Assembly: GCF_002995495.1 (NCBI RefSeq)
Contig: NZ_PVZV01000004.1
Location: 620,001-684,000 of the forward strand
Reading direction: 5' to 3'
DNA length: 64,000 bases
Source: Actinocorallia populi
GTDB lineage: Bacteria > Actinomycetota > Actinomycetes > Streptosporangiales > Streptosporangiaceae
A program made the translations under genes and the position numbers. This document shows positions 1 to 64,000 of the stretch, one piece after another. Each line of letters starts with the position of its first letter. The stretch's first letter is position 1. Under the pieces are notes generated by a model. It had not been told where the DNA came from. It saw nothing but the letters and a program-made list of their open reading frames with translations, and searched no databases.

Positions 1-327
1 CGCATCCCCTTCCGGACCAGGATCCCGCTGACCCGGGCCGCGCTCATGCGGCGCGACAACTACCGGTGCGTCTACTGCGGCAAGAAGGCCGAGACCATCG
101 ACCACGTGCTCCCGCGCAGCAAGGGCGGCAAGCACACGTGGGAGAACTGCGTGGCCTCCTGCACCCCCTGCAACCACCGCAAGGCCGACCGGCTCCTGGA
201 GGAGCTCGGCTGGTCCCTGGACATCCCCCCGGCCGTCCCGCGCGGCGCCCACTGGCGCCTGATCGGGCTGATCGGCTCCGACGGCGACCCCCAGTGGGCC
301 GCCTACGTCACCGAACCCGCCGCATAG
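1..327 (+). CDS. HNH endonuclease, 5' end outside window
   Basis: The reading frame is open from the first base, so the ATG at 46 is probably internal and the gene starts upstream. The visible 108 residues carry a classic HNH module: a CVYCG zinc knuckle, the DHVLPRSKGG core with the catalytic His, an Asn in WENCV, and a second CTPCNHRK knuckle. Proteins of this type in actinobacteria are about 165 residues, so roughly one third is missing. The biological role of this chromosomal HNH family is not known. FmdB-like gene follows after 9 nt, suggesting co-transcription. Confidence 0.85.
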   Translation, partial: RIPFRTRIPLTRAALMRRDNYRCVYCGKKAETIDHVLPRSKGGKHTWENCVASCTPCNHRKADRLLEELGWSLDIPPAVPRGAHWRLIGLIGSDGDPQWAAYVTEPAA

Positions 328-336
328 ACTACGGAC

Positions 337-552
337 ATGCCCCGCTACGACTACCGCTGCCGCTCCTGCGGCTCCACCTTCGAGCTGTCCCGCCCCATGT
401 CGGCCTCGGGCGACCCCGCGGTCTGCCCCGAGGGCCACGACGACACCGTCAAACTGCTGTCCACCGTCGCGGTGACCGGCGGCGCCGCCGCTCCGGTCCA
501 GCGCCCCTCCGGCGGCGGAGGCGGCTGCTGCGGCGGAGGCTGCTGCGGCTGA
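337..552 (+). CDS. FmdB-family zinc ribbon protein
   Basis: A 71-residue protein beginning MPRYDYRC with a first zinc knuckle C8-x2-C11 and a second CPEGH element (C30, H34), the layout of the FmdB regulatory-protein family. The C-terminus is a Gly-rich tail ending in two Cys pairs (CCGGGCCG), which could bind additional metal. The family is found across actinobacteria as a small putative regulator; its target is unknown. It follows the HNH gene closely, and a strong terminator lies downstream at 718-749. Confidence 0.75.
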   Translation: MPRYDYRCRSCGSTFELSRPMSASGDPAVCPEGHDDTVKLLSTVAVTGGAAAPVQRPSGGGGGCCGGGCCG

Positions 553-717
553 CCCGCCCCAGAACGCCCCGCCGCGACTCCGCACGCCCGATCCGGGCCG
601 CGACGAACGCGGAGCCGCCGACACTGATCATGCCGTGATCCCGCACGTCCCGTCCCGGCGGCGGGTTCGGCGCTCCCGGCCGTCAGGGCGGGCCCGCACC
701 GCGGGCCGTACGCGTCG

Positions 718-749
718 AGGCCCCCGCTTCCGGCTGGAAGCGGGGGCCT
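718..749. terminator. Bidirectional terminator hairpin
   Basis: A perfect 14-bp stem (arms 718-731 and 736-749) with a GGCT tetraloop sits between the FmdB gene and the convergent end of ilvD, and could stop transcription from both sides. The stretch 553-717 holds no supportable gene. Confidence 0.7.
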
Positions 750-784
750 CTGCGTTGGGGTCCGGCGGGCGGCGTCGGGCCGGT

Positions 785-2653
785 CTAGCCGATGCCGCCG
801 AGCTGGGAGACGTCGCGGGCGGCGCCGGTGGAGGCCGAGGTGGCCATGGCGGCGTAGGCCTGCAGGGCGGCGCTGACCGGGCGCTGGCGGTCCTTGGGGC
901 GGTGGCCGCCGAGGTCGGCCAGGAGCTTCTCGCGGCGGGCGGCCAGCTCCTCCTCGGGGACGTCCAGTTCCAGGACGCGGCGCGGGATGTCGATGACGAC
1001 GCGGTCGCCGTCCTCCACCAGGGCGATCTTGCCGCCGGCCGCGGCCTCGGGGGAGGCGTGGCCGATGGACAGGCCGCTGGTGCCGCCGGAGAAGCGGCCG
1101 TCGGTGATCAGCGCGCAGGCCTTGCCCAGGCCCCGGCCCTTGAGGAAGGACGTGGGGTAGAGCATCTCCTGCATGCCGGGACCGCCCCGCGGACCCTCGT
1201 AGCGGATCACCACGACGTCACCGGCCTTGACCTTCTTGCCGAGGATGCCCTCGACCGCGTCCTCCTGGGACTCGAAGACCACCGCGGGGCCGGAGAACGT
1301 CCACAGCTCCTCCTCGACGCCCGCGGTCTTCACGATCGCGCCGTCGGGGGCGATGTTGCCGTACAGCACCGCCAGGCCGCCGTCCTTGGTGTAGGCGTGC
1401 TCGACCGAGCGGACGCAGCCGTTCTCCCGGTCCAGGTCCAGGGCGTCCCAGCGGGTGTCCTGGCTGTAGGCCTCGGTGGTGCGCACCCCGCCGGGCGCGG
1501 CGTGGTACAGCTCCAGCGCGTCGGGCCTGACCTGCTCCGAGCGCGGGTCCCAGGCGTCCAGGAACTCGCCCAGCGACGAGCCGTGGATGGTGTGCACGTC
1601 GCGGTGCAGCAGCCCGGCGCGGTCCAGTTCGCCCAGCAGGGCGGGGATGCCGCCGGCGCGGTGCACGTCCTCGACGTGGTACTTGGCGGTGGCGGGCGCG
1701 ACCTTGCAGATGCAGGGCACCCGGCGGGAGAGCTCGTCGATCTCCTTGAGGCCGAAGTCGACGTTCGCCTCGCGGGCCGCGGCCAGCAGGTGCAGGATCG
1801 TGTTGGTCGAGCCGCCCATGGCCACGTCCAGGGCCATCGCGTTCTCGAAGGCGTCGCGGGTGGCGATCGACAGCGGCAGGACGGAGGCGTCGTCCTGCTC
1901 GTAGTAGCGCCGGGAGATGTCCATGATGACGCGCCCGGCCTCCTGGAAGAGGGCCTTGCGGGCGGCGTGGGTGGCCAGCGTGGTGCCGTTGCCCGGCAGC
2001 GCCAGGCCGAGGGCCTCGGTGAGGCAGTTCATCGAGTTGGCGGTGAACATGCCCGAGCAGGAGCCGCAGGTCGGGCAGGCGTTCTCCTCCAGCTCGTCCA
2101 GCTCCTCCTGGGAGACGGACTCGTCGGCCGCGGCGATCATCGGGTCGATGAGGTCGAGCTTGCGCACGGTCTTGGCGGTGCCGTCGACGACGGTGACCTT
2201 GCCGGCCTCCATCGGGCCGCCGGAGACGAAGACGGTGGGGATGTTCAGCCGCAGCGCGGCGATGAGCATGCCCGGGGTGATCTTGTCGCAGTTCGATAGG
2301 CAGATCAGCGCGTCGGCGCAGTGCGCCTCGACCATGTACTCGACGGCGTCGGCGATCAGCTCGCGCGAGGGCAGCGAGTAGAGCATGCCGTGGTGGCCCA
2401 TGGCGATGCCGTCGTCGACCGCGATGGTGTTGAACTCCCGCGGGATTCCGCCCGCCTCGCGGACGGCCTCGGCCACGACCTGGGCGACCTCGCGCAGGTG
2501 GACGTGGCCCGGCACGAACTGGGTGAAGCTGTTGGCGATCGCGATGATCGGCTTGCCGAAGTCCTCGCGGGCGACGCCGGTGGCGCGCAGCAGGGCGCGC
2601 GCGCCCGCCATGTTGCGGCCGTGGGTGACCGTACGAGACCTGAGCGGAGGCAT
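785..2653 (-). CDS. ilvD: Dihydroxy-acid dehydratase
   Basis: A 622-residue protein that matches IlvD in length and motifs. It dehydrates 2,3-dihydroxy-3-methylbutanoate and its ethyl homologue to 2-keto acids in valine, leucine and isoleucine synthesis. The Fe-S cluster ligands are seen in CDKITPGM and [11 protein letters not shown], followed by the [13 protein letters not shown] stretch. The frame is open further upstream, but I chose the ATG at 2651-2653 ([12 protein letters not shown]), because family members begin here and a GGGAG ribosome site lies before it. The NERD-domain gene lies upstream on the same strand behind its own terminator, so ilvD probably has its own promoter. Confidence 0.95.
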
Positions 2654-2746
2654 GAAGGGACTCTCCCAACCGTGGATCTGAAGGTGGGCGGCCCCGGGTG
2701 GGGGCGTCACGAAGGAAGTCGGTGCACCCCAGCCTACCGAACGACG

Positions 2747-2773
2747 GCACCCCGCCCGCTCCCGGCGGGGTGC
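2747..2773 (-). terminator. Terminator after NERD-domain gene
   Basis: A 10-bp perfect stem (GCACCCCGCC with its complement, loop of 7) lies 28 nt past the stop of the minus-strand NERD gene and before ilvD. Confidence 0.55.
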
Positions 2774-2800
2774 GCTCGCCTCCATGCCGGAGATCGGCGG

Positions 2801-3559
2801 TCAGTCGAACTTGGACGGCAGGATCTTGGCGGCGGCGTCGGCGATCCTGGCGACCTCCTCGTCCGTCAGGACCTTGGGGCGTTTTCGCAGGTAATTCCTG
2901 GCTTTTCCACCCGAGTAGACGTCCACGTTGCGCACGGTCATCACCCGCCACGGCACGGACGGGCCGTAGATCGCCACCGACGGCTGGACCGGGATCTCCT
3001 GGCCCAGCGTCAGGCTGAGCAGCCGGCTGGCCTGGTTGGCCTCCCAGCGCGCCTCGTCCAGCCGGTCCTTCTTCTCGAACGGCCCGTGGAACAGCCTCGT
3101 GTGCGACAGGGTGCGCACCGGGAGCCGCTTGTCCCAGGACTCGGAGTCGATCGCGAAGACCCCCGTCGGGCCGATCACCAGGTGGTCGATCTGCCCGTCG
3201 CTGACGCCGTCGTCGTCGCGGGGGATGGACCGGGCGTGCAGCACCCGCCAGCCCTTCTTGCTCAGGCCGCTCAGCTGCTTGGCGGTCTTGCGCTCGGCCG
3301 GCGACGCGCGGGGCCCGCCGTCCCCCGCCCTGGCCTTGCGGATCGTGTCCGCGACCACCGCGACCACCGCGGCCGTCAGGCCGATGCGGGGGTCGAAGAC
3401 GATCGCGAACAACAGGCCGACGACGGCGGCGAACGCCACCCGCAGGATCCACCGGCGCACGTCGGGACGGGCCAGGATCTCGCGGAAGTCGAGGTTCCCG
3501 CCGCCCTCCGGCGGCTGCCCTCGGGCGTCGCCGGTCTCGCCACGGTCGGTCATGGCCAT
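2801..3559 (-). CDS. NERD-domain membrane protein
   Basis: A 252-residue protein with two hydrophobic segments at about residues 36-72, then a nuclease-related (NERD) domain from about residue 88: SDGQIDHLVIGPTGVFAIDS is the typical core, with the acidic residues of a PD-(D/E)XK-like fold and a later WEANQASRLL helix. NERD proteins are thought to be related to restriction-type nucleases, but activity here is not shown. The second ATG (MTDRG) two codons later is an equally good start. A second NERD protein is at 12740-13501. Confidence 0.75.
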   Translation of the reverse strand: MAMTDRGETGDARGQPPEGGGNLDFREILARPDVRRWILRVAFAAVVGLLFAIVFDPRIGLTAAVVAVVADTIRKARAGDGGPRASPAERKTAKQLSGLSKKGWRVLHARSIPRDDDGVSDGQIDHLVIGPTGVFAIDSESWDKRLPVRTLSHTRLFHGPFEKKDRLDEARWEANQASRLLSLTLGQEIPVQPSVAIYGPSVPWRVMTVRNVDVYSGGKARNYLRKRPKVLTDEEVARIADAAAKILPSKFD

Positions 3560-3740
3560 AGCTCAACCCCTCTTCGGGAAACGGACGCTTCGTGATCAGC
3601 CGGCCTCGGGGACATGATCCTCTGCGCGCAGGGTAACCACGTGCGCCCGCGGCCGCCTAGGGGGGTCCGGTTAACAGTTTTCTTGCCTGCCCGACCGGAT
3701 TGACAACATTTACCGGCGGGTAAGTTCTTCTGCCCGGCAC

Positions 3741-4919
3741 TTACTGCCGCCAGATCACGACCAGCGCGCAGTCGTCGTCGTGCGCGTCCGACATCGACTG
3801 GACGATCTCCCGCGCGCCCCGGCGGAAGCCCTGGGGGATCAGCCGCTCGGCCTCGCCCAGCAGAGCGTCGATGCCGGCGTCCAGGTCCCGGCCGGGGATC
3901 TCCACCAGGCCGTCGGTGTAGAGCATGAGCGCGTCGCCCGGCCGGAGGCGGCCGCTCTCCGGCTCGCACTTGAGGTCGGGCACCACGCCCAGCACCACGC
4001 CCTTGGCGGTGCCGACCTGCCAGGTGCCGCTGGAGGCGACGAACTTGACGGCCGGGGGGTGCCCGGCGGACTCCACGGTGTACTCACCGCTCTCCAGGTC
4101 GACCACCACGTGGACGGCGGTGACGAAGCCCTCGTCCCAGCGCTGCCGGTGGAGGTAGGTGTTGCAGGCCGACAGGAACGTCTCGGCGCGGACCGAGCCG
4201 AGCAGCCCGCCGAACGCCCCGGAGAGCATGAGCGCCCGGGTGCCGGCCTCGATGCCCTTGCCCGAGACGTCCACCAGCGCGACCTCCAGGAGGTCGCGGC
4301 CGTCGTCGGAGAGGTGCCGGCAGGAGACCACGAAGTCGCCGCCGAAGGAGGAGCCGCCCGCCTGCGCCAGCTCGACCTTGCTGTCCCAGCCCTGCGGCAG
4401 CGCCGGGATCTGGCCCTGGCGGTTGAGCCGGTCGCGCAGCTCCAGCAGCATCGACTCGCCGCGCAGGCCCTGGACGCCCAGCTGCTGGCGGGTGCGCGAG
4501 AGCGACAGGCCGAGCAGGGTGGTCAGCGCGAGGGTGATGACGATGCCGGGGGAGAAGCTGCGCTCCAGGGCGAAGGAGTCGATGCTCAGCACCACGGCGA
4601 CCACGACGAGCAGCGCGCTGAAGGCGCGCACCCGCAGCACCAGCCCGCCGGCCAGGACGATGAGCACCAGGGCGCTGGGCGGGAACCAGCGCTGGGAGAC
4701 CAGGAGCGTTCCCAGGCACATGAGCGCCGAGGCCAGGGCCAGGGCGGCGAAGAGGTAGCGCTCGCGGACCCGGCCGCGCCGCAGCCAGCGGTAGAGGGTC
4801 ACCAGGAAGGGCACGCGCCTCAGCTGGGCACGTACCTTCGGCGGGAGCAGGTGAACCAGGCGCTGAAGCATGTCGCCCGCCACTGTACCGAGCGAAACGC
4901 GCGGAGGGCGGTAATCCAC
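3741..4919 (-). CDS. SpoIIE/RsbU-type PP2C phosphatase, membrane-bound
   Basis: A 392-residue protein. Residues about 55-150 form several membrane helices; the C-terminal half is a PPM phosphatase domain of the SpoIIE class. Metal-binding and core motifs are visible: FGGDF, VDVSGKG, SAGHPPA, YTDGLVE and the final DDDCALVVI. Such enzymes dephosphorylate anti-sigma-factor antagonists in partner-switching regulation; no anti-sigma or antagonist gene is adjacent. The start may instead be the ATG at 4871 (MLQRLV). It is upstream of the NERD gene on the same strand, with a 180-nt gap. Confidence 0.85.
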   Translation of the reverse strand: MDYRPPRVSLGTVAGDMLQRLVHLLPPKVRAQLRRVPFLVTLYRWLRRGRVRERYLFAALALASALMCLGTLLVSQRWFPPSALVLIVLAGGLVLRVRAFSALLVVVAVVLSIDSFALERSFSPGIVITLALTTLLGLSLSRTRQQLGVQGLRGESMLLELRDRLNRQGQIPALPQGWDSKVELAQAGGSSFGGDFVVSCRHLSDDGRDLLEVALVDVSGKGIEAGTRALMLSGAFGGLLGSVRAETFLSACNTYLHRQRWDEGFVTAVHVVVDLESGEYTVESAGHPPAVKFVASSGTWQVGTAKGVVLGVVPDLKCEPESGRLRPGDALMLYTDGLVEIPGRDLDAGIDALLGEAERLIPQGFRRGAREIVQSMSDAHDDDCALVVIWRQ

Positions 4920-4957
4920 CGCACCCTTACCTTCATGGCATCGCTTGACCCTTGCTG

Positions 4958-4974
4958 TTGCGACTTACTTGCAA
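4958..4974. promoter_or_regulatory. Nur-box-like operator before cbiM
   Basis: TTGCGA-N5-TTGCAA fits the streptomycete Nur (nickel uptake regulator) consensus TTGCAA-N5-TTGCAA at 11 of 12 half-site positions, with the right 5-nt spacing. It lies 57 nt upstream of the ECF transporter start, where a repressor would act. Fit to the consensus is seen; nickel control is inferred. Confidence 0.6.
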
Positions 4975-5031
4975 TTAATCTGGACGGGTTCCCACCGGAA
5001 CAAGACCCCCTGATGAGGGAGGAATGCCGCT

Positions 5032-5736
5032 GTGCATGTTCCCGACGGGTTCATCGACGCTCCGGTGTCGGCGGTCGCGGGAGTGATCGCCGCAGCCGGG
5101 ATCGCGGTGTCGCTGCGCGGCTCACGCCGCGAGCTGGACGACCTCACCGCCCCGCTGGCCGGGCTCACCGCCGCCTTCGTCTTCGCCGCCCAGATGCTCA
5201 ACTTCCCCGTCGCCGGCGGCACCAGCGGCCACCTGCTGGGCGGGGCGCTCGCCGCCATCCTGGTCGGGCCGTTCACCGGGGTCCTGGTGGTCTCGGTGGT
5301 GCTGGCCGTCCAGGCGCTGATCTTCGCCGACGGCGGCCTGACCGCCCTCGGGGTGAACATCACGATCATGGCGGTGGTGACGGCCGCCGTCGGGTACGGG
5401 GTGTTCCGCCTCCTGGTGAGGGTGCTGCCGCGCTCCCGGCCGAGCGCGACGGCCGCGGCGTTCGTCGCGGCGCTGGTCTCGGTGCCCGCCTCCGCCCTGT
5501 CCTTCGTCGCCTTCTACGCCGTGGGCGGAACCACCGACGTCCCCCTGTCCACGGTCGTCCCGGCGATGCTGGGCGTGCACGTCCTCATCGGCCTGGGCGA
5601 GGCGCTGATCACCGCGCTGACGGTCTCCAGCGTGCTGGCCGTCCGGCCCGACCTGGTCCACGGGGCCCGCGGCCTGTCCGAACCGCTGAGGCTGGTCGTG
5701 AACGAACCGCGCAGGCCCGAGGAGGCGGCGAGCTGA
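5032..5736 (+). CDS. cbiM: ECF transporter substrate-binding component CbiM/NikM
   Basis: A 234-residue membrane protein beginning MHVPDGF: the N-terminal Met-His-x-Pro segment supplies metal ligands in Co2+/Ni2+ S-components. GTG start at 5032, with GAGGGAGGA at 5016-5024. Conserved QMLNFPVAGGTSGH and NITIMAV segments follow, with about six membrane helices. It captures the metal ion for the T and A components encoded downstream. The PDGLE partner and the Nur-type operator argue for nickel rather than cobalt; no cobalamin riboswitch was found upstream. Confidence 0.9.
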   Translation: MHVPDGFIDAPVSAVAGVIAAAGIAVSLRGSRRELDDLTAPLAGLTAAFVFAAQMLNFPVAGGTSGHLLGGALAAILVGPFTGVLVVSVVLAVQALIFADGGLTALGVNITIMAVVTAAVGYGVFRLLVRVLPRSRPSATAAAFVAALVSVPASALSFVAFYAVGGTTDVPLSTVVPAMLGVHVLIGLGEALITALTVSSVLAVRPDLVHGARGLSEPLRLVVNEPRRPEEAAS

Positions 5737-6071
5737 TGAGCCTGAGGAGACTGCTGGCCCTGGGCGTCCTCGTCGCCGCCGTCCTGGCCGGGATCGTCAG
5801 CTACTACGCCAGTTCCCACCCCGACGGCCTGGAACGGGTCGCCGAGGACAAGGGCTTCAACGCCGAGGAGAAGGACCACGCGCTGGGGGACTCCCCGCTG
5901 GCCGACTACGGGGTGAAGGGCGTGGCGGACGAGCGCGCCTCCGTGGGCCTGTCCGGGATCATCGGCGTGGGCGTGGTCCTCGTCGCGGGGACGGGGCTCT
6001 TCTGGATGCTGCGCGGCCGTCCGGACGGCGGGGGCGAACCGGCCGAACCGGCAGGGAAGACGCGCGCCTGA
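5736..6071 (+). CDS. PDGLE-domain (CbiN/NikN-like) subunit
   Basis: A 111-residue protein with an N-terminal membrane helix, the diagnostic HPDGLERVAED segment just outside it, a conserved GDSPLADYGVKG stretch and a C-terminal helix. This is the PDGLE domain that assists CbiM/NikM in metal loading. Its ATG overlaps the cbiM stop (TGATG), indicating translational coupling. The frame is open far upstream in antisense DNA, which is not coding. Confidence 0.85.
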   Translation: MSLRRLLALGVLVAAVLAGIVSYYASSHPDGLERVAEDKGFNAEEKDHALGDSPLADYGVKGVADERASVGLSGIIGVGVVLVAGTGLFWMLRGRPDGGGEPAEPAGKTRA

Positions 6072-6072
6072 G

Positions 6073-6849
6073 ATGGGCGCGGGGCACGCTCACCCGATGT
6101 ACCGGCCGGGGGACTCGCCGGTGCACCGGCTGCCCCCGCACTGCAAGATCCTCGCCGTGCTCGGCTTCGTGCTGGCCGTGGTCGCCACCCCGCGCGAGCA
6201 GATGTGGGCCTTCGCGGTCTACGCGCTGCTGCTCGCGGGAGCGGCCGCGTTCGCCGGGGTCCCGTACGGGCACGTCGCCCGGCGGGTGCTGATCGAGGTC
6301 CCGTTCGTGGGGTTCGCCTTCCTGCTGCCGTTCCTGGCCACCGGCCCCCGGGTGGAGGTGCTCGGCCTGGAGGTGAGCCAGAACGGCCTGTGGGGGGCCT
6401 GGAACATCCTGGCCAAGGGGACGCTCGGCGTGGTCGCCTCGATCCTGCTGGCCACCACCACCGAGCCCAGGGTGCTGCTGCTGGGCGTCGAGCGGCTGCG
6501 CGTCCCGCCGCTGCTCACCCAGATCGCCACTTTCATGTTCCGCTACGGCGACGTGGTGGTGGCGGAGATGCGCCGGATGAGGACGGCCCGCGCGGCCCGC
6601 GGCTTCGAGGCCCGCGACCTGCGCGACGCCCGGATCCTGGGACGCTCCCTCGGCGCGCTGTTCCTGCGCTGCTTCGAGCGGGGCGAGCGGGTCCACCTGG
6701 CCATGCTCAGCCGCGGCTACGACGGTCGGATGCCCGTTCTGCTGAGGACCGACGCCTCCGGCGGCCAGTGGGCGGCCAGCGCGGTCCTGCCCGCCACCGC
6801 CGCGGCGGTCTCGCTGGCTGCTTGGATGGCGCAGTGGACGCTTCTCTGA
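6073..6849 (+). CDS. cbiQ: ECF transporter transmembrane component CbiQ
   Basis: A 258-residue T-component with about five membrane helices. It couples ATP hydrolysis to movement of the S-component. The coupling-helix signatures are visible as RRMRTARAARGF and, towards the C-terminus, LAMLSRGYDG, which fit the Ala-Arg-Gly motifs of the family. It starts 1 nt after the PDGLE gene stop and overlaps the cbiO start by 16 nt. Confidence 0.9.
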   Translation: MGAGHAHPMYRPGDSPVHRLPPHCKILAVLGFVLAVVATPREQMWAFAVYALLLAGAAAFAGVPYGHVARRVLIEVPFVGFAFLLPFLATGPRVEVLGLEVSQNGLWGAWNILAKGTLGVVASILLATTTEPRVLLLGVERLRVPPLLTQIATFMFRYGDVVVAEMRRMRTARAARGFEARDLRDARILGRSLGALFLRCFERGERVHLAMLSRGYDGRMPVLLRTDASGGQWAASAVLPATAAAVSLAAWMAQWTLL

Positions 6850-7583
6850 AGGTCAGCGGGCTGGCCTACGCCTACCCGGACGGCACGCAGGCCCTGTTCG
6901 GCGTGGACGTCACCATCGGCAGGGGCGAGCGGGTCGCGCTCCTGGGGCCCAACGGGGCGGGCAAGACGACGTTCGTGCTGCACCTGAACGGGATCCTGCA
7001 CGGCGGGGCCGGGACGGTGCGCGTCGGCGGCATGGAGGTCGACCCCCGCGACAAGAAGGCGCTCAGGGAGATCCGCCGCCGGGTCGGCCTGGTCTTCCAG
7101 GACCCCGACGACCAGCTGTTCATGCCGACCGTCCGCGAGGACGTGGCGTTCGGCCCGGCGAACCTGGGCGTGCGCGGCGCGGAGCTGGAGCGCAGGGTCG
7201 CCGCGGCGCTGGAGCGGGTCGGCATGGCGCACGTGGCCGACCGGGCGCCCCAGCACCTGAGCTTCGGGCAGCGCCGGCGCGTGGCCGTGGCGACGGTCCT
7301 GGCGATGGAGCCGGAGATCCTGGTGCTGGACGAGCCGTCGTCCAACCTCGACCCTGCCTCGCGCCGGGAGCTCGCCGAGATCCTGTCGTCGCTGGACGTC
7401 ACGGTGCTGATGGTCACCCACGACCTGCCGTACGCGGCGCAGCTGTGCCCGCGCTCGCTCGTCCTGTCCGGCGGGGTGGTCGTGGCGGACGGGCCGACGC
7501 ACGAGCTGCTGGCCGACGAGCGGCTCATGGCCGAGCACCGGCTGGAGCTGCCCTACGGGTTCGTCGTCCCGCAGCGCTCCTGA
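6834..7583 (+). CDS. cbiO: ECF transporter ATPase CbiO
   Basis: A 249-residue ABC ATPase with Walker A GPNGAGKTT, Q-loop VFQDPDDQLF, signature LSFGQRRR, Walker B ILVLDEPSSNLDP and the switch His in TH. The QDPDDQLFMPTV stretch is typical of CbiO/EcfA. The signature reads LSFGQ rather than LSGGQ, a change common in this group. The frame is open upstream through cbiQ; GTG at 6834 is the most likely start because it puts the first beta strand at the right distance. The earlier TTG at 6822 is possible. Confidence 0.9.
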   Translation: MDASLKVSGLAYAYPDGTQALFGVDVTIGRGERVALLGPNGAGKTTFVLHLNGILHGGAGTVRVGGMEVDPRDKKALREIRRRVGLVFQDPDDQLFMPTVREDVAFGPANLGVRGAELERRVAAALERVGMAHVADRAPQHLSFGQRRRVAVATVLAMEPEILVLDEPSSNLDPASRRELAEILSSLDVTVLMVTHDLPYAAQLCPRSLVLSGGVVVADGPTHELLADERLMAEHRLELPYGFVVPQRS

Positions 7584-7649
7584 CGAAGTCCCCGTCCTCT
7601 GACGGTGCGTTCCGGTTGCGCCACCCCCGGTGATCCACCAGACTGACCA

Positions 7650-7664
7650 TGACAACGGTTTTCA
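7650..7664. promoter_or_regulatory. Zur-box-like palindrome
   Basis: TGACAACGGTTTTCA fits the actinobacterial Zur consensus TGAAAAYGRTTTTCA at all but one or two positions and is nearly self-complementary. It sits 54 nt before the GTG of the CooC-like gene. The match is seen by eye; regulation by Zur or another Fur-family protein is inferred. Confidence 0.5.
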
Positions 7665-7717
7665 TTGTTATGTCTCATCGTCGTGCCGTGCCGGGCACCG
7701 AACATCAGGGGGGAAGC

Positions 7718-8653
7718 GTGAAGGTCGCTTTCGTGGGCAAGGGCGGTAGCGGGAAGACGACGCTCTCGTCGTTGTTCGTCCGCCACCTGGCCGGGGTCGG
7801 GCTGCCCGTCGTGGCCGTGGACGCCGACATCAACCAGCACATGGGCACCGCGCTCGGGCTGCCGGAGGGGCTCGCGGCCCCGGCGCTGGGCGACCACCTG
7901 CCGGCGCTCAAGGAGTACCTGCGCGGGGACAACCCGCGGATCTCCTCGGCCGCCGCGATGGTCAAGACGACGCCGCCCGGCGCGGGCTCCCGGCTGCTGC
8001 GCCTGCACGGCCCCGACCCGTTCCACACCGAATACGCGCTCGCCCTGCAGCCGGGCCTGTCCCTCCTGGCCACCGGCCCGTTCACCGACGACGACCTGGG
8101 CGTGGCGTGCTACCACTCCAAGACCGGCGCGGTGGAGCTGTACCTCAACCACCTGGTCGACGGTCCGGGCGAGTACGTCGTGGTCGACATGACCGCCGGG
8201 GCCGACACCTTCGCGTCGGGGCTGTTCACCCGGTTCGACGTGATGTTCCTGGTGGCCGAGCCGACCCGCAAGGGGGTGAGCGTCTACCGGCAGTACACCG
8301 AGTACGCCCGGGACTACGACGTCGCGATCAAGGTCGTCGGCAACAAGGTCCACGACGAGGAGGACGTCGCCTACCTGCGCGAGCACGTGGGGGAGGACCT
8401 GCTGACCTGGTTCGGGCACTCCCCGGCGGTGCGGGCGATCGAGCAGGGGCGGCCCGGCGCCGCCCTGGAGGACGCCGGCGTCGCGGCCCTGGACGTGCTG
8501 CGCAAGGCCGTCGACGAACGGGTCAAGGACTGGCCGAAATACCTGGAGCAGGCCGCGGAGTTCCACCGCAGGAACGCCCGCAGCTGGGCCAACCGGGCGG
8601 TCGGCGAGGACCTGGAGGCGCAGATCGACCCCGGATTCGCCTTCCCCGGCTGA
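7718..8653 (+). CDS. CooC/MinD-like P-loop ATPase
   Basis: A 311-residue protein starting VKVAFVGKGGSGKTT: a deviant Walker A with the signature Lys of the SIMIBI MinD/CooC class, then VVAVDADIN (Walker A') and VVVDMTAG (Walker B). CooC proteins load nickel into carbon monoxide dehydrogenase; no such enzyme is visible here. I chose GTG 7718, with the AGGGGGGAAG ribosome site before it, over TTG/ATG codons near 7649, which would lie inside the Zur-like box. It follows the probable nickel transporter, so a metallochaperone role is plausible. Confidence 0.8.
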   Translation: MKVAFVGKGGSGKTTLSSLFVRHLAGVGLPVVAVDADINQHMGTALGLPEGLAAPALGDHLPALKEYLRGDNPRISSAAAMVKTTPPGAGSRLLRLHGPDPFHTEYALALQPGLSLLATGPFTDDDLGVACYHSKTGAVELYLNHLVDGPGEYVVVDMTAGADTFASGLFTRFDVMFLVAEPTRKGVSVYRQYTEYARDYDVAIKVVGNKVHDEEDVAYLREHVGEDLLTWFGHSPAVRAIEQGRPGAALEDAGVAALDVLRKAVDERVKDWPKYLEQAAEFHRRNARSWANRAVGEDLEAQIDPGFAFPG

Positions 8654-8671
8654 GCTTGGGAGACTTGGCGC

Positions 8672-9139
8672 ATGCGAGTTCACCTGGGATCCGACCACGC
8701 CGGCTACGAGTTGAAGGAGCACCTGGTCGGGTGGCTCAAGGCGGCCGGCCACGAGCCCGTCGACGCCGGACCGTCGGTCTACGACGCCCTCGACGACTAC
8801 CCGCCGTTCGTGCTGCGCGCCGCCGAGGCCGTCGCGGCCGACCCCGGTTCGCTGGGCATCGTGCTGGGCGGCTCGGGCAACGGCGAGGCCATCGCCGCCA
8901 ACAAGGTCAAGGGCGTGCGCGCCGCGCTGGCGTGGAGCGAGGCCACCGCGACGCTGGCGCGCGAGCACAACGACGCCAACGTCATCAGCATCGGGGCGCG
9001 CCAGCACTCGCTGGCGGAGGCCACCCGGTTCGTGGAGCTGTTCCTGGCCACGCCGTACTCCGACGAGTCCCGGCACACCCGCCGGATCGAGATGCTCAGC
9101 GCGTACGAGACCACCGGCGAGCTTCCGCCGCTGCCCTAA
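8672..9139 (+). CDS. rpiB: Ribose-5-phosphate isomerase B
   Basis: A 155-residue RpiB/LacAB-family protein that interconverts ribose 5-phosphate and ribulose 5-phosphate in the pentose phosphate pathway. Seen are the N-terminal SDHAGYELK, the phosphate loop GGSGNGEAIAANKV, the NVISIGAR segment and the C-terminal RHTRRIE. The loop has no catalytic Cys; in mycobacterial enzymes a Glu takes that role, and a Glu (GNGE) is present here. ATG start 18 nt after the ATPase gene. Confidence 0.93.
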   Translation: MRVHLGSDHAGYELKEHLVGWLKAAGHEPVDAGPSVYDALDDYPPFVLRAAEAVAADPGSLGIVLGGSGNGEAIAANKVKGVRAALAWSEATATLAREHNDANVISIGARQHSLAEATRFVELFLATPYSDESRHTRRIEMLSAYETTGELPPLP

Positions 9140-9378
9140 CCCTGCTCGCCGCGTTTGCGGAGCCTGCGAAGACGCTGCCGTTCTCCCTTGCTGGACTTCG
9201 GCGGCGTCTTCGGCGTCGCGGCCTCTCCGGCAGGCGTCGCGGCCTCCGGTACGGGCACGGCGGGCGCGGGTCCGGCGCTCTCGGCGGGTCCGTCGGCGGG
9301 GGGCCCGCCGGGTCCGGGACGGGAGACGTCCCGGACCCGCATCGCCACCCCGAGGGTGATCCGCAGCTGCTGGGCCAT
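9136..9378 (-). CDS. Small Pro/Ala-rich hypothetical protein
   Basis: An 80-residue frame starting MAQQLRITLGVAMRV, with a low-complexity Pro/Ala/Gly centre and a very basic tail (RQRLRRLRKRG) that may bind nucleic acid. Its end overlaps the rpiB stop by 4 nt and it is convergent to rpiB. I do not recognise a family. The low complexity in GC-rich DNA means it could be a chance frame. Confidence 0.4.
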   Translation of the reverse strand: MAQQLRITLGVAMRVRDVSRPGPGGPPADGPAESAGPAPAVPVPEAATPAGEAATPKTPPKSSKGERQRLRRLRKRGEQG

Positions 9379-9403
9379 GGACTCGGCGGTACCCGCCGGA
9401 TGA

Positions 9404-10018
9404 CTACTCGAAACTGGGCGAAACGTCTCGAGAGCGCTTGAGTTCAAAGAAACCGGGCGTACCGGCCACAAGGCGCACTCCGTCCCAGAGTCGGACGGCG
9501 TCCTCGCCGCGGGGGATCGGGGTGACCACCGGGCCGAAGAAGGCGACGCCCTCGACCTCGATGACCGGGGTGCCGACGTCCTGGCCGACCTTGTCGATGC
9601 CGACCCGGTGGGAGGCGCGCAGCGCGCCGTCGTACTGCTCGTCCTTGGCGGCGCCGATCAGCTCCGCGTCGAGGCCCGCGGCCTCCAGCGCCTCGGCGAC
9701 GACCTCGTCGCCCACCCCGCGGCCCTGGTCGTGGATCCGGGTGCCGAGCTCGGTGTAGAGGGCGCCCAGGACCTGCGCGCCGTACTTCTGCTCGGCGGCG
9801 ATCGCCACCCGTACCGGGCCCCAGGCCTTCTGCATCATCTCGACGTACTGGGCGGGCAGCTCGCGCCCCTCGTTGAGGACCGCGAGGGACATCACGTGCC
9901 AGCGCGGCTCGATCGGGCGCAGCTTCGCGACCTCGTGGATCCACCGGGACGTGATCCAGGCCCACGGACACATCGGGTCAAACCAGAAATCGACCGGGAC
10001 TTTCTCGTTTTCGGACAA
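9404..10018 (-). CDS. DsbA-family mycothiol-dependent oxidoreductase (Rv2466c-like)
   Basis: A 204-residue thioredoxin-fold protein with the active site FDPMCPWAW, that is CPWA, as in mycobacterial Rv2466c, a mycothiol-dependent reductase and nitroreductase. The cis-Pro segment is VGTPVIEVEG. It keeps the N-terminal VDFWFDP strand of DsbA-family proteins. It lies divergent from pepN with a 123-nt gap. Mycothiol dependence is inferred from the family, not shown. Confidence 0.85.
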   Translation of the reverse strand: MSENEKVPVDFWFDPMCPWAWITSRWIHEVAKLRPIEPRWHVMSLAVLNEGRELPAQYVEMMQKAWGPVRVAIAAEQKYGAQVLGALYTELGTRIHDQGRGVGDEVVAEALEAAGLDAELIGAAKDEQYDGALRASHRVGIDKVGQDVGTPVIEVEGVAFFGPVVTPIPRGEDAVRLWDGVRLVAGTPGFFELKRSRDVSPSFE

Positions 10019-10141
10019 GCCAGGCTCCTAGCGGAAGGTGTTCTCCCTGCGCACAACGCGGGACGGCGAGCGGTGAATTCCCGCGAACCGGGTAGACGTG
10101 AAAAGATCCAGAGAGCTATCAGACAGATTTCGGGAGGGCAC

Positions 10142-12688
10142 GTGGCAGGCAACCTCACGCGCGACGAAGCGCGGGAAAGGGCCCGGCTGCTGACCGTCGA
10201 GTCGTATGAGGTGGAGCTGGACATCACCGCCGGCAACGGCGAGGGTGCGGTCTCCACCGGGACCGAGCGCTTCGGCTCGGTCACCACCGTGCGGTTCGGC
10301 GCCGAGGCCGGCGCGACCACCTTCATCGACCTGCACGACGCGGTCGTCACGGAGGCCGTGCTGAACGGGACCCCGCTCGACCCCTCCACCTACGACGCCG
10401 AGAAGGGCAGGCTCGCGCTGCCCTCCCTGGCGGAGTCCAACGAGCTCGTCGTCAGGGCCGAGATCCTCTACTCGCGCACGGGCGAGGGCCTGCACCGGAT
10501 GGTCGACCCGGTCGACGGCGGGGTCTACCTCTACACCCAGTTCGAGACGGCCGACGCGCACCGCATGTTCGCGTGCTTCGACCAGCCCGACCTGAAGGCC
10601 GCCCACACGTTCACCGTGACGGCTCCGCGGGAGTGGCAGGTCATCTCCAACACCGCCCCCGAGCAGGACGGCGGCGTCTGGCGTTTCCCGGCGACCGAGA
10701 AGATCTCCACCTACATCACCGCGCTCGTCGCGGGCCCGTACCACGTGGTGCGCGACTCCTACGACGGCGGGCGCATCCCGCTGGGCATCTACTGCCGCGC
10801 GTCCCTGGCGGAGTTCCTGGACGCCGACGCCATCTTCGAGGTCACCAAGCAGGGCTTCGAGTACTTCGAGCGGGTCTTCGACTATCCGTACCCCTTCGGC
10901 AAGTACGACCAGCTGTTCGTGCCGGAGTTCAACGCCGGCGCCATGGAGAACGCGGGCTGCGTGACGTTCCTGGAGGACTACGTCTTCCGGTCGCGCGTGA
11001 CGGACGCCGCCTACGAGCGCCGCGCCGAGACGATCCTGCACGAGATGGCGCACATGTGGTTCGGCGACCTCGTCACCATGCGCTGGTGGGACGACCTGTG
11101 GCTGAACGAGTCGTTCGCCACCTACATGTCGGTGTTGTGCCAGGCCGAGGCCACCCGCTGGAAGACCGCCTGGACGACCTTCGCCAACATGGAGAAGGCC
11201 TGGGCGTACCGGCAGGACCAGCTGCCCTCCACGCACCCGATCGCCGCCGACATCCCCGACATCCGGGCGGTGGAGGTCAACTTCGACGGCATCACCTACG
11301 CCAAGGGCGCGTCCGTCCTCAAGCAACTCGTCGCCTACGTCGGGCTGGAGAACTTCCTCGAGGGCGTGCGCCGCTACTTCCAGCGGCACGCGTGGGGCAA
11401 CACCGTCCTGGCGGACCTGCTGGACGCGCTGGAGGAGACCTCCGGCCGCGAGCTGACGTCCTGGTCCAAGGAATGGCTGGAGACCTCCCAGGTCAACACG
11501 CTCCGCCCGTCGTACGAGGTGGACGAGGCGGGCGCGTTCACGAGCTTCGCGGTGCTGCAGGAGGCCGTGGCCCAGTACCCGACGCTGCGCTCGCACCGGC
11601 TGGCGATCGGCCTGTACGACCGCACGTCCGAGGGCCTGGTGCGCCGCAGGCGCGTCGAGCTCGACGTCGTCGGCGCGCGCACCGAGGTGCCCGAGCTGGT
11701 CGGCGAGCGGCGTCCCGACCTGGTGCTGGTCAACGACGACGACCTCACCTACGCCAAGGTCCGGCTGGACGAGCACTCGCTGAACACCCTGGTCTCCTCG
11801 ATCGGCCAGATCAAGGAGAGCCTGCCGCGGGCGCTGTGCTGGTCGGCGGCCTGGGACATGTGCCGCGACGCGGAGATGGCCACCCGCGACTACGTGAAGC
11901 TGGTGCTGTCGGGCATCGGCGGCGTCAGCGACATCACGGTCGCCCAGACGCTGCTGCGCCAGGCACGCACGGCCATCGGCCAGTACGCCGACCCCGCGTG
12001 GCGGGACGAGGGCCTGCGGCTGATGGCCGACGGGCTGTTCGAGCTGGCGCGGGCCGCCGAGCCGGGTTCGGACTTCCAGCTCAACTACGTGCAGGCCTTC
12101 ACCGGCGCCGCCGTCGCGGGTCCGCACCTGGACTTCGTCAAGGGCCTGCTCGAGGGCACGACGGAGCTGGAGGGGCTGAAGGTCGACACCGACCTGCGCT
12201 GGACGCTGCTGCGGCGGCTGGTCGTGCGCGGCAGGGCCGGCGAGGCCGAGATCGAGGCCGAGCACCGGCGGGACGCCACGGCCGCGGGCGAGCGGCACGC
12301 CGCCGCGTGCCGGGCCGCGATCCCCACGCCCGAGGCCAAGCGGGCGGCGTGGGACCGCGTCATCGGCGGCGACCTGCCGAACGCGGTGTTCCGCGCGACG
12401 CTGGGCGGGTTCGTGGAGCCCGACCAGGCCGAGCTGCTGGAGCCCTACACCGAGGAGTACTTCTCCGAGGTCGGCCGGGTGTGGCGCGAGTGGAGCAGCG
12501 ACATGTCGCAGACGTTCGCGGAGGTCGCCTACCCGTTCCTCAACATCACGCAGGCGACGATCGACCGCACCGACGCCTACATCGAGGCGGAGAAGCCGCC
12601 GTCGGCGCTCGTCCGGCTGCTGTCGGAGGGCCGTGACGGGGTGGCGCGGGCGCTGCGGGCGCGGGCCAAGGACGCGGCCGCGGGCTGA
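10142..12688 (+). CDS. pepN: Aminopeptidase N (M1 family)
   Basis: An 848-residue zinc metallopeptidase that removes N-terminal residues from peptides in the cytoplasm. Seen are the substrate-binding GAMEN motif (near residue 266), the zinc site HEMAH (near residue 300) with the third ligand Glu in NESFA, and the later WGNTVLADLL helix region of domain 4. The length equals the actinobacterial PepN. GTG at 10142 is chosen because it follows a GGGAGGG ribosome site; the frame is open upstream but that part is antisense to the DsbA-like gene. Confidence 0.95.
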   Translation: MAGNLTRDEARERARLLTVESYEVELDITAGNGEGAVSTGTERFGSVTTVRFGAEAGATTFIDLHDAVVTEAVLNGTPLDPSTYDAEKGRLALPSLAESNELVVRAEILYSRTGEGLHRMVDPVDGGVYLYTQFETADAHRMFACFDQPDLKAAHTFTVTAPREWQVISNTAPEQDGGVWRFPATEKISTYITALVAGPYHVVRDSYDGGRIPLGIYCRASLAEFLDADAIFEVTKQGFEYFERVFDYPYPFGKYDQLFVPEFNAGAMENAGCVTFLEDYVFRSRVTDAAYERRAETILHEMAHMWFGDLVTMRWWDDLWLNESFATYMSVLCQAEATRWKTAWTTFANMEKAWAYRQDQLPSTHPIAADIPDIRAVEVNFDGITYAKGASVLKQLVAYVGLENFLEGVRRYFQRHAWGNTVLADLLDALEETSGRELTSWSKEWLETSQVNTLRPSYEVDEAGAFTSFAVLQEAVAQYPTLRSHRLAIGLYDRTSEGLVRRRRVELDVVGARTEVPELVGERRPDLVLVNDDDLTYAKVRLDEHSLNTLVSSIGQIKESLPRALCWSAAWDMCRDAEMATRDYVKLVLSGIGGVSDITVAQTLLRQARTAIGQYADPAWRDEGLRLMADGLFELARAAEPGSDFQLNYVQAFTGAAVAGPHLDFVKGLLEGTTELEGLKVDTDLRWTLLRRLVVRGRAGEAEIEAEHRRDATAAGERHAAACRAAIPTPEAKRAAWDRVIGGDLPNAVFRATLGGFVEPDQAELLEPYTEEYFSEVGRVWREWSSDMSQTFAEVAYPFLNITQATIDRTDAYIEAEKPPSALVRLLSEGRDGVARALRARAKDAAAG

Positions 12689-12700
12689 GTCGTTCGTTCG

Positions 12701-12733
12701 GAAGGGCCGTCCGGGAGTTCCCGGGCGGCCTTC
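12701..12733. terminator. Terminator between pepN and NERD gene
   Basis: A GAAGG...CCTTC hairpin of about 15 bp with one bulge lies just past the pepN stop and before the convergent NERD gene end, and can serve both. Confidence 0.6.
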
Positions 12734-12739
12734 GCCGTA

Positions 12740-13501
12740 TCAGTCCAGTTCGCCGCGCAGGCCCTGGAGGCTGGGTCCGTACAGGCGCAGGACGCGGGCG
12801 GTGAGCTCCTGGACGCTCACCGCGCCGGATCCGCCTGAGCGGCGGTGGATCCAGCTGGGGATGCGCCAGGGCCGCATCAGGACGACGCCGCCCGCCGTCA
12901 TCCGGGTGTCCTTGGGCTGGCCGCCGTGTATCGCGACGATGATGGACGCCTTGACCGGCAGCCCGAGTTCGCCCGAGAGCGTCTCGGAGACGCTCTGCGC
13001 GAGCTTCTCCAGCCTGGCGATCACGTGGGCGCGGGACTCCTTGCCGACGAACAGCCGCCCCTTCACCGACAGCAGGGTGTCCTCGGGCGAGTACACCTGG
13101 TTCTCCACCAGCCAGACCCGGCTGTCCCCGACCACGAGGTGGGGGAAGGGCCCGTAGCCGGGGACCACCCGCCGGTGCAGCACGCTGTAGCCCCGCAGCT
13201 CCAGCGTCTTCAGGATGCGCGCGGTGTGGGCGGCGCCGCTCTCGCCCCGCCGCCACACCCGCGTGGTCAGCCGCCGCTGCGCCTCGAACAGCAGGTCGCC
13301 GGCGATGTAGACGAGTCCGGCGACGACGGCGATGACGGGATCGGTGAGCCACCAGGCCAGGGCCGCGAGGATGACCGCGTTGCGCGCCCGTGCCTTCCAC
13401 CGCTGTCGCCTTCCCTCCAGCCACAGCCGTTCGTGGACCTGTTGGGGGGAGTTGCCCACCAAGGCGTCATTGTCGCCCTGGTAGATATTGTTGCCGAACA
13501 T
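12740..13501 (-). CDS. Second NERD-like membrane protein
   Basis: A 253-residue protein with a cytoplasmic N-terminus, a hydrophobic pair of helices at about residues 42-70, and a diverged NERD-like domain: RILKTLELRGYSVLHRR, then HLVVGDSRVWLVEN in place of the usual DHLVIGPGGVF. The catalytic Asp of the family appears changed (PFPHLVVG), so nuclease activity is doubtful. It resembles the gene at 2801-3559 in layout. Convergent with pepN, divergent from the L,D-transpeptidase. Confidence 0.65.
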   Translation of the reverse strand: MFGNNIYQGDNDALVGNSPQQVHERLWLEGRRQRWKARARNAVILAALAWWLTDPVIAVVAGLVYIAGDLLFEAQRRLTTRVWRRGESGAAHTARILKTLELRGYSVLHRRVVPGYGPFPHLVVGDSRVWLVENQVYSPEDTLLSVKGRLFVGKESRAHVIARLEKLAQSVSETLSGELGLPVKASIIVAIHGGQPKDTRMTAGGVVLMRPWRIPSWIHRRSGGSGAVSVQELTARVLRLYGPSLQGLRGELD

Positions 13502-13652
13502 ACTTCTATGGTCGCTTAGTCACAGTCAAAAGCAATATATCCGGGCGGTAACGGAGAGTTGTCAAATCACGGGGTGGGCACGACCGTTGACACTCTTCGC
13601 CACGATGTGGTCGTGTTTCCTAGATCGGACCGATCATCCATGGGGTGCACAA

Positions 13653-14372
13653 GTGAAGAAAGTCACGCTGGGGGCGACGCTGCTCGCCGGTTCGCTCGTC
13701 CTGGTGCCGCTGGCCGAGAGCGCCTCCGCCGCACCGGCCTCCGCGCCCGCGGCCACGGCCGCGCGGGCCGCTGACACGCCGAACCTGAAGACGGGCAGCA
13801 AGGGGGCGGCGGTCGAGCGGCTGCAGCTCCGCCTGAGGGAGCTGCACTACGACCCGGGCAAGGCCGACGGGCGTTACGGCTCGTCGACCAGGGCCGCGGT
13901 CTGGGCGTTCCAGAAGGTGAACAGGCTGCCGGTGAAGGCCTCGGGCCTCGTCGGCAAGAAGACCTGGGCGGCTTTGGAGGACCCGAGGACGCCCAAGCCC
14001 GTCACGCCCAAGCGGCTGCGGGAGGCGAACCGCGTCGAGATCCTCATCGGGCGGCAGCTCGTCGTGGTCTACAAGAAGGGCAGGATCGCCCTCATCAGCC
14101 ACACCTCCACCGGCAGCGGCCGGTACGAGGACGGGGCGGTCTCGCGCACGCCGCGCGGCAACTTCCGCGTCGAGCGGAAGATCAGGGGCGTGCGGGTGGC
14201 GCCGCTGGGCACGCTATACAACCCCATCTACTTCTACCGGGGCTACGCGCTGCACGGCTCGCCGAACGTCCCGCTCTACCCCGACTCGCACGGCTGCGCC
14301 CGGCTGCCGTTCGGCACGGACATGAAGATGTTCCGGATGGTGCCGATCGGCTGGCAGGTCTACGTCAAGTGA
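13653..14372 (+). CDS. Secreted L,D-transpeptidase with peptidoglycan-binding domain
   Basis: A 239-residue protein. A signal peptide ends in an Ala-rich SASAAPAS region, then a PG-binding-1 repeat (GSKGAAVERLQLRLRELHY, residues about 48-108), then a YkuD domain with the active-site HG...SHGCARLP, catalytic Cys near residue 215. It forms 3-3 crosslinks or anchors proteins in the wall. Start GTG 13653 (VKKVTLGATLL) gives a normal signal peptide; upstream in-frame codons are less likely. A strong terminator follows directly. Confidence 0.88.
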   Translation: MKKVTLGATLLAGSLVLVPLAESASAAPASAPAATAARAADTPNLKTGSKGAAVERLQLRLRELHYDPGKADGRYGSSTRAAVWAFQKVNRLPVKASGLVGKKTWAALEDPRTPKPVTPKRLREANRVEILIGRQLVVVYKKGRIALISHTSTGSGRYEDGAVSRTPRGNFRVERKIRGVRVAPLGTLYNPIYFYRGYALHGSPNVPLYPDSHGCARLPFGTDMKMFRMVPIGWQVYVK

Positions 14373-14378
14373 GACGCC

Positions 14379-14410
14379 GAAGGCCCGGGTCAACGTTGAC
14401 CCGGGCCTTC
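14379..14410. terminator. 32-bp perfectly palindromic terminator
   Basis: The 32 bases from 14379 are an exact palindrome (arms starting GAAGGCCCGGG), 6 nt past the L,D-transpeptidase stop. Confidence 0.75.
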
Positions 14411-14764
14411 GACGTGTCGCCGGGGTCCGCGTGACAGGACCTCCCACCCCTGGGGCTCTCACACGCGGACCGCCGATCCGCCGCACGGTTCCCGGCGCCG
14501 GCCGTCGTCCGTCGAGGAGGAGCCGACGACGATCGGCGGTGGTTCTCCGTGCGACCCCGCTGAGCGGAGATGTCTCAAGACTAAGGAACGAGATCGCACG
14601 GAAGGCTACGTCCCGGTGACGTGTTTGTTTCCTGCGTTCCAACTCGCGGAACGCGTACGGGCGCACCGGACGGCCACAGCGGGATGACGATTCGGTTGCA
14701 CGTACCTCCCCGAACGGGGAGATAGGGCACCCTTGGCCTCGCATGATCTCGGCCGACGGAACGG
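14411..14764. other. Intergenic, no gene supported
   Basis: About 350 bp between the transpeptidase terminator and the kinase. Only a short CTCCCC-GAAC-GGGGAG hairpin at 14706-14721 stands out, upstream of the kinase start. Confidence 0.5.
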
Positions 14765-15961
14765 GTGCAGGTGCAGAAGACGCTGCCAGGTGGCATACAT
14801 CCGCTGACGATGGAGGACCCCGCCGTGGTCGGCGGCCTGTCGCTGCTGGGCCGTATCGGCTCGGGCGGGATGGGGACCGTCTACCTCGCCGAGGACGCCG
14901 AGGGCGGGCGGGTGGCGGTGAAGACCATCCACCCCCGGCTGGCCGAGGACAAGGTCTTCCGCGCCAGGTTCGCCGACGAGGTGGCGCTGGCCGGGCGGGT
15001 CGCCTCCTTCTGCACGGCGCGGATCATCGGGCACGGCGAGGACGAGGCGCTCCACCCGGCGGGCCTGCCGTACATGGTGAGCGAGTACATCGGCGGGGTG
15101 TCCCTGGCGCGGCGCGTGCACGAGAGCGGGCCGCTGCCCGCCTCGGACCTGCACGGCGTGGCGCTGGGGGTGGCCACGGCGCTGGCGGCCATCCACGAGG
15201 CGGGGCTGGTCCACCGCGACCTCAAGCCGTCCAACGTGGTGCTGACCCTCTCGGGGCCGCGGGTCATCGACTTCGGCATCGCACGCGCCCTGGACGCCAA
15301 CACCTCCTGGACGACGACCGGCACGGTGCTGGGGACGCCCGGCTGGATGGCGCCCGAGGTGCTGGTGGGCGGGAGCGCGACGCCCCCCGCCGACGTGTTC
15401 GCGTGGGGGCTGCTCATGGCCTACGCGGGCACCGGGCGCTCGGTCTTCGGCGAGGGGCAGGCGCTGGACGTGGCGCGCCGGGTGGTGCAGGACGAACCCG
15501 ACCTCGACGGGCTGGAGGAGGGGGTGCTCCGGCAACTCGTCCGCGCCGCGCTGAGCAAGTCGCCCGGGGAGCGGCCCTCGGCGCCGGAGCTGATGCTGCG
15601 GCTGGTCGGGCGCGACCCGGAGGAGCCGCTGCCCGTCCCCGCGCCGGTCGCCGTCCCGCCGGAAGAGCAGCCCGTCTCCGCGGCGGCTCCAGTCCCGGAG
15701 ACGGCTCCGGTCTCGGAGGCGGCAGCGGACCCGGAGGCGGCTCCGGCGCCGGTCCCGGAGGAGGTTCCGGAGACCGTCGCGGACCGGGTGAAGGAGATCC
15801 CGCCCGCCCCCGCTCAGGGCCGTCCGGCGCGGGTCGGGCCGGCCGTCGCGCTGATGGTGGCGGTCGCGGCGCTGGCGCTGGGGCTGGTGGTGGCGCTGTC
15901 GGAGGACGCGCCGCCGTCCTCCCGGGCACCGGTCCAGGTGACGGGGACCCCGCTTCCCTGA
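14765..15961 (+). CDS. Membrane-anchored Ser/Thr protein kinase (PknB type)
   Basis: A 398-residue Hanks-type kinase. Kinase domain residues about 25-285: Gly loop GSGGMG, Lys in VAVKTI, catalytic loop HRDLKPSN, DFGIA, activation segment TTTGTVLGTPGW and MAPEV. A Pro/Ala/Glu linker (about 285-355) leads to one membrane helix near residues 362-385 and a short outer tail with no sensor domain. The start may be GTG 14765, GTG 14771 or ATG 14810; all keep the kinase complete. Confidence 0.88.
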   Translation: MQVQKTLPGGIHPLTMEDPAVVGGLSLLGRIGSGGMGTVYLAEDAEGGRVAVKTIHPRLAEDKVFRARFADEVALAGRVASFCTARIIGHGEDEALHPAGLPYMVSEYIGGVSLARRVHESGPLPASDLHGVALGVATALAAIHEAGLVHRDLKPSNVVLTLSGPRVIDFGIARALDANTSWTTTGTVLGTPGWMAPEVLVGGSATPPADVFAWGLLMAYAGTGRSVFGEGQALDVARRVVQDEPDLDGLEEGVLRQLVRAALSKSPGERPSAPELMLRLVGRDPEEPLPVPAPVAVPPEEQPVSAAAPVPETAPVSEAAADPEAAPAPVPEEVPETVADRVKEIPPAPAQGRPARVGPAVALMVAVAALALGLVVALSEDAPPSSRAPVQVTGTPLP

Positions 15962-15966
15962 AGCAC

Positions 15967-15994
15967 TGGAACTGTTAAGAAACTTGCCTATTAT
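15967..15994 (+). promoter_or_regulatory. Candidate leaderless promoter of GH20 gene
   Basis: TGGAAC (15967-15972) and TATTAT (15989-15994) are spaced by 16 nt, and TATTAT ends 6 nt before the GTG at 16001 with no ribosome site between. This arrangement fits a leaderless transcript starting at the GTG. Confidence 0.45.
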
Positions 15995-16000
15995 GGGTGT

Positions 16001-17446
16001 GTGATCCCCGCGCTGATTCCGGCCCCGCATGCCCTGACCGTCCACGACGGCTCCTTCGAGCTCACCGCCGACACCGCGGTGTCCGGCCCGGAGTGCCACG
16101 CCACCCGATTCCTGACCGCGCTCCTGCGCCGCGCCACCGGCTACGCGCCGCCCCCGTCCCCCGAGGGCGCGATCGTCCTGTCCCTGGACGGGCCGGCCGA
16201 CCTGGGGGAGGAGGGCTACCGGCTGGACGTCTCCGCTGGGGCCGTCCGGCTGCGCGCCCGCACCGAGGAAGGCCTCTTCCGGGGCGTGCAGACCCTGCGC
16301 CAGCTCCTGCCCGCCGGGATCGAGTCCCCGGTCCCGGTCCCCGGCCCCTGGCCCGTCCCGTGCGTCTCCATCACCGACAAGCCGCGCTTCCGCTGGCGGG
16401 GGGTGATGCTCGACGTCGCCCGCCACTTCTTCGACGTCGCGGCGGTCAAACGCTTCGTCGACCGCGCCGTCCCCTACAAGTTCAACGTCCTGCACCTGCA
16501 CCTGACGGACGACCAGGGCTGGCGCCTGGAGATCGCGTCGCACCCCCGCCTCACCGGGCACGGCGGCACCTCGCAGGTGGGGGAGGGGCCGGGCGGGCAC
16601 TTCTCCCGCGCCGACTTCGCCGAGATCGTCGCCTACGCCGCCGCGCACCACATGACGGTCGTCCCCGAGATCGACCTCCCCGGCCACACCCAGGCGGCCA
16701 TGGCCAGCTACCCCCACCTGGCCCCCGAAGGCGTCACGCCCGAGCTGTACCGGGGGATAGACGTGGGCTTCAGCCAGCTGGCCGTCCACAAGCCCACCAC
16801 CTACGACTTCCTGGACGAGGTCTTCACCGAGGTGGCCTCCCTCGCCCCCGGCCCCTACCTGCACGTGGGCGGCGACGAGGCACTGCAGACCACCGCCGAG
16901 GACTACGCCGCCTTCATGACGCGCACCCTCCCCCTGGCCACCCGCCAGGGCAAGACCGTCGTCGCCTGGCAGGAGGCTGCCGCGGCCCCCGCCCTTCCCG
17001 AGGGCACCCACCTGCAGTACTGGCGGCCCACCCACGAACCCGTCCCCGCGCCCCTGGCGGACGCCGCGTCCCGCGGCGTCCCGCTCATCATGTCCCCCGC
17101 GAACCGCGCCTATCTGGACATGAAGTACGACGAGACCAGCGAGCTCGGCCTCATCTGGGCGGGCGCCCTCGGCGTCCGCCAGAGCTACGAGTGGGATCCC
17201 GAGGCCGTCGTCCCCGGCGCGCGGGTCGCCGGTGTCGAGGCCCCGCTGTGGTCCGAGACCCTCACCACCTCCGACGACATCGACCACATGCTCTACCCCC
17301 GCCTCCCCGGCCTGGCCGAGGTCGCCTGGTCCCCCGCCCCCAAGGACTGGTCCTCCTACGTTCCCCGGCTGCGCGCCCACACCCTGCGCTGGGACGCCGC
17401 CGGGATCACGTCCTACCACCGCTCTCCCGAACTCGGGGAGGGCTGA
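16001..17446 (+). CDS. Beta-N-acetylhexosaminidase (GH20)
   Basis: A 481-residue GH20 enzyme that releases terminal GlcNAc or GalNAc from chitin-like or wall-derived sugars. The N-terminal alpha/beta domain 2 (about 1-125) precedes the TIM barrel, with HLHLTDDQGWRLEI and the catalytic Asp-Glu pair in HVGGDEAL. No signal peptide is visible, so it may act inside the cell on imported wall fragments. Start GTG 16001 fits the leaderless promoter. Its 3' end overlaps the convergent membrane protein gene by 41 nt. Confidence 0.9.
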   Translation: MIPALIPAPHALTVHDGSFELTADTAVSGPECHATRFLTALLRRATGYAPPPSPEGAIVLSLDGPADLGEEGYRLDVSAGAVRLRARTEEGLFRGVQTLRQLLPAGIESPVPVPGPWPVPCVSITDKPRFRWRGVMLDVARHFFDVAAVKRFVDRAVPYKFNVLHLHLTDDQGWRLEIASHPRLTGHGGTSQVGEGPGGHFSRADFAEIVAYAAAHHMTVVPEIDLPGHTQAAMASYPHLAPEGVTPELYRGIDVGFSQLAVHKPTTYDFLDEVFTEVASLAPGPYLHVGGDEALQTTAEDYAAFMTRTLPLATRQGKTVVAWQEAAAAPALPEGTHLQYWRPTHEPVPAPLADAASRGVPLIMSPANRAYLDMKYDETSELGLIWAGALGVRQSYEWDPEAVVPGARVAGVEAPLWSETLTTSDDIDHMLYPRLPGLAEVAWSPAPKDWSSYVPRLRAHTLRWDAAGITSYHRSPELGEG

Positions 17447-18089
17447 CCTCCGTCCGGGCCGCCACCAGCGTCGCCACGACCGACACCTGGAGGGCCAGTT
17501 CCCCCAGGTTGCCCAGCCACGGGCGCGAGCCGCCGAGAGCGGCGGCCGCGAACATCGCGATCGAGCCGAGGCACAACCAGGGGCTCCCGGCCGTCCGCCA
17601 GATCGCGACGCCGAGGGCGAGCAGCACGAGGATCGTGACGATGGCGGGGATCGGCGGCCCGGCGGTGCCCTCGTTGGTGTAGCGCAGCAGGTCCTCGTGC
17701 GTCTCGGGGGCCAGCTCCAGTTCGAGGACGTCCTCGAAGACGCCGATCGCGATCAGCACCACCACCAGCACCCCGCCGGCGATGGCGACGGGCCGCGAAG
17801 CCGCCCACCGGACGCCCAGCCGCGCCGCCATCAGCCCGCCCGCGACGATGAGCAGGGGGGTGAGCAGTGCGTGGATCCAGAACCGGGGTGCGCTCACCGC
17901 CTCCAGCGTCCCGCCGAAGCCCAGCGGCCGGCCCGCCGCGATGGCGAAGTTGTCATAGGCCAGCCCCAGGCAGATCAGCACCACCACCAGCGCCGCGGCG
18001 CCCGCGGCCCTTCCCCGGGCCAGCGCGACGCCGGCCAGCGCCAGCATGCACACGCCCATCCCCGCCATCACCCACGAGAACACAGGCAC
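17406..18089 (-). CDS. Multi-spanning membrane protein, unknown function
   Basis: A 227-residue protein with six or seven hydrophobic segments and a polar loop with acidic residues (VFEDVLELELAPETHEDLLRY). I do not recognise the family. Starts at ATG 18089. It overlaps the end of the GH20 gene on the opposite strand. Confidence 0.6.
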   Translation of the reverse strand: MPVFSWVMAGMGVCMLALAGVALARGRAAGAAALVVVLICLGLAYDNFAIAAGRPLGFGGTLEAVSAPRFWIHALLTPLLIVAGGLMAARLGVRWAASRPVAIAGGVLVVVLIAIGVFEDVLELELAPETHEDLLRYTNEGTAGPPIPAIVTILVLLALGVAIWRTAGSPWLCLGSIAMFAAAALGGSRPWLGNLGELALQVSVVATLVAARTEVSPPRVRESGGRT

Positions 18090-18451
18090 TCCGTTTCCCT
18101 AGGAAGGACATCGTTTCCAGATCGGCTATCGTGCCCCTTTCCGCGGTGATTATCCAGAGGCGGGTTCCGATCCTCTGCGCGGCCGCCCGCCCGCGCCGGG
18201 GCGGCCGGGGACACCACGATCTTGTTGCGCCGGTCGGTGGCCTCCCCCCGAAAGTGTTGTAGAACTGGGGCGGGCCGGTCCTGCGACCGGCCCTTCCCCC
18301 CGCTCCGGAGGGCGTTTCCTCCGTAGGTCGGCTTATTCTCCGGGGACGGGCGGAGCCCGAGGATGACAGTGAACGGCGCGCGGAGCGGGGCCGTGGCGAG
18401 CCGCTCCAGGCCGGTCGCCCCGGGTTCCTCCGGCTGCTGACGGCCGGCCAG
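18090..18451. other. Intergenic with one hairpin
   Basis: About 360 bp between divergent genes. A 9-bp stem GGGCCGGTC / GACCGGCCC (18272-18293) followed by TTCCCCCC is terminator-like; otherwise nothing is seen. Confidence 0.4.
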
Positions 18452-19132
18452 GTGGTTTCCGGAGCGGATGCCCCAGGTCGCGGGTGGGTCTGGCTCGTCC
18501 CGGATGACGCGGTGCTCTCCGTGGCGCTGTGCGCGGTACTGGCCAGGGGCGGCTTCCCCGCCACCTGCCACGACGAGGAGGCGCTGGCCCCCGCCGTGCG
18601 CGCGGCCGGAGGCGCCGGCCGGCTGGTCATCGTGGCCGACTCCGACGGCGGGCTGCCGGACCCCCGCCCCGTCCTGGTCGACCACCCCGGCCTCCCGGTC
18701 ATCGCGATCGCCGGCCGCTCCGCGTTCGCGGCGCTGGCCGACCTGGTGGCGGACCGCGCCGTCAGCGCGGTGCTGGCCGCCGACGCCCCCTTCGCCGGCC
18801 TCGTCGCGGCCCTGGGCGTCCTGCTGCTGCAACCGCCCGGCCGGTGCGCGGCGCACGCGGCCACCGTGCTGCGCGAGCGCGAGGAGGAGGCGCGGCGGTT
18901 CGCCCGGCTGACCCGGCGCGAGCGAGAGGTCATGGCCGCGCTGCTGGAAGGCAGGTCCGCGGCCGAGATCGCGGCGGCGGAGCACCTGTCCATGCCCACG
19001 GTCCGCAGCCACCTGCGAGCGGTCCTGACGAAGTTGCGCGTCACCTCCCAGCTGGCCGCGGTGGCGATGGCGCACCGGTCGTGCCGGGAGCCCGCCCTGG
19101 CCGAGCGGGCACGGGAAGTTCATCAATTTTGA
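18452..19132 (+). CDS. LuxR-type transcription regulator
   Basis: A 226-residue protein with a C-terminal GerE-type helix-turn-helix (about residues 163-215: LTRREREVMAALLEG ... MPTVRSHLRAVLTKL). The N-terminal part resembles a receiver fold by length and strand pattern (WLVPDD, LVIVADSDGG), but the phosphorylatable Asp is not clearly kept, so an atypical or pseudo-receiver is likely. GTG start at 18452 is uncertain. It stands just before the RhiA-like gene and is a candidate regulator of that set. Confidence 0.7.
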   Translation: MVSGADAPGRGWVWLVPDDAVLSVALCAVLARGGFPATCHDEEALAPAVRAAGGAGRLVIVADSDGGLPDPRPVLVDHPGLPVIAIAGRSAFAALADLVADRAVSAVLAADAPFAGLVAALGVLLLQPPGRCAAHAATVLREREEEARRFARLTRREREVMAALLEGRSAAEIAAAEHLSMPTVRSHLRAVLTKLRVTSQLAAVAMAHRSCREPALAERAREVHQF

Positions 19133-19226
19133 CGAGTTCGGCCGGCGGCGCTCCGGGGATCATCACGTTGCACAAAAAATAAGCGCCCAGAAAATTGCGG
19201 GGCGCGCTGGAAAATAGGAGGAAACA

Positions 19227-19856
19227 ATGGCGGGACAGGCATATTCGATCAGGATCGTGAACGACTCTCAGCTCGATTCGGAGAACGCGATCGTCTTCCA
19301 GAAGCACCCGGAGAAGCCGGCGGACGTCTACTCGCTTGCCTGGTTGTCCAAGGCGTGCCACGCCGACACCTGGGTGGAGTTCGACTGGACGGTGGACTAC
19401 AACTTCGTCTGGGGCCAGTCGGGCGACCTCAAGGTGGGCGCCCAGTTCAAGGCGGGGCAGGTGGTCCCCGCCGACCTCGTCGCCAACAACCAGATCTCCC
19501 TGACCTACGAGGACGGCGGTTTCAAGTTCGGCCCGACCTCCCGCAACCCCGTTCGGGGCTCGCTGTTCATCAGCCAGGGGTCGGACGTGCCCGGCTACAG
19601 CGACCCCAACCAGGGCAGCGTGGGCATCGGCATGTCGGGCGCCGGGACGTTCGTGAAGCCGACCAGCCCGGACGGCGGAGGCGGCGTCCAGTTCACGATC
19701 AACCCCGTGTACTGGGTGGCGTTCGGCTCCCACGAGCAGGGCGAGGTGATCACCACCGACGTCCTGAGCTTCCCGCAGGAGCTCAAGTACCCCGACGGCA
19801 AGTTCAACGCCGAGTGCAGGTTCACCGGCGCCGGCTGGGAGCTGAGCTACGAGTGA
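19227..19856 (+). CDS. RhiA-like protein
   Basis: A 209-residue soluble protein without signal peptide, preceded by AGGAGG 7 nt before ATG. The pattern of the first half (SIRIVNDS, VYSLAWLSK, FDWTVDYNFVWGQSG, ADLVANNQISLTYE) resembles what I recall of rhizobial RhiA, a rhizosphere-expressed protein of unknown biochemical function. Rich in aromatic residues and beta strands. First gene of a probable three-gene set with the EEP-like and NUDIX genes. The RhiA assignment is from memory of the family pattern. Confidence 0.55.
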   Translation: MAGQAYSIRIVNDSQLDSENAIVFQKHPEKPADVYSLAWLSKACHADTWVEFDWTVDYNFVWGQSGDLKVGAQFKAGQVVPADLVANNQISLTYEDGGFKFGPTSRNPVRGSLFISQGSDVPGYSDPNQGSVGIGMSGAGTFVKPTSPDGGGGVQFTINPVYWVAFGSHEQGEVITTDVLSFPQELKYPDGKFNAECRFTGAGWELSYE

Positions 19857-19965
19857 CGTCCTCCCGGGCGGCGTGCCGCCCGGCCCCTCCGGCCGCCGCT
19901 TCCCCGGCGGCCGGCGGGCCGGACGGCCGCACACGGAACGTCCGCCGAATTCCCGGGAGGACCCG

Positions 19966-20778
19966 ATGCGGCTCATCCTGCATCAGAACATGAACAATTT
20001 CGACGGAGAAGGAGACCGCGGGAGGGCGTACGCGTCGGCTTTCGCGGAAATTCGGGAGGAGCTGGCGGAGACCGGAGACGCGGTCACGGTCGCGGGATTC
20101 ACCGAGATCACCGGCCGCGGCCGTTCGGTGGAGGCGATGAAGGAGATCGCGGACGCGCTGTCCCTTTCCCACGTCCGCACCGTGGCCTACGGGAGGACCG
20201 CACTTCCGTACCACTACGAATGCACCACCGTGGCGTCCGTGGCGGCGCCGACGCGCATGGGCCGGATCTTCATCGACACCCGGGGCGGATCCGTCCTGCT
20301 GCATGACGATGCCGCTCCCGAGGACGGAGCCCTGTTCGACGAGTGGTGCACGGAACTGCCCGAGTTCGCGACGGCGGACTACCACGGAATCGTCTACGCG
20401 GTCGTGGACGGGGTGGGAATCGGATTCGTGCACAACCGGTACGGGGCGGGAGACGAAAGGCATCTCACCGCGCAGCAGATCCCCGATGTCGGGGAGCGGC
20501 TGGCAAGGTGCGGGAACCGCCGGATCCCGGTGTACATAGGCGGCAACTTCAACGTGGATCCCCGCAGGCGCGGCGCCTACAACGTGCACTACCGGGGTCT
20601 CGGCGCGGAAAAAGGGACCACGTACAACGGTCATAAACATGACTACTGGTACTCCAACGTCGGGGACGCGGCGGTCTCGGACGATTTCCTCGACCCGCCC
20701 GTCGCCGAAGCGCGGGCGGAGACCCTGGGGAACGGGATGTCCGACCACTGCGCCACCCTGCTGGCCATCTCTCCGTGA
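19966..20778 (+). CDS. Exo/endonuclease/phosphatase-like protein with altered active site
   Basis: A 270-residue protein starting MRLILHQNMNNFDG, with GGGAGG before ATG 19966. It follows the layout of the EEP (DNase I/exonuclease III) superfamily: an N-terminal strand with paired Asn, a Glu in VAGFTEITG, a GGNFNVDP element where the family has GDFN, and a C-terminal MSDHCATLL equal to the SDH motif. The first Asp of GDFN is Asn here, so catalysis may be lost or changed. 109 nt after the RhiA-like gene. Confidence 0.6.
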   Translation: MRLILHQNMNNFDGEGDRGRAYASAFAEIREELAETGDAVTVAGFTEITGRGRSVEAMKEIADALSLSHVRTVAYGRTALPYHYECTTVASVAAPTRMGRIFIDTRGGSVLLHDDAAPEDGALFDEWCTELPEFATADYHGIVYAVVDGVGIGFVHNRYGAGDERHLTAQQIPDVGERLARCGNRRIPVYIGGNFNVDPRRRGAYNVHYRGLGAEKGTTYNGHKHDYWYSNVGDAAVSDDFLDPPVAEARAETLGNGMSDHCATLLAISP

Positions 20779-20863
20779 CAGCACCGGAAAAGGGGGCCTG
20801 ATGTCCGGGTAGGAAAACTGTCGGAGAAATTGATTTTTTTGATACTGAAGAAGTGGGTGCATC

Positions 20864-21370
20864 ATGGTTTTTCGTGCATACGGGATCATCGACGATACCG
20901 AAAAAGACGTGCTGGTGATGGGAGTGAAGAACTCCGACTACCTGTCCGGCTTCCTCGTCTTCTTCGGAGGGCGCGTGGAAGAAGGGGAGACGGGCAAGGA
21001 GGGGTTTCTGCGGGAGCTGTCCGAGGAGAGCGTCGGCCGGGTCCTGTGCCCGGCCGACGACGTCCACCGGTTCAGGAAGTACCTCGTGACGGAGCCGTCG
21101 CCGGCGACGCTCTTCTTCTTCCGCTGCACCGATCCCAGCTACACGACCGGGGAGATCCCGTACGGCGGGGAGATCAGCTCGGTCGTCGCGGTGTCGGTCA
21201 CCAAACTGCTGGCGCAACTCCCAGACAAGCCCGAGCAGGTGACGCCCGCCCTCGTCGCGGACGCCCTGATCAGCCTTTACGGAGGCGGAGCCGACGTGCG
21301 GGGGTACCAGACCTCCAAGACCGTACAGGCGTTGTGCGAGTACCTGATCGAGTACTACTACGACGAATGA
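20864..21370 (+). CDS. NUDIX hydrolase-like protein
   Basis: A 168-residue protein with a Nudix box at about residues 35-58: G-x5-E-x7-REL-x-EE is complete (GRVEEGE ... RELSEE), but the Gly that normally follows is displaced by one residue (EESVG). These enzymes cleave nucleoside diphosphates linked to other groups; the substrate is unknown. The C-terminal extension ends in an acidic/aromatic tail (YLIEYYYDE). Last gene of the RhiA-like set, closed by the terminator at 21423-21457. Confidence 0.7.
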   Translation: MVFRAYGIIDDTEKDVLVMGVKNSDYLSGFLVFFGGRVEEGETGKEGFLRELSEESVGRVLCPADDVHRFRKYLVTEPSPATLFFFRCTDPSYTTGEIPYGGEISSVVAVSVTKLLAQLPDKPEQVTPALVADALISLYGGGADVRGYQTSKTVQALCEYLIEYYYDE

Positions 21371-21422
21371 CGAGGCCGCGAGCCTCCCTCCGGCCGTGAG
21401 CCGATGAGCAGGAGAAGAACAC

Positions 21423-21457
21423 GAAGCTCCCGGGCGGGACGTCTGCCCGGGAGCTTC
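21423..21457. terminator. Bidirectional terminator
   Basis: A perfect 13-bp stem (GAAGCTCCCGGGC and its complement) with a 9-nt loop, between the convergent NUDIX and P-loop genes. Confidence 0.75.
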
Positions 21458-21469
21458 GGCTCGACGCCT

Positions 21470-21979
21470 TCACGCTCCGCGTGCGGCCTCGGAGACGAGT
21501 GCGTTCGCGGCCCGGCGCGACCGCACGATGCGGACCTCGGCGTGCCGGGCGTGCTCGGCGAGCAGCAGCAGGACGCGCGGCCTCATCTCCTTGCGGTAGT
21601 TCCAGACGTACTTGACGAAACCCCAGGTGATCCGGTCGTAGACGCCGGTCTCGTCGTGCTGGCCGCCGCGGTGGCGGAGCCTTCGCTGAAGGACGCCCCA
21701 CAGGCAGGTGAGGACGGGCGGATCGAGGAAGACCACATGAGTGGCGCGCCTGAGCCTGATCGGCAGGGTGGAGGCGTAGTTGCCGTCGATCACCCAGGCC
21801 GGAGCGGCGACGAGCCCCTCCTGGACGGCGGCGAACTCCTCCTGGGGAAGGCCGTTCCAGTGCTCGTCGTAGTAGACGGCGTCGAGGTGGGTGACCGTGG
21901 TTCCGATCACGGCCGCGAGCCGTCGGCCGACGGTGGTCTTGCCGCTGCCCCCGCACCCGATGACCGCGACCCGCTCCAT
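21470..21979 (-). CDS. AAA/nucleotide-kinase-like P-loop protein
   Basis: A 169-residue protein starting MERVAVIGCGGSGKTT (Walker A), followed by HLDAVYYDEHW and WVIDGNYAST, the pattern of the 'topology modulation'/adenylate-kinase-like ATPases annotated as FlaR-like. The substrate is unknown. The start at 21979 is preferred over the codon at 22003 because family members begin within a few residues of the P-loop. Divergent from the exported repeat protein. Confidence 0.75.
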   Translation of the reverse strand: MERVAVIGCGGSGKTTVGRRLAAVIGTTVTHLDAVYYDEHWNGLPQEEFAAVQEGLVAAPAWVIDGNYASTLPIRLRRATHVVFLDPPVLTCLWGVLQRRLRHRGGQHDETGVYDRITWGFVKYVWNYRKEMRPRVLLLLAEHARHAEVRIVRSRRAANALVSEAARGA

Positions 21980-22089
21980 GACCACCGACCGTAGCCGACG
22001 CAAGGAGCCGTCGTCGTGGCTCCGGCTTCATGAGAACTCCCTCATGAGCGCCTCATCCACGGCTCACCCGCGCCGAAGAAGGTCGAGGT

Positions 22090-22605
22090 ATGAGAAAGTT
22101 CCTGGCTTTGATCCCCCTGGCGCTCGCCGCCCCGCTCGTCACCGCGGCCCCCGCGGCGGCCGACGACGACGTCACCTGCCGCGGCACCATCACCGCGCGC
22201 TCCATCGACGGCAACGTGCAGGTCCCCCGCGGCGCGACCTGCCGCCTCCTCGGAACCCGCGTCGACGGGGACGTGAAGGTCAACAAGAACGCGACGCTCA
22301 TAGCGCGGGGCGTCCGCGTCAAGGGGAACATCCAGGCTGCCAAGCACAAGCGCGTCGACGTCCGCCCGCGCGGCAGCGCCCGCTCGTTCGTCGACGGCAA
22401 CATCCAGCTCGAGCGCGGAAAGCAGGCGTACATCCTGCGCACGGTGGTGAACGGCGACATCCAGCTCTTCGGCAACAGCGCCCGCCAGACCGTGCAGCGC
22501 AACGTCGTCGACGGCAACCTCCAGTGCAAGAGCAACCGGGTGAAGGTCCGCGGCGGTGACAACCGCGTCGACGGGAACAAGGAAGACCAGTGCCGCCGCC
22601 TGTGA
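22090..22605 (+). CDS. Exported beta-repeat protein
   Basis: A 171-residue protein with a signal peptide (MRKFLALIPLALAAP..., cleaved after an AAPAAA-type site). The mature part is made of short repeats with GNVQV, GDVKV, GNIQA, GNIQL, GDIQL, GNLQC about 20-30 residues apart, as in a right-handed beta-helix or a bactofilin-like fold. Four Cys may form disulfides. Function unknown; similar small exported proteins are common in actinobacteria. Confidence 0.65.
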   Translation: MRKFLALIPLALAAPLVTAAPAAADDDVTCRGTITARSIDGNVQVPRGATCRLLGTRVDGDVKVNKNATLIARGVRVKGNIQAAKHKRVDVRPRGSARSFVDGNIQLERGKQAYILRTVVNGDIQLFGNSARQTVQRNVVDGNLQCKSNRVKVRGGDNRVDGNKEDQCRRL

Positions 22606-22695
22606 CGGATGCCGTAAGCGCGGCACGTACGGCCTGCTGACGGTCGGGCGGGAGCGGGGGCGGCCTCCCGCCGGCCCGGGTTCGGGGCTTCCGGT

Positions 22696-24264
22696 TCAAG
22701 CGCCGCCGTTTTCACCGCTGACGCGGCGGATGGCGTCCGGCAGACCGTGCGGATGAGGACGGGGGTGAGGTCCCGCACCGGGGTCCTGGCGCAGCTCCTT
22801 CACCAGCGCCGCACAGAGCAGGAGCATGACGACCACGAACGGCAGCGCGACCAGGATCGTCGCCTGCTGCAGCGACTCCAGCCCGCCGACCAGCAGCAGC
22901 ACCAGCGCGACCAGGCCGATCAGCACGCCCCACATCACCACCAGGGGCCGAGGGGGATGGAGCGAGCCCCGGCTGGAGAGCGAACCGAGCACCAGGGAGG
23001 CCGAGTCAGCGCCGGTGACGAAGTAGAGCGCCACCAGGAGCGCGGCGACCGCGGTGGTGAGCATGCTGAGCGGCAGGTCGTCGAGGAGCGCGAACATCGC
23101 CGCCTCCGTGCCTTCGGCGAGCTTTCCGGAGAAGTCCGCCGCACCCGACAACTGCAGCCACACGGCGCTGCCGCCGCTGATGGAGAACCAGAGCAGGCTG
23201 GCGCCGGAAGGGATGAGCAGCACGCCGATGACGAACTCGCGGATCGTGCGGCCCCGGGAGATCCGGGCGATGAAGGCGCCCACGAACGGGGCCCAGGACA
23301 TCCACCACGCCCAGTAGAAGAGCGTCCACTTGCTGAGCCACTCCTTGTCGATGAACGCACCCGTCCGCGAGGCCATCGGGAGCAGGTCGTTCAGGTACCC
23401 GCCCAGCGAGGCGGGGATCAGGTCGAGGATCGCCACCGTCGGGCCGAAGACGAAGATGAACACGGCCAGCAGGACGGCCAGGTAGATGTTGAGGGTGCTG
23501 AGGATCCGCACGCCGCGGCTCACCCCGGAGACGGCGGAGAGGACGAACGCCGCCGTCAACACGACGATGACGATGACCTCCAGCCGCCGCCCGCTGAGGC
23601 CGAACAGCTCGTTGAGGGCGTACTCCACCTGGAGGGCCCCCAGCCCCAGGCTGGTCGCGGTGCCGAAGGCCGTGGCGAGGATGGCCAGCAGGTCCAGCGC
23701 CCGTCCCACGACGGGTCTGGGCCGCCCGCCGAACAGCGGGGTGAACGCCTCGCTGAACCGGTTGCCCCGCCCCATCCGGAAGGTGGAGTAGGCCAGGGCC
23801 ATGCCGGTGACCGCGTAGATGGCCCACGGACTCAGGGTCCAGTGGAACAGCGAGTACTCCATCGCGGTCCGCGCCGCCTGAGGCGAACCCGCCGCGATGC
23901 CCAGGTCGGGCGGCGGATCCAGCAGGTGCGTCATGGGTTCGGCGACACCGTAGAACATCAGCCCGATGCCCATCCCGGAACTGAACATCATCGCCGTCCA
24001 GGCGAGATTGTTGAACTCCGGGACGTCGTCGTCCCGGCCAAGACGAATCCGACCGAACCGGCTGAAAGCCAGCAGCAAGGCCAGGACCAGGAAGAAGTCG
24101 GCCGCCACCACGAACAGCCACCCGAAGCTCTCCACCACCCATCCGAGCGCGACGTCCCCGGTCCTGGTGAGCGACTCGGTGAAGGCGACGCCCCACAACA
24201 GCACCGCCAGCAGCAACCCCACGGCGACGGCCACCAGTGAGAAATCGGGTCTCAACGGCCGCAT
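22696..24264 (-). CDS. BCCT-family betaine/choline/carnitine transporter
   Basis: A 522-residue protein with 12 membrane helices. Diagnostic BCCT segments are SSGMGIGLMFYGVAEP, FHWTLSPWAIYA and, in helix 8, WAWWMSWAPFVGAFIARISRGRTIREF. It imports a quaternary-ammonium osmolyte with Na+ or H+. ATG at 24262-24264 follows GGAGG closely; a TTG 17 codons upstream is less likely. The C-terminus is short, with no long regulatory tail as in BetP. Transcribed alone. Confidence 0.9.
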   Translation of the reverse strand: MRPLRPDFSLVAVAVGLLLAVLLWGVAFTESLTRTGDVALGWVVESFGWLFVVAADFFLVLALLLAFSRFGRIRLGRDDDVPEFNNLAWTAMMFSSGMGIGLMFYGVAEPMTHLLDPPPDLGIAAGSPQAARTAMEYSLFHWTLSPWAIYAVTGMALAYSTFRMGRGNRFSEAFTPLFGGRPRPVVGRALDLLAILATAFGTATSLGLGALQVEYALNELFGLSGRRLEVIVIVVLTAAFVLSAVSGVSRGVRILSTLNIYLAVLLAVFIFVFGPTVAILDLIPASLGGYLNDLLPMASRTGAFIDKEWLSKWTLFYWAWWMSWAPFVGAFIARISRGRTIREFVIGVLLIPSGASLLWFSISGGSAVWLQLSGAADFSGKLAEGTEAAMFALLDDLPLSMLTTAVAALLVALYFVTGADSASLVLGSLSSRGSLHPPRPLVVMWGVLIGLVALVLLLVGGLESLQQATILVALPFVVVMLLLCAALVKELRQDPGAGPHPRPHPHGLPDAIRRVSGENGGA

Positions 24265-24604
24265 CACGCCTCCAGGATCACCACTCTGCGTAAGATCATT
24301 GATCCCCTGCGTCAAATTCGCCTAACCGCGACGGCCACCGCCGCCGGTTCCCGACCGCCGTCGAGCCCGGGAATTCCGGCGCTCCTTGTCCCGGTGCGAG
24401 GTGGAGCGGCCTGAAAGGGCAGGCATGGCGAAAGCCCGGTTCCGCATGCGGACCGGGCGGATCAGAGGAAATCTCATGAGGCGCGGAAGGGCGCGGTCGT
24501 GCCGTTCACGACCATGCGGATACCCAGGGCCCATGCCCTGGGCGTCCCGCCGGGGCAGAGCGTCCTTCGAGGTGATGAGGACGCCTGAGCCGGCGAAGAC
24601 CGGC
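24265..24604. other. Intergenic with terminator
   Basis: About 340 bp with no supported gene. It holds a near-palindrome at 24434-24458 and the terminator stem listed separately. Confidence 0.5.
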
Positions 24605-24609
24605 TCAGG
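24584..24609 (-). terminator. Terminator of 24605-25372 gene
   Basis: A perfect 10-bp stem CCTGAGCCGG / CCGGCTCAGG with a 6-nt loop overlaps the stop codon of the minus-strand gene. Confidence 0.55.
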
Positions 24610-25372
24610 TGAGGCCGGGGGCCGGGGCGGGGGCCGTCGACAGTCCGATCGTGGGGCAGAAGGCGCGGGCGCGGACGGCCTCCCGGCGGGTCGTGGCGCG
24701 GGAGTTCGCGAGGGCCTGGGAGGAGGCGGCCTCCATCGCCGGGGAGCCGAAGCCGGAGCCGCCGAACGGCGACGAGCCCATGTTGTTGATCACCGCCATC
24801 GAGGAGACGTGGGAGCTGCGCAGGGTGTCGGAGACCTGCACGGCGTACAGCTGGCCGCGCTGGCGCAGCCGCAGCAGCGCTCGGGCGGCGGGGACGCCCA
24901 GGCCGCCGGGGGTGCGGGTCGGCAGGAGGACCTGCGGGACCTCGGTCGGGGAGCCGTCCTTCCGGCCGATGTTCTCAGCGATCATCACGCTGGTGTCGTG
25001 GTCGATGCTCGCGCGTTCGGCGTGGATCCACCGCAGCTCCTCCAGATCGGCCGGGGACACCGTGATCCGCTCGTAGATCCGCCGGTGTTCGGGCGACGCC
25101 GCCAGCGCGGCCAGGCCCGGTTCCGCGACGGCCGCGACGCAGTCGTTCCACCCGAGCGCGACCGCCGCCCGGAAGTGCCCGATCCCGTCCGCGACGTCCC
25201 CGAGCCGCCCGCCGATGTCGGCGAGCAGGGCCCGCAGCAGCCCCTCCATCCAGCGGGGGCCGCGTTCTTCCACGGCGGGCAGCAGCCTCCCGAGGTCCCG
25301 GCGGGCCTGCTCGTGGTCGCCGCTGATCATCGTGCCGCACGCTTCGTGCAGCTCTTCGAAACCGATCTCCAT
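24605..25372 (-). CDS. Hypothetical protein, helical N-terminus
   Basis: A 255-residue protein starting MEIGFEELHEACGTM. The first 110 residues are helical with a TPR-like feel (HEQARRDLGRLLPAVEERG ... AVALGWNDCVAAVAEPGL). The rest is of mixed composition and ends in a low-complexity Pro/Ala tail. I do not recognise a family. It reads away from the divergent AfsR-like regulator, with 181 nt between starts. Confidence 0.5.
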   Translation of the reverse strand: MEIGFEELHEACGTMISGDHEQARRDLGRLLPAVEERGPRWMEGLLRALLADIGGRLGDVADGIGHFRAAVALGWNDCVAAVAEPGLAALAASPEHRRIYERITVSPADLEELRWIHAERASIDHDTSVMIAENIGRKDGSPTEVPQVLLPTRTPGGLGVPAARALLRLRQRGQLYAVQVSDTLRSSHVSSMAVINNMGSSPFGGSGFGSPAMEAASSQALANSRATTRREAVRARAFCPTIGLSTAPAPAPGLT

Positions 25373-25553
25373 GCCGTCCCACGGTAGGGACCCGATGTCC
25401 GTCCGGGAGGTGAGCGGAGTCCCGCGCAGGCCGGGCGATTCGGCTCGGCCGGGAGGGTCTCGGCGACCCGCCACGGCATACCCGACATAGGCCAGAAGAT
25501 CGGCTTAAAGGAGGGAACGGGATGGACGGTTCGGCGGACCCTAGACTTGGGCC

Positions 25554-28500
25554 ATGCCGATCGTCCTGAGCCTGCTCGACGGTGTGCGGTGGCGGGGGCG
25601 GCCGGTGGTCGGCGAGAGGGCTCAGGCGCTGCTCGCCGCGCTCGCGCTCGCCGGCCGGGCCGTGAACGCGGAACGGCTCGTCGCCGAGGTGTGGGGAGAC
25701 GACGAACCGGCCAACCCGGCGAAGGCGCTGCAGGTCCTGGTGTCCCGGACCAGGACGGCCGTGGGAGCGCAGGCGCTGGCCACGGAAGGGGGCGGCTACC
25801 GGCTCGAGGTCCCGCCCGACCGGATCGACGCCTGCCGGCTGCACGATCTGGCGGCCCGCGCGCGGGCGCTGCTCGCCGAGGACCCGGTCGAGGCGGCCGC
25901 GACGGCGCAAGAGGCGCTCACCCTGGGCGGCGGAACGCCGCCTCCCGAAGACGGCGGCCCGCTGGCCGAGATACGGCGGCGCGCGGAACGCGACATGGCG
26001 TCCGCGCGGGTCGTGCTCGCCCGTGCCAGGAGCCGCAGCGGCGACCACGGCCCCGCCCTGCCCGAGCTGGAGGAGGCAGTGCGCGTCCACCCCGAGGACG
26101 AAGGCACACTCGCCGACCTCCTGCGCAGCGAGGCGGCGGTACGCGGGACGGGCGCCGCGCTGGACCGCTTCGAACGCCACCGGACGGACCTGCGCGACCG
26201 GATCGGCGCCGACGTCGGCCCGGAGCTGCGGCGCGTCCACCGGGAACTGCTCGCACTCGACAACCCCGTGCGCGCCGGAGTGCGGTTCGACGCCACGCCG
26301 ATGCTCGGCCGCGACGACGACCTCCGGCGCGTGCGGGCGCTGCTCACCACGTCCCGGGTGGTCTCGATCCTCGGTCCGGGCGGGCTCGGCAAGACCCGGC
26401 TCGCCCACGCCGTCGCCCGCGAGGCCCCGCAGCCGGTGGTGCGCTTCGTCGAACTGGTCGGCGTGACCGCGCCCGAGGACCTGGTCGGCGAGGTCGGGTC
26501 GGCGCTCGGCGTCCGCGACTCGGTGACCGGACGCCGCACGCTCACCCCCCGGCAGCGCGCCGACGTCCGCGCCCGGATCGCCCAGCAGCTCGACCTGGCC
26601 CCGACGCTGCTGGTGCTCGACAACTGCGAACACCTGGTGGAGGCGGTCGCCGACCTGGTCGCCTATCTGGGCGCGACCACCCGGGAGCTGCGCGTCCTCA
26701 CCACGACCCGCTCGCCGCTGGCGATCGCCGCCGAACACGTCTACCCGCTGCCCCAGCTGGTGCCCCGCGACGCCGTCGAGCTGTTCCGCGACCGCGCGAC
26801 CGCGGCCCGCCCCGGCGTGCGCCTCGACGAGGAGGACGTGCGCGCCGTCGTGGCCCGCCTGGACGGCCTGCCGCTCGCGATAGAACTGGCCGCCGCGAAG
26901 GTGAGGGTGATGTCACCGGCCGAGATCGCCCGCCGGCTGGAGGACAGGTTCGCGCTGCTGCGCGGCGGCGACCGGAGCGCCCCCTCCCGGCACCGGACGC
27001 TGCTGGCGGTGATCGACTGGTCCTGGAACCTCCTCGGCGAGGGGGAGCGCCGGTCCCTGCGCCGCCTCTCGGCCTTCCCCGACGGCTTCACCCTCGCCGC
27101 GGCGGAGGAGGTCCTCGGCGACGACGCCCTCGACGGCGTCGCGGAACTCGTGGAGCAGTCCCTGCTCACCGTCGTGGAGACGGCCGACGGCGTGCGGTTC
27201 CGCATGCTCGAGACGGTGCGCGAGTTCGGCCGGAAGCAGCTGGAAACGGCCGGCGAGACCGCCGCCGCGCGGGCCGCCGTACGCGCGTGGGCCGTCGGCC
27301 ACGCCGACCGGCACGGCGTCCGGCTGTACTCGCCGGAGCAGGTCGACGCGATGGACGGGCTGCGTTCGGAGGAGACGAACCTCGCCGACATCCTGCGCGA
27401 GGCGCTCGCCGAACCCGATCCCGAAGCAGTGGTGGTGCTGTTCTCCGCGCTGGGCGGCTACTGGTCGATCTGCGGAGACCATCCGCGCAGCATCGCCCTC
27501 ACCCCGGCCGTCGCCGCGGCCCTGACCGGCTGGACGCCGCCGCCCCGGCTCCTCGACCGGACCCGGATGGCGTTGAGCACCGCGCTGCTCAACGCCACCA
27601 TCGTCTCCTCCGAAGAGGCCGAGACGCTGGCCCTGCTGCTGTCCCGGCTGGGCGCCGACTCGGCGAATCCGGCGGTCCGGGCGCTGGTGACGGCGCTGCT
27701 CGCCACGGTGACCGACCCCGAGAACGGCGTCGACGAGCTGACCGCCGATCCCGACCCCATGATCCGCGTGATCGCGCTGTCCTGGTTGAGCCATGACCGG
27801 GAGAACGCCGGAGACCCCGTAGCCGCGATCGAAGCGGTCCAGGCCGCCCTCGCACTCATCGGCGATGACAACGGCCCCTGGCACCGAGCGGTGCTGCACA
27901 CCCAGCTGACCGGCCTGTACGCGCATCTCGGCGACTCCGCGGCGGCCGCCGCGCACGCCGCCGAGGCGCTCCCGGCGCTCGACCGCCTCGGAGCGGTCGA
28001 CGACGCCGTCCAGATCCGCGCCGTCCTCGTCACGGCGGCGCTCGTCGAAGGCCGCCGCGACGAGGCCGCGCGGATGATCGACGACCTGGAGGCGCTCGCC
28101 ACCCAGAGCACCTACAGCGAAGTCCTCGCGGTCTCCTCCAGCAGAGCCGAGCTGGCACTCGCCGACGGCGACATCGCCGAGGGGCTGCGACGGCACCGCG
28201 AGGCCGCCGAGGCGCTCCGGAACCTCCACGTCCCGGGCACACCCTGGGCCGTCCTGGGCGAAGCCGTCGCGCTCTCGGCGTTCGCTCAGCGCAGCGAGGG
28301 CGACGACGGCTCGGACCTCTTCGGCTCACTGCGGGCCAAGGCCATGGTCCTGTTCGACCCGGACCACACTTTCCGGGACTTCCCCCTGATGGGGATGGTG
28401 CTCGCCGGGCTGGGCATCTGGAGCCTGCTGAAGGGAGCGCTCCCCGCCGAGGAGGCGGTCCGGCTGCTCGTCCTCGCCGACCGCTTCGCCTACAACCAGT

Positions 28501-28649
28501 TCACCCCGTCGCTGCAGTGGTCGGTGCTGTCCGCGCACGCCGAACGCGTCGCCCCCGGCGCCGTCTCCCGGATCAAGGCCGAATACGGTGAACGGCGCGG
28601 CCCCGACCTGCTGGCCGAGACACGCGCCGTCCTGGAACACCTGGTCTGA
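25554..28649 (+). CDS. AfsR/BTAD-type regulator with NB-ARC ATPase
   Basis: A 1031-residue regulator. An N-terminal winged helix (about 1-85) is followed by a bacterial transcriptional activation domain (about 90-235), an NB-ARC ATPase (P-loop GPGGLGKTR near 285, LVLDNCEHL Walker B, GLPLAIELAA), the winged region WSWNLLGEGERRSLRRLS, and TPR-like repeats to the end. Proteins of this architecture control secondary metabolism or export genes. ATG at 25554. The ABC exporter converges with it, with a 6-nt gap between stops. Confidence 0.85.
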   Translation: MPIVLSLLDGVRWRGRPVVGERAQALLAALALAGRAVNAERLVAEVWGDDEPANPAKALQVLVSRTRTAVGAQALATEGGGYRLEVPPDRIDACRLHDLAARARALLAEDPVEAAATAQEALTLGGGTPPPEDGGPLAEIRRRAERDMASARVVLARARSRSGDHGPALPELEEAVRVHPEDEGTLADLLRSEAAVRGTGAALDRFERHRTDLRDRIGADVGPELRRVHRELLALDNPVRAGVRFDATPMLGRDDDLRRVRALLTTSRVVSILGPGGLGKTRLAHAVAREAPQPVVRFVELVGVTAPEDLVGEVGSALGVRDSVTGRRTLTPRQRADVRARIAQQLDLAPTLLVLDNCEHLVEAVADLVAYLGATTRELRVLTTTRSPLAIAAEHVYPLPQLVPRDAVELFRDRATAARPGVRLDEEDVRAVVARLDGLPLAIELAAAKVRVMSPAEIARRLEDRFALLRGGDRSAPSRHRTLLAVIDWSWNLLGEGERRSLRRLSAFPDGFTLAAAEEVLGDDALDGVAELVEQSLLTVVETADGVRFRMLETVREFGRKQLETAGETAAARAAVRAWAVGHADRHGVRLYSPEQVDAMDGLRSEETNLADILREALAEPDPEAVVVLFSALGGYWSICGDHPRSIALTPAVAAALTGWTPPPRLLDRTRMALSTALLNATIVSSEEAETLALLLSRLGADSANPAVRALVTALLATVTDPENGVDELTADPDPMIRVIALSWLSHDRENAGDPVAAIEAVQAALALIGDDNGPWHRAVLHTQLTGLYAHLGDSAAAAAHAAEALPALDRLGAVDDAVQIRAVLVTAALVEGRRDEAARMIDDLEALATQSTYSEVLAVSSSRAELALADGDIAEGLRRHREAAEALRNLHVPGTPWAVLGEAVALSAFAQRSEGDDGSDLFGSLRAKAMVLFDPDHTFRDFPLMGMVLAGLGIWSLLKGALPAEEAVRLLVLADRFAYNQFTPSLQWSVLSAHAERVAPGAVSRIKAEYGERRGPDLLAETRAVLEHLV

Positions 28650-28655
28650 GGCCGC

Positions 28656-29492
28656 CTACATCTTGCGGGAGTACGAGCGGACCGCCAGCGGCGCGAACAC
28701 CGCGACGACGACCGCGCAGCCGGCGACCGCCCAGCCGACCTCGGCCGTCACCGTCCCGTCGTTGAACAGGTCCCGCACCGCGGAGACGACGTGCGACACC
28801 GGGTTGACCTTCACGAACGCCTGCAGCCACCCGGGCAGCGTCTCGGCCGGGACGAAGGCGTTGGACAGGAAGGTGAGCGGGAACATGATCATCATCGAGA
28901 TGCCCTGGACGCTCTGCGCCGACCGCGCCCTCGTGCCCAGCCAGGTGAAGATCCACGCCAGCGACCAGCCCGCGACCACGGTGAGCAGGACCCCGCCGAC
29001 GCAGCCGAGCACACCGCCGCCCGGCCGGTACCCGATGAGCAGACCGGTGACGAGCGTCAGCACCGACGCGATGCCGTAACGGATCAGGTCGGCGATCATC
29101 GGCCCGGCCAGCGGCGCGATCCGCGCGATCGGCAGCGACTTGAACCGGTCGAAGACCCCCTTGTCCATGTCCTCCCGCAACTGCACGCCCGTCGCCATGC
29201 AGACGGTCAGGGCCGTCTGGGCGAGGATGCCGGGAATCAGTACCGGCAGGTAGTCCGACACGCTCCCGGAGACCGCACCACCGAAGATGAACGCGAACAT
29301 CGCCGTGAACAGCAGCGGCTGGATGATGACGTCGACGAACTGCTCCGGCTTGCGGACCATCTTCTTCAGAGCCCGCCACGCCATCGCCATGGTCTGGACC
29401 CAGGTGTCCCGGAACGAACTGCGGGGCTTGGTGCGGGCGACCAGGACGGACGCGTCGACGCGCCGGGAGCCGAGAGTGGTCATCGTGGTCAT
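28656..29492 (-). CDS. ABC-2 permease (DrrB-like)
   Basis: A 278-residue protein with six membrane helices and the ABC-2 layout of daunorubicin-type exporter permeases: REDMDKGVFDRFKSLPIAR is the typical cytoplasmic coupling segment. It pairs with the ATPase upstream, which overlaps its start by 4 nt (ATGA). Exported compound unknown. Confidence 0.87.
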   Translation of the reverse strand: MTTMTTLGSRRVDASVLVARTKPRSSFRDTWVQTMAMAWRALKKMVRKPEQFVDVIIQPLLFTAMFAFIFGGAVSGSVSDYLPVLIPGILAQTALTVCMATGVQLREDMDKGVFDRFKSLPIARIAPLAGPMIADLIRYGIASVLTLVTGLLIGYRPGGGVLGCVGGVLLTVVAGWSLAWIFTWLGTRARSAQSVQGISMMIMFPLTFLSNAFVPAETLPGWLQAFVKVNPVSHVVSAVRDLFNDGTVTAEVGWAVAGCAVVVAVFAPLAVRSYSRKM

Positions 29493-30460
29493 CGGGCCGC
29501 CTCCATTGCGGTTTCGTCGTCGGCGCCGTGGCCGGTCAGCGCCAGGAAGACCTCGTCCAGCGTCGGCTTGGCGACGCTCACCGAGGAGATGCCGAGGCCC
29601 GCCTCACGCAGACCGATCAGCACGTCCGCGGCCCGGTCGGGATCGGGCAGGGGAACGTTCATGCGTCCGGACTCCGGAGTGAGGACCGGCTCCTCGCCCA
29701 GCAGCCGGCGGACGACGGCCGCGGCCAGCGCGATGTCGGAGCCGTCCACCAGACCGAGCTGCAGAGCCGAGTCCCCGACCTGCGACTTCAACGCGTCGGG
29801 AGTGTCCTCGGCGACCTTCCGCCCCCGGTCGATCACGGCCACCCGGTCGGCCAGCTGATCGGCCTCGTCCAGATACTGGGTGGTGAGGAGGATCGTGGAA
29901 CCCTCGGTGACCAGCTCCCGGATCGTGTCCCACATCTGCCCCCGGGTCCTCGGATCGAGACCGGTCGTGGGCTCGTCCAGAAAGATCAGCGGCGGCCGGG
30001 TGATCAGGCTCGACGCCAGGTCGAGCCGTCGGCGCATACCCCCGCTGAACTGGGACAGAGGACGGTCGGCCGCCTCCTGGAGTCCGAACCGTTCGAGCAG
30101 GTCTTTGGCGATGCTCTTGGCTCGAGCACTGGTCAGGCCTTGTAGACGGGCGAACAGCCACAGGTTCTCCCGCGCGGTCAGGTCCTCGTCCACCGAGGCG
30201 TACTGGCCTGTGACACCTACCAGTTGCCGAATGCGGTGGGGTTCTCGTCGGACGTCGACGCCGAAGATCTCCGCACGTCCTCCGTCGATCGGCAGCAGGG
30301 TGGCCAGCATCCGGAGCATGGTGGTCTTTCCTGCGCCGTTGGGACCGAGGACTCCGAAGATCTCTCCCTGCCGTACCTGGAGATCGACTCCGTCCACGGC
30401 TCGGAAATCGCCGAAGCTCTTGACCAAACCGTCGGCTTGGACGGCGTTGAGATCTGCCAC
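29489..30460 (-). CDS. ABC ATPase of drug-export type (DrrA-like)
   Basis: A 323-residue protein with Walker A GPNGAGKTT, Q-loop, signature FSGGMRRRLDLA, Walker B LIFLDEPTTGLDP, and the C-terminal domain of about 90 residues that is typical of DrrA (ends in VFLALTGHG). It energises the DrrB-like permease. Start ATG 30460. Upstream lies a long non-coding stretch that must hold the promoter. Confidence 0.9.
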   Translation of the reverse strand: MADLNAVQADGLVKSFGDFRAVDGVDLQVRQGEIFGVLGPNGAGKTTMLRMLATLLPIDGGRAEIFGVDVRREPHRIRQLVGVTGQYASVDEDLTARENLWLFARLQGLTSARAKSIAKDLLERFGLQEAADRPLSQFSGGMRRRLDLASSLITRPPLIFLDEPTTGLDPRTRGQMWDTIRELVTEGSTILLTTQYLDEADQLADRVAVIDRGRKVAEDTPDALKSQVGDSALQLGLVDGSDIALAAAVVRRLLGEEPVLTPESGRMNVPLPDPDRAADVLIGLREAGLGISSVSVAKPTLDEVFLALTGHGADDETAMEAAR

Positions 30461-31538
30461 GACATGCCCCCTCTCAGGCGCCGGGTACCTCCTGGCGCTT
30501 GAGGAGAGCTTCTGCTTTATGGGATTCGTCGTGGCTTCAGGTCGGTTTCATCCTTGCTTTGGCGGTTTCATTGGCTTGGGCGTCAGTGGTGCGGGTGGCG
30601 TGAACCGGCTGGTCCTCCAGGAGGTGCGCAGTCGGGTTCGCGGTGGTCAGTCCGGGGTGTTGGGGGCTTTGAGCTTCGTGAACGTTGTTTGAGAGCTCGG
30701 TATCTGCCGCCGGGCCTGGTCGGTGTTCAGGCCGAGGATCAGCGGCCGATGTTCGACAGCGGAGGCTCGGTGTCGGCGGACCCGTACTGGTACATGTGCT
30801 TCCGCGTTTCGAGGCCGCGGCTCGCGTGGGGCGGGTGAAGGAGCCGTCTGAGACGGTCAGATCGGCGATGCGCGCGGAGGTCGGCGGGTAGGGGTTCGGG
30901 AGGCCTCTGCACGGAATTCGGTCTTGGCCTTCATCGCGTGTCGTCGCTGGTTGATGTGATGCTGGAACGTGGTGAACAACCGACTTTCGTCCGGGTACTC
31001 CCGATGACGAGCGGGATCTGGCGGTAGCGGCCATGCGGTGCGTGTCATCCCGGATGACGTCTCCGTTGATTACCGGCACCCAGCCGAGGGGCGTCGACCC
31101 GAACAGGGCGCCGAAGTCACCGTCGGGGTCGGCGGCGGGCCTGTCGAGCAGGCACCACGTCATCGTCCGCAAATCGGTGCAGCCGAGGGAGGTGGCGAAC
31201 TCCCTGCCGACGTCGCGGCCTTGTCCTTGACGACCGGTCCGAGCGAGGCGCCGACACGTCTGCCGCTCTGGGAGATCGTCCCATGGAACAGGCTTTGGAA
31301 GAAGGTCGGTTGCATGCAGACGCCGGCGGACTCGGATGCTGCTCAGGGGTGCCGCCGATGCTGACCCGCTCCCCACGGCATCGCCTGCCGTTGTAGCCGC
31401 CGAGCCTCTCCGGCCGGCTCAGGCAGGGCCAGGAAGCCCACCTTCGGCGTCCAGCGGCGCGGGAGCCTCAGCAGCACCCCGCGCCACCGGCAGGTCCTTC
31501 GACCTCACGGCCGGAGATGCGTGGACGTTACTGCAGGG
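30461..31538. other. 1.08 kb without a supportable gene
   Basis: Frames of up to 279 codons exist but show no domain, poor amino-acid composition and no ribosome sites. Base composition is lower in GC than the left part. It marks the passage from core to accessory DNA and may be decayed gene sequence. Confidence 0.5.
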
Positions 31539-32093
31539 CTAACGCTTGACGGTCAGCTTCAGCAGCTTGGGCAGAGGCTTGTTCTTCTTGGGCGTGCAGG
31601 TCATCGGCACGGACGAGCCGAGCGCCACCGCGGTGACCTTGATCTTGCCCATGGTCAGCGTGACCTTCCCCGCCTTCTTCAACTTCACCTTGCCGGTCAG
31701 CTTCCCGATCGGGATCTTGCGCTTGGCCTTGACCGGACCGGTCTTCTTCGCCCCCGACGCATTGATGGAGGTCTTCTGCGCACCCGAAGCCATGAACTTG
31801 CCGGTGGTCTTCCACGAGTCGACGGCGACCGGCGACACCCCGGGCAACGCCGAGAGATCCGCAGTGATCTTCACCGTGTCACCCACGGAACGCTTGGTCG
31901 ACCCCTTCATGGTGACCCGGGCGTTGTAGTCGAAGTGAGTGGAGAAGATGACGCAGTCATAGGCCACGGTCCCGGTGCCGGCCGAGGCAGGGGCACCGCC
32001 GAGCCCCACGGTCGCCAACATGACCGCGCCGGCACCGAGGCCCAGACCGCGCAGCGCCCCGTACCGCTTCGTCTTCATCGGGCTGGTCGACAT
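31539..32093 (-). CDS. Exported protein with basic C-terminal half
   Basis: A 184-residue protein starting MSTSPMKTKRYG with GGAG before ATG 32093. A signal peptide ends at GAPASAG; the mature protein begins GTGTVAYDC and has beta-rich segments (FDYNARVTMKG, GDTVKITADLS) followed by a Lys-rich repeat-like part (GKLTGKVKLKKAGKVTLTM). Layout and YDC start resemble the exported DUF6801-type proteins, but I am not certain. Two Cys may pair (YDC and MTC). Confidence 0.6.
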   Translation of the reverse strand: MSTSPMKTKRYGALRGLGLGAGAVMLATVGLGGAPASAGTGTVAYDCVIFSTHFDYNARVTMKGSTKRSVGDTVKITADLSALPGVSPVAVDSWKTTGKFMASGAQKTSINASGAKKTGPVKAKRKIPIGKLTGKVKLKKAGKVTLTMGKIKVTAVALGSSVPMTCTPKKNKPLPKLLKLTVKR

Positions 32094-32280
32094 GAACCGC
32101 TCCTTCTGTCGCGTGCAGGTCACGATGACGTGCACGGAAGCACGCCGCAGGCTCTCGATCGCACCATCGGTCCGCATACGATCGAGCACGCTCCCGGTGT
32201 TTCGTTAGAGGAAACACGGTTTCGCACTATGTGACTAGAAGACCCTTTCGTGCCCTCCACTGTCAAGACATGACCCCGAA

Positions 32281-32863
32281 CGATTCCTTCTCCAGCGCGC
32301 CGTCGCCTTCTGTCTTGAGGCGGGCCCGGCCCACGTCGTCGGCGCGGTCCTGGAGCTGAACGGCGGCCGGCTCTTGGGTCCACGCCCAAGATCAAGGCGG
32401 GTCGGCGAGTGGTCGCTCACCCGAAAGAGAGATCCTGACGCTGCGGCTCCACCTGGAGGAGCTCGCCGAACCGGAAGCCGACGGCCGGGCGTTCGTCGGG
32501 CTTCGGGGCGGGCCGCTGCGGCGCTCTGGCCTCCGCCGGATCTGGAACAAGGCGCGGGTCGACGTGGACCTTCCCGTTCTGTACTTCCATGCTCTCCGGC
32601 ATGTCGGCAACACCCTGGCGGCCTCCACCAGAGCGAGCCTGAAAGAGTTGATGTCCCGCATAGGCCACGCCTCCACCCGTGCGGCACCGATCTACCAACA
32701 CGCCACGACCGAGCGGGACAAGGCGATCGCCCAAACTCTCGGGAGCGCCTTCAAAGCGGCCCAGGGCGGCAACGGCAAGGACACGAAAGCGATCGGGCAC
32801 AGACGGCCAAGAAGGGCCGGTGAAATGCGAAGGTCCCAAGTCGGGATCATGATCCTGACCTAG
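32281..32863 (+). pseudogene. Decayed tyrosine integrase, frameshifted
   Basis: Two frames together give a C-terminal integrase domain. KIKAGRRVVAHPKE (frame of 32374-32425) continues after a 2-nt shift near 32430 as LTLRLHLEELAE, then RRIWNKARV, FHALRHVGNTLAA (catalytic H-x2-R) and LMSRIGHASTRAAPIYQHAT (catalytic Tyr). No N-terminal half or start codon exists. Upstream, 32290-32370 reads AHVVGAVLELNGG, which looks like the tail of a short-chain dehydrogenase, so two remnants are joined here. It is different from the intact integrase at 33085. Confidence 0.7.
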
Positions 32864-32878
32864 GCCTTAGCGGTAGAG

Positions 32879-32919
32879 AGCGGATGACGGGAATCGAACC
32901 CGCGTAGCTAGTTTGGAAG
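32879..32919 (-). tRNA. tRNA-Gly(TCC) 3' fragment, probable attachment site
   Basis: On the minus strand, CTTCCAA (anticodon loop, TCC) is followed by ACTAG CTAC, a complete T-arm GCGGGTTCGATTCCCGT and the acceptor strand CATCCGC, 41 nt in all. The 5' side of the anticodon stem does not pair and no D-arm is present, so it is not a working tRNA. A GCGGACG at 32930-32936 could be a remnant of the 5' acceptor strand, or chance. Break in the anticodon loop beside an integrase is the pattern of tRNA-targeted integration. Confidence 0.7.
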
Positions 32920-33084
32920 CGAGCTCGGGCGTCCGCTTTGCCAAGTCGTGACCTGGGTAGGGATTGATTAACCTGCTGGTCAGAGCCGGTTTTCGTGTCG
33001 GCCGGTGCAAGATCGTTTCACTGCGTATCAGCATGATCCAGTGACAAATGAGTGACAAATGATCAAGGTGCGAGGAGGTTCTCC

Positions 33085-34551
33085 GTGGGATTCACTCGGC
33101 AGCGGATCGGTAAGAACGGCAAGATCAGCTACCAGGCTCTGTACGACGACGCGTCCGGGGTTCGGCAGACCGCCGGGACCTTCGGGACGTTGAAGGAATC
33201 CGAGCGGGCGTGGCAGGCGGCCGAGGCGAAGATCGCCGAAGGGCGAACATGGGATCCGCGACGAAGTAGACAGAAGTTCGGCACGTACGTCATGGAGACG
33301 TGGCTGCCGAACCACCGGATCGAGCTCAGCACCAAGCAGGACTACCTGGGGGCTCTGCGGACGCACATCCTGCCGTACTTCGAGAACATGCGGATGTGTG
33401 ACATCAGCTCCCAGGACGTCCGTTCCTGGATCACGGGGCTCAAGACGAAGGAGGTCGGCAGGCACCGGATCGCCTACTGCAAGGGCGCGGTCCTGAACGC
33501 CATCTTCACAACCGCGGTCAACGACGGCGTCATCCTGCTGCACCCGAGTAGGGGAGTGCCCACCGATCCGATCCCGGAGAAGCCGCGCCGGATCATTACA
33601 GCGGACGAGTTCGACCAGATCTATGCGGCGCTCCCTGACGAGACCTCACGGCTCCTCGTCGAGACGGCCATCGAGAGTGGCCTGCGTTGGGGCGAGCTGG
33701 CTGAGCTCCGGGTCAAGGACCTCGACTTCGGGACGAACATCCTGACCGTCAGCCGCGTGGTCCTCTACCTGTCCTCGGAGATTCATCCTGAAGGCAAGCG
33801 GAACCTGGTCAAGGAGTATCCCAAGGGGCGGAAGTGGCGGAAGCTCAAGCTCAGTGGCCAGATCGCTGCCAAGCTGCAGGCCCACGTCAAAGCCGAGAAC
33901 CTCAAGCGGGACGACCTCTTCTTCTCTCGCCGTCTCGACTACAAGCCAGCCTACGAACCCGTCCAGGATCCTGAGTCTCTCGGCTACACCGAGCCCAACG
34001 AGAACGGCCGGGTCTACCGGCACGGTACGACTACCGCCTACGGGTTGGGCAAGTGTCGCTGCCGGCACTGCCGAGCCGCCGTTGCCGCCTACCGGGCCAA
34101 GCGCCGCGCCGCAGGCAAGGACAGCCCCCGCAAGCCTCGCGTCGTCGACCTCGATCCCCACATGAACGCCACCTGGTTCCGCAACGGCACCTGGCGACCG
34201 GCCTGCGAAGCCGCCGACCTCGGCTTCAACCCCCGCTTCCAGGACCTGCGCCACGCTCACGCGTCCTGGCTCCTCGCGGGCGGAGCCGACCTCCAGGTCG
34301 TGAAGGAACGCCTTGGCCACGCGAAGATCACGACGACGGAGCGCTACCTCCACACGCTGCCGACCGCCGACGAAACCGCCCTCACAGCGCTCAAGAAGAT
34401 CAGGAACATCGAAGTCCCCGAAGACGCGACCACCGCGCTGAAAGCCGAGCTTGAAGCCGCCAACGCCGAGATCGACAAGCTTCGCGCGGTCATCGCCCGG
34501 CAGCTCATCGAGCAGCACTTCGGCTCGGAAACCGGAATGAGCTCGGTGTAG
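33085..34551 (+). CDS. Tyrosine site-specific integrase
   Basis: A 488-residue phage/AICE-type integrase. Arm- and core-binding domains (about 1-170) precede a catalytic domain with Arg in SGLRWGELAELR, HAHASWLLAGG, GHAKITTTERYLH, the Tyr near residue 432. Within the catalytic domain there is an insert of about 80 residues with a Cys cluster (GKCRCRHCRAA) that may bind zinc; such inserts occur in actinobacterial element integrases. Start GTG 33085 follows GAGGAGG; the upstream GTG at 33052 lacks one. It lies beside the tRNA-Gly fragment. Confidence 0.92.
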   Translation: MGFTRQRIGKNGKISYQALYDDASGVRQTAGTFGTLKESERAWQAAEAKIAEGRTWDPRRSRQKFGTYVMETWLPNHRIELSTKQDYLGALRTHILPYFENMRMCDISSQDVRSWITGLKTKEVGRHRIAYCKGAVLNAIFTTAVNDGVILLHPSRGVPTDPIPEKPRRIITADEFDQIYAALPDETSRLLVETAIESGLRWGELAELRVKDLDFGTNILTVSRVVLYLSSEIHPEGKRNLVKEYPKGRKWRKLKLSGQIAAKLQAHVKAENLKRDDLFFSRRLDYKPAYEPVQDPESLGYTEPNENGRVYRHGTTTAYGLGKCRCRHCRAAVAAYRAKRRAAGKDSPRKPRVVDLDPHMNATWFRNGTWRPACEAADLGFNPRFQDLRHAHASWLLAGGADLQVVKERLGHAKITTTERYLHTLPTADETALTALKKIRNIEVPEDATTALKAELEAANAEIDKLRAVIARQLIEQHFGSETGMSSV

Positions 34552-34588
34552 CCACCGAGCGAAGACTCCCGCTGCCGGACGTGAGCAC

Positions 34589-34624
34589 AGAGGCCGGTTC
34601 CCGAATCACCGGGAACCGGCCTCT
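34589..34624 (+). terminator. Terminator after integrase
   Basis: A perfect 15-bp stem (AGAGGCCGGTTCCCG and complement) with a 6-nt loop, 37 nt past the integrase stop. Confidence 0.75.
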
Positions 34625-34685
34625 TGGTACCTGGCGGTCACTCAACCGTGAAAGGCGAACGCAGCCGAACAGCTGCGGCCCGTTC

Positions 34686-34907
34686 TCATGGAGCTTTCCG
34701 CGCCTCTTCTGGCGGGCTCATGAGCTTGATCAGCTCTTTGAGACTGACCTTGTAGCTTGCCCCGACCACGATCACGTGGCAGGGGAACTTGCCTTTCCGT
34801 GCCAGCTCGTAGGCTTTGGTCCGCCCGATCCCCAGGATGCCCGCCGCCGTCATCAGGTTGATGAACGGCGGCAGCGAGCCCAGGTCGTCCAGGGTCGCGT
34901 GCCCCAT
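34686..34907 (-). CDS. AlpA/MerR-like excisionase
   Basis: A 73-residue helix-turn-helix protein: INLMTAAGILGIGRTKAYELARKGKFP is the winged-helix core of the AlpA/excisionase group, followed by VSLKELIKLM. GGAGG precedes its ATG. It probably steers the integrase towards excision. It follows the next gene upstream by 3 nt. Confidence 0.8.
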   Translation of the reverse strand: MGHATLDDLGSLPPFINLMTAAGILGIGRTKAYELARKGKFPCHVIVVGASYKVSLKELIKLMSPPEEARKAP

Positions 34908-34910
34908 GTC

Positions 34911-35420
34911 TCAGGCCTCCTTCCTGGCCTGGACGTCCCGAGCCTGCGGCTTCCGTCCTTTGTCGGTGTCACCGGGGAAGGGCATCCGCACCGCCTCCTC
35001 GACGGTCATCGGGAAGGCCTGGCTCGCCAGCCTCACGGGGTTGAGTTCGGGCTCCGCGTTGATGGCGCGGATCGCGTTCTGCGCACGTCCGAGCGTGGTC
35101 GCGAGCTTCCTCGTCATGGCCCCGGCGGCGAATAGTGCTTCCTGCGCCCGGTGGACATCTGAGTCTGGGCTGTGCCCCAGGTCGTGCCCGAGCCGACCGG
35201 CGTCGAGTTCCTCGCCGAGGAAACGGTGAAGCTGCCGGAGGCTCTGCTCCAGCCCGTACACGGCGACGGCGAGGTTGCCCAAAACGGTGTAGACGGTCCC
35301 GGGATAGGTCAGCCCCGGTGGTCCGGCTGTCGCGTGGTTGAGTTGCCGCACGCCCTCATACAGGTCGCGGGCGATCTGCTCGGTGTGGTCGTCTGCTGCT
35401 TGCTGCCTGTTGTTCGTCAC
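34911..35420 (-). CDS. Hypothetical protein of the integrated element
   Basis: A 169-residue helical protein. GTG 35420 (VTNNRQQAADDH) is chosen because GGAGG lies 9 nt before it and because it overlaps the stop of the preceding small frame (GTGA). Segments VYGLEQSLRQLHRFL and AMTRKLATTLGRAQNAI suggest coiled or bundled helices. No family recognised; similar genes often stand before excisionases in actinobacterial integrative elements. Confidence 0.6.
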   Translation of the reverse strand: MTNNRQQAADDHTEQIARDLYEGVRQLNHATAGPPGLTYPGTVYTVLGNLAVAVYGLEQSLRQLHRFLGEELDAGRLGHDLGHSPDSDVHRAQEALFAAGAMTRKLATTLGRAQNAIRAINAEPELNPVRLASQAFPMTVEEAVRMPFPGDTDKGRKPQARDVQARKEA

Positions 35421-35617
35421 TTGCTGCGCACCTCCACGAAGTGGTCGGGGTCGGCGCAGCACAACGCGGTTCGGCTACCGCGCGAGCCCTCTCGGTGCTC
35501 GCTTGTCGGGTTCCCGTTTCCTCGACTCAGCCATAGGCGCTCCCTTTCTCTTCGACGTCTCCGCGATGCACTGCACGGTGTGCTCGTTGATCGAGCACTG
35601 ACACGCACTTTACCCAA
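35417..35617 (-). CDS. Possible small protein upstream of 34911-35420
   Basis: A frame of up to 66 residues ending TALCCADPDHFVEVRSK whose stop overlaps the next start (GTGA), which suggests coupling. The true start is unclear and the first half is very Arg/Ser-rich. May be real only in its C-terminal part. Confidence 0.3.
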   Translation of the reverse strand: MGKVRVSARSTSTPCSASRRRRRERERLWLSRGNGNPTSEHREGSRGSRTALCCADPDHFVEVRSK

Positions 35618-35759
35618 AGCGACGAATGATTACTCGTAGCGATGTTGCCGGGGTGGCTTTGTCGACGAGAACGGGATCTGGCCCAGAGGCCGTGAAGGCG
35701 TGACCGAAGGACGCCATACGGGCTGTTTACGGTGGTCACCATGCCTTATCTTCCCTCGT

Positions 35760-36698
35760 ATGGATCTTGAAGCTCTGCCGTTGCGGGAAGTCCGGCATGG
35801 GAGATTCGGTGTCAACGAGGTCGATGGCCGGGGCGGGTGCCTGGGCTACGTCTTCGGTGGAGAGCCGCGGTTCGGTGATCTGGCGCGGGTGCTGCGCGAT
35901 GGTGTGATCGTCGCGGACGATCTGCGCGTCGGCTACATCGTGCCGGAAGGTCCGGGCAGCAAGGCCCTGTCGCGGGCGGTTAAGGGAGAATCCTTCCACT
36001 TCGGACTCGGCTTCTCGGGACTGCGGCCACGGGACGTCGTCGAGTGCTACGAGCGCGACCTGCGCGAGTTCCGACCGGGTGAGCCCGCGACGACGCCGAT
36101 CACACACGACTACCGCACCGAGGTGGAGCTGGGCCGGGCCTGGGTGGAACGCCCGTACCTCTTCGAGCGGATCGACGGGCGCGGCGGCGTCGTGCAGTCG
36201 GCGGGCGGCGTGCTTTCGTCGGGCGACCGCGTGCGGGTGGTACGCGGTGGGCAGATCGTCGCGGACGTACTGCGGATCGTTCTCCTTCACGAGGCGTCAG
36301 GCGCCGAAGTTCCCTCGCTCCAGGGGCCTGGCCTGCTCTACGTCGCGTTCGACGAGCTGGAGGCGGGCGATTTGATCGTCGCCTACCGGGTGCCCGAACC
36401 CCGATACCGGGAGCAGCGACTCGGTGAGCTCGGCATCGATCAGGTGCGCCCCGCCGGGCATGGCGCTGTCGCGGTGTCGGGTCCTCTCTTCACCGGGCCG
36501 GTGCGCGCTGGCACCCGCGCCCGTCTCGTCTCCGACGACGAGGTCGTCGCCGACGGGCTCCCCGTTCTGGCCCTGCTGCGCGACGGCCGTCAGGTCTCCG
36601 AGATCGATGACGAGGATTCCCCCTTCGAGATCGTCGTCGAACGGCCGTCGTTGCCCGAGGGCGTCGTCCTGGAGACCTACGGCTACGTCTCATCCTGA
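35760..36698 (+). CDS. Protein of three IF-2-like beta-barrel repeats
   Basis: A 312-residue protein starting MDLEALPLREVRHG. It has three related segments of about 100 residues. Each has a core like RVLRDGVIVADDLRVG, RVVRGGQIVADVLRI, RLVSDDEVVADGLPV, followed by a G(L)GF/AFDEL-type strand and LxxRDVVECYE, LEAGDLIVAYR, LPEGVVLETYG. This matches the C-terminal beta-barrel of translation initiation factor IF-2 (ARVLRDG ... GDVIExY). There is no GTPase domain. No clear ribosome site precedes the ATG. An Imm5-like gene follows after 44 nt. Confidence 0.6.
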   Translation: MDLEALPLREVRHGRFGVNEVDGRGGCLGYVFGGEPRFGDLARVLRDGVIVADDLRVGYIVPEGPGSKALSRAVKGESFHFGLGFSGLRPRDVVECYERDLREFRPGEPATTPITHDYRTEVELGRAWVERPYLFERIDGRGGVVQSAGGVLSSGDRVRVVRGGQIVADVLRIVLLHEASGAEVPSLQGPGLLYVAFDELEAGDLIVAYRVPEPRYREQRLGELGIDQVRPAGHGAVAVSGPLFTGPVRAGTRARLVSDDEVVADGLPVLALLRDGRQVSEIDDEDSPFEIVVERPSLPEGVVLETYGYVSS

Positions 36699-36742
36699 TC
36701 CGGAGCGCTCCGGCCGGGTGGGACCGTGGAAGGATCGGGCCC

Positions 36743-37282
36743 ATGGCGGCTGTGTCCGATGATTTCGAGTTGACCATGGACGAGTTGCGGGTCGTGGCGC
36801 GCTACGTGGTGGAGAGCGCGCAGGAAGTCCTCCCGGTGTTCGAGGAGGCCGTTCCCGGTGATTCTCGTCCGCGTGCGGCCGTTGATGCCGCATGGGAGTT
36901 CGTCAACGGAGCGAAGAGGACCAGGCTGCAGCGCGTCACCTCGCTGGACGCGCACCGAGCCGCGAAGGAAGCGGGCACCGAAACCGCACGTCTTGCCGCA
37001 CGCTCCGCTGGCGATGCCGCGTCCGCGGCGTACCTGCATCCGATATCGCGAGCCACCCAGGTAGGCCACATTCTGCGCGCCGCCGCGAGTGCCGCGCGCA
37101 TCGCCGAGCTGAACGCAGGCGGTGACCCTGCGGCCGGAGACCTGCTGATCGAGCAGGCCCGGCGATGCGCCACACCGACCCTGATCGCTGTTCTCCGCCG
37201 TTATCCCCTCGCGCCGACCGCCAAGAATCGCGTTGGGCAACTCATGAGCGCCCTGGACGCTTCCCTGCGCGCGTCCCGCTGA
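36743..37282 (+). CDS. Imm5-like putative immunity protein
   Basis: A 179-residue Ala-rich helical protein starting MAAVSDDFELTMDELR. It follows the pattern of the Imm-5 putative immunity family: AQEVLPVFEEAVPGDSRPR near residue 26, AAWEFVNG, then repeated Ala helices (HRAAKEAGTETARLAARSAGDAASAAY). Such proteins are usually found with polymorphic toxins; no toxin is adjacent, and the neighbour is the IF-2-barrel protein. Family assignment is by pattern recall. Confidence 0.5.
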   Translation: MAAVSDDFELTMDELRVVARYVVESAQEVLPVFEEAVPGDSRPRAAVDAAWEFVNGAKRTRLQRVTSLDAHRAAKEAGTETARLAARSAGDAASAAYLHPISRATQVGHILRAAASAARIAELNAGGDPAAGDLLIEQARRCATPTLIAVLRRYPLAPTAKNRVGQLMSALDASLRASR

Positions 37283-37490
37283 GGAGCCGCCGACAACTCC
37301 GAGACCCGGTTCTGCCCCCTGATCTCACCGTCTGGGCTCCCAGCCGCCATCACCCAGTCCCCGTCGGACTGACCGGCCACACGCCCTTCACCATCGGGAG
37401 ATCCACGACAGCATCCACGACGTCCGGCGGCTTTGGAGGTGGCCTACATCTGGCTCCGTTCTCACCTTCATAGCCACTGGGGCGGTGACG

Positions 37491-38984
37491 TCATCTTCCA
37501 CGGCCTCGCCCACGGCCCGTGGACGGCCCTGGCGGCGCCGGAGGAGTGCTGTTCCAGACGACCCCGCTCGTCGGCGGTGCCGGGAAGGACACGGCGGCGA
37601 GTGCTTCAGGCAAGAGCGGCCCCGATCGTGCCAACGTATGCGCACGAGGTCTGGTCATGTCCTTCAGCTCCTCCGAGGCCAGGTGTGCGGCTTCGGCCTG
37701 GGCACTCCTTCCCTGGCGTGCGCGGTGTTCGGCCACCGCCTCGGCGAGGTCGGCCAGGCATGAGATCAGCTCGATCAGCGCGACCGTCATCTCGTAGGTT
37801 TTTCGGCTTTCGGGCCCCATCGCGTGAGCGAGCAGCCGACTTGCCGCCCTCAGCCCTCGCGAGTAGCCGCCCAACGGCGCCACCCGTCCGCAGGGTTCCC
37901 GCCCTGCTCTGGCGTAGATATCCGCGACGTCGACCAGGCGCGCACTCCCCGTCGCCTGCGCGGCTGTGTACAGCACGCCGGTGGCGGCCGCCGCGATGTC
38001 GGCGCGCACCCGCGGGCTGCTGCTCCACCGGAACTGCTGGGACGCCCGGGTGACCGCCTGCGCGGAAGCCCGGTAGAGCATCTCCCGTTCGGCTGCGTTC
38101 CGTCCGGCTCGCGGACGGGAGAAGAGGTCGGCGGAGAGCGCCGGATCGGCCCACCGCCGGAGCAGCTTCGGGAGACTGAGTTCCGGGGCGAGCTTGCCGC
38201 CGGAGAACCAGACCTGCTGCCCGTCCCCGGTGAGGTCACCGGGCAGTCCGACCTTGTATCCGGTCACCTCGGATGCATCCAGCTTGCTGTACCGCTTGGC
38301 GCCCAGCAGCCCTGCCTCGTCGAGCTTGCCGAAGAACTCCTCCATGCCGCCAGCCCCGGCCGCAGCGGTCGCCACCGCCTTCCGCAACGTCTGCCGGGGA
38401 GTCTCTTCGCGTCCCTGGCGTACGGCTTTCTCCAGCTCGGCTCGGGTGGGCCGCGGTGTGGCGGTGCGATCGGCGGGTGCCGTCCGCCTCAATCCGTACC
38501 GCTCTTCAGCGGCGAGGCAGGCGCTCCTGACCTTGAGCTTGTCGTTCCACAGCCGCGGTATGCGCCCGTCTTCCCGGGCGAGCGTGACGACGAGGTGGAT
38601 GTGTTCATCCGCGTGCCGGATCGCGATCCACCGGCATCCGGCTTCATCCTCGGCCCGGATGAGACCGATCTTATGGAGGGTCTCCTCGGCGATCTCGGCC
38701 CACTGCTCGTCACTCAGATACGGGTCTTCCGGCGCGGCCCGCAACGAGCACTGCCAGACGGGCTGCTCATAGCCCGACTCCTGGAGGGCCGTGATGGGCT
38801 GACGCAACAAGCTGATCAGCGGTCGAAGATCTCGTTTCCCCTCGCTGATGCTCGGCTCCAACTCCGTAGGCGTCCGGAAGCCGGCCACCACATGCGGGTC
38901 TTCGTGCACGCTGCTGCGGCCAGGCCCGTACAGGTAGACGATCAGGTTCCCGACGTTCGACCCACGGGTGATCTTCCCGATCAT
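37491..38984 (-). CDS. Relaxase/mobilization nuclease (MobA type)
   Basis: A 497-residue relaxase starting MIGKITRGSNVGNLIVYLYGPG. The metal-binding HxDxHxH motif is seen as RHADEHIHLVV, after WAEIAEETLHKIGL. It nicks one strand at oriT during transfer. ATG at 38984 overlaps the mobC stop by 4 nt. The C-terminal half (about 250-497) is Ala/Arg-rich and helical with no recognised domain. No FtsK/TraB-type transfer ATPase is in the window, so mobilization by another element is likely. Confidence 0.85.
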   Translation of the reverse strand: MIGKITRGSNVGNLIVYLYGPGRSSVHEDPHVVAGFRTPTELEPSISEGKRDLRPLISLLRQPITALQESGYEQPVWQCSLRAAPEDPYLSDEQWAEIAEETLHKIGLIRAEDEAGCRWIAIRHADEHIHLVVTLAREDGRIPRLWNDKLKVRSACLAAEERYGLRRTAPADRTATPRPTRAELEKAVRQGREETPRQTLRKAVATAAAGAGGMEEFFGKLDEAGLLGAKRYSKLDASEVTGYKVGLPGDLTGDGQQVWFSGGKLAPELSLPKLLRRWADPALSADLFSRPRAGRNAAEREMLYRASAQAVTRASQQFRWSSSPRVRADIAAAATGVLYTAAQATGSARLVDVADIYARAGREPCGRVAPLGGYSRGLRAASRLLAHAMGPESRKTYEMTVALIELISCLADLAEAVAEHRARQGRSAQAEAAHLASEELKDMTRPRAHTLARSGPLLPEALAAVSFPAPPTSGVVWNSTPPAPPGPSTGRGRGRGR

Positions 38985-39406
38985 CGGTGGTCGATCACCT
39001 CGTCCAACCGCACCGCCAATGCCTCCAGTTGGGCCAGGCCCTCCGCCACCCGCTCCAGGCACCGTCCCAGCTCCGGTGGGCACTCCCCGGACGTGTGAAA
39101 CCGCATGGTGATCTGGTTGAGGTTCAAGCCCACCCGTCGGATCTGCCGATTGCTCTCCATGACCTCGCGCAGCAATGCCCGATCAGCAGACCTCGCCAGC
39201 GGCATTTCCTCACGCGCCGCCAAGAGAACCGCCTCAGCGGCAAAGAACGTACGGGTCATGCCATTCCGCTCCGCTGCTGCCCTGATCGCCTCGTGCTCGT
39301 TCTCGCTGAGCCGCAGGCACAAACACCGCCGCCGCGCATCCTCCCCGCGCCGCCGATACCCCCGTTGACGTGGCCACCTGTCTTCGCCCTGCCCGCTGTC
39401 CGACAC
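38981..39406 (-). CDS. mobC: MobC-like relaxosome protein
   Basis: A 141-residue protein with a ribbon-helix-helix-like part (CLCLRLSENEHEAIRAAAERNGM) and a MobC core (VGLNLNQITMRFH). It helps the relaxase open oriT. GTG at 39406 with GGAGG before it is preferred to the ATG at 39520, because the longer frame would run through the inverted repeat at 39461-39496. Confidence 0.8.
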   Translation of the reverse strand: MSDSGQGEDRWPRQRGYRRRGEDARRRCLCLRLSENEHEAIRAAAERNGMTRTFFAAEAVLLAAREEMPLARSADRALLREVMESNRQIRRVGLNLNQITMRFHTSGECPPELGRCLERVAEGLAQLEALAVRLDEVIDHR

Positions 39407-39460
39407 CCCACCTCCAGTTCGCCGTGTGGACCGCGCCCGGTCCGCACCCGCCCCCCGAAG

Positions 39461-39496
39461 ACAAATGTAAGGACCGCGCTCGGTCCTTACATTTGT
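39461..39496. repeat. 16-bp perfect inverted repeat, candidate oriT/operator
   Basis: ACAAATGTAAGGACCG at 39461-39476 is exactly complementary to 39481-39496, with CGCT between. It is AT-richer than its surroundings and lies 54 nt before mobC, the usual place of an oriT nic region or a MobC autoregulation site. Confidence 0.65.
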
Positions 39497-39794
39497 AGCC
39501 ACAAAGGCATCATCTTGCACCCGGCGGAGCTGAGTCGATAGGTGATGGTGGAAATCGAAAATTGTCCTGCTGTCTCGATTGTGTAGGCGAAGTGCTAAAG
39601 AGTTACGTTTGATGCCAGCGGATTTGGATCCAATTAGTCAGCACGATAGGACCTCGGGTCCATCGGTTGGTGGCTAAAGGCCGGTCTCGCTGCAGGAATG
39701 CTATCGATCGCTCTACGGACTGCTTTACGCACCCCTTCACTGCCGTCATCACTTGGCGTTGCCTCGGGGCTACTTACGACCGGTTGAGGGCAGG

Positions 39795-39857
39795 CTCGGC
39801 TACAAGAGCCCCGACCAGGTCCACGCCGAGTACCTGAGTCTGCAGCTCGCAGCGTGA
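39795..39857 (+). pseudogene. IS3-type transposase tail remnant
   Basis: Reads GRLGYKSPDQVHAEYLSLQ and a stop, the usual end of IS3-family transposases; nothing of the catalytic core remains. The rest of 39497-39929 shows no gene. Confidence 0.45.
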
Positions 39858-39929
39858 ATTAACCGTAAGAAGAGCTGTCCGGAATCAGCAGGGCAGATCA
39901 GTAAGGTCTTCGAGGCCGACCGGTGCCGT

Positions 39930-40403
39930 ATGGAGACCGTTTTCGTAAAAGGCCGGAGCATCGATGAGCGGTACTTGGGAAAGACCGGCGGCTTCGGCGG
40001 CAACGCTCCAGGACCGACACGCCCGGACGGGCTGCTCATCTGGACGTCTGTGGTCGAGCCCGGCGGAGTGGCCGACATTGAAGCCGTCCGCCGCCACGTT
40101 CTGCCGGCGCTCTACCCGTTCGCCGCCACCTTGCCGACCCTGGCCGGTCCGGGCTATCAGGGCGCAGGCCATGGTGTCGTCGTCCTGCTTCCTCAGCCGA
40201 GCGACGGCAACGTCCTGTCCTAGACGAACTGAACCCACAACGCGCTACAGCGCTCCTTGCGCTGTCTGGGAGAACGCGGTTTCGCTCTTCTTGTCGAGCG
40301 CTGGAGAGCTCTAAAACACGCCAGCCTCAGCCCTGGCAGGATCGGTGACCTCGTCGCATCCGCGCTCGCCCTCGCTCATTTCGAACACCGCATGATCAGC
40401 TAA
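39930..40403 (+). pseudogene. Degraded IS5-family DDE transposase
   Basis: DGLLIWTSVVEPGGVADIEAVR, then GYQGAGHGVVV, then after a frame change NALQRSLRCLGERGF and LAHFEHRMIS before a stop. Together they give the C-terminal two thirds of a HARBI1-like IS5 transposase. A stop codon and at least one frameshift make it inactive. Confidence 0.7.
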
Positions 40404-40494
40404 AACTCGCTGGGAAAACCTCATTGGGGGAAACAGGCCAACGGGCCTTCAAAGATGGGTGAGAATTGGATCGGTTGGGTGCTAGGAGGGGTGG

Positions 40495-43400
40495 ATGGCG
40501 GAGTCTGTGCTCGCGGGGCTGTCTGATGAGGAAAGGCGCATCCGAGATTACGCGAAGGCTGTGCTCGACGAGTGGTCGGCTTCGCCGACGTGGGGGCCTG
40601 GAAGGCAGCTTCGGGCGCTGACCTTCTCCAACGCTCGTGACTATGAGGGCCGGTTCCTCATCGAGCTGCTCCAGAACGGTCATGACGCCCATCCGAGGGA
40701 GTCTGGTGGCGGCAGCATCCATGTGTTCCTCGACCTGGGGGAGGGGCCGTTCGGGACGCTGTATGTGGCCAACGGGGGGAGGCCGTTCTCCTGGGAGCAG
40801 GTCGAGTCCGTCTGCAAAATCGCGCAAAGTGCGAAGACGGTGGGCGAGGGCATCGGCAACAAGGGGGTGGGGTTCCGCAGTGTTCTGTCGATCACCGACG
40901 CTCCTGAGATCTACAGTGCCCGGCCGGACGGCTCGTGCGGCGGTTCCCTCGACGGCTTCCGCTTCCGGTTCGCTACTCCGGACGATTTGCGTGACCTGCT
41001 GGACGGCCGGGATGAGCTGGCCCGCACAGCCGCGGATGAGCTGCCGCCTTTCCAAGTGCCCTACCCGCTCGATGAGGTGCCCCCTCGCTGCGCCGAGCTG
41101 GGTGCCGCCGGGCATGTGACCGTGATCAGGCTGCCGCTGCGCAACGAGCGTGCGACGGGCGAGGCGGTTCGGCGGCGGGACGAGCTGACAGGTGCCACGG
41201 CTCCAATCATGCTGTTTCTGCCGAGGCTGGAACGGCTGGTCCTGGAGACCAGAGAGGTCGACGGAAGTACGGCCCGGACCGAGCTGACACGGGATGAGGC
41301 GCCTGTCTTTGCCGGGGAGCCGGCCCCAGGAACGGTGGTGCCGCTCGTGTCGGCGGTCCGCGTCGGTCTCGGATCAGCCGGTGAGTACCTGGTGGCCCGG
41401 GGTCTTCTGGCAGAGGAGCGGCTTCGCGGGACGGTGGCCGAGGCGACGGCTGAGGGAAGGCTTGACGAGTCCTGGCAGAACTGGTCGGAGCCCGCGCAGG
41501 TCGAGGTCGCGATCCCGCTCGGTCGACCCGCGGAGGAGCAGGGGAGGATCTACACCTTCCTGCCGTTGGGAGAAGGAGCCCGGGCTCCGCTGTTCGGACA
41601 TCTCAATGCGCCGTTCTTCACCAAGGTCGACCGCACCGCGTTGGATCGCGAGCACCCACTCAACGCCGTGCTTTTCGACGCTCTCGCGGAGACTTCCCTG
41701 ATCGCCGCCGCGTACCTCCGCGACGATCCTCGGCCGGAATTCCGGCACGCCGCCGTCGACATGATCGGTTGGGATCCCGGCGATGAGACCGCTGGCCTGT
41801 TCGTGTCCGCCGCCAGTCGGGTATTCGATGAGCAATTCGTGGATCTTCCTGTCCTGCCGGTCCTGGACGGCGGTCGGGGAGGGTGGGAGTCCATCCGGCA
41901 GGCCGTGCACTGGCCACCGAAGCACACCACGGTCCTGACCGCCGAGGCTGCACGGCGGGCGGGCTTGAACGTCATCGATCCGGCGATCGGCCCGGCCAGG
42001 CTCGCGAGGCTCACGAAGTTGTGCTCCTGGCTCAGACACCCGGTCGAGCCTGGGCTGGAGGTGCTGGCCAGCCACGTCGAGAAGATCGTCTCCGACCTCC
42101 CCCGTCCCGGACAAAGAGAGGATGTGGGGTCCTGGAACGAGGTCTACACCGATATCGCCGGGTTGTTCGGCAAGGACGGGACGGTTCTGCAGGGTCGCCG
42201 CCTGCTGCTGGCCGACGACGGGAGCCTGCGCCCGTGTAACGAGGCTGGCGCCCGCGGGAAGGCCGCTGGCCGGGACGGGTTCTTCGCGCCGATCCGGGGA
42301 GAGGACAACGTCGAGGACGGTCTGAACCTGCCGCAACAGCTGAGGAAGAGGATGTTCCTGTTGCATCCGGGTCTGGTGTGGCGGAGCGCCGATGGACGCT
42401 CGCTGAGCCAGGCGCGGATCTTCCTCGAAAACAACGGCCTCGTCCGCCGTTTCGACGCCGCAGGGCTGCTCGACCATGTCAAAGCCGCTCTGAAGGACAG
42501 CACGTCACGGGAGCTGAGGTGGCAGGCGCTGAAGTTCGTCTTTCGTCTTCACCGTTCACGCCGCAGTTCGGGCAGCCTGTCCGTACGGGATGTGGGGCTG
42601 TGGGTACCGTCGGCGTCGGGCCGTCTGGTCGAGGCGTCCACGGCTGTCTTTGGACCGGGCTGGCAGGACACGCTCGGCGATGACCTGGCGATGGTGATCG
42701 CTGAAGGGCGGGATGCCTCATCTGGGTTGCGTTGGATGGAGGGGCTTCTTCTGGCGCCGCCACAAGAGTTCCTGGGCCGCGGCGACACCCAGGCGGAATG
42801 GCGGGACTTCCTCACCGCCGCAGGAGTCCAGGATGGCCTCCTCCCTTGTGTCACTCCGAATGCGGTGACCCGAGCCGACGGTTGGAAGCTCACGACCGAT
42901 CGGATCGTCTCCATGGCCAAGGTGCCGCCGGCTGTCGCCGAGCAGTGGAGACCATTTATAGGGCTGGCGAGGTCGCGTGCCGCCAACCCGAACACTCCAT
43001 ATGTTGCAGGCGGGGCGTCTCGACTTCCCGGGCAGGATGTCGCCTGTGATCTGACCGATCCAGCTCGACTCGCCTATGCCCGTCTGGTTTTGTCAGGTCT
43101 GGTGCAGTGGCAGGACAGTCATCTGAAGTCGGTGTGGAAAAAGGATAGGCCCAGGGATCCCGACCAGGTCGGGGTGCTCACTCCTCTGGCGGCGTTCGTC
43201 CGGGGACAGCCCTGGCTTCCTGTGCGGGCTCCCGACCGGTCGCAGTCCTTCGTTCGGCCGACCGACGCCTGGCACTGCCCTTCTACGGTCGAGGAAGAAC
43301 CGGGATTCGCCCCGATCCTGCTGCCGCAGCTCCGCCCGCTGCTCCGCGGGGAGGCCCTCACACGCCTACGGAATGAAGGCCTTCCCGTCTGGGGCGCACC

Positions 43401-45840
43401 GGCCGACGCCGACCGGCTCCTCGCCTTTCTGGGGGATCTCGTCGCATTGGGCACAGTGGCCGACGCCGACCTGCTGGTGCTGAGACGAGCCAATGAGCGT
43501 GCTTGGAGGGATCTGGCGGAGAAGTTCTCCTCCACGCCGAGCGTGCTCGTCGGCGACATGCTCTCTCGGTTGCGCAGTGCCTCCATCGTCGTCGAGACGT
43601 CGGGGGCGCTGTCAGCGGTGGGGCTCGCGGACTTCGGCGCGGGCAGCCGGACGCTGTATGTGAGTGGCGACAGGGACAGCGTCGCGGCGCGGTTGATCAA
43701 AGAGTCAGGACAGCCTCTCCTCGTCGTTCCCGGTGACGCGCAGCGCGTTACAGCAATGCTCGAGTGGCTCTGCGGCCAGGGGGTCCGGCCGGTCGACGAG
43801 GCCGCCGTGGAAGTCAGAGTGGACGGCGCGGTCATGGACCCGCACAGGAGTGTCCCGCTCGCTGAGCGGCTGCCGTGGCTGCCCCTTGCCCTCAGTCTGC
43901 TCGTCGATCATCCTCGGCGTGGACCGCGGCCCTCGGAGTCCGTGCTGCTCGGCTTCGCCGCCCAAGTGCGCGGTGTCTTCCTGCACCCTTATTCCCGGTT
44001 GGAGATCACGCTGGACGGTGAGCCGGTCCCACTGCCGGACCGGCAGAAGGGAGTGCTGCCGCTGTCGGTCGACGGCCGCACGGTGGTGCTCGCCGAGGCG
44101 GACTGCGTGGAGGGTCTCGGGTGGCCCTCGGTGGAGATCTTGGCCGAGGCGATCTGTCATGCGGTTGACCAGGATCACGCAGGAGTGCATCTCAAGCTCG
44201 CTGCGAGCAGGCTCGGCGCCCTCCACGCGGACCCGCGGGCTCTCACCGATGAGGAGATCGCCGAGCACTTCGACCGGACGGTCGCTCAGGTCGAGGAGAC
44301 TCGCAACCGGCTCGACGGATCTGTGGGATCCGTCGTCCGGCGTCTGCGGCCGGTGATCGTCCACGTCCTCGGCGTGGACGCCGCTTCGGACGTTCTCGAT
44401 CCCGTACCGGAGAGCGTTCAGGAGTTGCGTGACAGGCTGGAGTCGGCCCGACCGCTGCCTGCCCCGCCGGACCAGCTGATCGCCGCCGCCCGCTCAGCCA
44501 GGGACGTCGATGATTTGCGCGCCGCCGTCGATCTCGATTTCGCCGGGTTCAACAAGACGCTGTCCTCTCTCGCTCCGGACTACCGGCCGACCAGCCGTGC
44601 TGCCGCTCACACCGAGGCGCTCCAGCGATACCTCGCGCTGCACCGGATCTCGATCATCGATCGGTTGAGGTGGGCGAACATCGCCCGGTTCGATGCCGGG
44701 GAGCCGATCGACGGCTGGCGTGAGCTCTGCTCGCTCGACTGGATCACCGTGCCCGGCTCCTGGGAGTTCGAGATCGACAGCCTTGACGGTGCCGTGCTGG
44801 GGGAGCGGGTGGAGGCTGCGTTCTCCGAGCGGTTCGGCTCGGCTCTTCCCGCCTCCGGCGAACGGCTTCCTGCGTGGGAGGACACGAGGGTTGCCAACAC
44901 GCGCGGGTTCACCCAATTGGCTCCCCGGTTGGGACCGCTGCTGAGCGCGCTTGGCCATCCGGTTCCCGACGCGTTCACGGGGCCGGATGCAGTGTCGGTC
45001 TCTTTGGACCGGTTGGACGCCGTGGGGGCGTTGGATTTCAGGGTTCTTTCCGAGCAGGAGATTCTCGCCTGGTTGCAGGTGATTGGGCTCTGGCCTGGCG
45101 GCGTCGCCACGAGTGCGGATCCGGCCGACCACGGCCTGACCGAGAGCGATCTCAACCCGGGCCGGCGGGAGGCCGAACGTCTTCGGCAAGAGCAGGTGCG
45201 CGCGCAGCGCACCGTTGTACTCGGCGGACGCGCGTTCGACGTCGGGGACGGTGATTTCAGCGAGGTGGTCGACGCACTGGAGTCGGTTCTCGAAGACCGT
45301 CCCGACCTGCTCGGCGGGGCGCTCCGCTGGTCCACGCCGACCGCGCCGCAAAAACGCGGCCGCCAGAGCCAGACGGCGGACGCTCTGAGCGGATTCACCG
45401 GGCGGCGCCGAATGTCCTCCGCCCAGCGGGACGCGATCGGCTTCATCGGCGAGTGGTTCGCCTTCCAATGGCTTCAGCGCCACTACAAGGGCGTCGATGA
45501 GTCGTGCTGGGTGTCGGTCAATCGCCGCAAGGTCTTCCCCGGCATGCCGGGAGACGACTCCCTCGGGTATGACTTCGAGGTGATTGGGGGTGCACGTTCG
45601 ATCATGTTCGAGGTGAAGGCGACGCAGGGATCGGGCGGCCGGTTCGAACTTGGTGAAAGCGAAGTGCGGGCCGCGCAGCGGTCTGCAGGAAGCGACCGGT
45701 GGCGGCTTCTGGTGGTCACCGACGTTCTAGATCCGGAACAGCTCAAGGTCCTGATGTTGCCTAATCCGTTCAGTAAGGAGGGAAGGGACAGTTACCTCAA
45801 CGTCGGTGGCACGCTGCGGTTCTCCTACACACTGTTATGA
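40495..45840 (+). CDS. Giant Hsp90/sacsin-like ATPase with C-terminal DUF3883
   Basis: A 1781-residue protein with AGGAGGGG before ATG. The N-terminal GHKL ATPase domain has ELLQNGHDA (residues 57-65, with the Mg-binding Asn) and GNKGVGFRSVLSIT (121-134). The C-terminus carries a DUF3883 domain (about 1645-1781), with YDFEVIGG and FEVKAT, the Asp and Glu-x-Lys of a PD-(D/E)XK-type nuclease fold near residue 1705. The long middle is without recognised domains. Large ATPase-DUF3883 fusions occur in defence islands; an antiviral role is inferred from context. Confidence 0.85.
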   Translation: MAESVLAGLSDEERRIRDYAKAVLDEWSASPTWGPGRQLRALTFSNARDYEGRFLIELLQNGHDAHPRESGGGSIHVFLDLGEGPFGTLYVANGGRPFSWEQVESVCKIAQSAKTVGEGIGNKGVGFRSVLSITDAPEIYSARPDGSCGGSLDGFRFRFATPDDLRDLLDGRDELARTAADELPPFQVPYPLDEVPPRCAELGAAGHVTVIRLPLRNERATGEAVRRRDELTGATAPIMLFLPRLERLVLETREVDGSTARTELTRDEAPVFAGEPAPGTVVPLVSAVRVGLGSAGEYLVARGLLAEERLRGTVAEATAEGRLDESWQNWSEPAQVEVAIPLGRPAEEQGRIYTFLPLGEGARAPLFGHLNAPFFTKVDRTALDREHPLNAVLFDALAETSLIAAAYLRDDPRPEFRHAAVDMIGWDPGDETAGLFVSAASRVFDEQFVDLPVLPVLDGGRGGWESIRQAVHWPPKHTTVLTAEAARRAGLNVIDPAIGPARLARLTKLCSWLRHPVEPGLEVLASHVEKIVSDLPRPGQREDVGSWNEVYTDIAGLFGKDGTVLQGRRLLLADDGSLRPCNEAGARGKAAGRDGFFAPIRGEDNVEDGLNLPQQLRKRMFLLHPGLVWRSADGRSLSQARIFLENNGLVRRFDAAGLLDHVKAALKDSTSRELRWQALKFVFRLHRSRRSSGSLSVRDVGLWVPSASGRLVEASTAVFGPGWQDTLGDDLAMVIAEGRDASSGLRWMEGLLLAPPQEFLGRGDTQAEWRDFLTAAGVQDGLLPCVTPNAVTRADGWKLTTDRIVSMAKVPPAVAEQWRPFIGLARSRAANPNTPYVAGGASRLPGQDVACDLTDPARLAYARLVLSGLVQWQDSHLKSVWKKDRPRDPDQVGVLTPLAAFVRGQPWLPVRAPDRSQSFVRPTDAWHCPSTVEEEPGFAPILLPQLRPLLRGEALTRLRNEGLPVWGAPADADRLLAFLGDLVALGTVADADLLVLRRANERAWRDLAEKFSSTPSVLVGDMLSRLRSASIVVETSGALSAVGLADFGAGSRTLYVSGDRDSVAARLIKESGQPLLVVPGDAQRVTAMLEWLCGQGVRPVDEAAVEVRVDGAVMDPHRSVPLAERLPWLPLALSLLVDHPRRGPRPSESVLLGFAAQVRGVFLHPYSRLEITLDGEPVPLPDRQKGVLPLSVDGRTVVLAEADCVEGLGWPSVEILAEAICHAVDQDHAGVHLKLAASRLGALHADPRALTDEEIAEHFDRTVAQVEETRNRLDGSVGSVVRRLRPVIVHVLGVDAASDVLDPVPESVQELRDRLESARPLPAPPDQLIAAARSARDVDDLRAAVDLDFAGFNKTLSSLAPDYRPTSRAAAHTEALQRYLALHRISIIDRLRWANIARFDAGEPIDGWRELCSLDWITVPGSWEFEIDSLDGAVLGERVEAAFSERFGSALPASGERLPAWEDTRVANTRGFTQLAPRLGPLLSALGHPVPDAFTGPDAVSVSLDRLDAVGALDFRVLSEQEILAWLQVIGLWPGGVATSADPADHGLTESDLNPGRREAERLRQEQVRAQRTVVLGGRAFDVGDGDFSEVVDALESVLEDRPDLLGGALRWSTPTAPQKRGRQSQTADALSGFTGRRRMSSAQRDAIGFIGEWFAFQWLQRHYKGVDESCWVSVNRRKVFPGMPGDDSLGYDFEVIGGARSIMFEVKATQGSGGRFELGESEVRAAQRSAGSDRWRLLVVTDVLDPEQLKVLMLPNPFSKEGRDSYLNVGGTLRFSYTLL

Positions 45841-45939
45841 GGATTCTTATTTCAAGTGGGCGTTTGGCCCTTTCCGCGCTCCGTCCGCGTCTGAACCGCC
45901 CTGGTTCCGTTAAAAGATGATGTGCCCCGTGCTGGGCGG

Positions 45940-46235
45940 AGTCGGGTTGCTGGAGCTTCGGACCTATCGGCTGATGTTCGGTAGCGGAAGGCTGGCCTCG
46001 CTACGGAACGCTACCGACCGCTCTCGACCGAACGGAACTTGTGCCAGATGGAGCAGGCCGCCGACCAAAAGAAGGGCCACCAAGGCGGTCGGCCTCGTGG
46101 TCACGACACCGACCTGTACAAGGAGCGGACATCGTCGAGCGCCTGATCAACAAGCTGAAGGCGGGCAAGGCATCGTCACTGGCTACGACAAGGCCCTTGC
46201 CAGCTACCTCCCGGCGTCCGGCAAGAGCTTCCCCG
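45940..46235 (+). pseudogene. IS5-family transposase remnant, frameshifted
   Basis: Frames combined read EQAADQKKGHQGGRPRGHD, DLYKER, then DIVERLINKLKAGKG and GYDKALASYL, the zinc-knuckle-free C-terminal part of a common actinobacterial IS5 transposase (normally ERNTVERAINKLK...). At least two frameshifts. A different element from the intact one at 47945. Confidence 0.65.
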
Positions 46236-46350
46236 CCACTGGCTTCACCACGGCTTCACCCTCGGCCTGGCGGTTTCCCAGGCTCCGGTGTCTTACTGAA
46301 AAAAGGCAGACATTGGGTAATTTATCAGCTCTTAATGCCAAAGTGTCTCT

Positions 46351-47504
46351 ATGGATTTGACCGCCGCCGCAGTGCACGCGGCTCTCCGCGAGTTCGACGA
46401 GCTCGGACGGGAAGCGTTCCTCGCCAAGTACAGATTCCGCCGGGCCCGAAAGTTCTTCATCCTCCATGAGGGGCGCGAGTATGACTCGAAGGCCATCGCC
46501 GGTGCGGCGCACGGCCATCTGCCCGGTGCCGCTCCGCTCCGGGCTTCTGAGTTCTCCGGCGGAGAAGCCACATAGTCGGCGTGCTGCGAGCCCTGAATTT
46601 CACCGTGGTCGATCGGAGCGCCGGCGTCGCGCCCTTGGGGCCTTTCACACCGATCCACAGCCTGAGACCGAACTTGGTCAAGGGCCGCCCGATGCTCAAG
46701 CAAGCCGTCGTGCTGGTGTGGGCGATCGGCCGCGCCGTCCATGGACGGCCTCGGCTGGCACCCTGGACGGAGAGCCGAGAAGAACTCCACCCGCTGCTGA
46801 AGGAGTTCAAACGCGACGGCGAGAGCAAACGGCCGAACCCCGCCCACCCCATCGCGGCGCTCTACCAAGCCGGACTATGGGATCTTCAAGGATTCGACGG
46901 CGTGGTGCCGACCGCACACGGACACCCTGAAGACTGGTTCGCATCTCGGCACCCCACCGGAGGCCTGCCGACCGCATGCCACGACCTCGTCCGGACGTCC
47001 GTCACCGCCCGCCTCGAAGTCCTCGACGCGTTGCAGGAGAAGTTCGAGCTGTCTCCGGAGGAGTATGAGGCATTGCTCTCGGCCGCCGGAATCGATGATG
47101 AGACCGGGCCGAGGCCTGCCGTTGACGACGACTCCTATGCGCGGCTGTGTCGACTCGCGGAGTCCAGAGAGCAGCGCGGTCTACGCAGACCGAAGCTCAG
47201 AAACGAGCCGGTCAGACTCGACCCCGCACGCCGGGTGGTCCTGGAGCGCAGCGCTGGTAACTGCGAGTTCTGCGGCACGCCCGCACCCGACGTCACCGAC
47301 CGGGGCATACCCGTTCTGGAGGTCGACCACATCGAAGGCCTCGCTGAGGGAGGACGGGACCACCCTGAGCAGATGATCGCGCTATGCCCGAACTGCCATG
47401 CCGTCAAAACCCGAGGGACCAGACGTCACACCGTGGCCGAACAGCTCCGGGAGATAGCCACACGACGTCACCGGCAGAAGCTGGAGTCGAATGGCGACCG
47501 GTGA
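46351..47504 (+). pseudogene. ScoMcrA-like sulfur-binding HNH endonuclease, frameshifted
   Basis: One gene in two frames. 46351-46575 gives the N-terminal head (AALREFDELGREAFLAKY, EYDSKAIAGAAHG, FSGGEAT), then TAG; 46577 onward continues in another frame (VGVLRALNF). Next come a DNA sulfur-binding domain (LKQAVVLVWAIGRAVHG, PRLAPWTE, PNPAHPIAALYQAGLW) and an HNH nuclease (CEFCGTP, VDHIEGL, CPNCHAVK). Intact relatives such as ScoMcrA are type IV restriction enzymes that cut phosphorothioate-modified DNA. The shift at about 46573 probably inactivates it, unless the second frame is translated alone from 46581. Confidence 0.72.
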
Positions 47505-47944
47505 CGAAGCAAGTGAGGCCGCTGCCGATACGGGTGGTCTATCCCCGACCCGGCTCCCGTAGCCGGAGACGAAGACACCCCTTGAACACCCCTCCGACGG
47601 GCACGTCCGAGTTGCAGCGGATGCGAGCCCGAGAACGTCGGACGACTGACGATCAAATCCGCACGCGCCATCTTCGGACCGCCCCCGTCGAATTGGGCCG
47701 ACAATGATCGTGATGACGAGGTGCCCTTCGGTCCTGACGCGGGGAATTCGACTCCGTAACGGCGATCTTCGGATGGATCAAGACGACTCCCACAGCTCTG
47801 ACCCGCCTCTTCGCAGTCTGTGTTGTGTCCGTAGATCGGTGTGACGTCAAATCGTCTGCCTGGACGGACGGGGACTCCCACGCAACAGAGCCCCGTCCGT
47901 TCAGCGTCAAGCGCGGACACGGCGACTTCTCGGTCACGCCCTTA
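47505..47944. other. Intergenic before IS5-like element
   Basis: About 440 bp without a supported gene; a 10-bp stem at 47864-47873 / 47891-47900 is the only structure seen. Confidence 0.45.
47864..47900 (+). terminator. Possible terminator hairpin
   Basis: ACGGACGGGG pairs perfectly with CCCCGTCCGT across a 17-nt loop, downstream of the HNH gene. Confidence 0.35.
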
Positions 47945-49079
47945 GTGAGCGTTTGGGTCCTGAATAGGGTGTTTTATGCCTTTTTCTGTGGGTGACTGGG
48001 GACGCAAAGGGCGGGATATTCGAGGAAGTTGGCGCCTGGAGTGGCGCTCGGGGCGGGCGTGGCGGTGTTTGGCGGCTTTCCTCCTGTCTGATTCCAAAAC
48101 GCCCTGCTCGATGGTGCTTTGCGGGTGGCGGTGACGCTGTAGTTCGCTGCCGTGGCCTTCAGGGCCGTGGGCGGAGCGACCGGGCGGAGGTAGGCCGGGG
48201 CCATGGCGTCTTCCCCCTATCCGAGTGATCTGTCCGATGCCCGCTGGCAGCTGATCGAACCTGTCCTCACCGCCTGGCGCACCCGCCGCCAGGAAGCCGC
48301 TCTGGGTTTCGGGCGCAGGCCCGAGCACGACCTGCGCGCCATCATGAACGCGATCATCTACGTGGACCGCACCGGCATCGCCTGGCGCTACCTGCCGCAC
48401 GACTACCCGCCCTGGCAGAGCGTCTACTGGTACTTCGCCGCCTGGCGCGACGAAGGCATCTTCACCGAGCTGAACGGCCTGCTGCGCCGCCTGGCCAGAA
48501 AGGCCGAAGGCCGCAGCCCCGAGGCCTCGGCGTGCGCGATCGACGCCCAGAGCGTCAAGACCTCCGCCAACGTGCCCCTGACCAGCCAGGGCGTGGACGC
48601 GGCCAAGAAGATCATCGGCCGCAAACGCCACATCGCTACCGACACCCTCGGCCTGCTCCTGACCGTCCTGGTCACCGCCGCCAGCGTGCAGGACTCGGCC
48701 GCCGGCACCCGCCTGCTCGACCAGCTCGCCACCGGCCACCCCGCCGTCCGCAAGGCCTGGGTCGACGGCGGCTACCGCCCCTACTTCCTCGACCATGCTG
48801 CCACTTTGGGCATCGACGCCCAGATCGTGCCCCGTGACCCGGCCATCCGTGGCTTCACCGTCCTGCCCCGCAGGTGGGTGGCCGAACGGACCTTCGGGTG
48901 GCTCATGCACCACCGCCGCCTGGCCCGCGACTACGAGGCCCTGCCCGCCACCTCCGAAGCCATGATCCACCTGGCGATGATCGACAACATGACCCGCCGA
49001 CTCACTAGCGAAAACACCCCAAACTGGCGCGGAACCTGAAACCCGTGATCAGGCAGACTTCACGGCTTCAAACGCTCAC
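47945..49079 (+). mobile_element. Intact IS5-family insertion sequence
   Basis: Bounded by inverted ends GTGAGCGTTTG (47945-47955) and CAAACGCTCAC (49069-49079), with a TTA target duplication at 47942-47944 and 49080-49082. Length 1135 bp. One transposase gene inside. Intact ends, duplication and frame suggest recent insertion. Confidence 0.85.
48203..49039 (+). CDS. IS5-family transposase
   Basis: A 278-residue DDE transposase: an N-terminal YPSDLSDARWQLIEPVL, GIAWRYLPHDYPPWQSVYWYF, the first Asp in CAIDAQSVKTS, the second in WVDGGYRPYF, and Glu in WVAERTFGWLMHHRRLARDYE. Full length for the family and without interruption. ATG 48203. It moves the element that encodes it. Confidence 0.9.
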   Translation: MASSPYPSDLSDARWQLIEPVLTAWRTRRQEAALGFGRRPEHDLRAIMNAIIYVDRTGIAWRYLPHDYPPWQSVYWYFAAWRDEGIFTELNGLLRRLARKAEGRSPEASACAIDAQSVKTSANVPLTSQGVDAAKKIIGRKRHIATDTLGLLLTVLVTAASVQDSAAGTRLLDQLATGHPAVRKAWVDGGYRPYFLDHAATLGIDAQIVPRDPAIRGFTVLPRRWVAERTFGWLMHHRRLARDYEALPATSEAMIHLAMIDNMTRRLTSENTPNWRGT

Positions 49080-51737
49080 TTAGAAGATCCTGAGGTCGCT
49101 ACTGTGAACAGCGGGTGGATCTTCGATCGTGTCGCGATCGGTCGCCAGTTGTGTCAAAAGCCGGAGGAGACCGTCGATGGCTGAATGATCTGTGCATTTG
49201 ATTGCGTAGCCATAGTGGATCAGTCTTTTGCCTGATTTAAGGCGTTTGGGGAACCTGTCCAGGCCAGAGTCGTGGAAGTAGTCGCTCTCAGCCGGTACAT
49301 CGAGCCCTACGACACTTCGCATCTTGTCGAGGGGAGTCTCAGGTGCGACAACAACGGAACGGCTCTTGGTCTGCCGACTCAGGTAAACGGTTTGCCCGCT
49401 GTCCTGGTGTTCGAGTCTGAACCAGGACTGGTTCGAAGCCTTGGTGACTGTGAACCCCCACTTGATGGCGATGGCGACGACCTCATCCTGAGCAGCTTCG
49501 ATCTGTTGGGCGATCTCGGAGAGTGTCCCTTTGCCTTGGACTTCCCATCTGGTCGTCCCGCGGATTCCGGAAGGCGGATTGAGGCCAGCCTGCACCATCA
49601 TGCGCATGACAAGGCCACTGGGCGTGTAGCGTTCGCCGTCGACCGCCCATGTCAGAGGCGAATTCCTGTCATTGGACCAGGTCGCCCGGCCTCGTGAGGG
49701 CTCCTTTGAGATCCAGAGCAGAAGATCCCTCCGCTCCCGCTCGGTGTCCGGACGGAAGATCAGAGGCGTTCCGTCCTCTAGAGAGCCTTCATCGAGGATG
49801 ACCCTGACGGCGTCGGCCTTTCTAGCATTTGAGGATCTCAGGTCAACTGCTTTGGGACGGACCCGGGGGGTGGGTACGAAAGTACCTGTTTGGATGGCGA
49901 GAACGTCTTCGACCAGCTTGCGGCATTTGGAATGGTTCTTGAACAACGAGCCGAGGAACGCGCCGCTGTGTTGTTCGGCCACTTGAGCTGCGAGCTGGTC
50001 GTGCATCGTCTTGGTCAAGTCGCCGACGACCGCGAACCGTCCTTCCGCTGTCGCATCGGGGTCGTCGAGAACGTCTGGGCTCAGCCGAGAGAAGACCAGA
50101 TGAGCTATGAGCCGATTGCCGTGAACGGCGACTCCCGCATCACGGCCGCTGATCTCCTGCCGGAGCGCGGTGAGTCGTTCATCGATGGCGCGTAGGACCA
50201 GCACGCTATTCCACATGCGAACGACGTTGAGGTTTTCGGGGAACAGAGCTTGGTAGACACGGTCCTCACTGGATGACCACAAGCTGCTGACCTGTCGCTT
50301 CGCGTCCACCGCGAAGTCAGGGTCGGCCGAGGCACACGCCAGAGCGATCGCCGCCTCGTCGACTTCGCACCCGTCGTCGCCTGTGATGGGCTCGCTGCTG
50401 CGCCGCAGACCGTAGGTCTTGTTGAACTGAAGGCGGAACTGCGCCCGGATCATCTCCTGCCGCGGATCGAGCGCGATGAAGTCTCGAGCTTCTACTCCGT
50501 TCTGTGTGTTGGTGGCCCTGGTGACCCGTGAGCCGAACCCGTCGGGGCAGCCTTCGAGGGAGATGATCCGGACCCAGATTTTGGCATCCCCGAGCCGTTC
50601 GGGTTCTTTGCGTAGGATGGACCGGACGCTGGCCGCGGTCTGCGCACCGTTGACAATGGTCGCGCCGGTCACGCTGAATCTGCCGTACTCCCGGTTCGGA
50701 CTGTCGCGCACCGACCGGCGGACTTCCTCGGCGAGCACGGTGATCCCATTGTTGAAGTACCAGAAATGCTCGGGCTCGTTCCACAGTGTTGCAGTGAGGT
50801 CATCATTGACGGGGGTATGGCCTAGGGCGTCCCTGAGGTTGCCATCGAACAGACGCTCTCCGTGCTGCTCGTACCATTCTGCGATCTGGGTGGCGTTTGC
50901 GACGCCGTAGTACGCGCGATAGGGGGTGTCTGTACTGCCCCAGCCGGTCAGGTGTACGTCGATGTCGACGCCTCGAGAAGAGGCGCCGTTGACGATGAAG
51001 TCGTGTAGCGCGCGAGTCCCCAGCACGATGAGATCGATCATCTCTCCGTCGCTGTTGATCTCATCGCAGAAGTCTTCCAGGGGGCGGATGACCTCCGCCC
51101 CGAGTTGGTCCGAACCGGTGGAGACCAAGGCAATAGTGATCTTGGTTTGAGTGTTGAGCAGTGCCTGGTTGAGATCACTCTCCAGCGCCCGCAGCCTAGG
51201 GTTGAAGCGCTCGAACCGGGCAGCGAAAAGATCTTCTGCTCCATTGCGGAGTTTGAGTGCTTCGGCCTGGTTGAGGTTTTTGCGGCCATTATGGTGCCAT
51301 TTGGTCTGGACTAGGACGATCCGCTCATGCGCGTCGTCCACCGCAACACCGTCGATGCCGTTGTCGCTGAATCCGTCGATTACGCAGGCCGCCGCTGCCT
51401 GCGGTGTGAAGCCGGTGAGCGCCTGGATTCCGAGTGCGGTCAGGGCCCGGGACAGCACTGCCGGGTTGGACTCGCTGCGGTCTTGGAGGTCGGATAGGTC
51501 CAAGTGGGGGAGGAATTCGCGTTTGAGGTGCGCGGCGATCTGGTTGATGTGCAGGATGCTCAAGGTGCAAGCCTCGGCTTCGGGGAGGAGAGTGACAAGG
51601 ATCGATGTTACCTGGGACTTGTCTTCTCTGTAAGAAATTTTCGTCTTGTGATGGTTTTCGTGACCCTCTCTGTAGGCCTTGTCGCTGGCAGGAGCATGAG
51701 CATGGGTAACGGGCCACGGCTGATTCCGGTAGTTCAT
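49080..51737 (-). CDS. AIPR-family (abortive infection phage resistance) protein
   Basis: An 885-residue protein. The AIPR core lies at about residues 290-560, with EHFWYFNNGITVL and VTGATIVNGAQTAASV. An N-terminal part has a restriction-like look (DGFSDNGIDGVAVDD ... IVLVQTKWH, Asp and Gln-x-Lys of a Mrr/PD-(D/E)XK fold). The C-terminal 230 residues are an extra domain of unknown type. AIPR proteins are linked to phage defence. The start is uncertain: ATG 51737 or an internal TTG near 51566. The IS5-like element is inserted exactly at its TAA, leaving the protein intact. Confidence 0.78.
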   Translation of the reverse strand: MNYRNQPWPVTHAHAPASDKAYREGHENHHKTKISYREDKSQVTSILVTLLPEAEACTLSILHINQIAAHLKREFLPHLDLSDLQDRSESNPAVLSRALTALGIQALTGFTPQAAAACVIDGFSDNGIDGVAVDDAHERIVLVQTKWHHNGRKNLNQAEALKLRNGAEDLFAARFERFNPRLRALESDLNQALLNTQTKITIALVSTGSDQLGAEVIRPLEDFCDEINSDGEMIDLIVLGTRALHDFIVNGASSRGVDIDVHLTGWGSTDTPYRAYYGVANATQIAEWYEQHGERLFDGNLRDALGHTPVNDDLTATLWNEPEHFWYFNNGITVLAEEVRRSVRDSPNREYGRFSVTGATIVNGAQTAASVRSILRKEPERLGDAKIWVRIISLEGCPDGFGSRVTRATNTQNGVEARDFIALDPRQEMIRAQFRLQFNKTYGLRRSSEPITGDDGCEVDEAAIALACASADPDFAVDAKRQVSSLWSSSEDRVYQALFPENLNVVRMWNSVLVLRAIDERLTALRQEISGRDAGVAVHGNRLIAHLVFSRLSPDVLDDPDATAEGRFAVVGDLTKTMHDQLAAQVAEQHSGAFLGSLFKNHSKCRKLVEDVLAIQTGTFVPTPRVRPKAVDLRSSNARKADAVRVILDEGSLEDGTPLIFRPDTERERRDLLLWISKEPSRGRATWSNDRNSPLTWAVDGERYTPSGLVMRMMVQAGLNPPSGIRGTTRWEVQGKGTLSEIAQQIEAAQDEVVAIAIKWGFTVTKASNQSWFRLEHQDSGQTVYLSRQTKSRSVVVAPETPLDKMRSVVGLDVPAESDYFHDSGLDRFPKRLKSGKRLIHYGYAIKCTDHSAIDGLLRLLTQLATDRDTIEDPPAVHSSDLRIF

Positions 51738-52096
51738 CGCCTTTCATCACTTGCGGTCGTCGGCTGACCGCGTTCGTGCGCGAGGGTCACCACGTACACC
51801 AGCGCCGGTTGTCAGCGTTCACTGCGTACGGGGAGGCCGCGGGGGTGGTCCCATAGCACGACCGACGAGCCCTCGTTCCGACCCGCCGCTCCTCCTGATC
51901 CCCGGCCTGTGCGCCGGGGCACGGACCGGCGCGCAGGCCGGGTCCACGCGTCGGACGGCCCCGGCATCGGGCCTCCGCCAGACCGGTGCAGGACAGAGGC
52001 GGACCAACTGACCGCCGGCGTTTCCACAGGCACCGGTGCCGGAGAGCCTCCCGGGACTGGGCGGTCAGCGGAGCGACGCCAGGGAAGGATGCTCCT
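51738..52096. other. Intergenic with strong hairpin
   Basis: No supported gene; holds the hairpin at 51901-51942. Confidence 0.45.
51901..51942. terminator. 17-bp stem hairpin
   Basis: 51901-51917 pairs with 51926-51942 over 17 positions, one of them a G-T pair, loop of 8. It lies downstream of the minus-strand membrane protein gene. Confidence 0.5.
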
Positions 52097-52852
52097 TCAG
52101 GCCGTCGAGGCCGTGGATCCGGTAGGTCGTGTAGGAGATGAGGCTCGGGAGGGAGGACCGAAGAGTGCCAAGGGCGCGGCACCGGAGAACTCGAAGACGG
52201 CGGACCGGCTTATGGGTTCGGGATGGAAGGCCGTCACGGCGTCGTAGGAGAAGCTCCTCCACTGGCCGGAGACCAGGCAGATCAGCCGCCGGTCGGTCGC
52301 TATGACCCGTGTGGCGCACTGGTCGCGCCAGCACTGCATGGCGTCGGCTCGGGCCTGGCTGCGGTGGACGGCGTTGCCGAGGGCCGTCATGGCGACGCCC
52401 GCGGCGACGAACCGCGGATGACCGAAGAACACCCCGCTGACATGTCGGTACGTGGCCGTCCTGCCGTAGAAGCGTGCGTAGTTTGCCTGGAGGTCGAGAT
52501 ACGCGTGCTCGTCCGAGTCCAGTACGACTCCCCAGACGGTGAGGGGCTCAAGCCTTCCACCCGCCAAGAGCAAGGCGGTGAGCCGACACCCCTCGTCATG
52601 GCCATGCCGCTGGGCGGCGGCGAGTTCGACCCGTCGGGACTCCCGTGCACGTCCGCTCTCTCGCAAAGCCAGAATTCCGAACACGGGAGCCGCGAACGCG
52701 CTCAGCAGGCAGATGCCTCCGAGAAACAGTGCGGCCCGCATGGCCGGGAGACCCTCGCCGTCGGACGAAACAGAGACGAACGCCAGGGCGGCGAAGAAGC
52801 TGATCGCGCAGACTCGCACCGAGCCGGTGAACCGGGACCGCCACCGCCGCAT
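52097..52852 (-). CDS. Membrane protein, possibly frameshifted at C-terminus
   Basis: A 251-residue protein starting MRRWRSRFTG with two hydrophobic segments (about residues 10-30 and 40-65), then a soluble part with YRHVSGVFFGHPRF and CATRVIATDRRLICLVSGQW, which looks like a PH-like fold. The reading frame ends in a low-complexity tail, while a neighbouring frame (to 52065) offers a sensible ending (LISYTTYRIHGLDGLKEHP), so a frameshift near 52165 is likely. Function unknown. 52853-53186 holds nothing I can support. Confidence 0.5.
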   Translation of the reverse strand: MRRWRSRFTGSVRVCAISFFAALAFVSVSSDGEGLPAMRAALFLGGICLLSAFAAPVFGILALRESGRARESRRVELAAAQRHGHDEGCRLTALLLAGGRLEPLTVWGVVLDSDEHAYLDLQANYARFYGRTATYRHVSGVFFGHPRFVAAGVAMTALGNAVHRSQARADAMQCWRDQCATRVIATDRRLICLVSGQWRSFSYDAVTAFHPEPISRSAVFEFSGAAPLALFGPPSRASSPTRPTGSTASTA

Positions 52853-53186
52853 ACCGTCACCGCTTTCCGGAAAACGACCTCCAGCGGCGAGGCTACGACC
52901 GGGCCTCACCGGACGCGCTGCGATGGTTCAGATGAGGGAGAGACCGGAGGAATACTTTCCTGAGGCTTTCAGCGGATCCCGGAGACGAGCCGTGTCCTTG
53001 GTCGGCCCGGCCTACTGTGGACCGGGAGGGTTTGCCGTAAAGCCGACGACGGAGGTCATGTCGCCCAAGCTCGCGCTCACCAAGTCCTGCCTTGCTGAGT
53101 ACGGGTACTTCCCGAAGCCGGGGAACACCAGTGACCGCGTCGCCTTCACCATAGGTTCCGTAGATCCCCGCGTAGCTGTCTGGTGC

Positions 53187-54488
53187 TTACGGCTCAAGCC
53201 GGTTGGGCCCCCGGAAGAGAAAGGTCGTCTCTCTGATCGAGGGCAACCCTAGGAGGAGCATGAGAAGGCGGGAGAGTCCCAGACCGAGGCCGCCGTGGGG
53301 CGGAGTCCCGTAGCGGAAGCAGTTGAGATAGCTCTCGAGCGGTTCGAGGTCCATGCCTTTTTCTCGGGCCTGAGCAGTGAGGACGCCATAGCGGTGCTCA
53401 CGTTGGGCGCCAGTGGTGATCTCGATGCCCTTCCAGAGCAGGTCGAAGCTCTCAGTGACCGTCGGGTCGTCGGCGGGACGCAGGTGGTAGAAGGGACGGG
53501 CCTCGGCTGGGAACCGGGTCACGAAGACGAACTCATGGCCGGTTTCCTGAGCGATGAGCGCTGAGAGAGTACGTTCGCCTTCGGGGTCGAGGTCTTGCTT
53601 GGTTCCTTCGGAGTCCCACCCGGTGGCGTGCAGGCGAGCGAGGGCGTCGGCCATGGTGATGCGTGGGAACGGCAGGGCCGGGACGGTCACGGTGATGCCG
53701 AAGTGATCCTCGATAGCGGGACCGTGGGCCTCGGCTACGTCGGCGAGGACGCGTTGAAGCATGCGTTCTTCGACGGCCATGACGTCTTCTACGGAATCGA
53801 TCCAGGCCATCTCCAGGTCGACGCCGGTGAACTCGGTGGCGTGGCGTGAGGTGAAGGAGGGTTCTGCACGGAAGACGGGGCCGATCTCGAAGACGCGGTC
53901 GATGCCGCCTGCGATGGCCATCTGCTTGTAGAATTGCGGGGATTGGGCGAGGTAGGCGGTGCGGTCGAAGTAGCCGACTTTGAATACCTCGGCGCCTGAT
54001 TCTGAGGCTGTGCCCATGAGCTTGGGGGTGTGCAGTTCGGTGAAGCCCTCGGCCGCGGCTACTTCACGCATGGCACGTTCGACGGTGGTCTGAACGGTGA
54101 ACACGAGCTGCTGAGCGGGGCGCCGCAAGTCGAGGAACCGCCAGTCGAGACGCTGGTCGAGGTTCGTGTGCTCGTCGATCGGCAGTGGTGCTTCTGCCGG
54201 GGCGACGATCTCGACGCGGTCAGGGATGATCTCGAGGCCGCCGAGCTTGACCTTGTCGTTCATGACGACCTTGCCGGTGATTTTCACGGCGGATTCGACG
54301 GCCGAGGCCTCGAGGGTGTGCTCGATGGCGTCGTCAGCACGAATGTGAGTGATCTGGACGAGGCCGGTGTGGTCGCGGACGATCACGAACTGCATGCGTC
54401 GTTGGAGACGGAGAGCCTGGATCCAGCCGCAGACGGTGACCGTCTCGTCCGGGTGGTGGGGAAGGTCGCGGATCAGGGTGCGCGACAT
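53187..54488 (-). CDS. aspS: Compact archaeal-type aspartyl-tRNA synthetase
   Basis: A 433-residue class II synthetase. An OB-fold anticodon-binding domain (about 1-105, VTVCGWIQALRLQRRM) precedes the catalytic core: motif 1 region near ELHTPKLMG, motif 2 FEIGPVFRAEPSFTSRH, motif 3 GLGLGLSRLLMLLLGL. It lacks the large GAD insertion of bacterial AspRS (about 590 residues) and so is the archaeal/eukaryotic type, often non-discriminating between tRNA-Asp and tRNA-Asn. AAGGGAG precedes the ATG. As last gene of the oxygenase operon it may be a resistance copy or a pathway enzyme rather than a housekeeping one. Confidence 0.85.
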   Translation of the reverse strand: MSRTLIRDLPHHPDETVTVCGWIQALRLQRRMQFVIVRDHTGLVQITHIRADDAIEHTLEASAVESAVKITGKVVMNDKVKLGGLEIIPDRVEIVAPAEAPLPIDEHTNLDQRLDWRFLDLRRPAQQLVFTVQTTVERAMREVAAAEGFTELHTPKLMGTASESGAEVFKVGYFDRTAYLAQSPQFYKQMAIAGGIDRVFEIGPVFRAEPSFTSRHATEFTGVDLEMAWIDSVEDVMAVEERMLQRVLADVAEAHGPAIEDHFGITVTVPALPFPRITMADALARLHATGWDSEGTKQDLDPEGERTLSALIAQETGHEFVFVTRFPAEARPFYHLRPADDPTVTESFDLLWKGIEITTGAQREHRYGVLTAQAREKGMDLEPLESYLNCFRYGTPPHGGLGLGLSRLLMLLLGLPSIRETTFLFRGPNRLEP

Positions 54489-54620
54489 CGCGGCAACTCC
54501 CTTGGTTGCAGGCGCGTTGGTCGCGCCGGGTGAGCAGTGCGGTAGACGGCCGCCTGCGGGGACTTGATCAGGCTACCCGACAGGTGGCCGTGGGTCTTCC
54601 GCTTTTGGGTGCGGCAGCGG

Positions 54621-55736
54621 TCAAGCGAGGCTGAACACCCCGGAGAAGATGGGTAGTCGGTACTTTTCGATGATCTCGTTGAAGGCGACGTGGACGTCGA
54701 TGAGGCCGTCCAGGTCGTAGTGGAAGGGGATGTCTTGCTGGCCGACCACGAACGGAGTCAGAACGGTCGGTGAGGGGACGACACCGAGTGCGGAGATGGT
54801 CTCCAGGCCGCGGAGCGTGTCGTCAGGGGGTTCGATGCCTGCGAGCAGGCAGCTGCCGACCTGCTGGTGGCCGAAGATCTCGACGGCGTCGGTGAATACG
54901 GTGACGTAATCGTCGAAGGTCAGGGTGCCTTTGTATCCGTGGACGTAGCGCTTGCGGTAGTCGTTGTTGACGATCTCGACGCCGCTATTGAAGCGGCTGA
55001 CGCCCGCGTCCTTGAGCGCTTGGAGGTAGTCGCGGCGTGCGGCACCGTCATGACGGATGGCGTTGGGGATGACCTGAGAGACGTAGATGCCTTCGGTGTA
55101 GCCGACAGCGCGGAGCTCCGCAGCTAGACGACAGTGGCGGTCAAGTTCGAGCTGGGCGTCCTTGATGCTTCCGGTGCACAGCCAGACGATGTCGTACTTG
55201 GTCAGGAAGTCCTCGGCGTGTTCACGGACGTGCTGCAGGCAGGCTTCGAAGTTGTCGGAGTAGCCGGCTGCGGAAGCGCCTTGGACTGCGAGGATCTCCC
55301 ATTCGGACTCCTTGAAGCAGAAGTCGCATTTGTAGGCGCAGAAGGTGTGGTAGTCGAACACGAAGCTGCGCATGCCGTTTTCGCGGAGCAGTCCGAAGTT
55401 GTACATGCCGGTGGGGGCTCGATCACCGTCGATGAACTGGACGCAGCCGATGCGCTGAACCGTCCCGTTGATGCTGGCGCTCAGGTGGGTGCCGTCGAAC
55501 ATGAACGAGGAGAGCTGATTCACGCGGACGGTGACCTTCTTGCGGGTGTCCCCGTCGGAGACCTCTATCTCGATGCGGGGCACCACCTGGCCGAGGACGG
55601 GAAAGCGGATGTCCGCGGTGGTGAGCTGGACACCGTCACGGAGCACGCCGAGCCTGAACAGCTCGAGCTTGCTGACCTTGCCGGCGCCGGTGATGGCCAG
55701 GTTGAAACGGGAAGTACGCGAGGTAGGGGAAAACAC
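54621..55736 (-). CDS. Radical SAM enzyme
   Basis: A 371-residue protein with a CX3CX2C cluster motif (CAYKCDFC) near residue 132, after an N-terminal beta-rich domain of about 110 residues. The following TIM-barrel segments (VWLCTGSIKD, GIYVSQVIPN, RFNSGVEIVN, QVGSCLLAGIEPP) resemble those of the biotin synthase/MoaA-type superfamily, without a SPASM-type extra Cys cluster. The reaction is unknown. GTG start 55736 with GGGAG. Third gene of the operon, 26 nt after the amidohydrolase. Confidence 0.82.
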   Translation of the reverse strand: MFSPTSRTSRFNLAITGAGKVSKLELFRLGVLRDGVQLTTADIRFPVLGQVVPRIEIEVSDGDTRKKVTVRVNQLSSFMFDGTHLSASINGTVQRIGCVQFIDGDRAPTGMYNFGLLRENGMRSFVFDYHTFCAYKCDFCFKESEWEILAVQGASAAGYSDNFEACLQHVREHAEDFLTKYDIVWLCTGSIKDAQLELDRHCRLAAELRAVGYTEGIYVSQVIPNAIRHDGAARRDYLQALKDAGVSRFNSGVEIVNNDYRKRYVHGYKGTLTFDDYVTVFTDAVEIFGHQQVGSCLLAGIEPPDDTLRGLETISALGVVPSPTVLTPFVVGQQDIPFHYDLDGLIDVHVAFNEIIEKYRLPIFSGVFSLA

Positions 55737-55762
55737 GGTGTCTCCCTTTCAGAGGATCAGGC

Positions 55763-56896
55763 TCACGTGAGCAGTCGGTGGGCGTTGCCTCCTTGGAGGG
55801 CTCGGGCATCGGACGGGGGAAGGCGGTCGAGGACCGGCTTCCATTCGGCGGTCGGGTCTGCGGGCGTGCCGGGGTGCGGGTAGTCGGTGGCGAGCATCAG
55901 CCGTCGGCGCAGCCAGGCGGGCATCGCGGTGACGTCCTCACCCAGACCGATCGAGAAGAAGAAAGTGTCGGCCTCGGTGAAGTACTCGGCCGGTGGCCGG
56001 TTCGGGAGCCGGTCGGCCTTGTTGCGGCGGAGCGTCTCCCACGACTCCTGAGCACGATCCAGCCAGGAGGGCAGCCATCCGGCGTTGCACTCGTGAAAGG
56101 CGAACCGGATACCGGGGAACCGGTCGGGGATCCGCGTGTCCAGGAGGGCGGCCAAGCAGAGCGGGCCGGGGAGGGTCTCGTTGACATGGTTGAAGAAGGC
56201 CCCGGCGGCATCCGAGCGCAGGCTCAAGCCAGACGACGAGGGCAGGAAGTGCGGAATCGCGACCTTGTGAAGATGCACGACCAGGCCGAGATCCTGCACG
56301 GTGGCGAAGAACAGGTCCGCGTCGGCGAACGATGTGAGTCCCGCGGGCAGCATGACGTGGCCGAAGCCTTCATCGGCCAAGGCCGCCAGCCTCGTGGACA
56401 GGTAGGGCGTGAACGCGGTCTGGGCGACAGGGATGAGGCGCCCCGGGGCTGCGGACGTCATGTCGAGCAGCCACCGGTTGTAGGCGTCGAAATGGGCCTC
56501 GGCATAGGGACTGATCGGGTCGATCTCTCGCGGCCAGATGAGCCCGAGGCTGGGGAACAGGAGAGTCGCATCGATGCCTGCCTGGTCCAGCCAGTTCAGT
56601 CGGGCGGGGCCGTTCCAGGAGGTGATCGTGCACGAGTCGCGGTAGGAGACGAACTCACCGGTGGCGGGCAGATGGTTCCAGTCCAGGATTTCGTGACCGT
56701 CACGTGGCGCGACGCCGCCCAGTCGGCGGATCAGCCGCGACGGAGTTCCGTCGATCAGGAGCTTGTCACCGTCGGCGGGGTCCCGGACGACCTGGAGGCA
56801 CCGGTCACGGAACGCCGGTTCCACGTACTGGGGCCACAGCCACAAGGGCTCCATGACATGACCGTCGGTGTCGATGGCATCGTTTTCATTCCACAC
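55763..56896 (-). CDS. Amidohydrolase 2 (ACMSD-like) family protein
   Basis: A 377-residue protein starting at GTG with IDTDGHVMEP, a DxH-type first metal motif of the amidohydrolase-2 family. Later VVHLHKVAIPHF, FHECNAGWLPSWLDR and the metal Asp in ATDYPHPGT complete the site. Members decarboxylate or hydrolyse small acids and amides, with substrates such as ACMS. The motif has DGHV where metal-binding relatives have DxHxH, so ligand number may differ. 15 nt after the oxygenase gene; one operon. Confidence 0.8.
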   Translation of the reverse strand: MWNENDAIDTDGHVMEPLWLWPQYVEPAFRDRCLQVVRDPADGDKLLIDGTPSRLIRRLGGVAPRDGHEILDWNHLPATGEFVSYRDSCTITSWNGPARLNWLDQAGIDATLLFPSLGLIWPREIDPISPYAEAHFDAYNRWLLDMTSAAPGRLIPVAQTAFTPYLSTRLAALADEGFGHVMLPAGLTSFADADLFFATVQDLGLVVHLHKVAIPHFLPSSSGLSLRSDAAGAFFNHVNETLPGPLCLAALLDTRIPDRFPGIRFAFHECNAGWLPSWLDRAQESWETLRRNKADRLPNRPPAEYFTEADTFFFSIGLGEDVTAMPAWLRRRLMLATDYPHPGTPADPTAEWKPVLDRLPPSDARALQGGNAHRLLT

Positions 56897-56911
56897 GGCT
56901 GTCCCCTTGGA

Positions 56912-57904
56912 TCAGTTCGGCAGGGCGAGGGTGCGCCGGTAGCTCGACGGATAGCTGGCGGCCCGCGAATCGCTGACGATGCACGCACCGTCGCCTGAGG
57001 GGTGGCGGAGCAAGAGACGTTGAAGCCAGCGGTCGGTGCCGTCGTAGGCTGGCGTGAACGCGGTGCGCCCGTGGACCGCGCGCCGATTGTCGATGACGAG
57101 CGCATCGCCCGGTTCGAGCGCGATATTCACAGCACAGGCGCCGAACGCGGCGGCGAGTTCGTCCAACGCCTTGCACGCCGCCCGGGTACAGCCGACCAGC
57201 GATTGCGCGTACTCGACCTGCACAGCGCGTGAGATTGGTTGCGGCTTCGTCATCCGCCGGCCTCCGGACAGATGCGTCCCTTGGTCTGTTTCGAAGGCGA
57301 ATTCCGGACGCTTCAGCCGCTCCCTGGCACGCTCTGTCAGGCGGCTCAACGCCAAGCCGATGTCGCACACGGACGTGCGCGCCTTCCCTGCCGGGTCGGC
57401 TCGCAGCGCCATGAGCACCAGATGATCGGGAGAAACGTCCGCGAACGACGCCTCGGTGTGCAGGACAAGCTCGGCTGACCCGGAAGATGCCTGGACTTCG
57501 GTGTGGGAGGCGATCGGGTAGCGGTTCTGGACCAAGTGCCCGCGGTCCCACTCGCGGTAGGCGAAGATCTCACCGACTGCAGAGCCGAGCACGCCCAGGA
57601 TTCCTTCAGTCCCCAGCGGTGTCTGGGAGGCCAGGAAGTCGAACCGCACGCGGGGTGTCTCCGGCACCAACCACGGCAGCGGCAGCCCCCGGATCAACAA
57701 CGCGACCCTGTCCTGGTGCGTCCGCAGCGCGGCGAGCGCATCACGGACCGGCGCGGGCAGCGACCCACTCGCATACTTGGCCTGCGCGACGAACAGTTCA
57801 GGCTCGCTGTAGGGGTTCGCTGTCACCACGGCGGCCGTGCGATGCACGGCCGCGGACAGGGCAGGGGTGAGGTCGAGGGTCGTGAGACGGGTCGTGGGAG
57901 CCAT
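56912..57904 (-). CDS. Clavaminate-synthase-like Fe(II)/2-oxoglutarate oxygenase
   Basis: A 330-residue TauD/CAS-fold protein. Iron ligands are visible in LHTEAS (His-x-Glu) and RAVHGRTAF (His); the 2-oxoglutarate-binding Arg is in DGTDRWLQRLLLRH. The DNRRxVHGR...F..YDG.DRWLQR layout matches AsnO/VioC-type beta-hydroxylases of free Asn or Arg. It would hydroxylate an amino acid as first step of a pathway. First gene of the operon; two palindromes lie in its upstream region. Confidence 0.85.
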   Translation of the reverse strand: MAPTTRLTTLDLTPALSAAVHRTAAVVTANPYSEPELFVAQAKYASGSLPAPVRDALAALRTHQDRVALLIRGLPLPWLVPETPRVRFDFLASQTPLGTEGILGVLGSAVGEIFAYREWDRGHLVQNRYPIASHTEVQASSGSAELVLHTEASFADVSPDHLVLMALRADPAGKARTSVCDIGLALSRLTERARERLKRPEFAFETDQGTHLSGGRRMTKPQPISRAVQVEYAQSLVGCTRAACKALDELAAAFGACAVNIALEPGDALVIDNRRAVHGRTAFTPAYDGTDRWLQRLLLRHPSGDGACIVSDSRAASYPSSYRRTLALPN

Positions 57905-57934
57905 GGCCGACGCTCCAAGCGGTGAGGCGGACCG

Positions 57935-57946
57935 TTGTGATCACAA
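57935..57946. promoter_or_regulatory. 12-bp palindrome upstream of oxygenase operon
   Basis: TTGTGATCACAA is an exact palindrome, 31 nt before the start of the oxygenase gene; candidate operator. Confidence 0.45.
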
Positions 57947-57971
57947 GCCTCGCGCCCGCATCAGCCGGAAA

Positions 57972-57989
57972 GTTGCACTCGTGTGCAAC
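57972..57989. promoter_or_regulatory. 18-bp palindrome upstream of oxygenase operon
   Basis: GTTGCAC-N4-GTGCAAC, arms exact, 68 nt before the oxygenase start and 36 nt past the stop of the XRE regulator gene; candidate operator for that regulator. Confidence 0.5.
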
Positions 57990-58024
57990 CCTCGGCCCGC
58001 TCAATAACGAAATAGTCACGCTGA

Positions 58025-59215
58025 TCAGTACGGTACGCCCAGCCAGGTGGCCAGGCCGAGCACGGCATCCGTGCTACGGCCTGCTCGTCCGAGAACAGCG
58101 GTGACGACCTCTCGGGTTCCAGGGTTAGTGCGCGTGTGCTGAGGTGCCCGACGTCGTGCCTCCAGCAACGACGCGACCGCTCCCGCCGGATCGCCCGCCC
58201 AGATCTGGGCACGCGCCAGGTCGATGAAGAAATGGCTGGCCCGCTCAGCGGGTAGTCCCACGGGCGGTGTCCAGCCTGCGGCGCGATGGACGGCCTCCGC
58301 TCCGTCCCGCAACTCGACCGCAGCAGCCACCTCATGGACTTTCACGCTGGCTGCGCCGAAGCTGGTGTGGAAGTGCTCAACGTCACCGTCGACCGCGTCC
58401 ACCATCATCTTCGCGATCTTCAGGTTTGACCACGCAACCGATGTGTGTCCGCCGAATGCAGCGAGCACGGCCGCCCGGGCATGTAGCGCTCCGTACACGC
58501 TCGCGGCTCGCCGATCCGTCATCACCTTGGTCGCAATCCGGTCAGCGGCCGACTCCAAAAGGACCAGGCCCGACTCCGCCGAACCGGTGACGAAGAACGT
58601 CTCAGAACGCACGTACGACGCGGTTGCGATCATTAGCTCATCCCGAGACCGCTCGGCCGCCCACCGCACCCTCTCGATCGCTGCCAACGACAGATCCAAG
58701 TGTCCCAGCTTGTGCGCGATCGCGTCCGCGCACCGATAGGCAGCAGCCAGCAGCCAGTACACCCGGTCCTGGTCCGCACCTCGCGCGTGGAAGCTCGCTG
58801 CGAGCAGATCCTCCAGCAAAGCCGGGAGCATCTCTCCCAACGCCACGTACCGGGAGTTCAAGCGCAGCTGCCCGGCCCGCTCGGTCTCGTGCGCCAGCTC
58901 TCCGAGGGACCGCACCGGCGGCCGAGCACGCGGCAGGTCGTAATCCACCATCATCTGCCGCAGCGGAGGCAGGCACGCTGACATCCGGGCCTCGATGCCC
59001 CTCTCATCCGGAGCCAGCCCCATCAAGACGGGCGCTTCCACACCCAGCGCATTCGCAACCCGAACCGCGAGATCCCAACTGCCCGGACGGTGCCCCGCCT
59101 CCACCTTGCTGATCAGAGACTTCGACGCCCCGGACAGGTCCGCCAGCTCCTGCTGGGTCAACCGGTGCAGCTTCCGCAACACACGCAGCCTGTCACCCAA
59201 ATCCACAGGAGTCAT
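58025..59215 (-). CDS. XRE-family regulator with TPR-like domain
   Basis: A 396-residue protein with an N-terminal helix-turn-helix (LGDRLRVLRKLHRLTQQELADLSGASKSLISKVEAG, about residues 5-45) and a long helical region with TPR-like repeats to the end. ATG 59215 (MTPVDLG) is preferred over 59317, which would take up the space before the divergent HAD gene. This type of regulator is common beside small accessory pathways in actinobacteria and may sense a small molecule or peptide. It precedes the oxygenase operon on the same strand with a 120-nt gap. Confidence 0.82.
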   Translation of the reverse strand: MTPVDLGDRLRVLRKLHRLTQQELADLSGASKSLISKVEAGHRPGSWDLAVRVANALGVEAPVLMGLAPDERGIEARMSACLPPLRQMMVDYDLPRARPPVRSLGELAHETERAGQLRLNSRYVALGEMLPALLEDLLAASFHARGADQDRVYWLLAAAYRCADAIAHKLGHLDLSLAAIERVRWAAERSRDELMIATASYVRSETFFVTGSAESGLVLLESAADRIATKVMTDRRAASVYGALHARAAVLAAFGGHTSVAWSNLKIAKMMVDAVDGDVEHFHTSFGAASVKVHEVAAAVELRDGAEAVHRAAGWTPPVGLPAERASHFFIDLARAQIWAGDPAGAVASLLEARRRAPQHTRTNPGTREVVTAVLGRAGRSTDAVLGLATWLGVPY

Positions 59216-59322
59216 CACCGCCGCCTCCAGACCGCCGCTACGAGGAACCGCCGTATGCTCACCCCAGAGTCGGATCAACAATCTACGATCCGCAAGAGTC
59301 GAGAGCACGGAGGACACCCCCC

Positions 59323-59976
59323 ATGGCGATCCGATCGGTGGTCTTCGACGTCGGAGAAACGCTCATGGACGACTCCACCTTCTGGGGCTCCTGGGCCGAC
59401 TGGCTCGGCGTTCCCCGCCACACCCTCGCCGCCCTCGTCGGCGCCGTGACCGCCCTCGGCCACGACAACGTCGAAGCCCTCCGCCTCATCTGCCCTGACT
59501 TCGACCTGGCCGCAGAACGCCAAGCCAGAGAAGAAGCCGGCCAGGGTGAAACCATCAGCGAGAGCGACCTCTACCCAGACGTCCGGCCCGCACTCAGCGC
59601 GCTCAAGGCCAACGGGCTCTGGGTCGGGATCGCAGGCAACCAGACCACCCGAGCAGCGGAACTCCTAGCTGCCCTTGATCTCCCCGTCGACGCCATTGCC
59701 ACCTCCGGCCAATGGGGCGTAGCCAAGCCCAGCACCGAGTTCTACGACTACCTGATCGCCTGGGCACCCGGTGCCCCAGACGAGATCGTTTATGTCGGCG
59801 ACCACCCGGTGAACGACATCCTCCCTGCCAAAGCGGCTGGCCTCCACACCGCACACATCCGACGCGGACCTTGGGGCTACCTCCATGCCGACGACCAAGA
59901 GGTCAAAGAGAACGCCACTTGGCGGATCAACAGCCTGACCGAGCTGGCATCTCTACTGACCACTCCGGCCGGGTGA
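59323..59976 (+). CDS. HAD-family hydrolase
   Basis: A 217-residue HAD protein. Motif I is FDVGET (nucleophile Asp 9), motif II Ser/Thr in the IAGNQTT segment, Lys in VAKPSTEF, and motif III YVGDHPVNDI. It probably dephosphorylates a small metabolite. CGGAGGAC precedes the ATG. Divergent from the XRE regulator with 107 nt between starts, so both may share control. Confidence 0.85.
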   Translation: MAIRSVVFDVGETLMDDSTFWGSWADWLGVPRHTLAALVGAVTALGHDNVEALRLICPDFDLAAERQAREEAGQGETISESDLYPDVRPALSALKANGLWVGIAGNQTTRAAELLAALDLPVDAIATSGQWGVAKPSTEFYDYLIAWAPGAPDEIVYVGDHPVNDILPAKAAGLHTAHIRRGPWGYLHADDQEVKENATWRINSLTELASLLTTPAG

Positions 59977-60006
59977 TCGCAACACCCCAGAAAACGGAAG
60001 TGCCAA

Positions 60007-60219
60007 GTGAAACCCTTCACCCGATCTACCAGCATCAACACGCGGGGGGATTATCTGGTCGCGGTTGGGGACCCTCAAGTGGCCGACATTGTGTTACCCA
60101 TCTGGCCGCCAAGTATGAGAACTATCTGGCTGTTGACACGCCGCAGACTGGGCGCCGACCTCGGCCGGGTAAGCACACCCAAGATGTCAGACCGCAGGAG
60201 TAGGCTCGCGAATGCTTGA
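60007..60219 (+). CDS. Possible small protein after HAD gene
   Basis: A 70-residue frame from GTG with GGAAG 6 nt before it; basic (VSTPKMSDRRSRLANA end), no family recognised. It could be real as part of the HAD transcript, or chance. Confidence 0.3.
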   Translation: MKPFTRSTSINTRGDYLVAVGDPQVADIVLPIWPPSMRTIWLLTRRRLGADLGRVSTPKMSDRRSRLANA

Positions 60220-60283
60220 TCAGAGCCAGGCGAGGCCTGCTTCATTGAGCTACGCGACTCCCCAAATGCAGAGGATATGGATC

Positions 60284-60838
60284 ATGAGTGTCGACGAGGA
60301 AGAGCAGGAAAGTACCGCTGAGCTCTATACCCGCCACAGTCAGCTACTCATGGCGCTCACCCTCACAGGTGTGAGGATCCGGTCGCTCGCCGCACAGTTC
60401 ACCCCCTGGCACAGCGGGCAGCAGCTGGATGCAGGTGCCTGGGAATGGGTGATCGAGGAGTTCCAGCAAGTGGCATCCGGCGTCCGGAGGCAAGATTTCG
60501 AAAGCCTGATTCTCCAGACCATCCAGGTCTATAACACTGGATCAGACATTCTGAATCCCGACACCAGCCCGAACCCCGTCCCATCGCCGTTCGTGCGCCG
60601 CATGCCTAACGATCAGGCGAAGGTAGAAGCGAACCGCCAACAGCGCCAGGTCCGTCACATCGTGGCGTACCAAGAGCACATCCGCCAGTGCCTGGAGCAC
60701 TTCGCTATCTCCTGGACTGCTCTCCTCGACGGAGGGCTGATCTGTGACTGGGACATGATCAATGACGAGTTCCCAAAGCTGGAACGGCTACAAAGCGAAG
60801 TCCAGCGCGCATTTTCGATCTGGAAGTCGGTGGAGTGA
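60284..60838 (+). CDS. Hypothetical helical protein
   Basis: A 184-residue protein starting MSVDEEEQESTAELY, with AGAGGA before ATG 60284; an earlier ATG at 60212 in frame is less likely. Segments LYTRHSQLLMALTLTGVRIRSL and RQVRHIVAYQEHIRQCLEHF are helical. Acidic start, lower GC than the core. No family recognised. Confidence 0.55.
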   Translation: MSVDEEEQESTAELYTRHSQLLMALTLTGVRIRSLAAQFTPWHSGQQLDAGAWEWVIEEFQQVASGVRRQDFESLILQTIQVYNTGSDILNPDTSPNPVPSPFVRRMPNDQAKVEANRQQRQVRHIVAYQEHIRQCLEHFAISWTALLDGGLICDWDMINDEFPKLERLQSEVQRAFSIWKSVE

Positions 60839-60933
60839 GGGCTTAGCCCAACAAGCAGTCCTGCCCCACGCTCCAAGGATTGGCCTTGGTATTGAGGGGC
60901 CTCGAAGATTCCGGACAGCGGCTGGTGGTCTGA

Positions 60934-61027
60934 TTACGCTGCGTGCTGTCGGGTCAGGTACTTGTCTTCGACCTCCTGCGGAGTCCGGTAGCCGAGTCTT
61001 GAATGCAGGCGTCTGCGATTACAGAAC
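60934..61027 (-). pseudogene. IS3-family transposase tail remnant
   Basis: On the minus strand it reads NRRRLHSRLGYRTPQEVEDK, TRQHAA and stop, the C-terminus of an IS3-type transposase, cut off at about 61027 where IS30-type sequence begins. Confidence 0.65.
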
Positions 61028-61075
61028 AGCGGTGTCATAGCTTCGAAGCAACAGTGCAGGTGAGAAGGGTTGCTC

Positions 61076-61665
61076 GTGGCAGTGCGGAGAGCGTTGACGC
61101 TCGAGGAGCGTGAAGAGATCGCGGTCGGCCGCGAGCGGGGTGAGGGTGTGCGGGAGATCGCGCGGCGGATCGGCCGGGTCCCGTCGGTGGTCAGCCGGGA
61201 GATCCGCCGGAACTCCTCGACGGGCTGCTACCGGGTTTTCACGGCCCACCGTCGGGCTGTGGAACGCGGCAGGCGTTCTCAACAGCGGCGACTGGATGGC
61301 GAGCTGGTCCTGAGGGAGCGGGTTCTGGCCGATCTGCGGTACGGGCGGACCCCGAACCAGATCGCGGGCCGTTTGAAACTCGAGGCCGCGGACGGCACCG
61401 TTGCGCTCACGGAAGGCTCGCTCCCGGCCGGGCGGGGCCACGATCTCGCACGAAGCCGTCTACACCTGGATCTACGCGCTGCCCAAGGGCGAACTGGCCC
61501 GCCTGGGCGTGATGCTGCCCGGCTGCCGTACCGCGAGAGGCCCCCGACGCAGGCCCGACGCCTCCAAGGGCGCCCGGATCGTCGGGATGCGTTCGATCCA
61601 CGACCGTCCCGCCGAAGCACTCGGCCGCCAGGTCCCCGGCCACTGGGAAGGCGACCGTGCGACAC
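61076..61665 (+). pseudogene. Truncated IS30-family transposase B
   Basis: GTG 61076 after GAAGG. The helix-turn-helix (LTLEEREEIAVGRERGEGVREIARRIGR) and SREIRRN are intact; a frameshift near 61430 leads to ISHEAVYTWIYALPKGELARLG and ends in PGHWEGD, the first catalytic Asp. The last third is missing and sequence turns into the mirror copy of transposase A. Confidence 0.75.
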
Positions 61666-61689
61666 GATGCCGCACGGTCGCCTTCCCAG
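61643..61689. repeat. 19-bp inverted repeat at IS30 fusion point
   Basis: 61643-61661 is exactly complementary to 61671-61689. It is formed by the codons for WEGD in two opposed transposase genes meeting. Confidence 0.8.
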
Positions 61690-62657
61690 CGCCCGGGCAC
61701 GGCCCGGTCCTCGACCTCGGCGGGCCGCCGACTGATCATCATCTCGTCGGTGACGAGCTTCTTGCCGCGGTTGCGGGTGCAGGCCCGGGGCACCCGCAGC
61801 GCCCGGCCGGTGCGCAGGCACGCCGTCAGCTCACGCTGCAGCGCCCCGCGGCCTTGGATATACAGGGCCTGGTAGATGGCATCGTGCGAGATCCGCATCG
61901 TCTCATCCTCGGGGAAGTCGGCCTTCAACCGGTGGGTGATCTGCTCCGGGCTCCACGACCTGGCCCAGCGCCGGTCCTGACGGCGTCCATGTCGTCACCC
62001 GTTCCACGCAACCGCCGGGCCCTCGACCTCGCTGCTGCCCGGGACGCGGAGCTTGCCGGCGAGCCGCTCCTGCACATACTCCCGCAGCCGGTCGTTGGCG
62101 GCCAGCTTGCTCACCTTGGGTCGGCGGGCTGCCCGGTCGGCATGCCACTGGGCGACCGAGGCCCGGTAGTCCAGGCGGCCGCAGCGGGTCGCGGCGTTGC
62201 GCCGCAGCTCCCGCGAGATCGTCGAAGGCGCCCTGCCGAGTCGGCGGGCGACCTCTCGCACTCCGCAGCCCTGGGCCCGCAGGATGGCGATCTCCTCACG
62301 CTCGGCGAACGACAGGTAGCGGCCCGACGGCTGGTCAAGACTGATCGGCGGCATCCCGCCACCCTCACGAAACCAGCGCGGCCCCAGCGGCTGCGACACG
62401 CCACACGCGATGGCGGCGTCCTCACTCGACAGTCCTTCAGCGATCTTCCGCCAGAAGCGCTGCTGCTCCTGGCGCCGGTTAACCGGCGGCCGGCCCGGTG
62501 ACCGAAGCGGAGGACGACCAGCCCGAATCGCCGCACGAGCCCTTCCCTGCGCCACAACACCCTCCTTCACGAATGGTGTTGCGACGACCGGTTGAACTTG
62601 CGGTACCAGCTGGCCAAGGATGGAGCCTTCCCCTGCCGGGTCCTGAGAATCGGTCAC
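61667..62657 (-). pseudogene. Truncated IS30-family transposase A
   Basis: Minus strand: SFAEREEIAILRAQGCGVREVARRLGR (helix-turn-helix), SRELRRNAATR, then VAWNG and a TGA at 61995 where relatives have CGA (Arg). The same frame goes on as RRQDRRWARSWSPEQI, ISHDAIYQALYIQGRG and stops matching at PGRWEGD. The C-terminal third is lost. Clearly a different IS30 type from transposase B (about half of the residues differ). Confidence 0.75.
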
Positions 62658-62752
62658 TCATACCGAGTTCCCACGCCCGCTCTCCTTCGCATCCTCAACG
62701 CTGATTCCGAGTAAAATAGGTGAACTTGAGATTCCCGGGGTATCTGGAAGAT

Positions 62753-62787
62753 TCCGGACATCACCCATCATAATGGGGATGTCCGGA
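62753..62787 (-). terminator. Terminator of TIGR04141 gene
   Basis: TCCGGACATC...GATGTCCGGA stem of 15 bp with one bulge and CATA loop, 24 nt past the stop of the minus-strand gene. Confidence 0.6.
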
Positions 62788-62811
62788 GCTCCGGGTGTCT
62801 CAGGCGTGGAA

Positions 62812-64000
62812 TCAGCGAGTGATGGTGACGATTTCTACCCGGGCGCCCATCTCCCGTAGCCGCTTTACGGCGCGCAGTAGTGACACCTGAGCAAATGCGA
62901 ACAGAGAATTGATGTTGATCTTCTCTCCTCCCTTGAGTCGGATTGCGTAAACGAGGGTGATGGAACCCAGGTCTTCAGAAGCGACACGCCCTGGAGCATG
63001 CTCGGCCAGGAGCTCCAGGAACTTCTCGCGCACTATCCGATCATGGCGCAGGGTCTCCACAGCTACGACTCCCTGAGCGAAGAGATGGTTCAGCGGGGCA
63101 GTGCTCTGGTCGGCCTTCTTGACACAGATCAGCTGATTGTCTGGACCAAGCAGGTCGCAGATCTCCAGCCCGCCGCCCTTGAACTTTTGTGTGACAACTT
63201 TCTTCTTGTCGAAAAGGATATAGCCGGGTTGCTTGGCTGCATCCTCGTTGTAGGCGCCCTCCTCGTACGTTTCGGTGCTGCCCGCCTTGCGCTTTGGCCA
63301 AGGGGGCATGGCGACACTCGACTTCTGGTTGAATAGCTCGGTGAGTTCCTTCTCGATGGACTCGAGGTACTCCGCACCGATCTCGTACCAGCGGCCCTGG
63401 TGGTAGAAGTACCGGCCTGCCCCATGCGAAACCTCTGCGGTGAGCCACCGGTGTCCTACGACCCGGCCGCTAGCGGGTGTGTCACATTCAGCATCGCTGA
63501 ACATCTGGACCTGAACGCTCTTGAGCACGTCGATCCGCGTCCCGCTGGCACGATCGTGCACGAACTCCAGCAGCGCGTTCAGGTTCAGCTCGTCGACCTG
63601 GTGGACACGCTTTCCCTTTGTCACTTGGAACGCTTGCGCGCTGTCAAACCCATCGAGGCATTCGCTCGGGACGGCGAGCGCCAGCCGTGAGCTGGACGGG
63701 TCAGCGAGCAACGCATCCAGCTCCTTGTTCAACTGCTCTACAAGCTCGGTCTTTTTGGTCAACGGGTGGACGCGGTCGATGAAGTCGAGTTCGGGCAGTG
63801 GATTCTGGCGCGAACACACATCCTCGATGACCTGCAGGTCGTTACGGAATTCGGCCCAGCTCGTGGCCATCGGCAGCTTGATGTTGCTATCACTGCAGGA
63901 AACGGTGACGGTGCGGGCACCGTCACCGAGATGGGTGAGAGCTTCCTTTGACACCGTCCCGCTGATCTTGGTGAAGATGGAACCGAATTGGTCGATGCCG
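62812..64000 (-). CDS. TIGR04141/DUF6119 sporadically distributed protein, 5' partial
   Basis: The frame is open to the window edge (GIDQFGSIFTKISGT before the GTG at 63954), so the N-terminus lies outside; relatives are about 550 residues and 396 are seen. Typical segments: GRYFYHQGRWYEIG, AYNEDAA, YILFDKKKV, GGGLEICDLLGPDNQLICVKKA, LNHLFAQGVVAVETLRHD. Function is unknown; such genes are scattered and often near restriction or defence genes, as here. Family name is from recall of these motifs. Confidence 0.72.
   Translation of the reverse strand, partial: GIDQFGSIFTKISGTVSKEALTHLGDGARTVTVSCSDSNIKLPMATSWAEFRNDLQVIEDVCSRQNPLPELDFIDRVHPLTKKTELVEQLNKELDALLADPSSSRLALAVPSECLDGFDSAQAFQVTKGKRVHQVDELNLNALLEFVHDRASGTRIDVLKSVQVQMFSDAECDTPASGRVVGHRWLTAEVSHGAGRYFYHQGRWYEIGAEYLESIEKELTELFNQKSSVAMPPWPKRKAGSTETYEEGAYNEDAAKQPGYILFDKKKVVTQKFKGGGLEICDLLGPDNQLICVKKADQSTAPLNHLFAQGVVAVETLRHDRIVREKFLELLAEHAPGRVASEDLGSITLVYAIRLKGGEKININSLFAFAQVSLLRAVKRLREMGARVEIVTITR

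Follow-up and report, generated by a model that had tools for sequence, protein, structure and literature searches.

The window analysed here, a 64,000-nt stretch of DNA from the soil actinobacterium Actinocorallia populi, carries a minus-strand run of four genes. From the upstream end these encode an Fe(II)/2OG oxygenase grouping with AsnO, clavaminate synthase and VioC (56912..57904), an amidohydrolase (55763..56896), a radical SAM enzyme that serves as the marker gene of the system (54621..55736), and an archaeal-type AspRS (53187..54488). The ORF coordinates confirm the gaps of 15, 26 and 132 nt reported in the earlier note, and the block is conserved at other loci, which rules out a chance neighbourhood. 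Upstream lies an XRE-type regulator (58025..59317, minus strand; HTH_31), and the divergent HAD hydrolase gene recognised with Pfam is indeed present (59323..59976, plus strand). The regulator had been described as an XRE/TPR protein; its HTH was recognised, while no TPRs were. Both proteins appear to be local, as searches of the related loci revealed no counterpart of either. A PADLOC search returned no match for any of the four enzymes, and a defence-system reading of them was dropped on that ground. A nearby AIPR protein matches the AbiU and MzaE models in PADLOC.

A 42.7-kb element inserted in a tRNA-Gly gene carries the operon as cargo. Its attL is a 42-bp exact repeat of the tRNA-Gly(tcc) 3' end (32878..32919, plus strand), and the second att copy lies beyond the window, at 75586-75627 in window numbering, 42.7 kb from attL. 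The element encodes a tyrosine integrase (33052..34551, plus strand; PF00589) and a MobA/VirD2-type relaxase (37491..39083, minus strand; PF03432). The integrase, the relaxase and the directly repeated att sites at the 3' end of a tRNA gene identify it as an integrative mobilisable element. In another carrier genome, G075, a relaxase piece 77% identical to that of the element lies about 27 kb from the operon; we do not claim that this operon sits on the same type of element, as the single tRNA gene detected nearby has no second att-like copy.

The oxygenase belongs to Pfam TauD, and its best PDB relative by sequence is the asparagine oxygenase AsnO (2og5). Residues H149, E151, H278 and R292 are invariant in 13 aligned rows; we take the first three to be the Fe(II) triad HxE...H and R292 to be the C-terminal arginine, and Glu231 aligns with what is presumably Asp241 in AsnO numbering. 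The iron site, the arginine of the C-terminal DRW and the overall layout are shared with the AsnO/VioC/clavaminate synthase group, which includes GntD and the KDO lysine hydroxylases. The enzyme nevertheless differs from that group in scoring far under the equivalog cut-offs, with 159.6 bits against 345 for GntD (the best NCBIfam model), 111.6 against 418.6 for VioC and 133.4 against 450 for Cs1. Judged by family alone, the enzyme plausibly acts on a free amino acid. Bradyrhizobium relatives of the oxygenase (37%) have a class-V aminotransferase, a nucleotidyltransferase, PhyH and an aldolase as neighbours; they lie on another contig and are unlinked to the radical SAM gene. The amidohydrolase falls in PF04909 (Amidohydro_2), and a sequence search of the PDB at E 0.001 gave PtmU3 alone (E 4.4e-13 across some 244 residues). 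This likeness to PtmU3-type amidohydrolase-fold enzymes is one of sequence and does not imply the same reaction.

The radical SAM enzyme matches PF04055 at 37.4 bits (cut-off 29.5), and the cysteines of its CxxxCxxC motif, C133, C137 and C140, are invariant in a 15-sequence alignment. A sequence search of the PDB gave only two matches, at E 0.34-0.35. The structure model (pLDDT 75.1 overall, below 50 for residues 131-159) resembles LipA, MqnE, NifB, HydG, BioB and others at Z of about 12 to 15, and because it is similar to so many enzymes no reaction is assigned. There is a weak likeness, mostly in the C-terminal half, to the MSMEG_0568/Nit1C-type family (TIGR04043, 44.4 bits) and to the variant_rSAM domain (61 bits), but the cut-offs are 303.7 and 125, and known families were rejected on these scores. 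The present enzymes also differ from the MSMEG_0568/Nit1C family in having an N-terminal part of their own and an invariant C-terminal tail, and no Nit1C partner genes were noticed. The family is uncharacterised.

The radical SAM gene was found at 17 loci; the scan of genome contigs used two short peptide patterns, so distant relatives may be missed. A wider search matched 45 genomes, of which 38 were set aside for weak, partial matches (E 4e-9 to 5e-4), leaving seven true carriers; a Pantoea plasmid match was discarded for its 25% coverage. Seven carriers were again counted among 345 genomes of the order, and in a phylum sample of 396 the window itself was the sole one. Genes that are rarely together would have spoken against an operon, and neighbourhood comparison gives a different picture for two of the pairs: the amidohydrolase adjoins the radical SAM gene at 9/17 loci, and radical SAM and AspRS genes occur together at 10/17. 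These ten are all of the non-rhizobial loci (Actinomycetota, an Acidobacteriota MAG and a gammaproteobacterial MAG), each with an AspRS within 8 kb of the radical SAM gene. No AspRS was found near the seven rhizobial radical SAM genes, three of whose loci stop at a contig end. Fuller versions also encode transporters, a Rieske oxygenase and a further 2OG oxygenase, some with a Gfo/Idh dehydrogenase, and exporter and importer genes are present at all four Microbispora/Sphaerisporangium loci. The gene set is thus found in several phyla, accompanied by exporters and additional oxygenases, and a titles-level literature search on the set and on AspRS self-resistance found no description, which supports the proposal that the biosynthetic operon is undescribed. 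It belongs to a sporadic system that has probably spread horizontally.

Some neighbourhoods bring to mind a different role, in which the genes would modify a tRNA or nucleoside in the manner of queuosine, with no secreted compound, and the AspRS would act on the modified tRNA-Asp. On two Mesorhizobium symbiotic plasmids queC-queD-queE precede the radical SAM gene, and at locus L048 there are ORFs resembling queC and queE by eye. We regard this as highly improbable: the oxygenase belongs to a group acting on free amino acids, the full clusters include genes for export, for an NMT1-type importer and for a regulator of the LuxR family, and no que genes were noticed at the actinobacterial loci.

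The AspRS of the window matches Pfam tRNA-synt_2 and, at 476.5 bits against a curated cut-off of 353, NF003483 (aspartate--tRNA(Asn) ligase), which places it with the archaeal-type AspRSs and predicts a non-discriminating enzyme. In a tree, cluster AspRSs form two separate sets of four (each SH-aLRT 100) nested among stand-alone archaeal-type AspRSs, and at two MAG loci the neighbouring AspRS is bacterial-type. Cluster AspRSs therefore come from at least three sources, two archaeal-type clades and the bacterial type, and because the enzyme at L043 is bacterial-type, insensitivity cannot be the property of just one AspRS type. Catalytic and Asp-binding motifs are intact throughout; with residue roles as we presume them, the cluster enzymes look like working Asp enzymes rather than enzymes for a new substrate.

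The genome of the window has a housekeeping AspRS (C3:308413-310137) in addition to the cluster copy on C4, and it is one of seven carriers that keep a canonical bacterial-type AspRS beside the cluster copy (G000, the window's genome, with G016, G075, G205, G065, G297 and G299). The canonical enzyme is absent in two or three carriers. Two Sphaerisporangium carriers, G128 and G190, have the cluster AspRS only, while 9/9 Sphaerisporangium non-carriers retain the canonical one (Fisher 0.018, not corrected for kinship); the two losses may be one event. The Pyrinomonadaceae MAG carrier (G298) is without the usual AspRS, which 34/40 of its relatives show at 669-751 bits, the other 6/40 also having only shorter matches or none; next to the pathway it has a divergent AspRS (486 bits), and a clear archaeal-type one (482 bits) lies 40 kb away. 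Across the family of the window, an archaeal-type AspRS above the cut-off occurs in 44/150 genomes, only five of them carriers, and the canonical AspRS is absent in six of the other 149 sampled genomes, including G104 and G125, both with archaeal-type copies.

Taken together, the enzyme set probably builds a small amino-acid-derived antibiotic, and we consider it rather likely that the AspRS is a duplicate of the target that confers self-resistance, the product being an AspRS-inhibiting antimetabolite. In such a scheme, the oxygenase would hydroxylate a small molecule, which its family suggests is probably a free amino acid, and the amidohydrolase and radical SAM enzyme would turn the hydroxylated substrate into a small antimetabolite. 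The product would most likely poison aspartyl-tRNA synthetase, and the copy encoded next to the pathway would be an insensitive spare that lets translation continue in the producer; the four genes of the window would be a compact form of this horizontally spread system.

The earlier note had placed an AspRS-like synthetase in a biosynthetic operon and envisaged either a small modified amino acid or a tRNA-dependent product. The synthetase is there, while a tRNA-dependent role is judged less likely than that of a spare target because of the copy-number, T-box and replacement evidence. In a biosynthetic role the AspRS would supply Asp-tRNA or aspartyl-adenylate to a pathway step, much as the SerRS VlmL does for valanimycin. 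The retained catalytic motifs would suit this, and so would the gene order in four loci, where the AspRS gene directly follows the radical SAM gene at similar distances (124-132 nt). We nonetheless think it unlikely, since different clades and types of AspRS serve equally, two carriers have no other AspRS at all, and a scan of neighbouring genes recognised no transferase that uses aminoacyl-tRNA (GNAT, FemX, lantibiotic-type, cyclodipeptide or PEARL). One of the scanned neighbours, a 651-aa protein (L039 17627-19582), matches no family confidently.

T-box leaders bear on how the second AspRS is controlled. A leader with a GAC specifier precedes 37/44 archaeal-type AspRSs, among which are both all four Microbispora/Sphaerisporangium cluster copies and 33 of the 36 stand-alone relatives examined; none was found in 16 regions upstream of housekeeping aspS. 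Like the T-boxes of other aaRS genes, these leaders have a Stem I with AG box, a specifier (GAC) and a UGGNACC bulge in the antiterminator, the specifier and bulge being present in 4/4 Microbispora/Sphaerisporangium cluster leaders. The RF00230 scores for cluster AspRSs are 55.6 bits in G190 (E 1.7e-11), 38.6 in G065 and 35.4 in G128, every match lying below the Rfam gathering score of 93 and being visible only at an E-value threshold. With a GAC specifier, the AspRS should switch on when tRNA-Asp is uncharged. Window-type AspRSs have no T-box: that of the window gave no RF00230 match at E 0.1, its 132-nt gap being shorter than the model (219). The cluster AspRSs of L043 and L044 showed none at E 0.05. 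The gap itself (54489..54620, minus strand) holds a leader conserved in the four loci, with an RBS-like AGGGAG in the loop of a predicted hairpin. It is not a T-box and has no Rfam match at E 0.1; with few covarying pairs in four sequences and a slightly unfavourable covariation term, a regulatory RNA here is only a guess.

Stand-alone T-box AspRSs are common without the pathway, so a T-box copy alone is no mark of resistance. Their abundance, and the status of the operon as cargo of an element, would also suit a gene that is simply a second AspRS induced by stress, or one for tRNA supply, located next to the pathway because the two travel as mobile cargo or because aspartate is drained by the pathway. 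This seems quite unlikely to us given the association at every non-rhizobial locus, in three phyla and with at least three AspRS sources, when by our estimate the probability of such proximity by chance in an 8-Mb genome is roughly a quarter of a percent for each locus. For the spare-target interpretation, the commonness of stand-alone copies, the absence of the canonical AspRS from some genomes other than carriers, the window-type AspRS without a T-box, the bacterial-type enzyme at L043 and the 0/7 rhizobial loci are points on the other side.

Spare aaRSs are known as self-resistance for mupirocin (IleRS2), indolmycin (TrpRS), borrelidin and obafluorin (ThrRS) and albomycin (SerRS). The present system resembles these in having a second aaRS beside the pathway, of a lineage other than the housekeeping enzyme and recruited more than once. 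The window's genome has exactly such a copy besides its housekeeping one, and the association is recurrent and independent, found at 10/10 non-rhizobial and 0/7 rhizobial loci with several AspRS sources. It differs in that the aaRS is an AspRS, in that the canonical enzyme is gone in some carriers, and in that one lineage has an Asp T-box on the spare copy. To our knowledge, few natural AspRS inhibitors have been described other than microcin C-type Trojan horses. If correct, the spare-target interpretation would name the target of an uncharacterised metabolite from sequence alone, the radical SAM gene with a spare AspRS would provide a testable marker for genome mining, and the four-gene operon is compact enough for heterologous expression. 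A broader and more tentative proposal, which we hold to be doubtful, is that this is the first pathway family to make an AspRS-targeting small molecule with an AspRS swap as self-resistance, spread on mobile elements across phyla, and that the T-box-controlled second AspRS, present in a large minority of the family to which the window belongs, serves the wider community as inducible resistance against the compound class. The sensing logic of an Asp-specific T-box in Actinomycetota would fit inducible resistance, and a T-box search would then map which soil bacteria meet AspRS poisons. A 2008 survey cites actinobacterial T-boxes upstream of ileS in some species (PMC2494555); those found here are Asp-specific and sit on a second AspRS.

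The four minus-strand genes of the earlier note, with gaps of 15, 26 and 132 nt, were confirmed among the ORFs of the window, where they encode, 5' to 3', a 2OG oxygenase (56912-57904), an Amidohydro_2 protein (55763-56896), a radical SAM protein (54621-55736) and an archaeal-type AspRS (53187-54488). As had been proposed, the oxygenase belongs to the AsnO/clavaminate synthase group, and H149, E151, H278 and R292 are invariant in an alignment of 13 rows. HMMER aligns its Glu231 with AsnO Asp241, which we take to be the residue choosing Asn or Asp, numbered with the offset of the PDB construct; Asp itself is thus not the obvious choice of substrate. Against NF003483, the NCBIfam model for aspartate--tRNA(Asn) ligase, the AspRS reaches 476.5 bits (cut-off 353). 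Its class motifs, presumably for aspartate and ATP binding, are intact with one exception, as the acidic residue preceding the motif 3 arginine is Ser in the window and Ser, Ala, Gly or Asn across the clade.

The operon is cargo of a 42.7-kb mobile element. GC content falls from ~0.72 to 0.63-0.67 across ~30-76 kb (window numbering), and 42 bp at 32878-32919, immediately 5' of a tyrosine integrase gene (33052-34551), exactly repeat the tRNA-Gly(tcc) 3' end as an att site; the other copy is inside tRNA-Gly(tcc) itself at 75586-75627, outside the window. Besides the operon, the element carries a relaxase, a sacsin-like giant protein, an AIPR/AbiU-like protein, an IS4/5-type transposase and a type I restriction system. 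The surroundings at 40495-51737 and 62812-63954 are defence-like, encoding Sacsin/NOV-like (1781 aa), HNH, AIPR/AbiU-like and DUF6119/TIGR04141 proteins.

With the radical SAM protein as marker, the system occurs sporadically: 7/297 genomes of the family carry it at >=65% identity (window counted). Carriers number 7/345 in the order and 1/396 in a phylum sample, the window itself. A genome_contigs scan with two peptide patterns (84,980 species by its description) returned 13 loci, five of them known family carriers, and two further Mesorhizobium plasmid loci bring the total to 17 distinct loci. The actinobacterial carriers are the window genome (G000), its genus mates Actinocorallia sp. API 0066 (G016) and G075, Streptacidiphilus melanogenes (L038), Microbispora G205 and G065, and Sphaerisporangium G128 and G190. 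Two of the other loci come from MAGs, one of Pyrinomonadaceae (L043) and one gammaproteobacterial (L044); the remaining seven (L045-L049, L108, L153) are rhizobial.

Across these 17 loci the proposed gene set holds in part: all four genes occur together in seven, the amidohydrolase adjoins the radical SAM gene in nine, and an AspRS lies <=8 kb from it in ten, namely 10/10 non-rhizobial and 0/7 rhizobial loci, three of the latter stopping at a contig end and L153 being read off a feature table. The XRE regulator (58025-59317) and HAD phosphatase (59323-59976) that the earlier note had added to the four-enzyme set have no counterpart found at related loci and are set outside the core. Pairwise identities of the radical SAM protein and the amidohydrolase correlate (r 0.91; 8 loci, 28 pairs), as a unit would show, a descriptive value since pairs share loci. 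G016 retains the radical SAM and AspRS genes only, G075 is without the oxygenase, and no close oxygenase was found elsewhere in either genome (best 32% and 31%, respectively). L046 has an oxygenase fragment 5' of the radical SAM gene, and in Streptacidiphilus (L038, 7774-13011) the oxygenase is split over two frames, with an assembly gap inside the AspRS. The greA/mca to ilvA interval is the chromosomal interval holding the genes in G016 (L031/L037), G190 (L124/L125) and G128 (L132/L133). In the gammaproteobacterial L044 (863-10995), a MoCo-binding oxidoreductase, the amidohydrolase, the radical SAM protein, an APH-like kinase and pyruvate-kinase-like and HPr-kinase-like proteins precede a second AspRS. 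At L105 (4583-10602) and L106 of Bradyrhizobium, an oxygenase relative has a class-V aminotransferase, a nucleotidyltransferase, PhyH and a class II aldolase as neighbours, which may be a different small-molecule pathway.

Microbispora, Sphaerisporangium and L043 have in common an extended block of oxygenase-amidohydrolase-radical SAM-second oxygenase-Rieske oxygenase, with the Rieske oxygenase 49% identical between phyla; in G128, G190 and L043, but in neither Microbispora, a Gfo/Idh gene lies 5' of the one for the Rieske oxygenase. All four Microbispora/Sphaerisporangium loci also encode an ABC-2 exporter, a LuxR-family regulator, an NMT1/THI5-type importer, a glycosyltransferase and a 651-aa protein without family assignment. 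No aminoacyl-tRNA-using partner was recognised among the neighbours scanned, and a biosynthetic role of the AspRS is kept as unlikely, this last protein leaving it some room. On two Mesorhizobium symbiotic plasmids, queC-queD-queE stand immediately 5' of the radical SAM gene (L108, 7583-11116; L153, 5584-9116), with no AspRS found near it at either locus. The que genes suggest a role in tRNA modification, a reading that we regard as very improbable.

The cluster AspRS is a second, recruited copy. In a tree of 48 sequences, the window-type cluster copies, four in number, group together with support 100 within a clade holding six stand-alone copies, and the four Microbispora/Sphaerisporangium copies form a separate set (100) within a clade holding 30; the AspRSs of L043 and L044 are bacterial-type, with long branches that leave their precise placement unsure. 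In 7/10 non-rhizobial genomes (G000, G016, G075, G205, G065, the L038 genome G297, and G299), the cluster copy is accompanied by a canonical bacterial-type AspRS, both enzymes of the L044 genome (G299) being bacterial-type (778 and 609 bits). Neither profile nor protein query found an AspRS other than the cluster copy in G128 or G190, which may reflect one common loss; Sphaerisporangium non-carriers have the canonical enzyme in 9/9 (691-705 bits; Fisher 0.018 vs carriers). In a set of 150 genomes of the window's family, it is absent in seven, G128 being the only carrier among them, which counts against a loss tied to the pathway. The L043 genome (G298) is an outlier in its family: a full-length divergent AspRS (486 bits) is separated by 4.3 kb from its radical SAM gene, and an archaeal-type one (482 bits) lies 40 kb away on the same contig. 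Of its 40 relatives, 34 match the canonical enzyme over a long stretch (669-751 bits), and the other six give shorter matches or none; seven narrowly pass the NF003483 cut-off (353-365 bits) and are taken for AsnRSs because G298's own AsnRS, the sole one checked, scores 344.

A spare AspRS of this kind would fit a pathway making a putative antimetabolite, a scheme that we hold to be reasonably probable. The oxygenase would act first and the amidohydrolase and radical SAM enzyme next, giving a small molecule that may hit AspRS, against which the spare copy would protect. The principle would be that of known target-duplicate self-resistance systems, the difference being AspRS as the proposed target; a literature search found no fitting account of an AspRS-guarded or a radical SAM/amidohydrolase/asparagine-oxygenase cluster.

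Many archaeal-type AspRS genes are preceded by T-box leaders. RF00230 matches the region upstream of the G190 cluster copy (55.6 bits, E 1.7e-11), more weakly those of G065 (38.6 bits) and G128 (35.4 bits), and 10 of the 12 stand-alone loci that were scanned, L062 and L080 giving no match; all these matches stay below the gathering score of 93. Motifs were read in 44 upstream regions (L031-L095), comprising eight cluster copies and 36/39 stand-alone genomes over the cut-off. An AG box followed by GAC, the Asp codon, at the specifier place occurs in 37/44: 4/4 Microbispora/Sphaerisporangium cluster copies, 29/30 and 4/6 stand-alone copies of their clade and the window-type clade (33/36 together), and 0/4 window-type cluster copies, L038's stretch containing an assembly gap. 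The bulge reads TGGNACC in 36/37 GAC leaders, the exception, L086, being an Rfam match; TGGC presumably fits a G73 tRNA, as we take tRNA-Asp to be. A stricter ordered pattern is found in 35/44 regions, all GAC, vs 0/16 housekeeping aspS regions (15 from the family, one from G299), where Rfam at E 0.01 likewise recognised no T-box; because the rows are related, a Fisher value for these counts overstates the evidence. It is established that a T-box switches on when its cognate tRNA is uncharged (PMC2494555), so an Asp T-box would be on when AspRS has too little aspartate or is inhibited. That the AspRS is a general stress copy seems rather improbable. In G139 and G115 (L088, L089), a window-type AspRS lies next to or near housekeeping aspS, with no T-box recognised. 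Window-type cluster copies, without a T-box, stand 124-132 nt 3' of the radical SAM gene, and this gap holds a conserved leader with an AGGGAG motif in a predicted hairpin loop.
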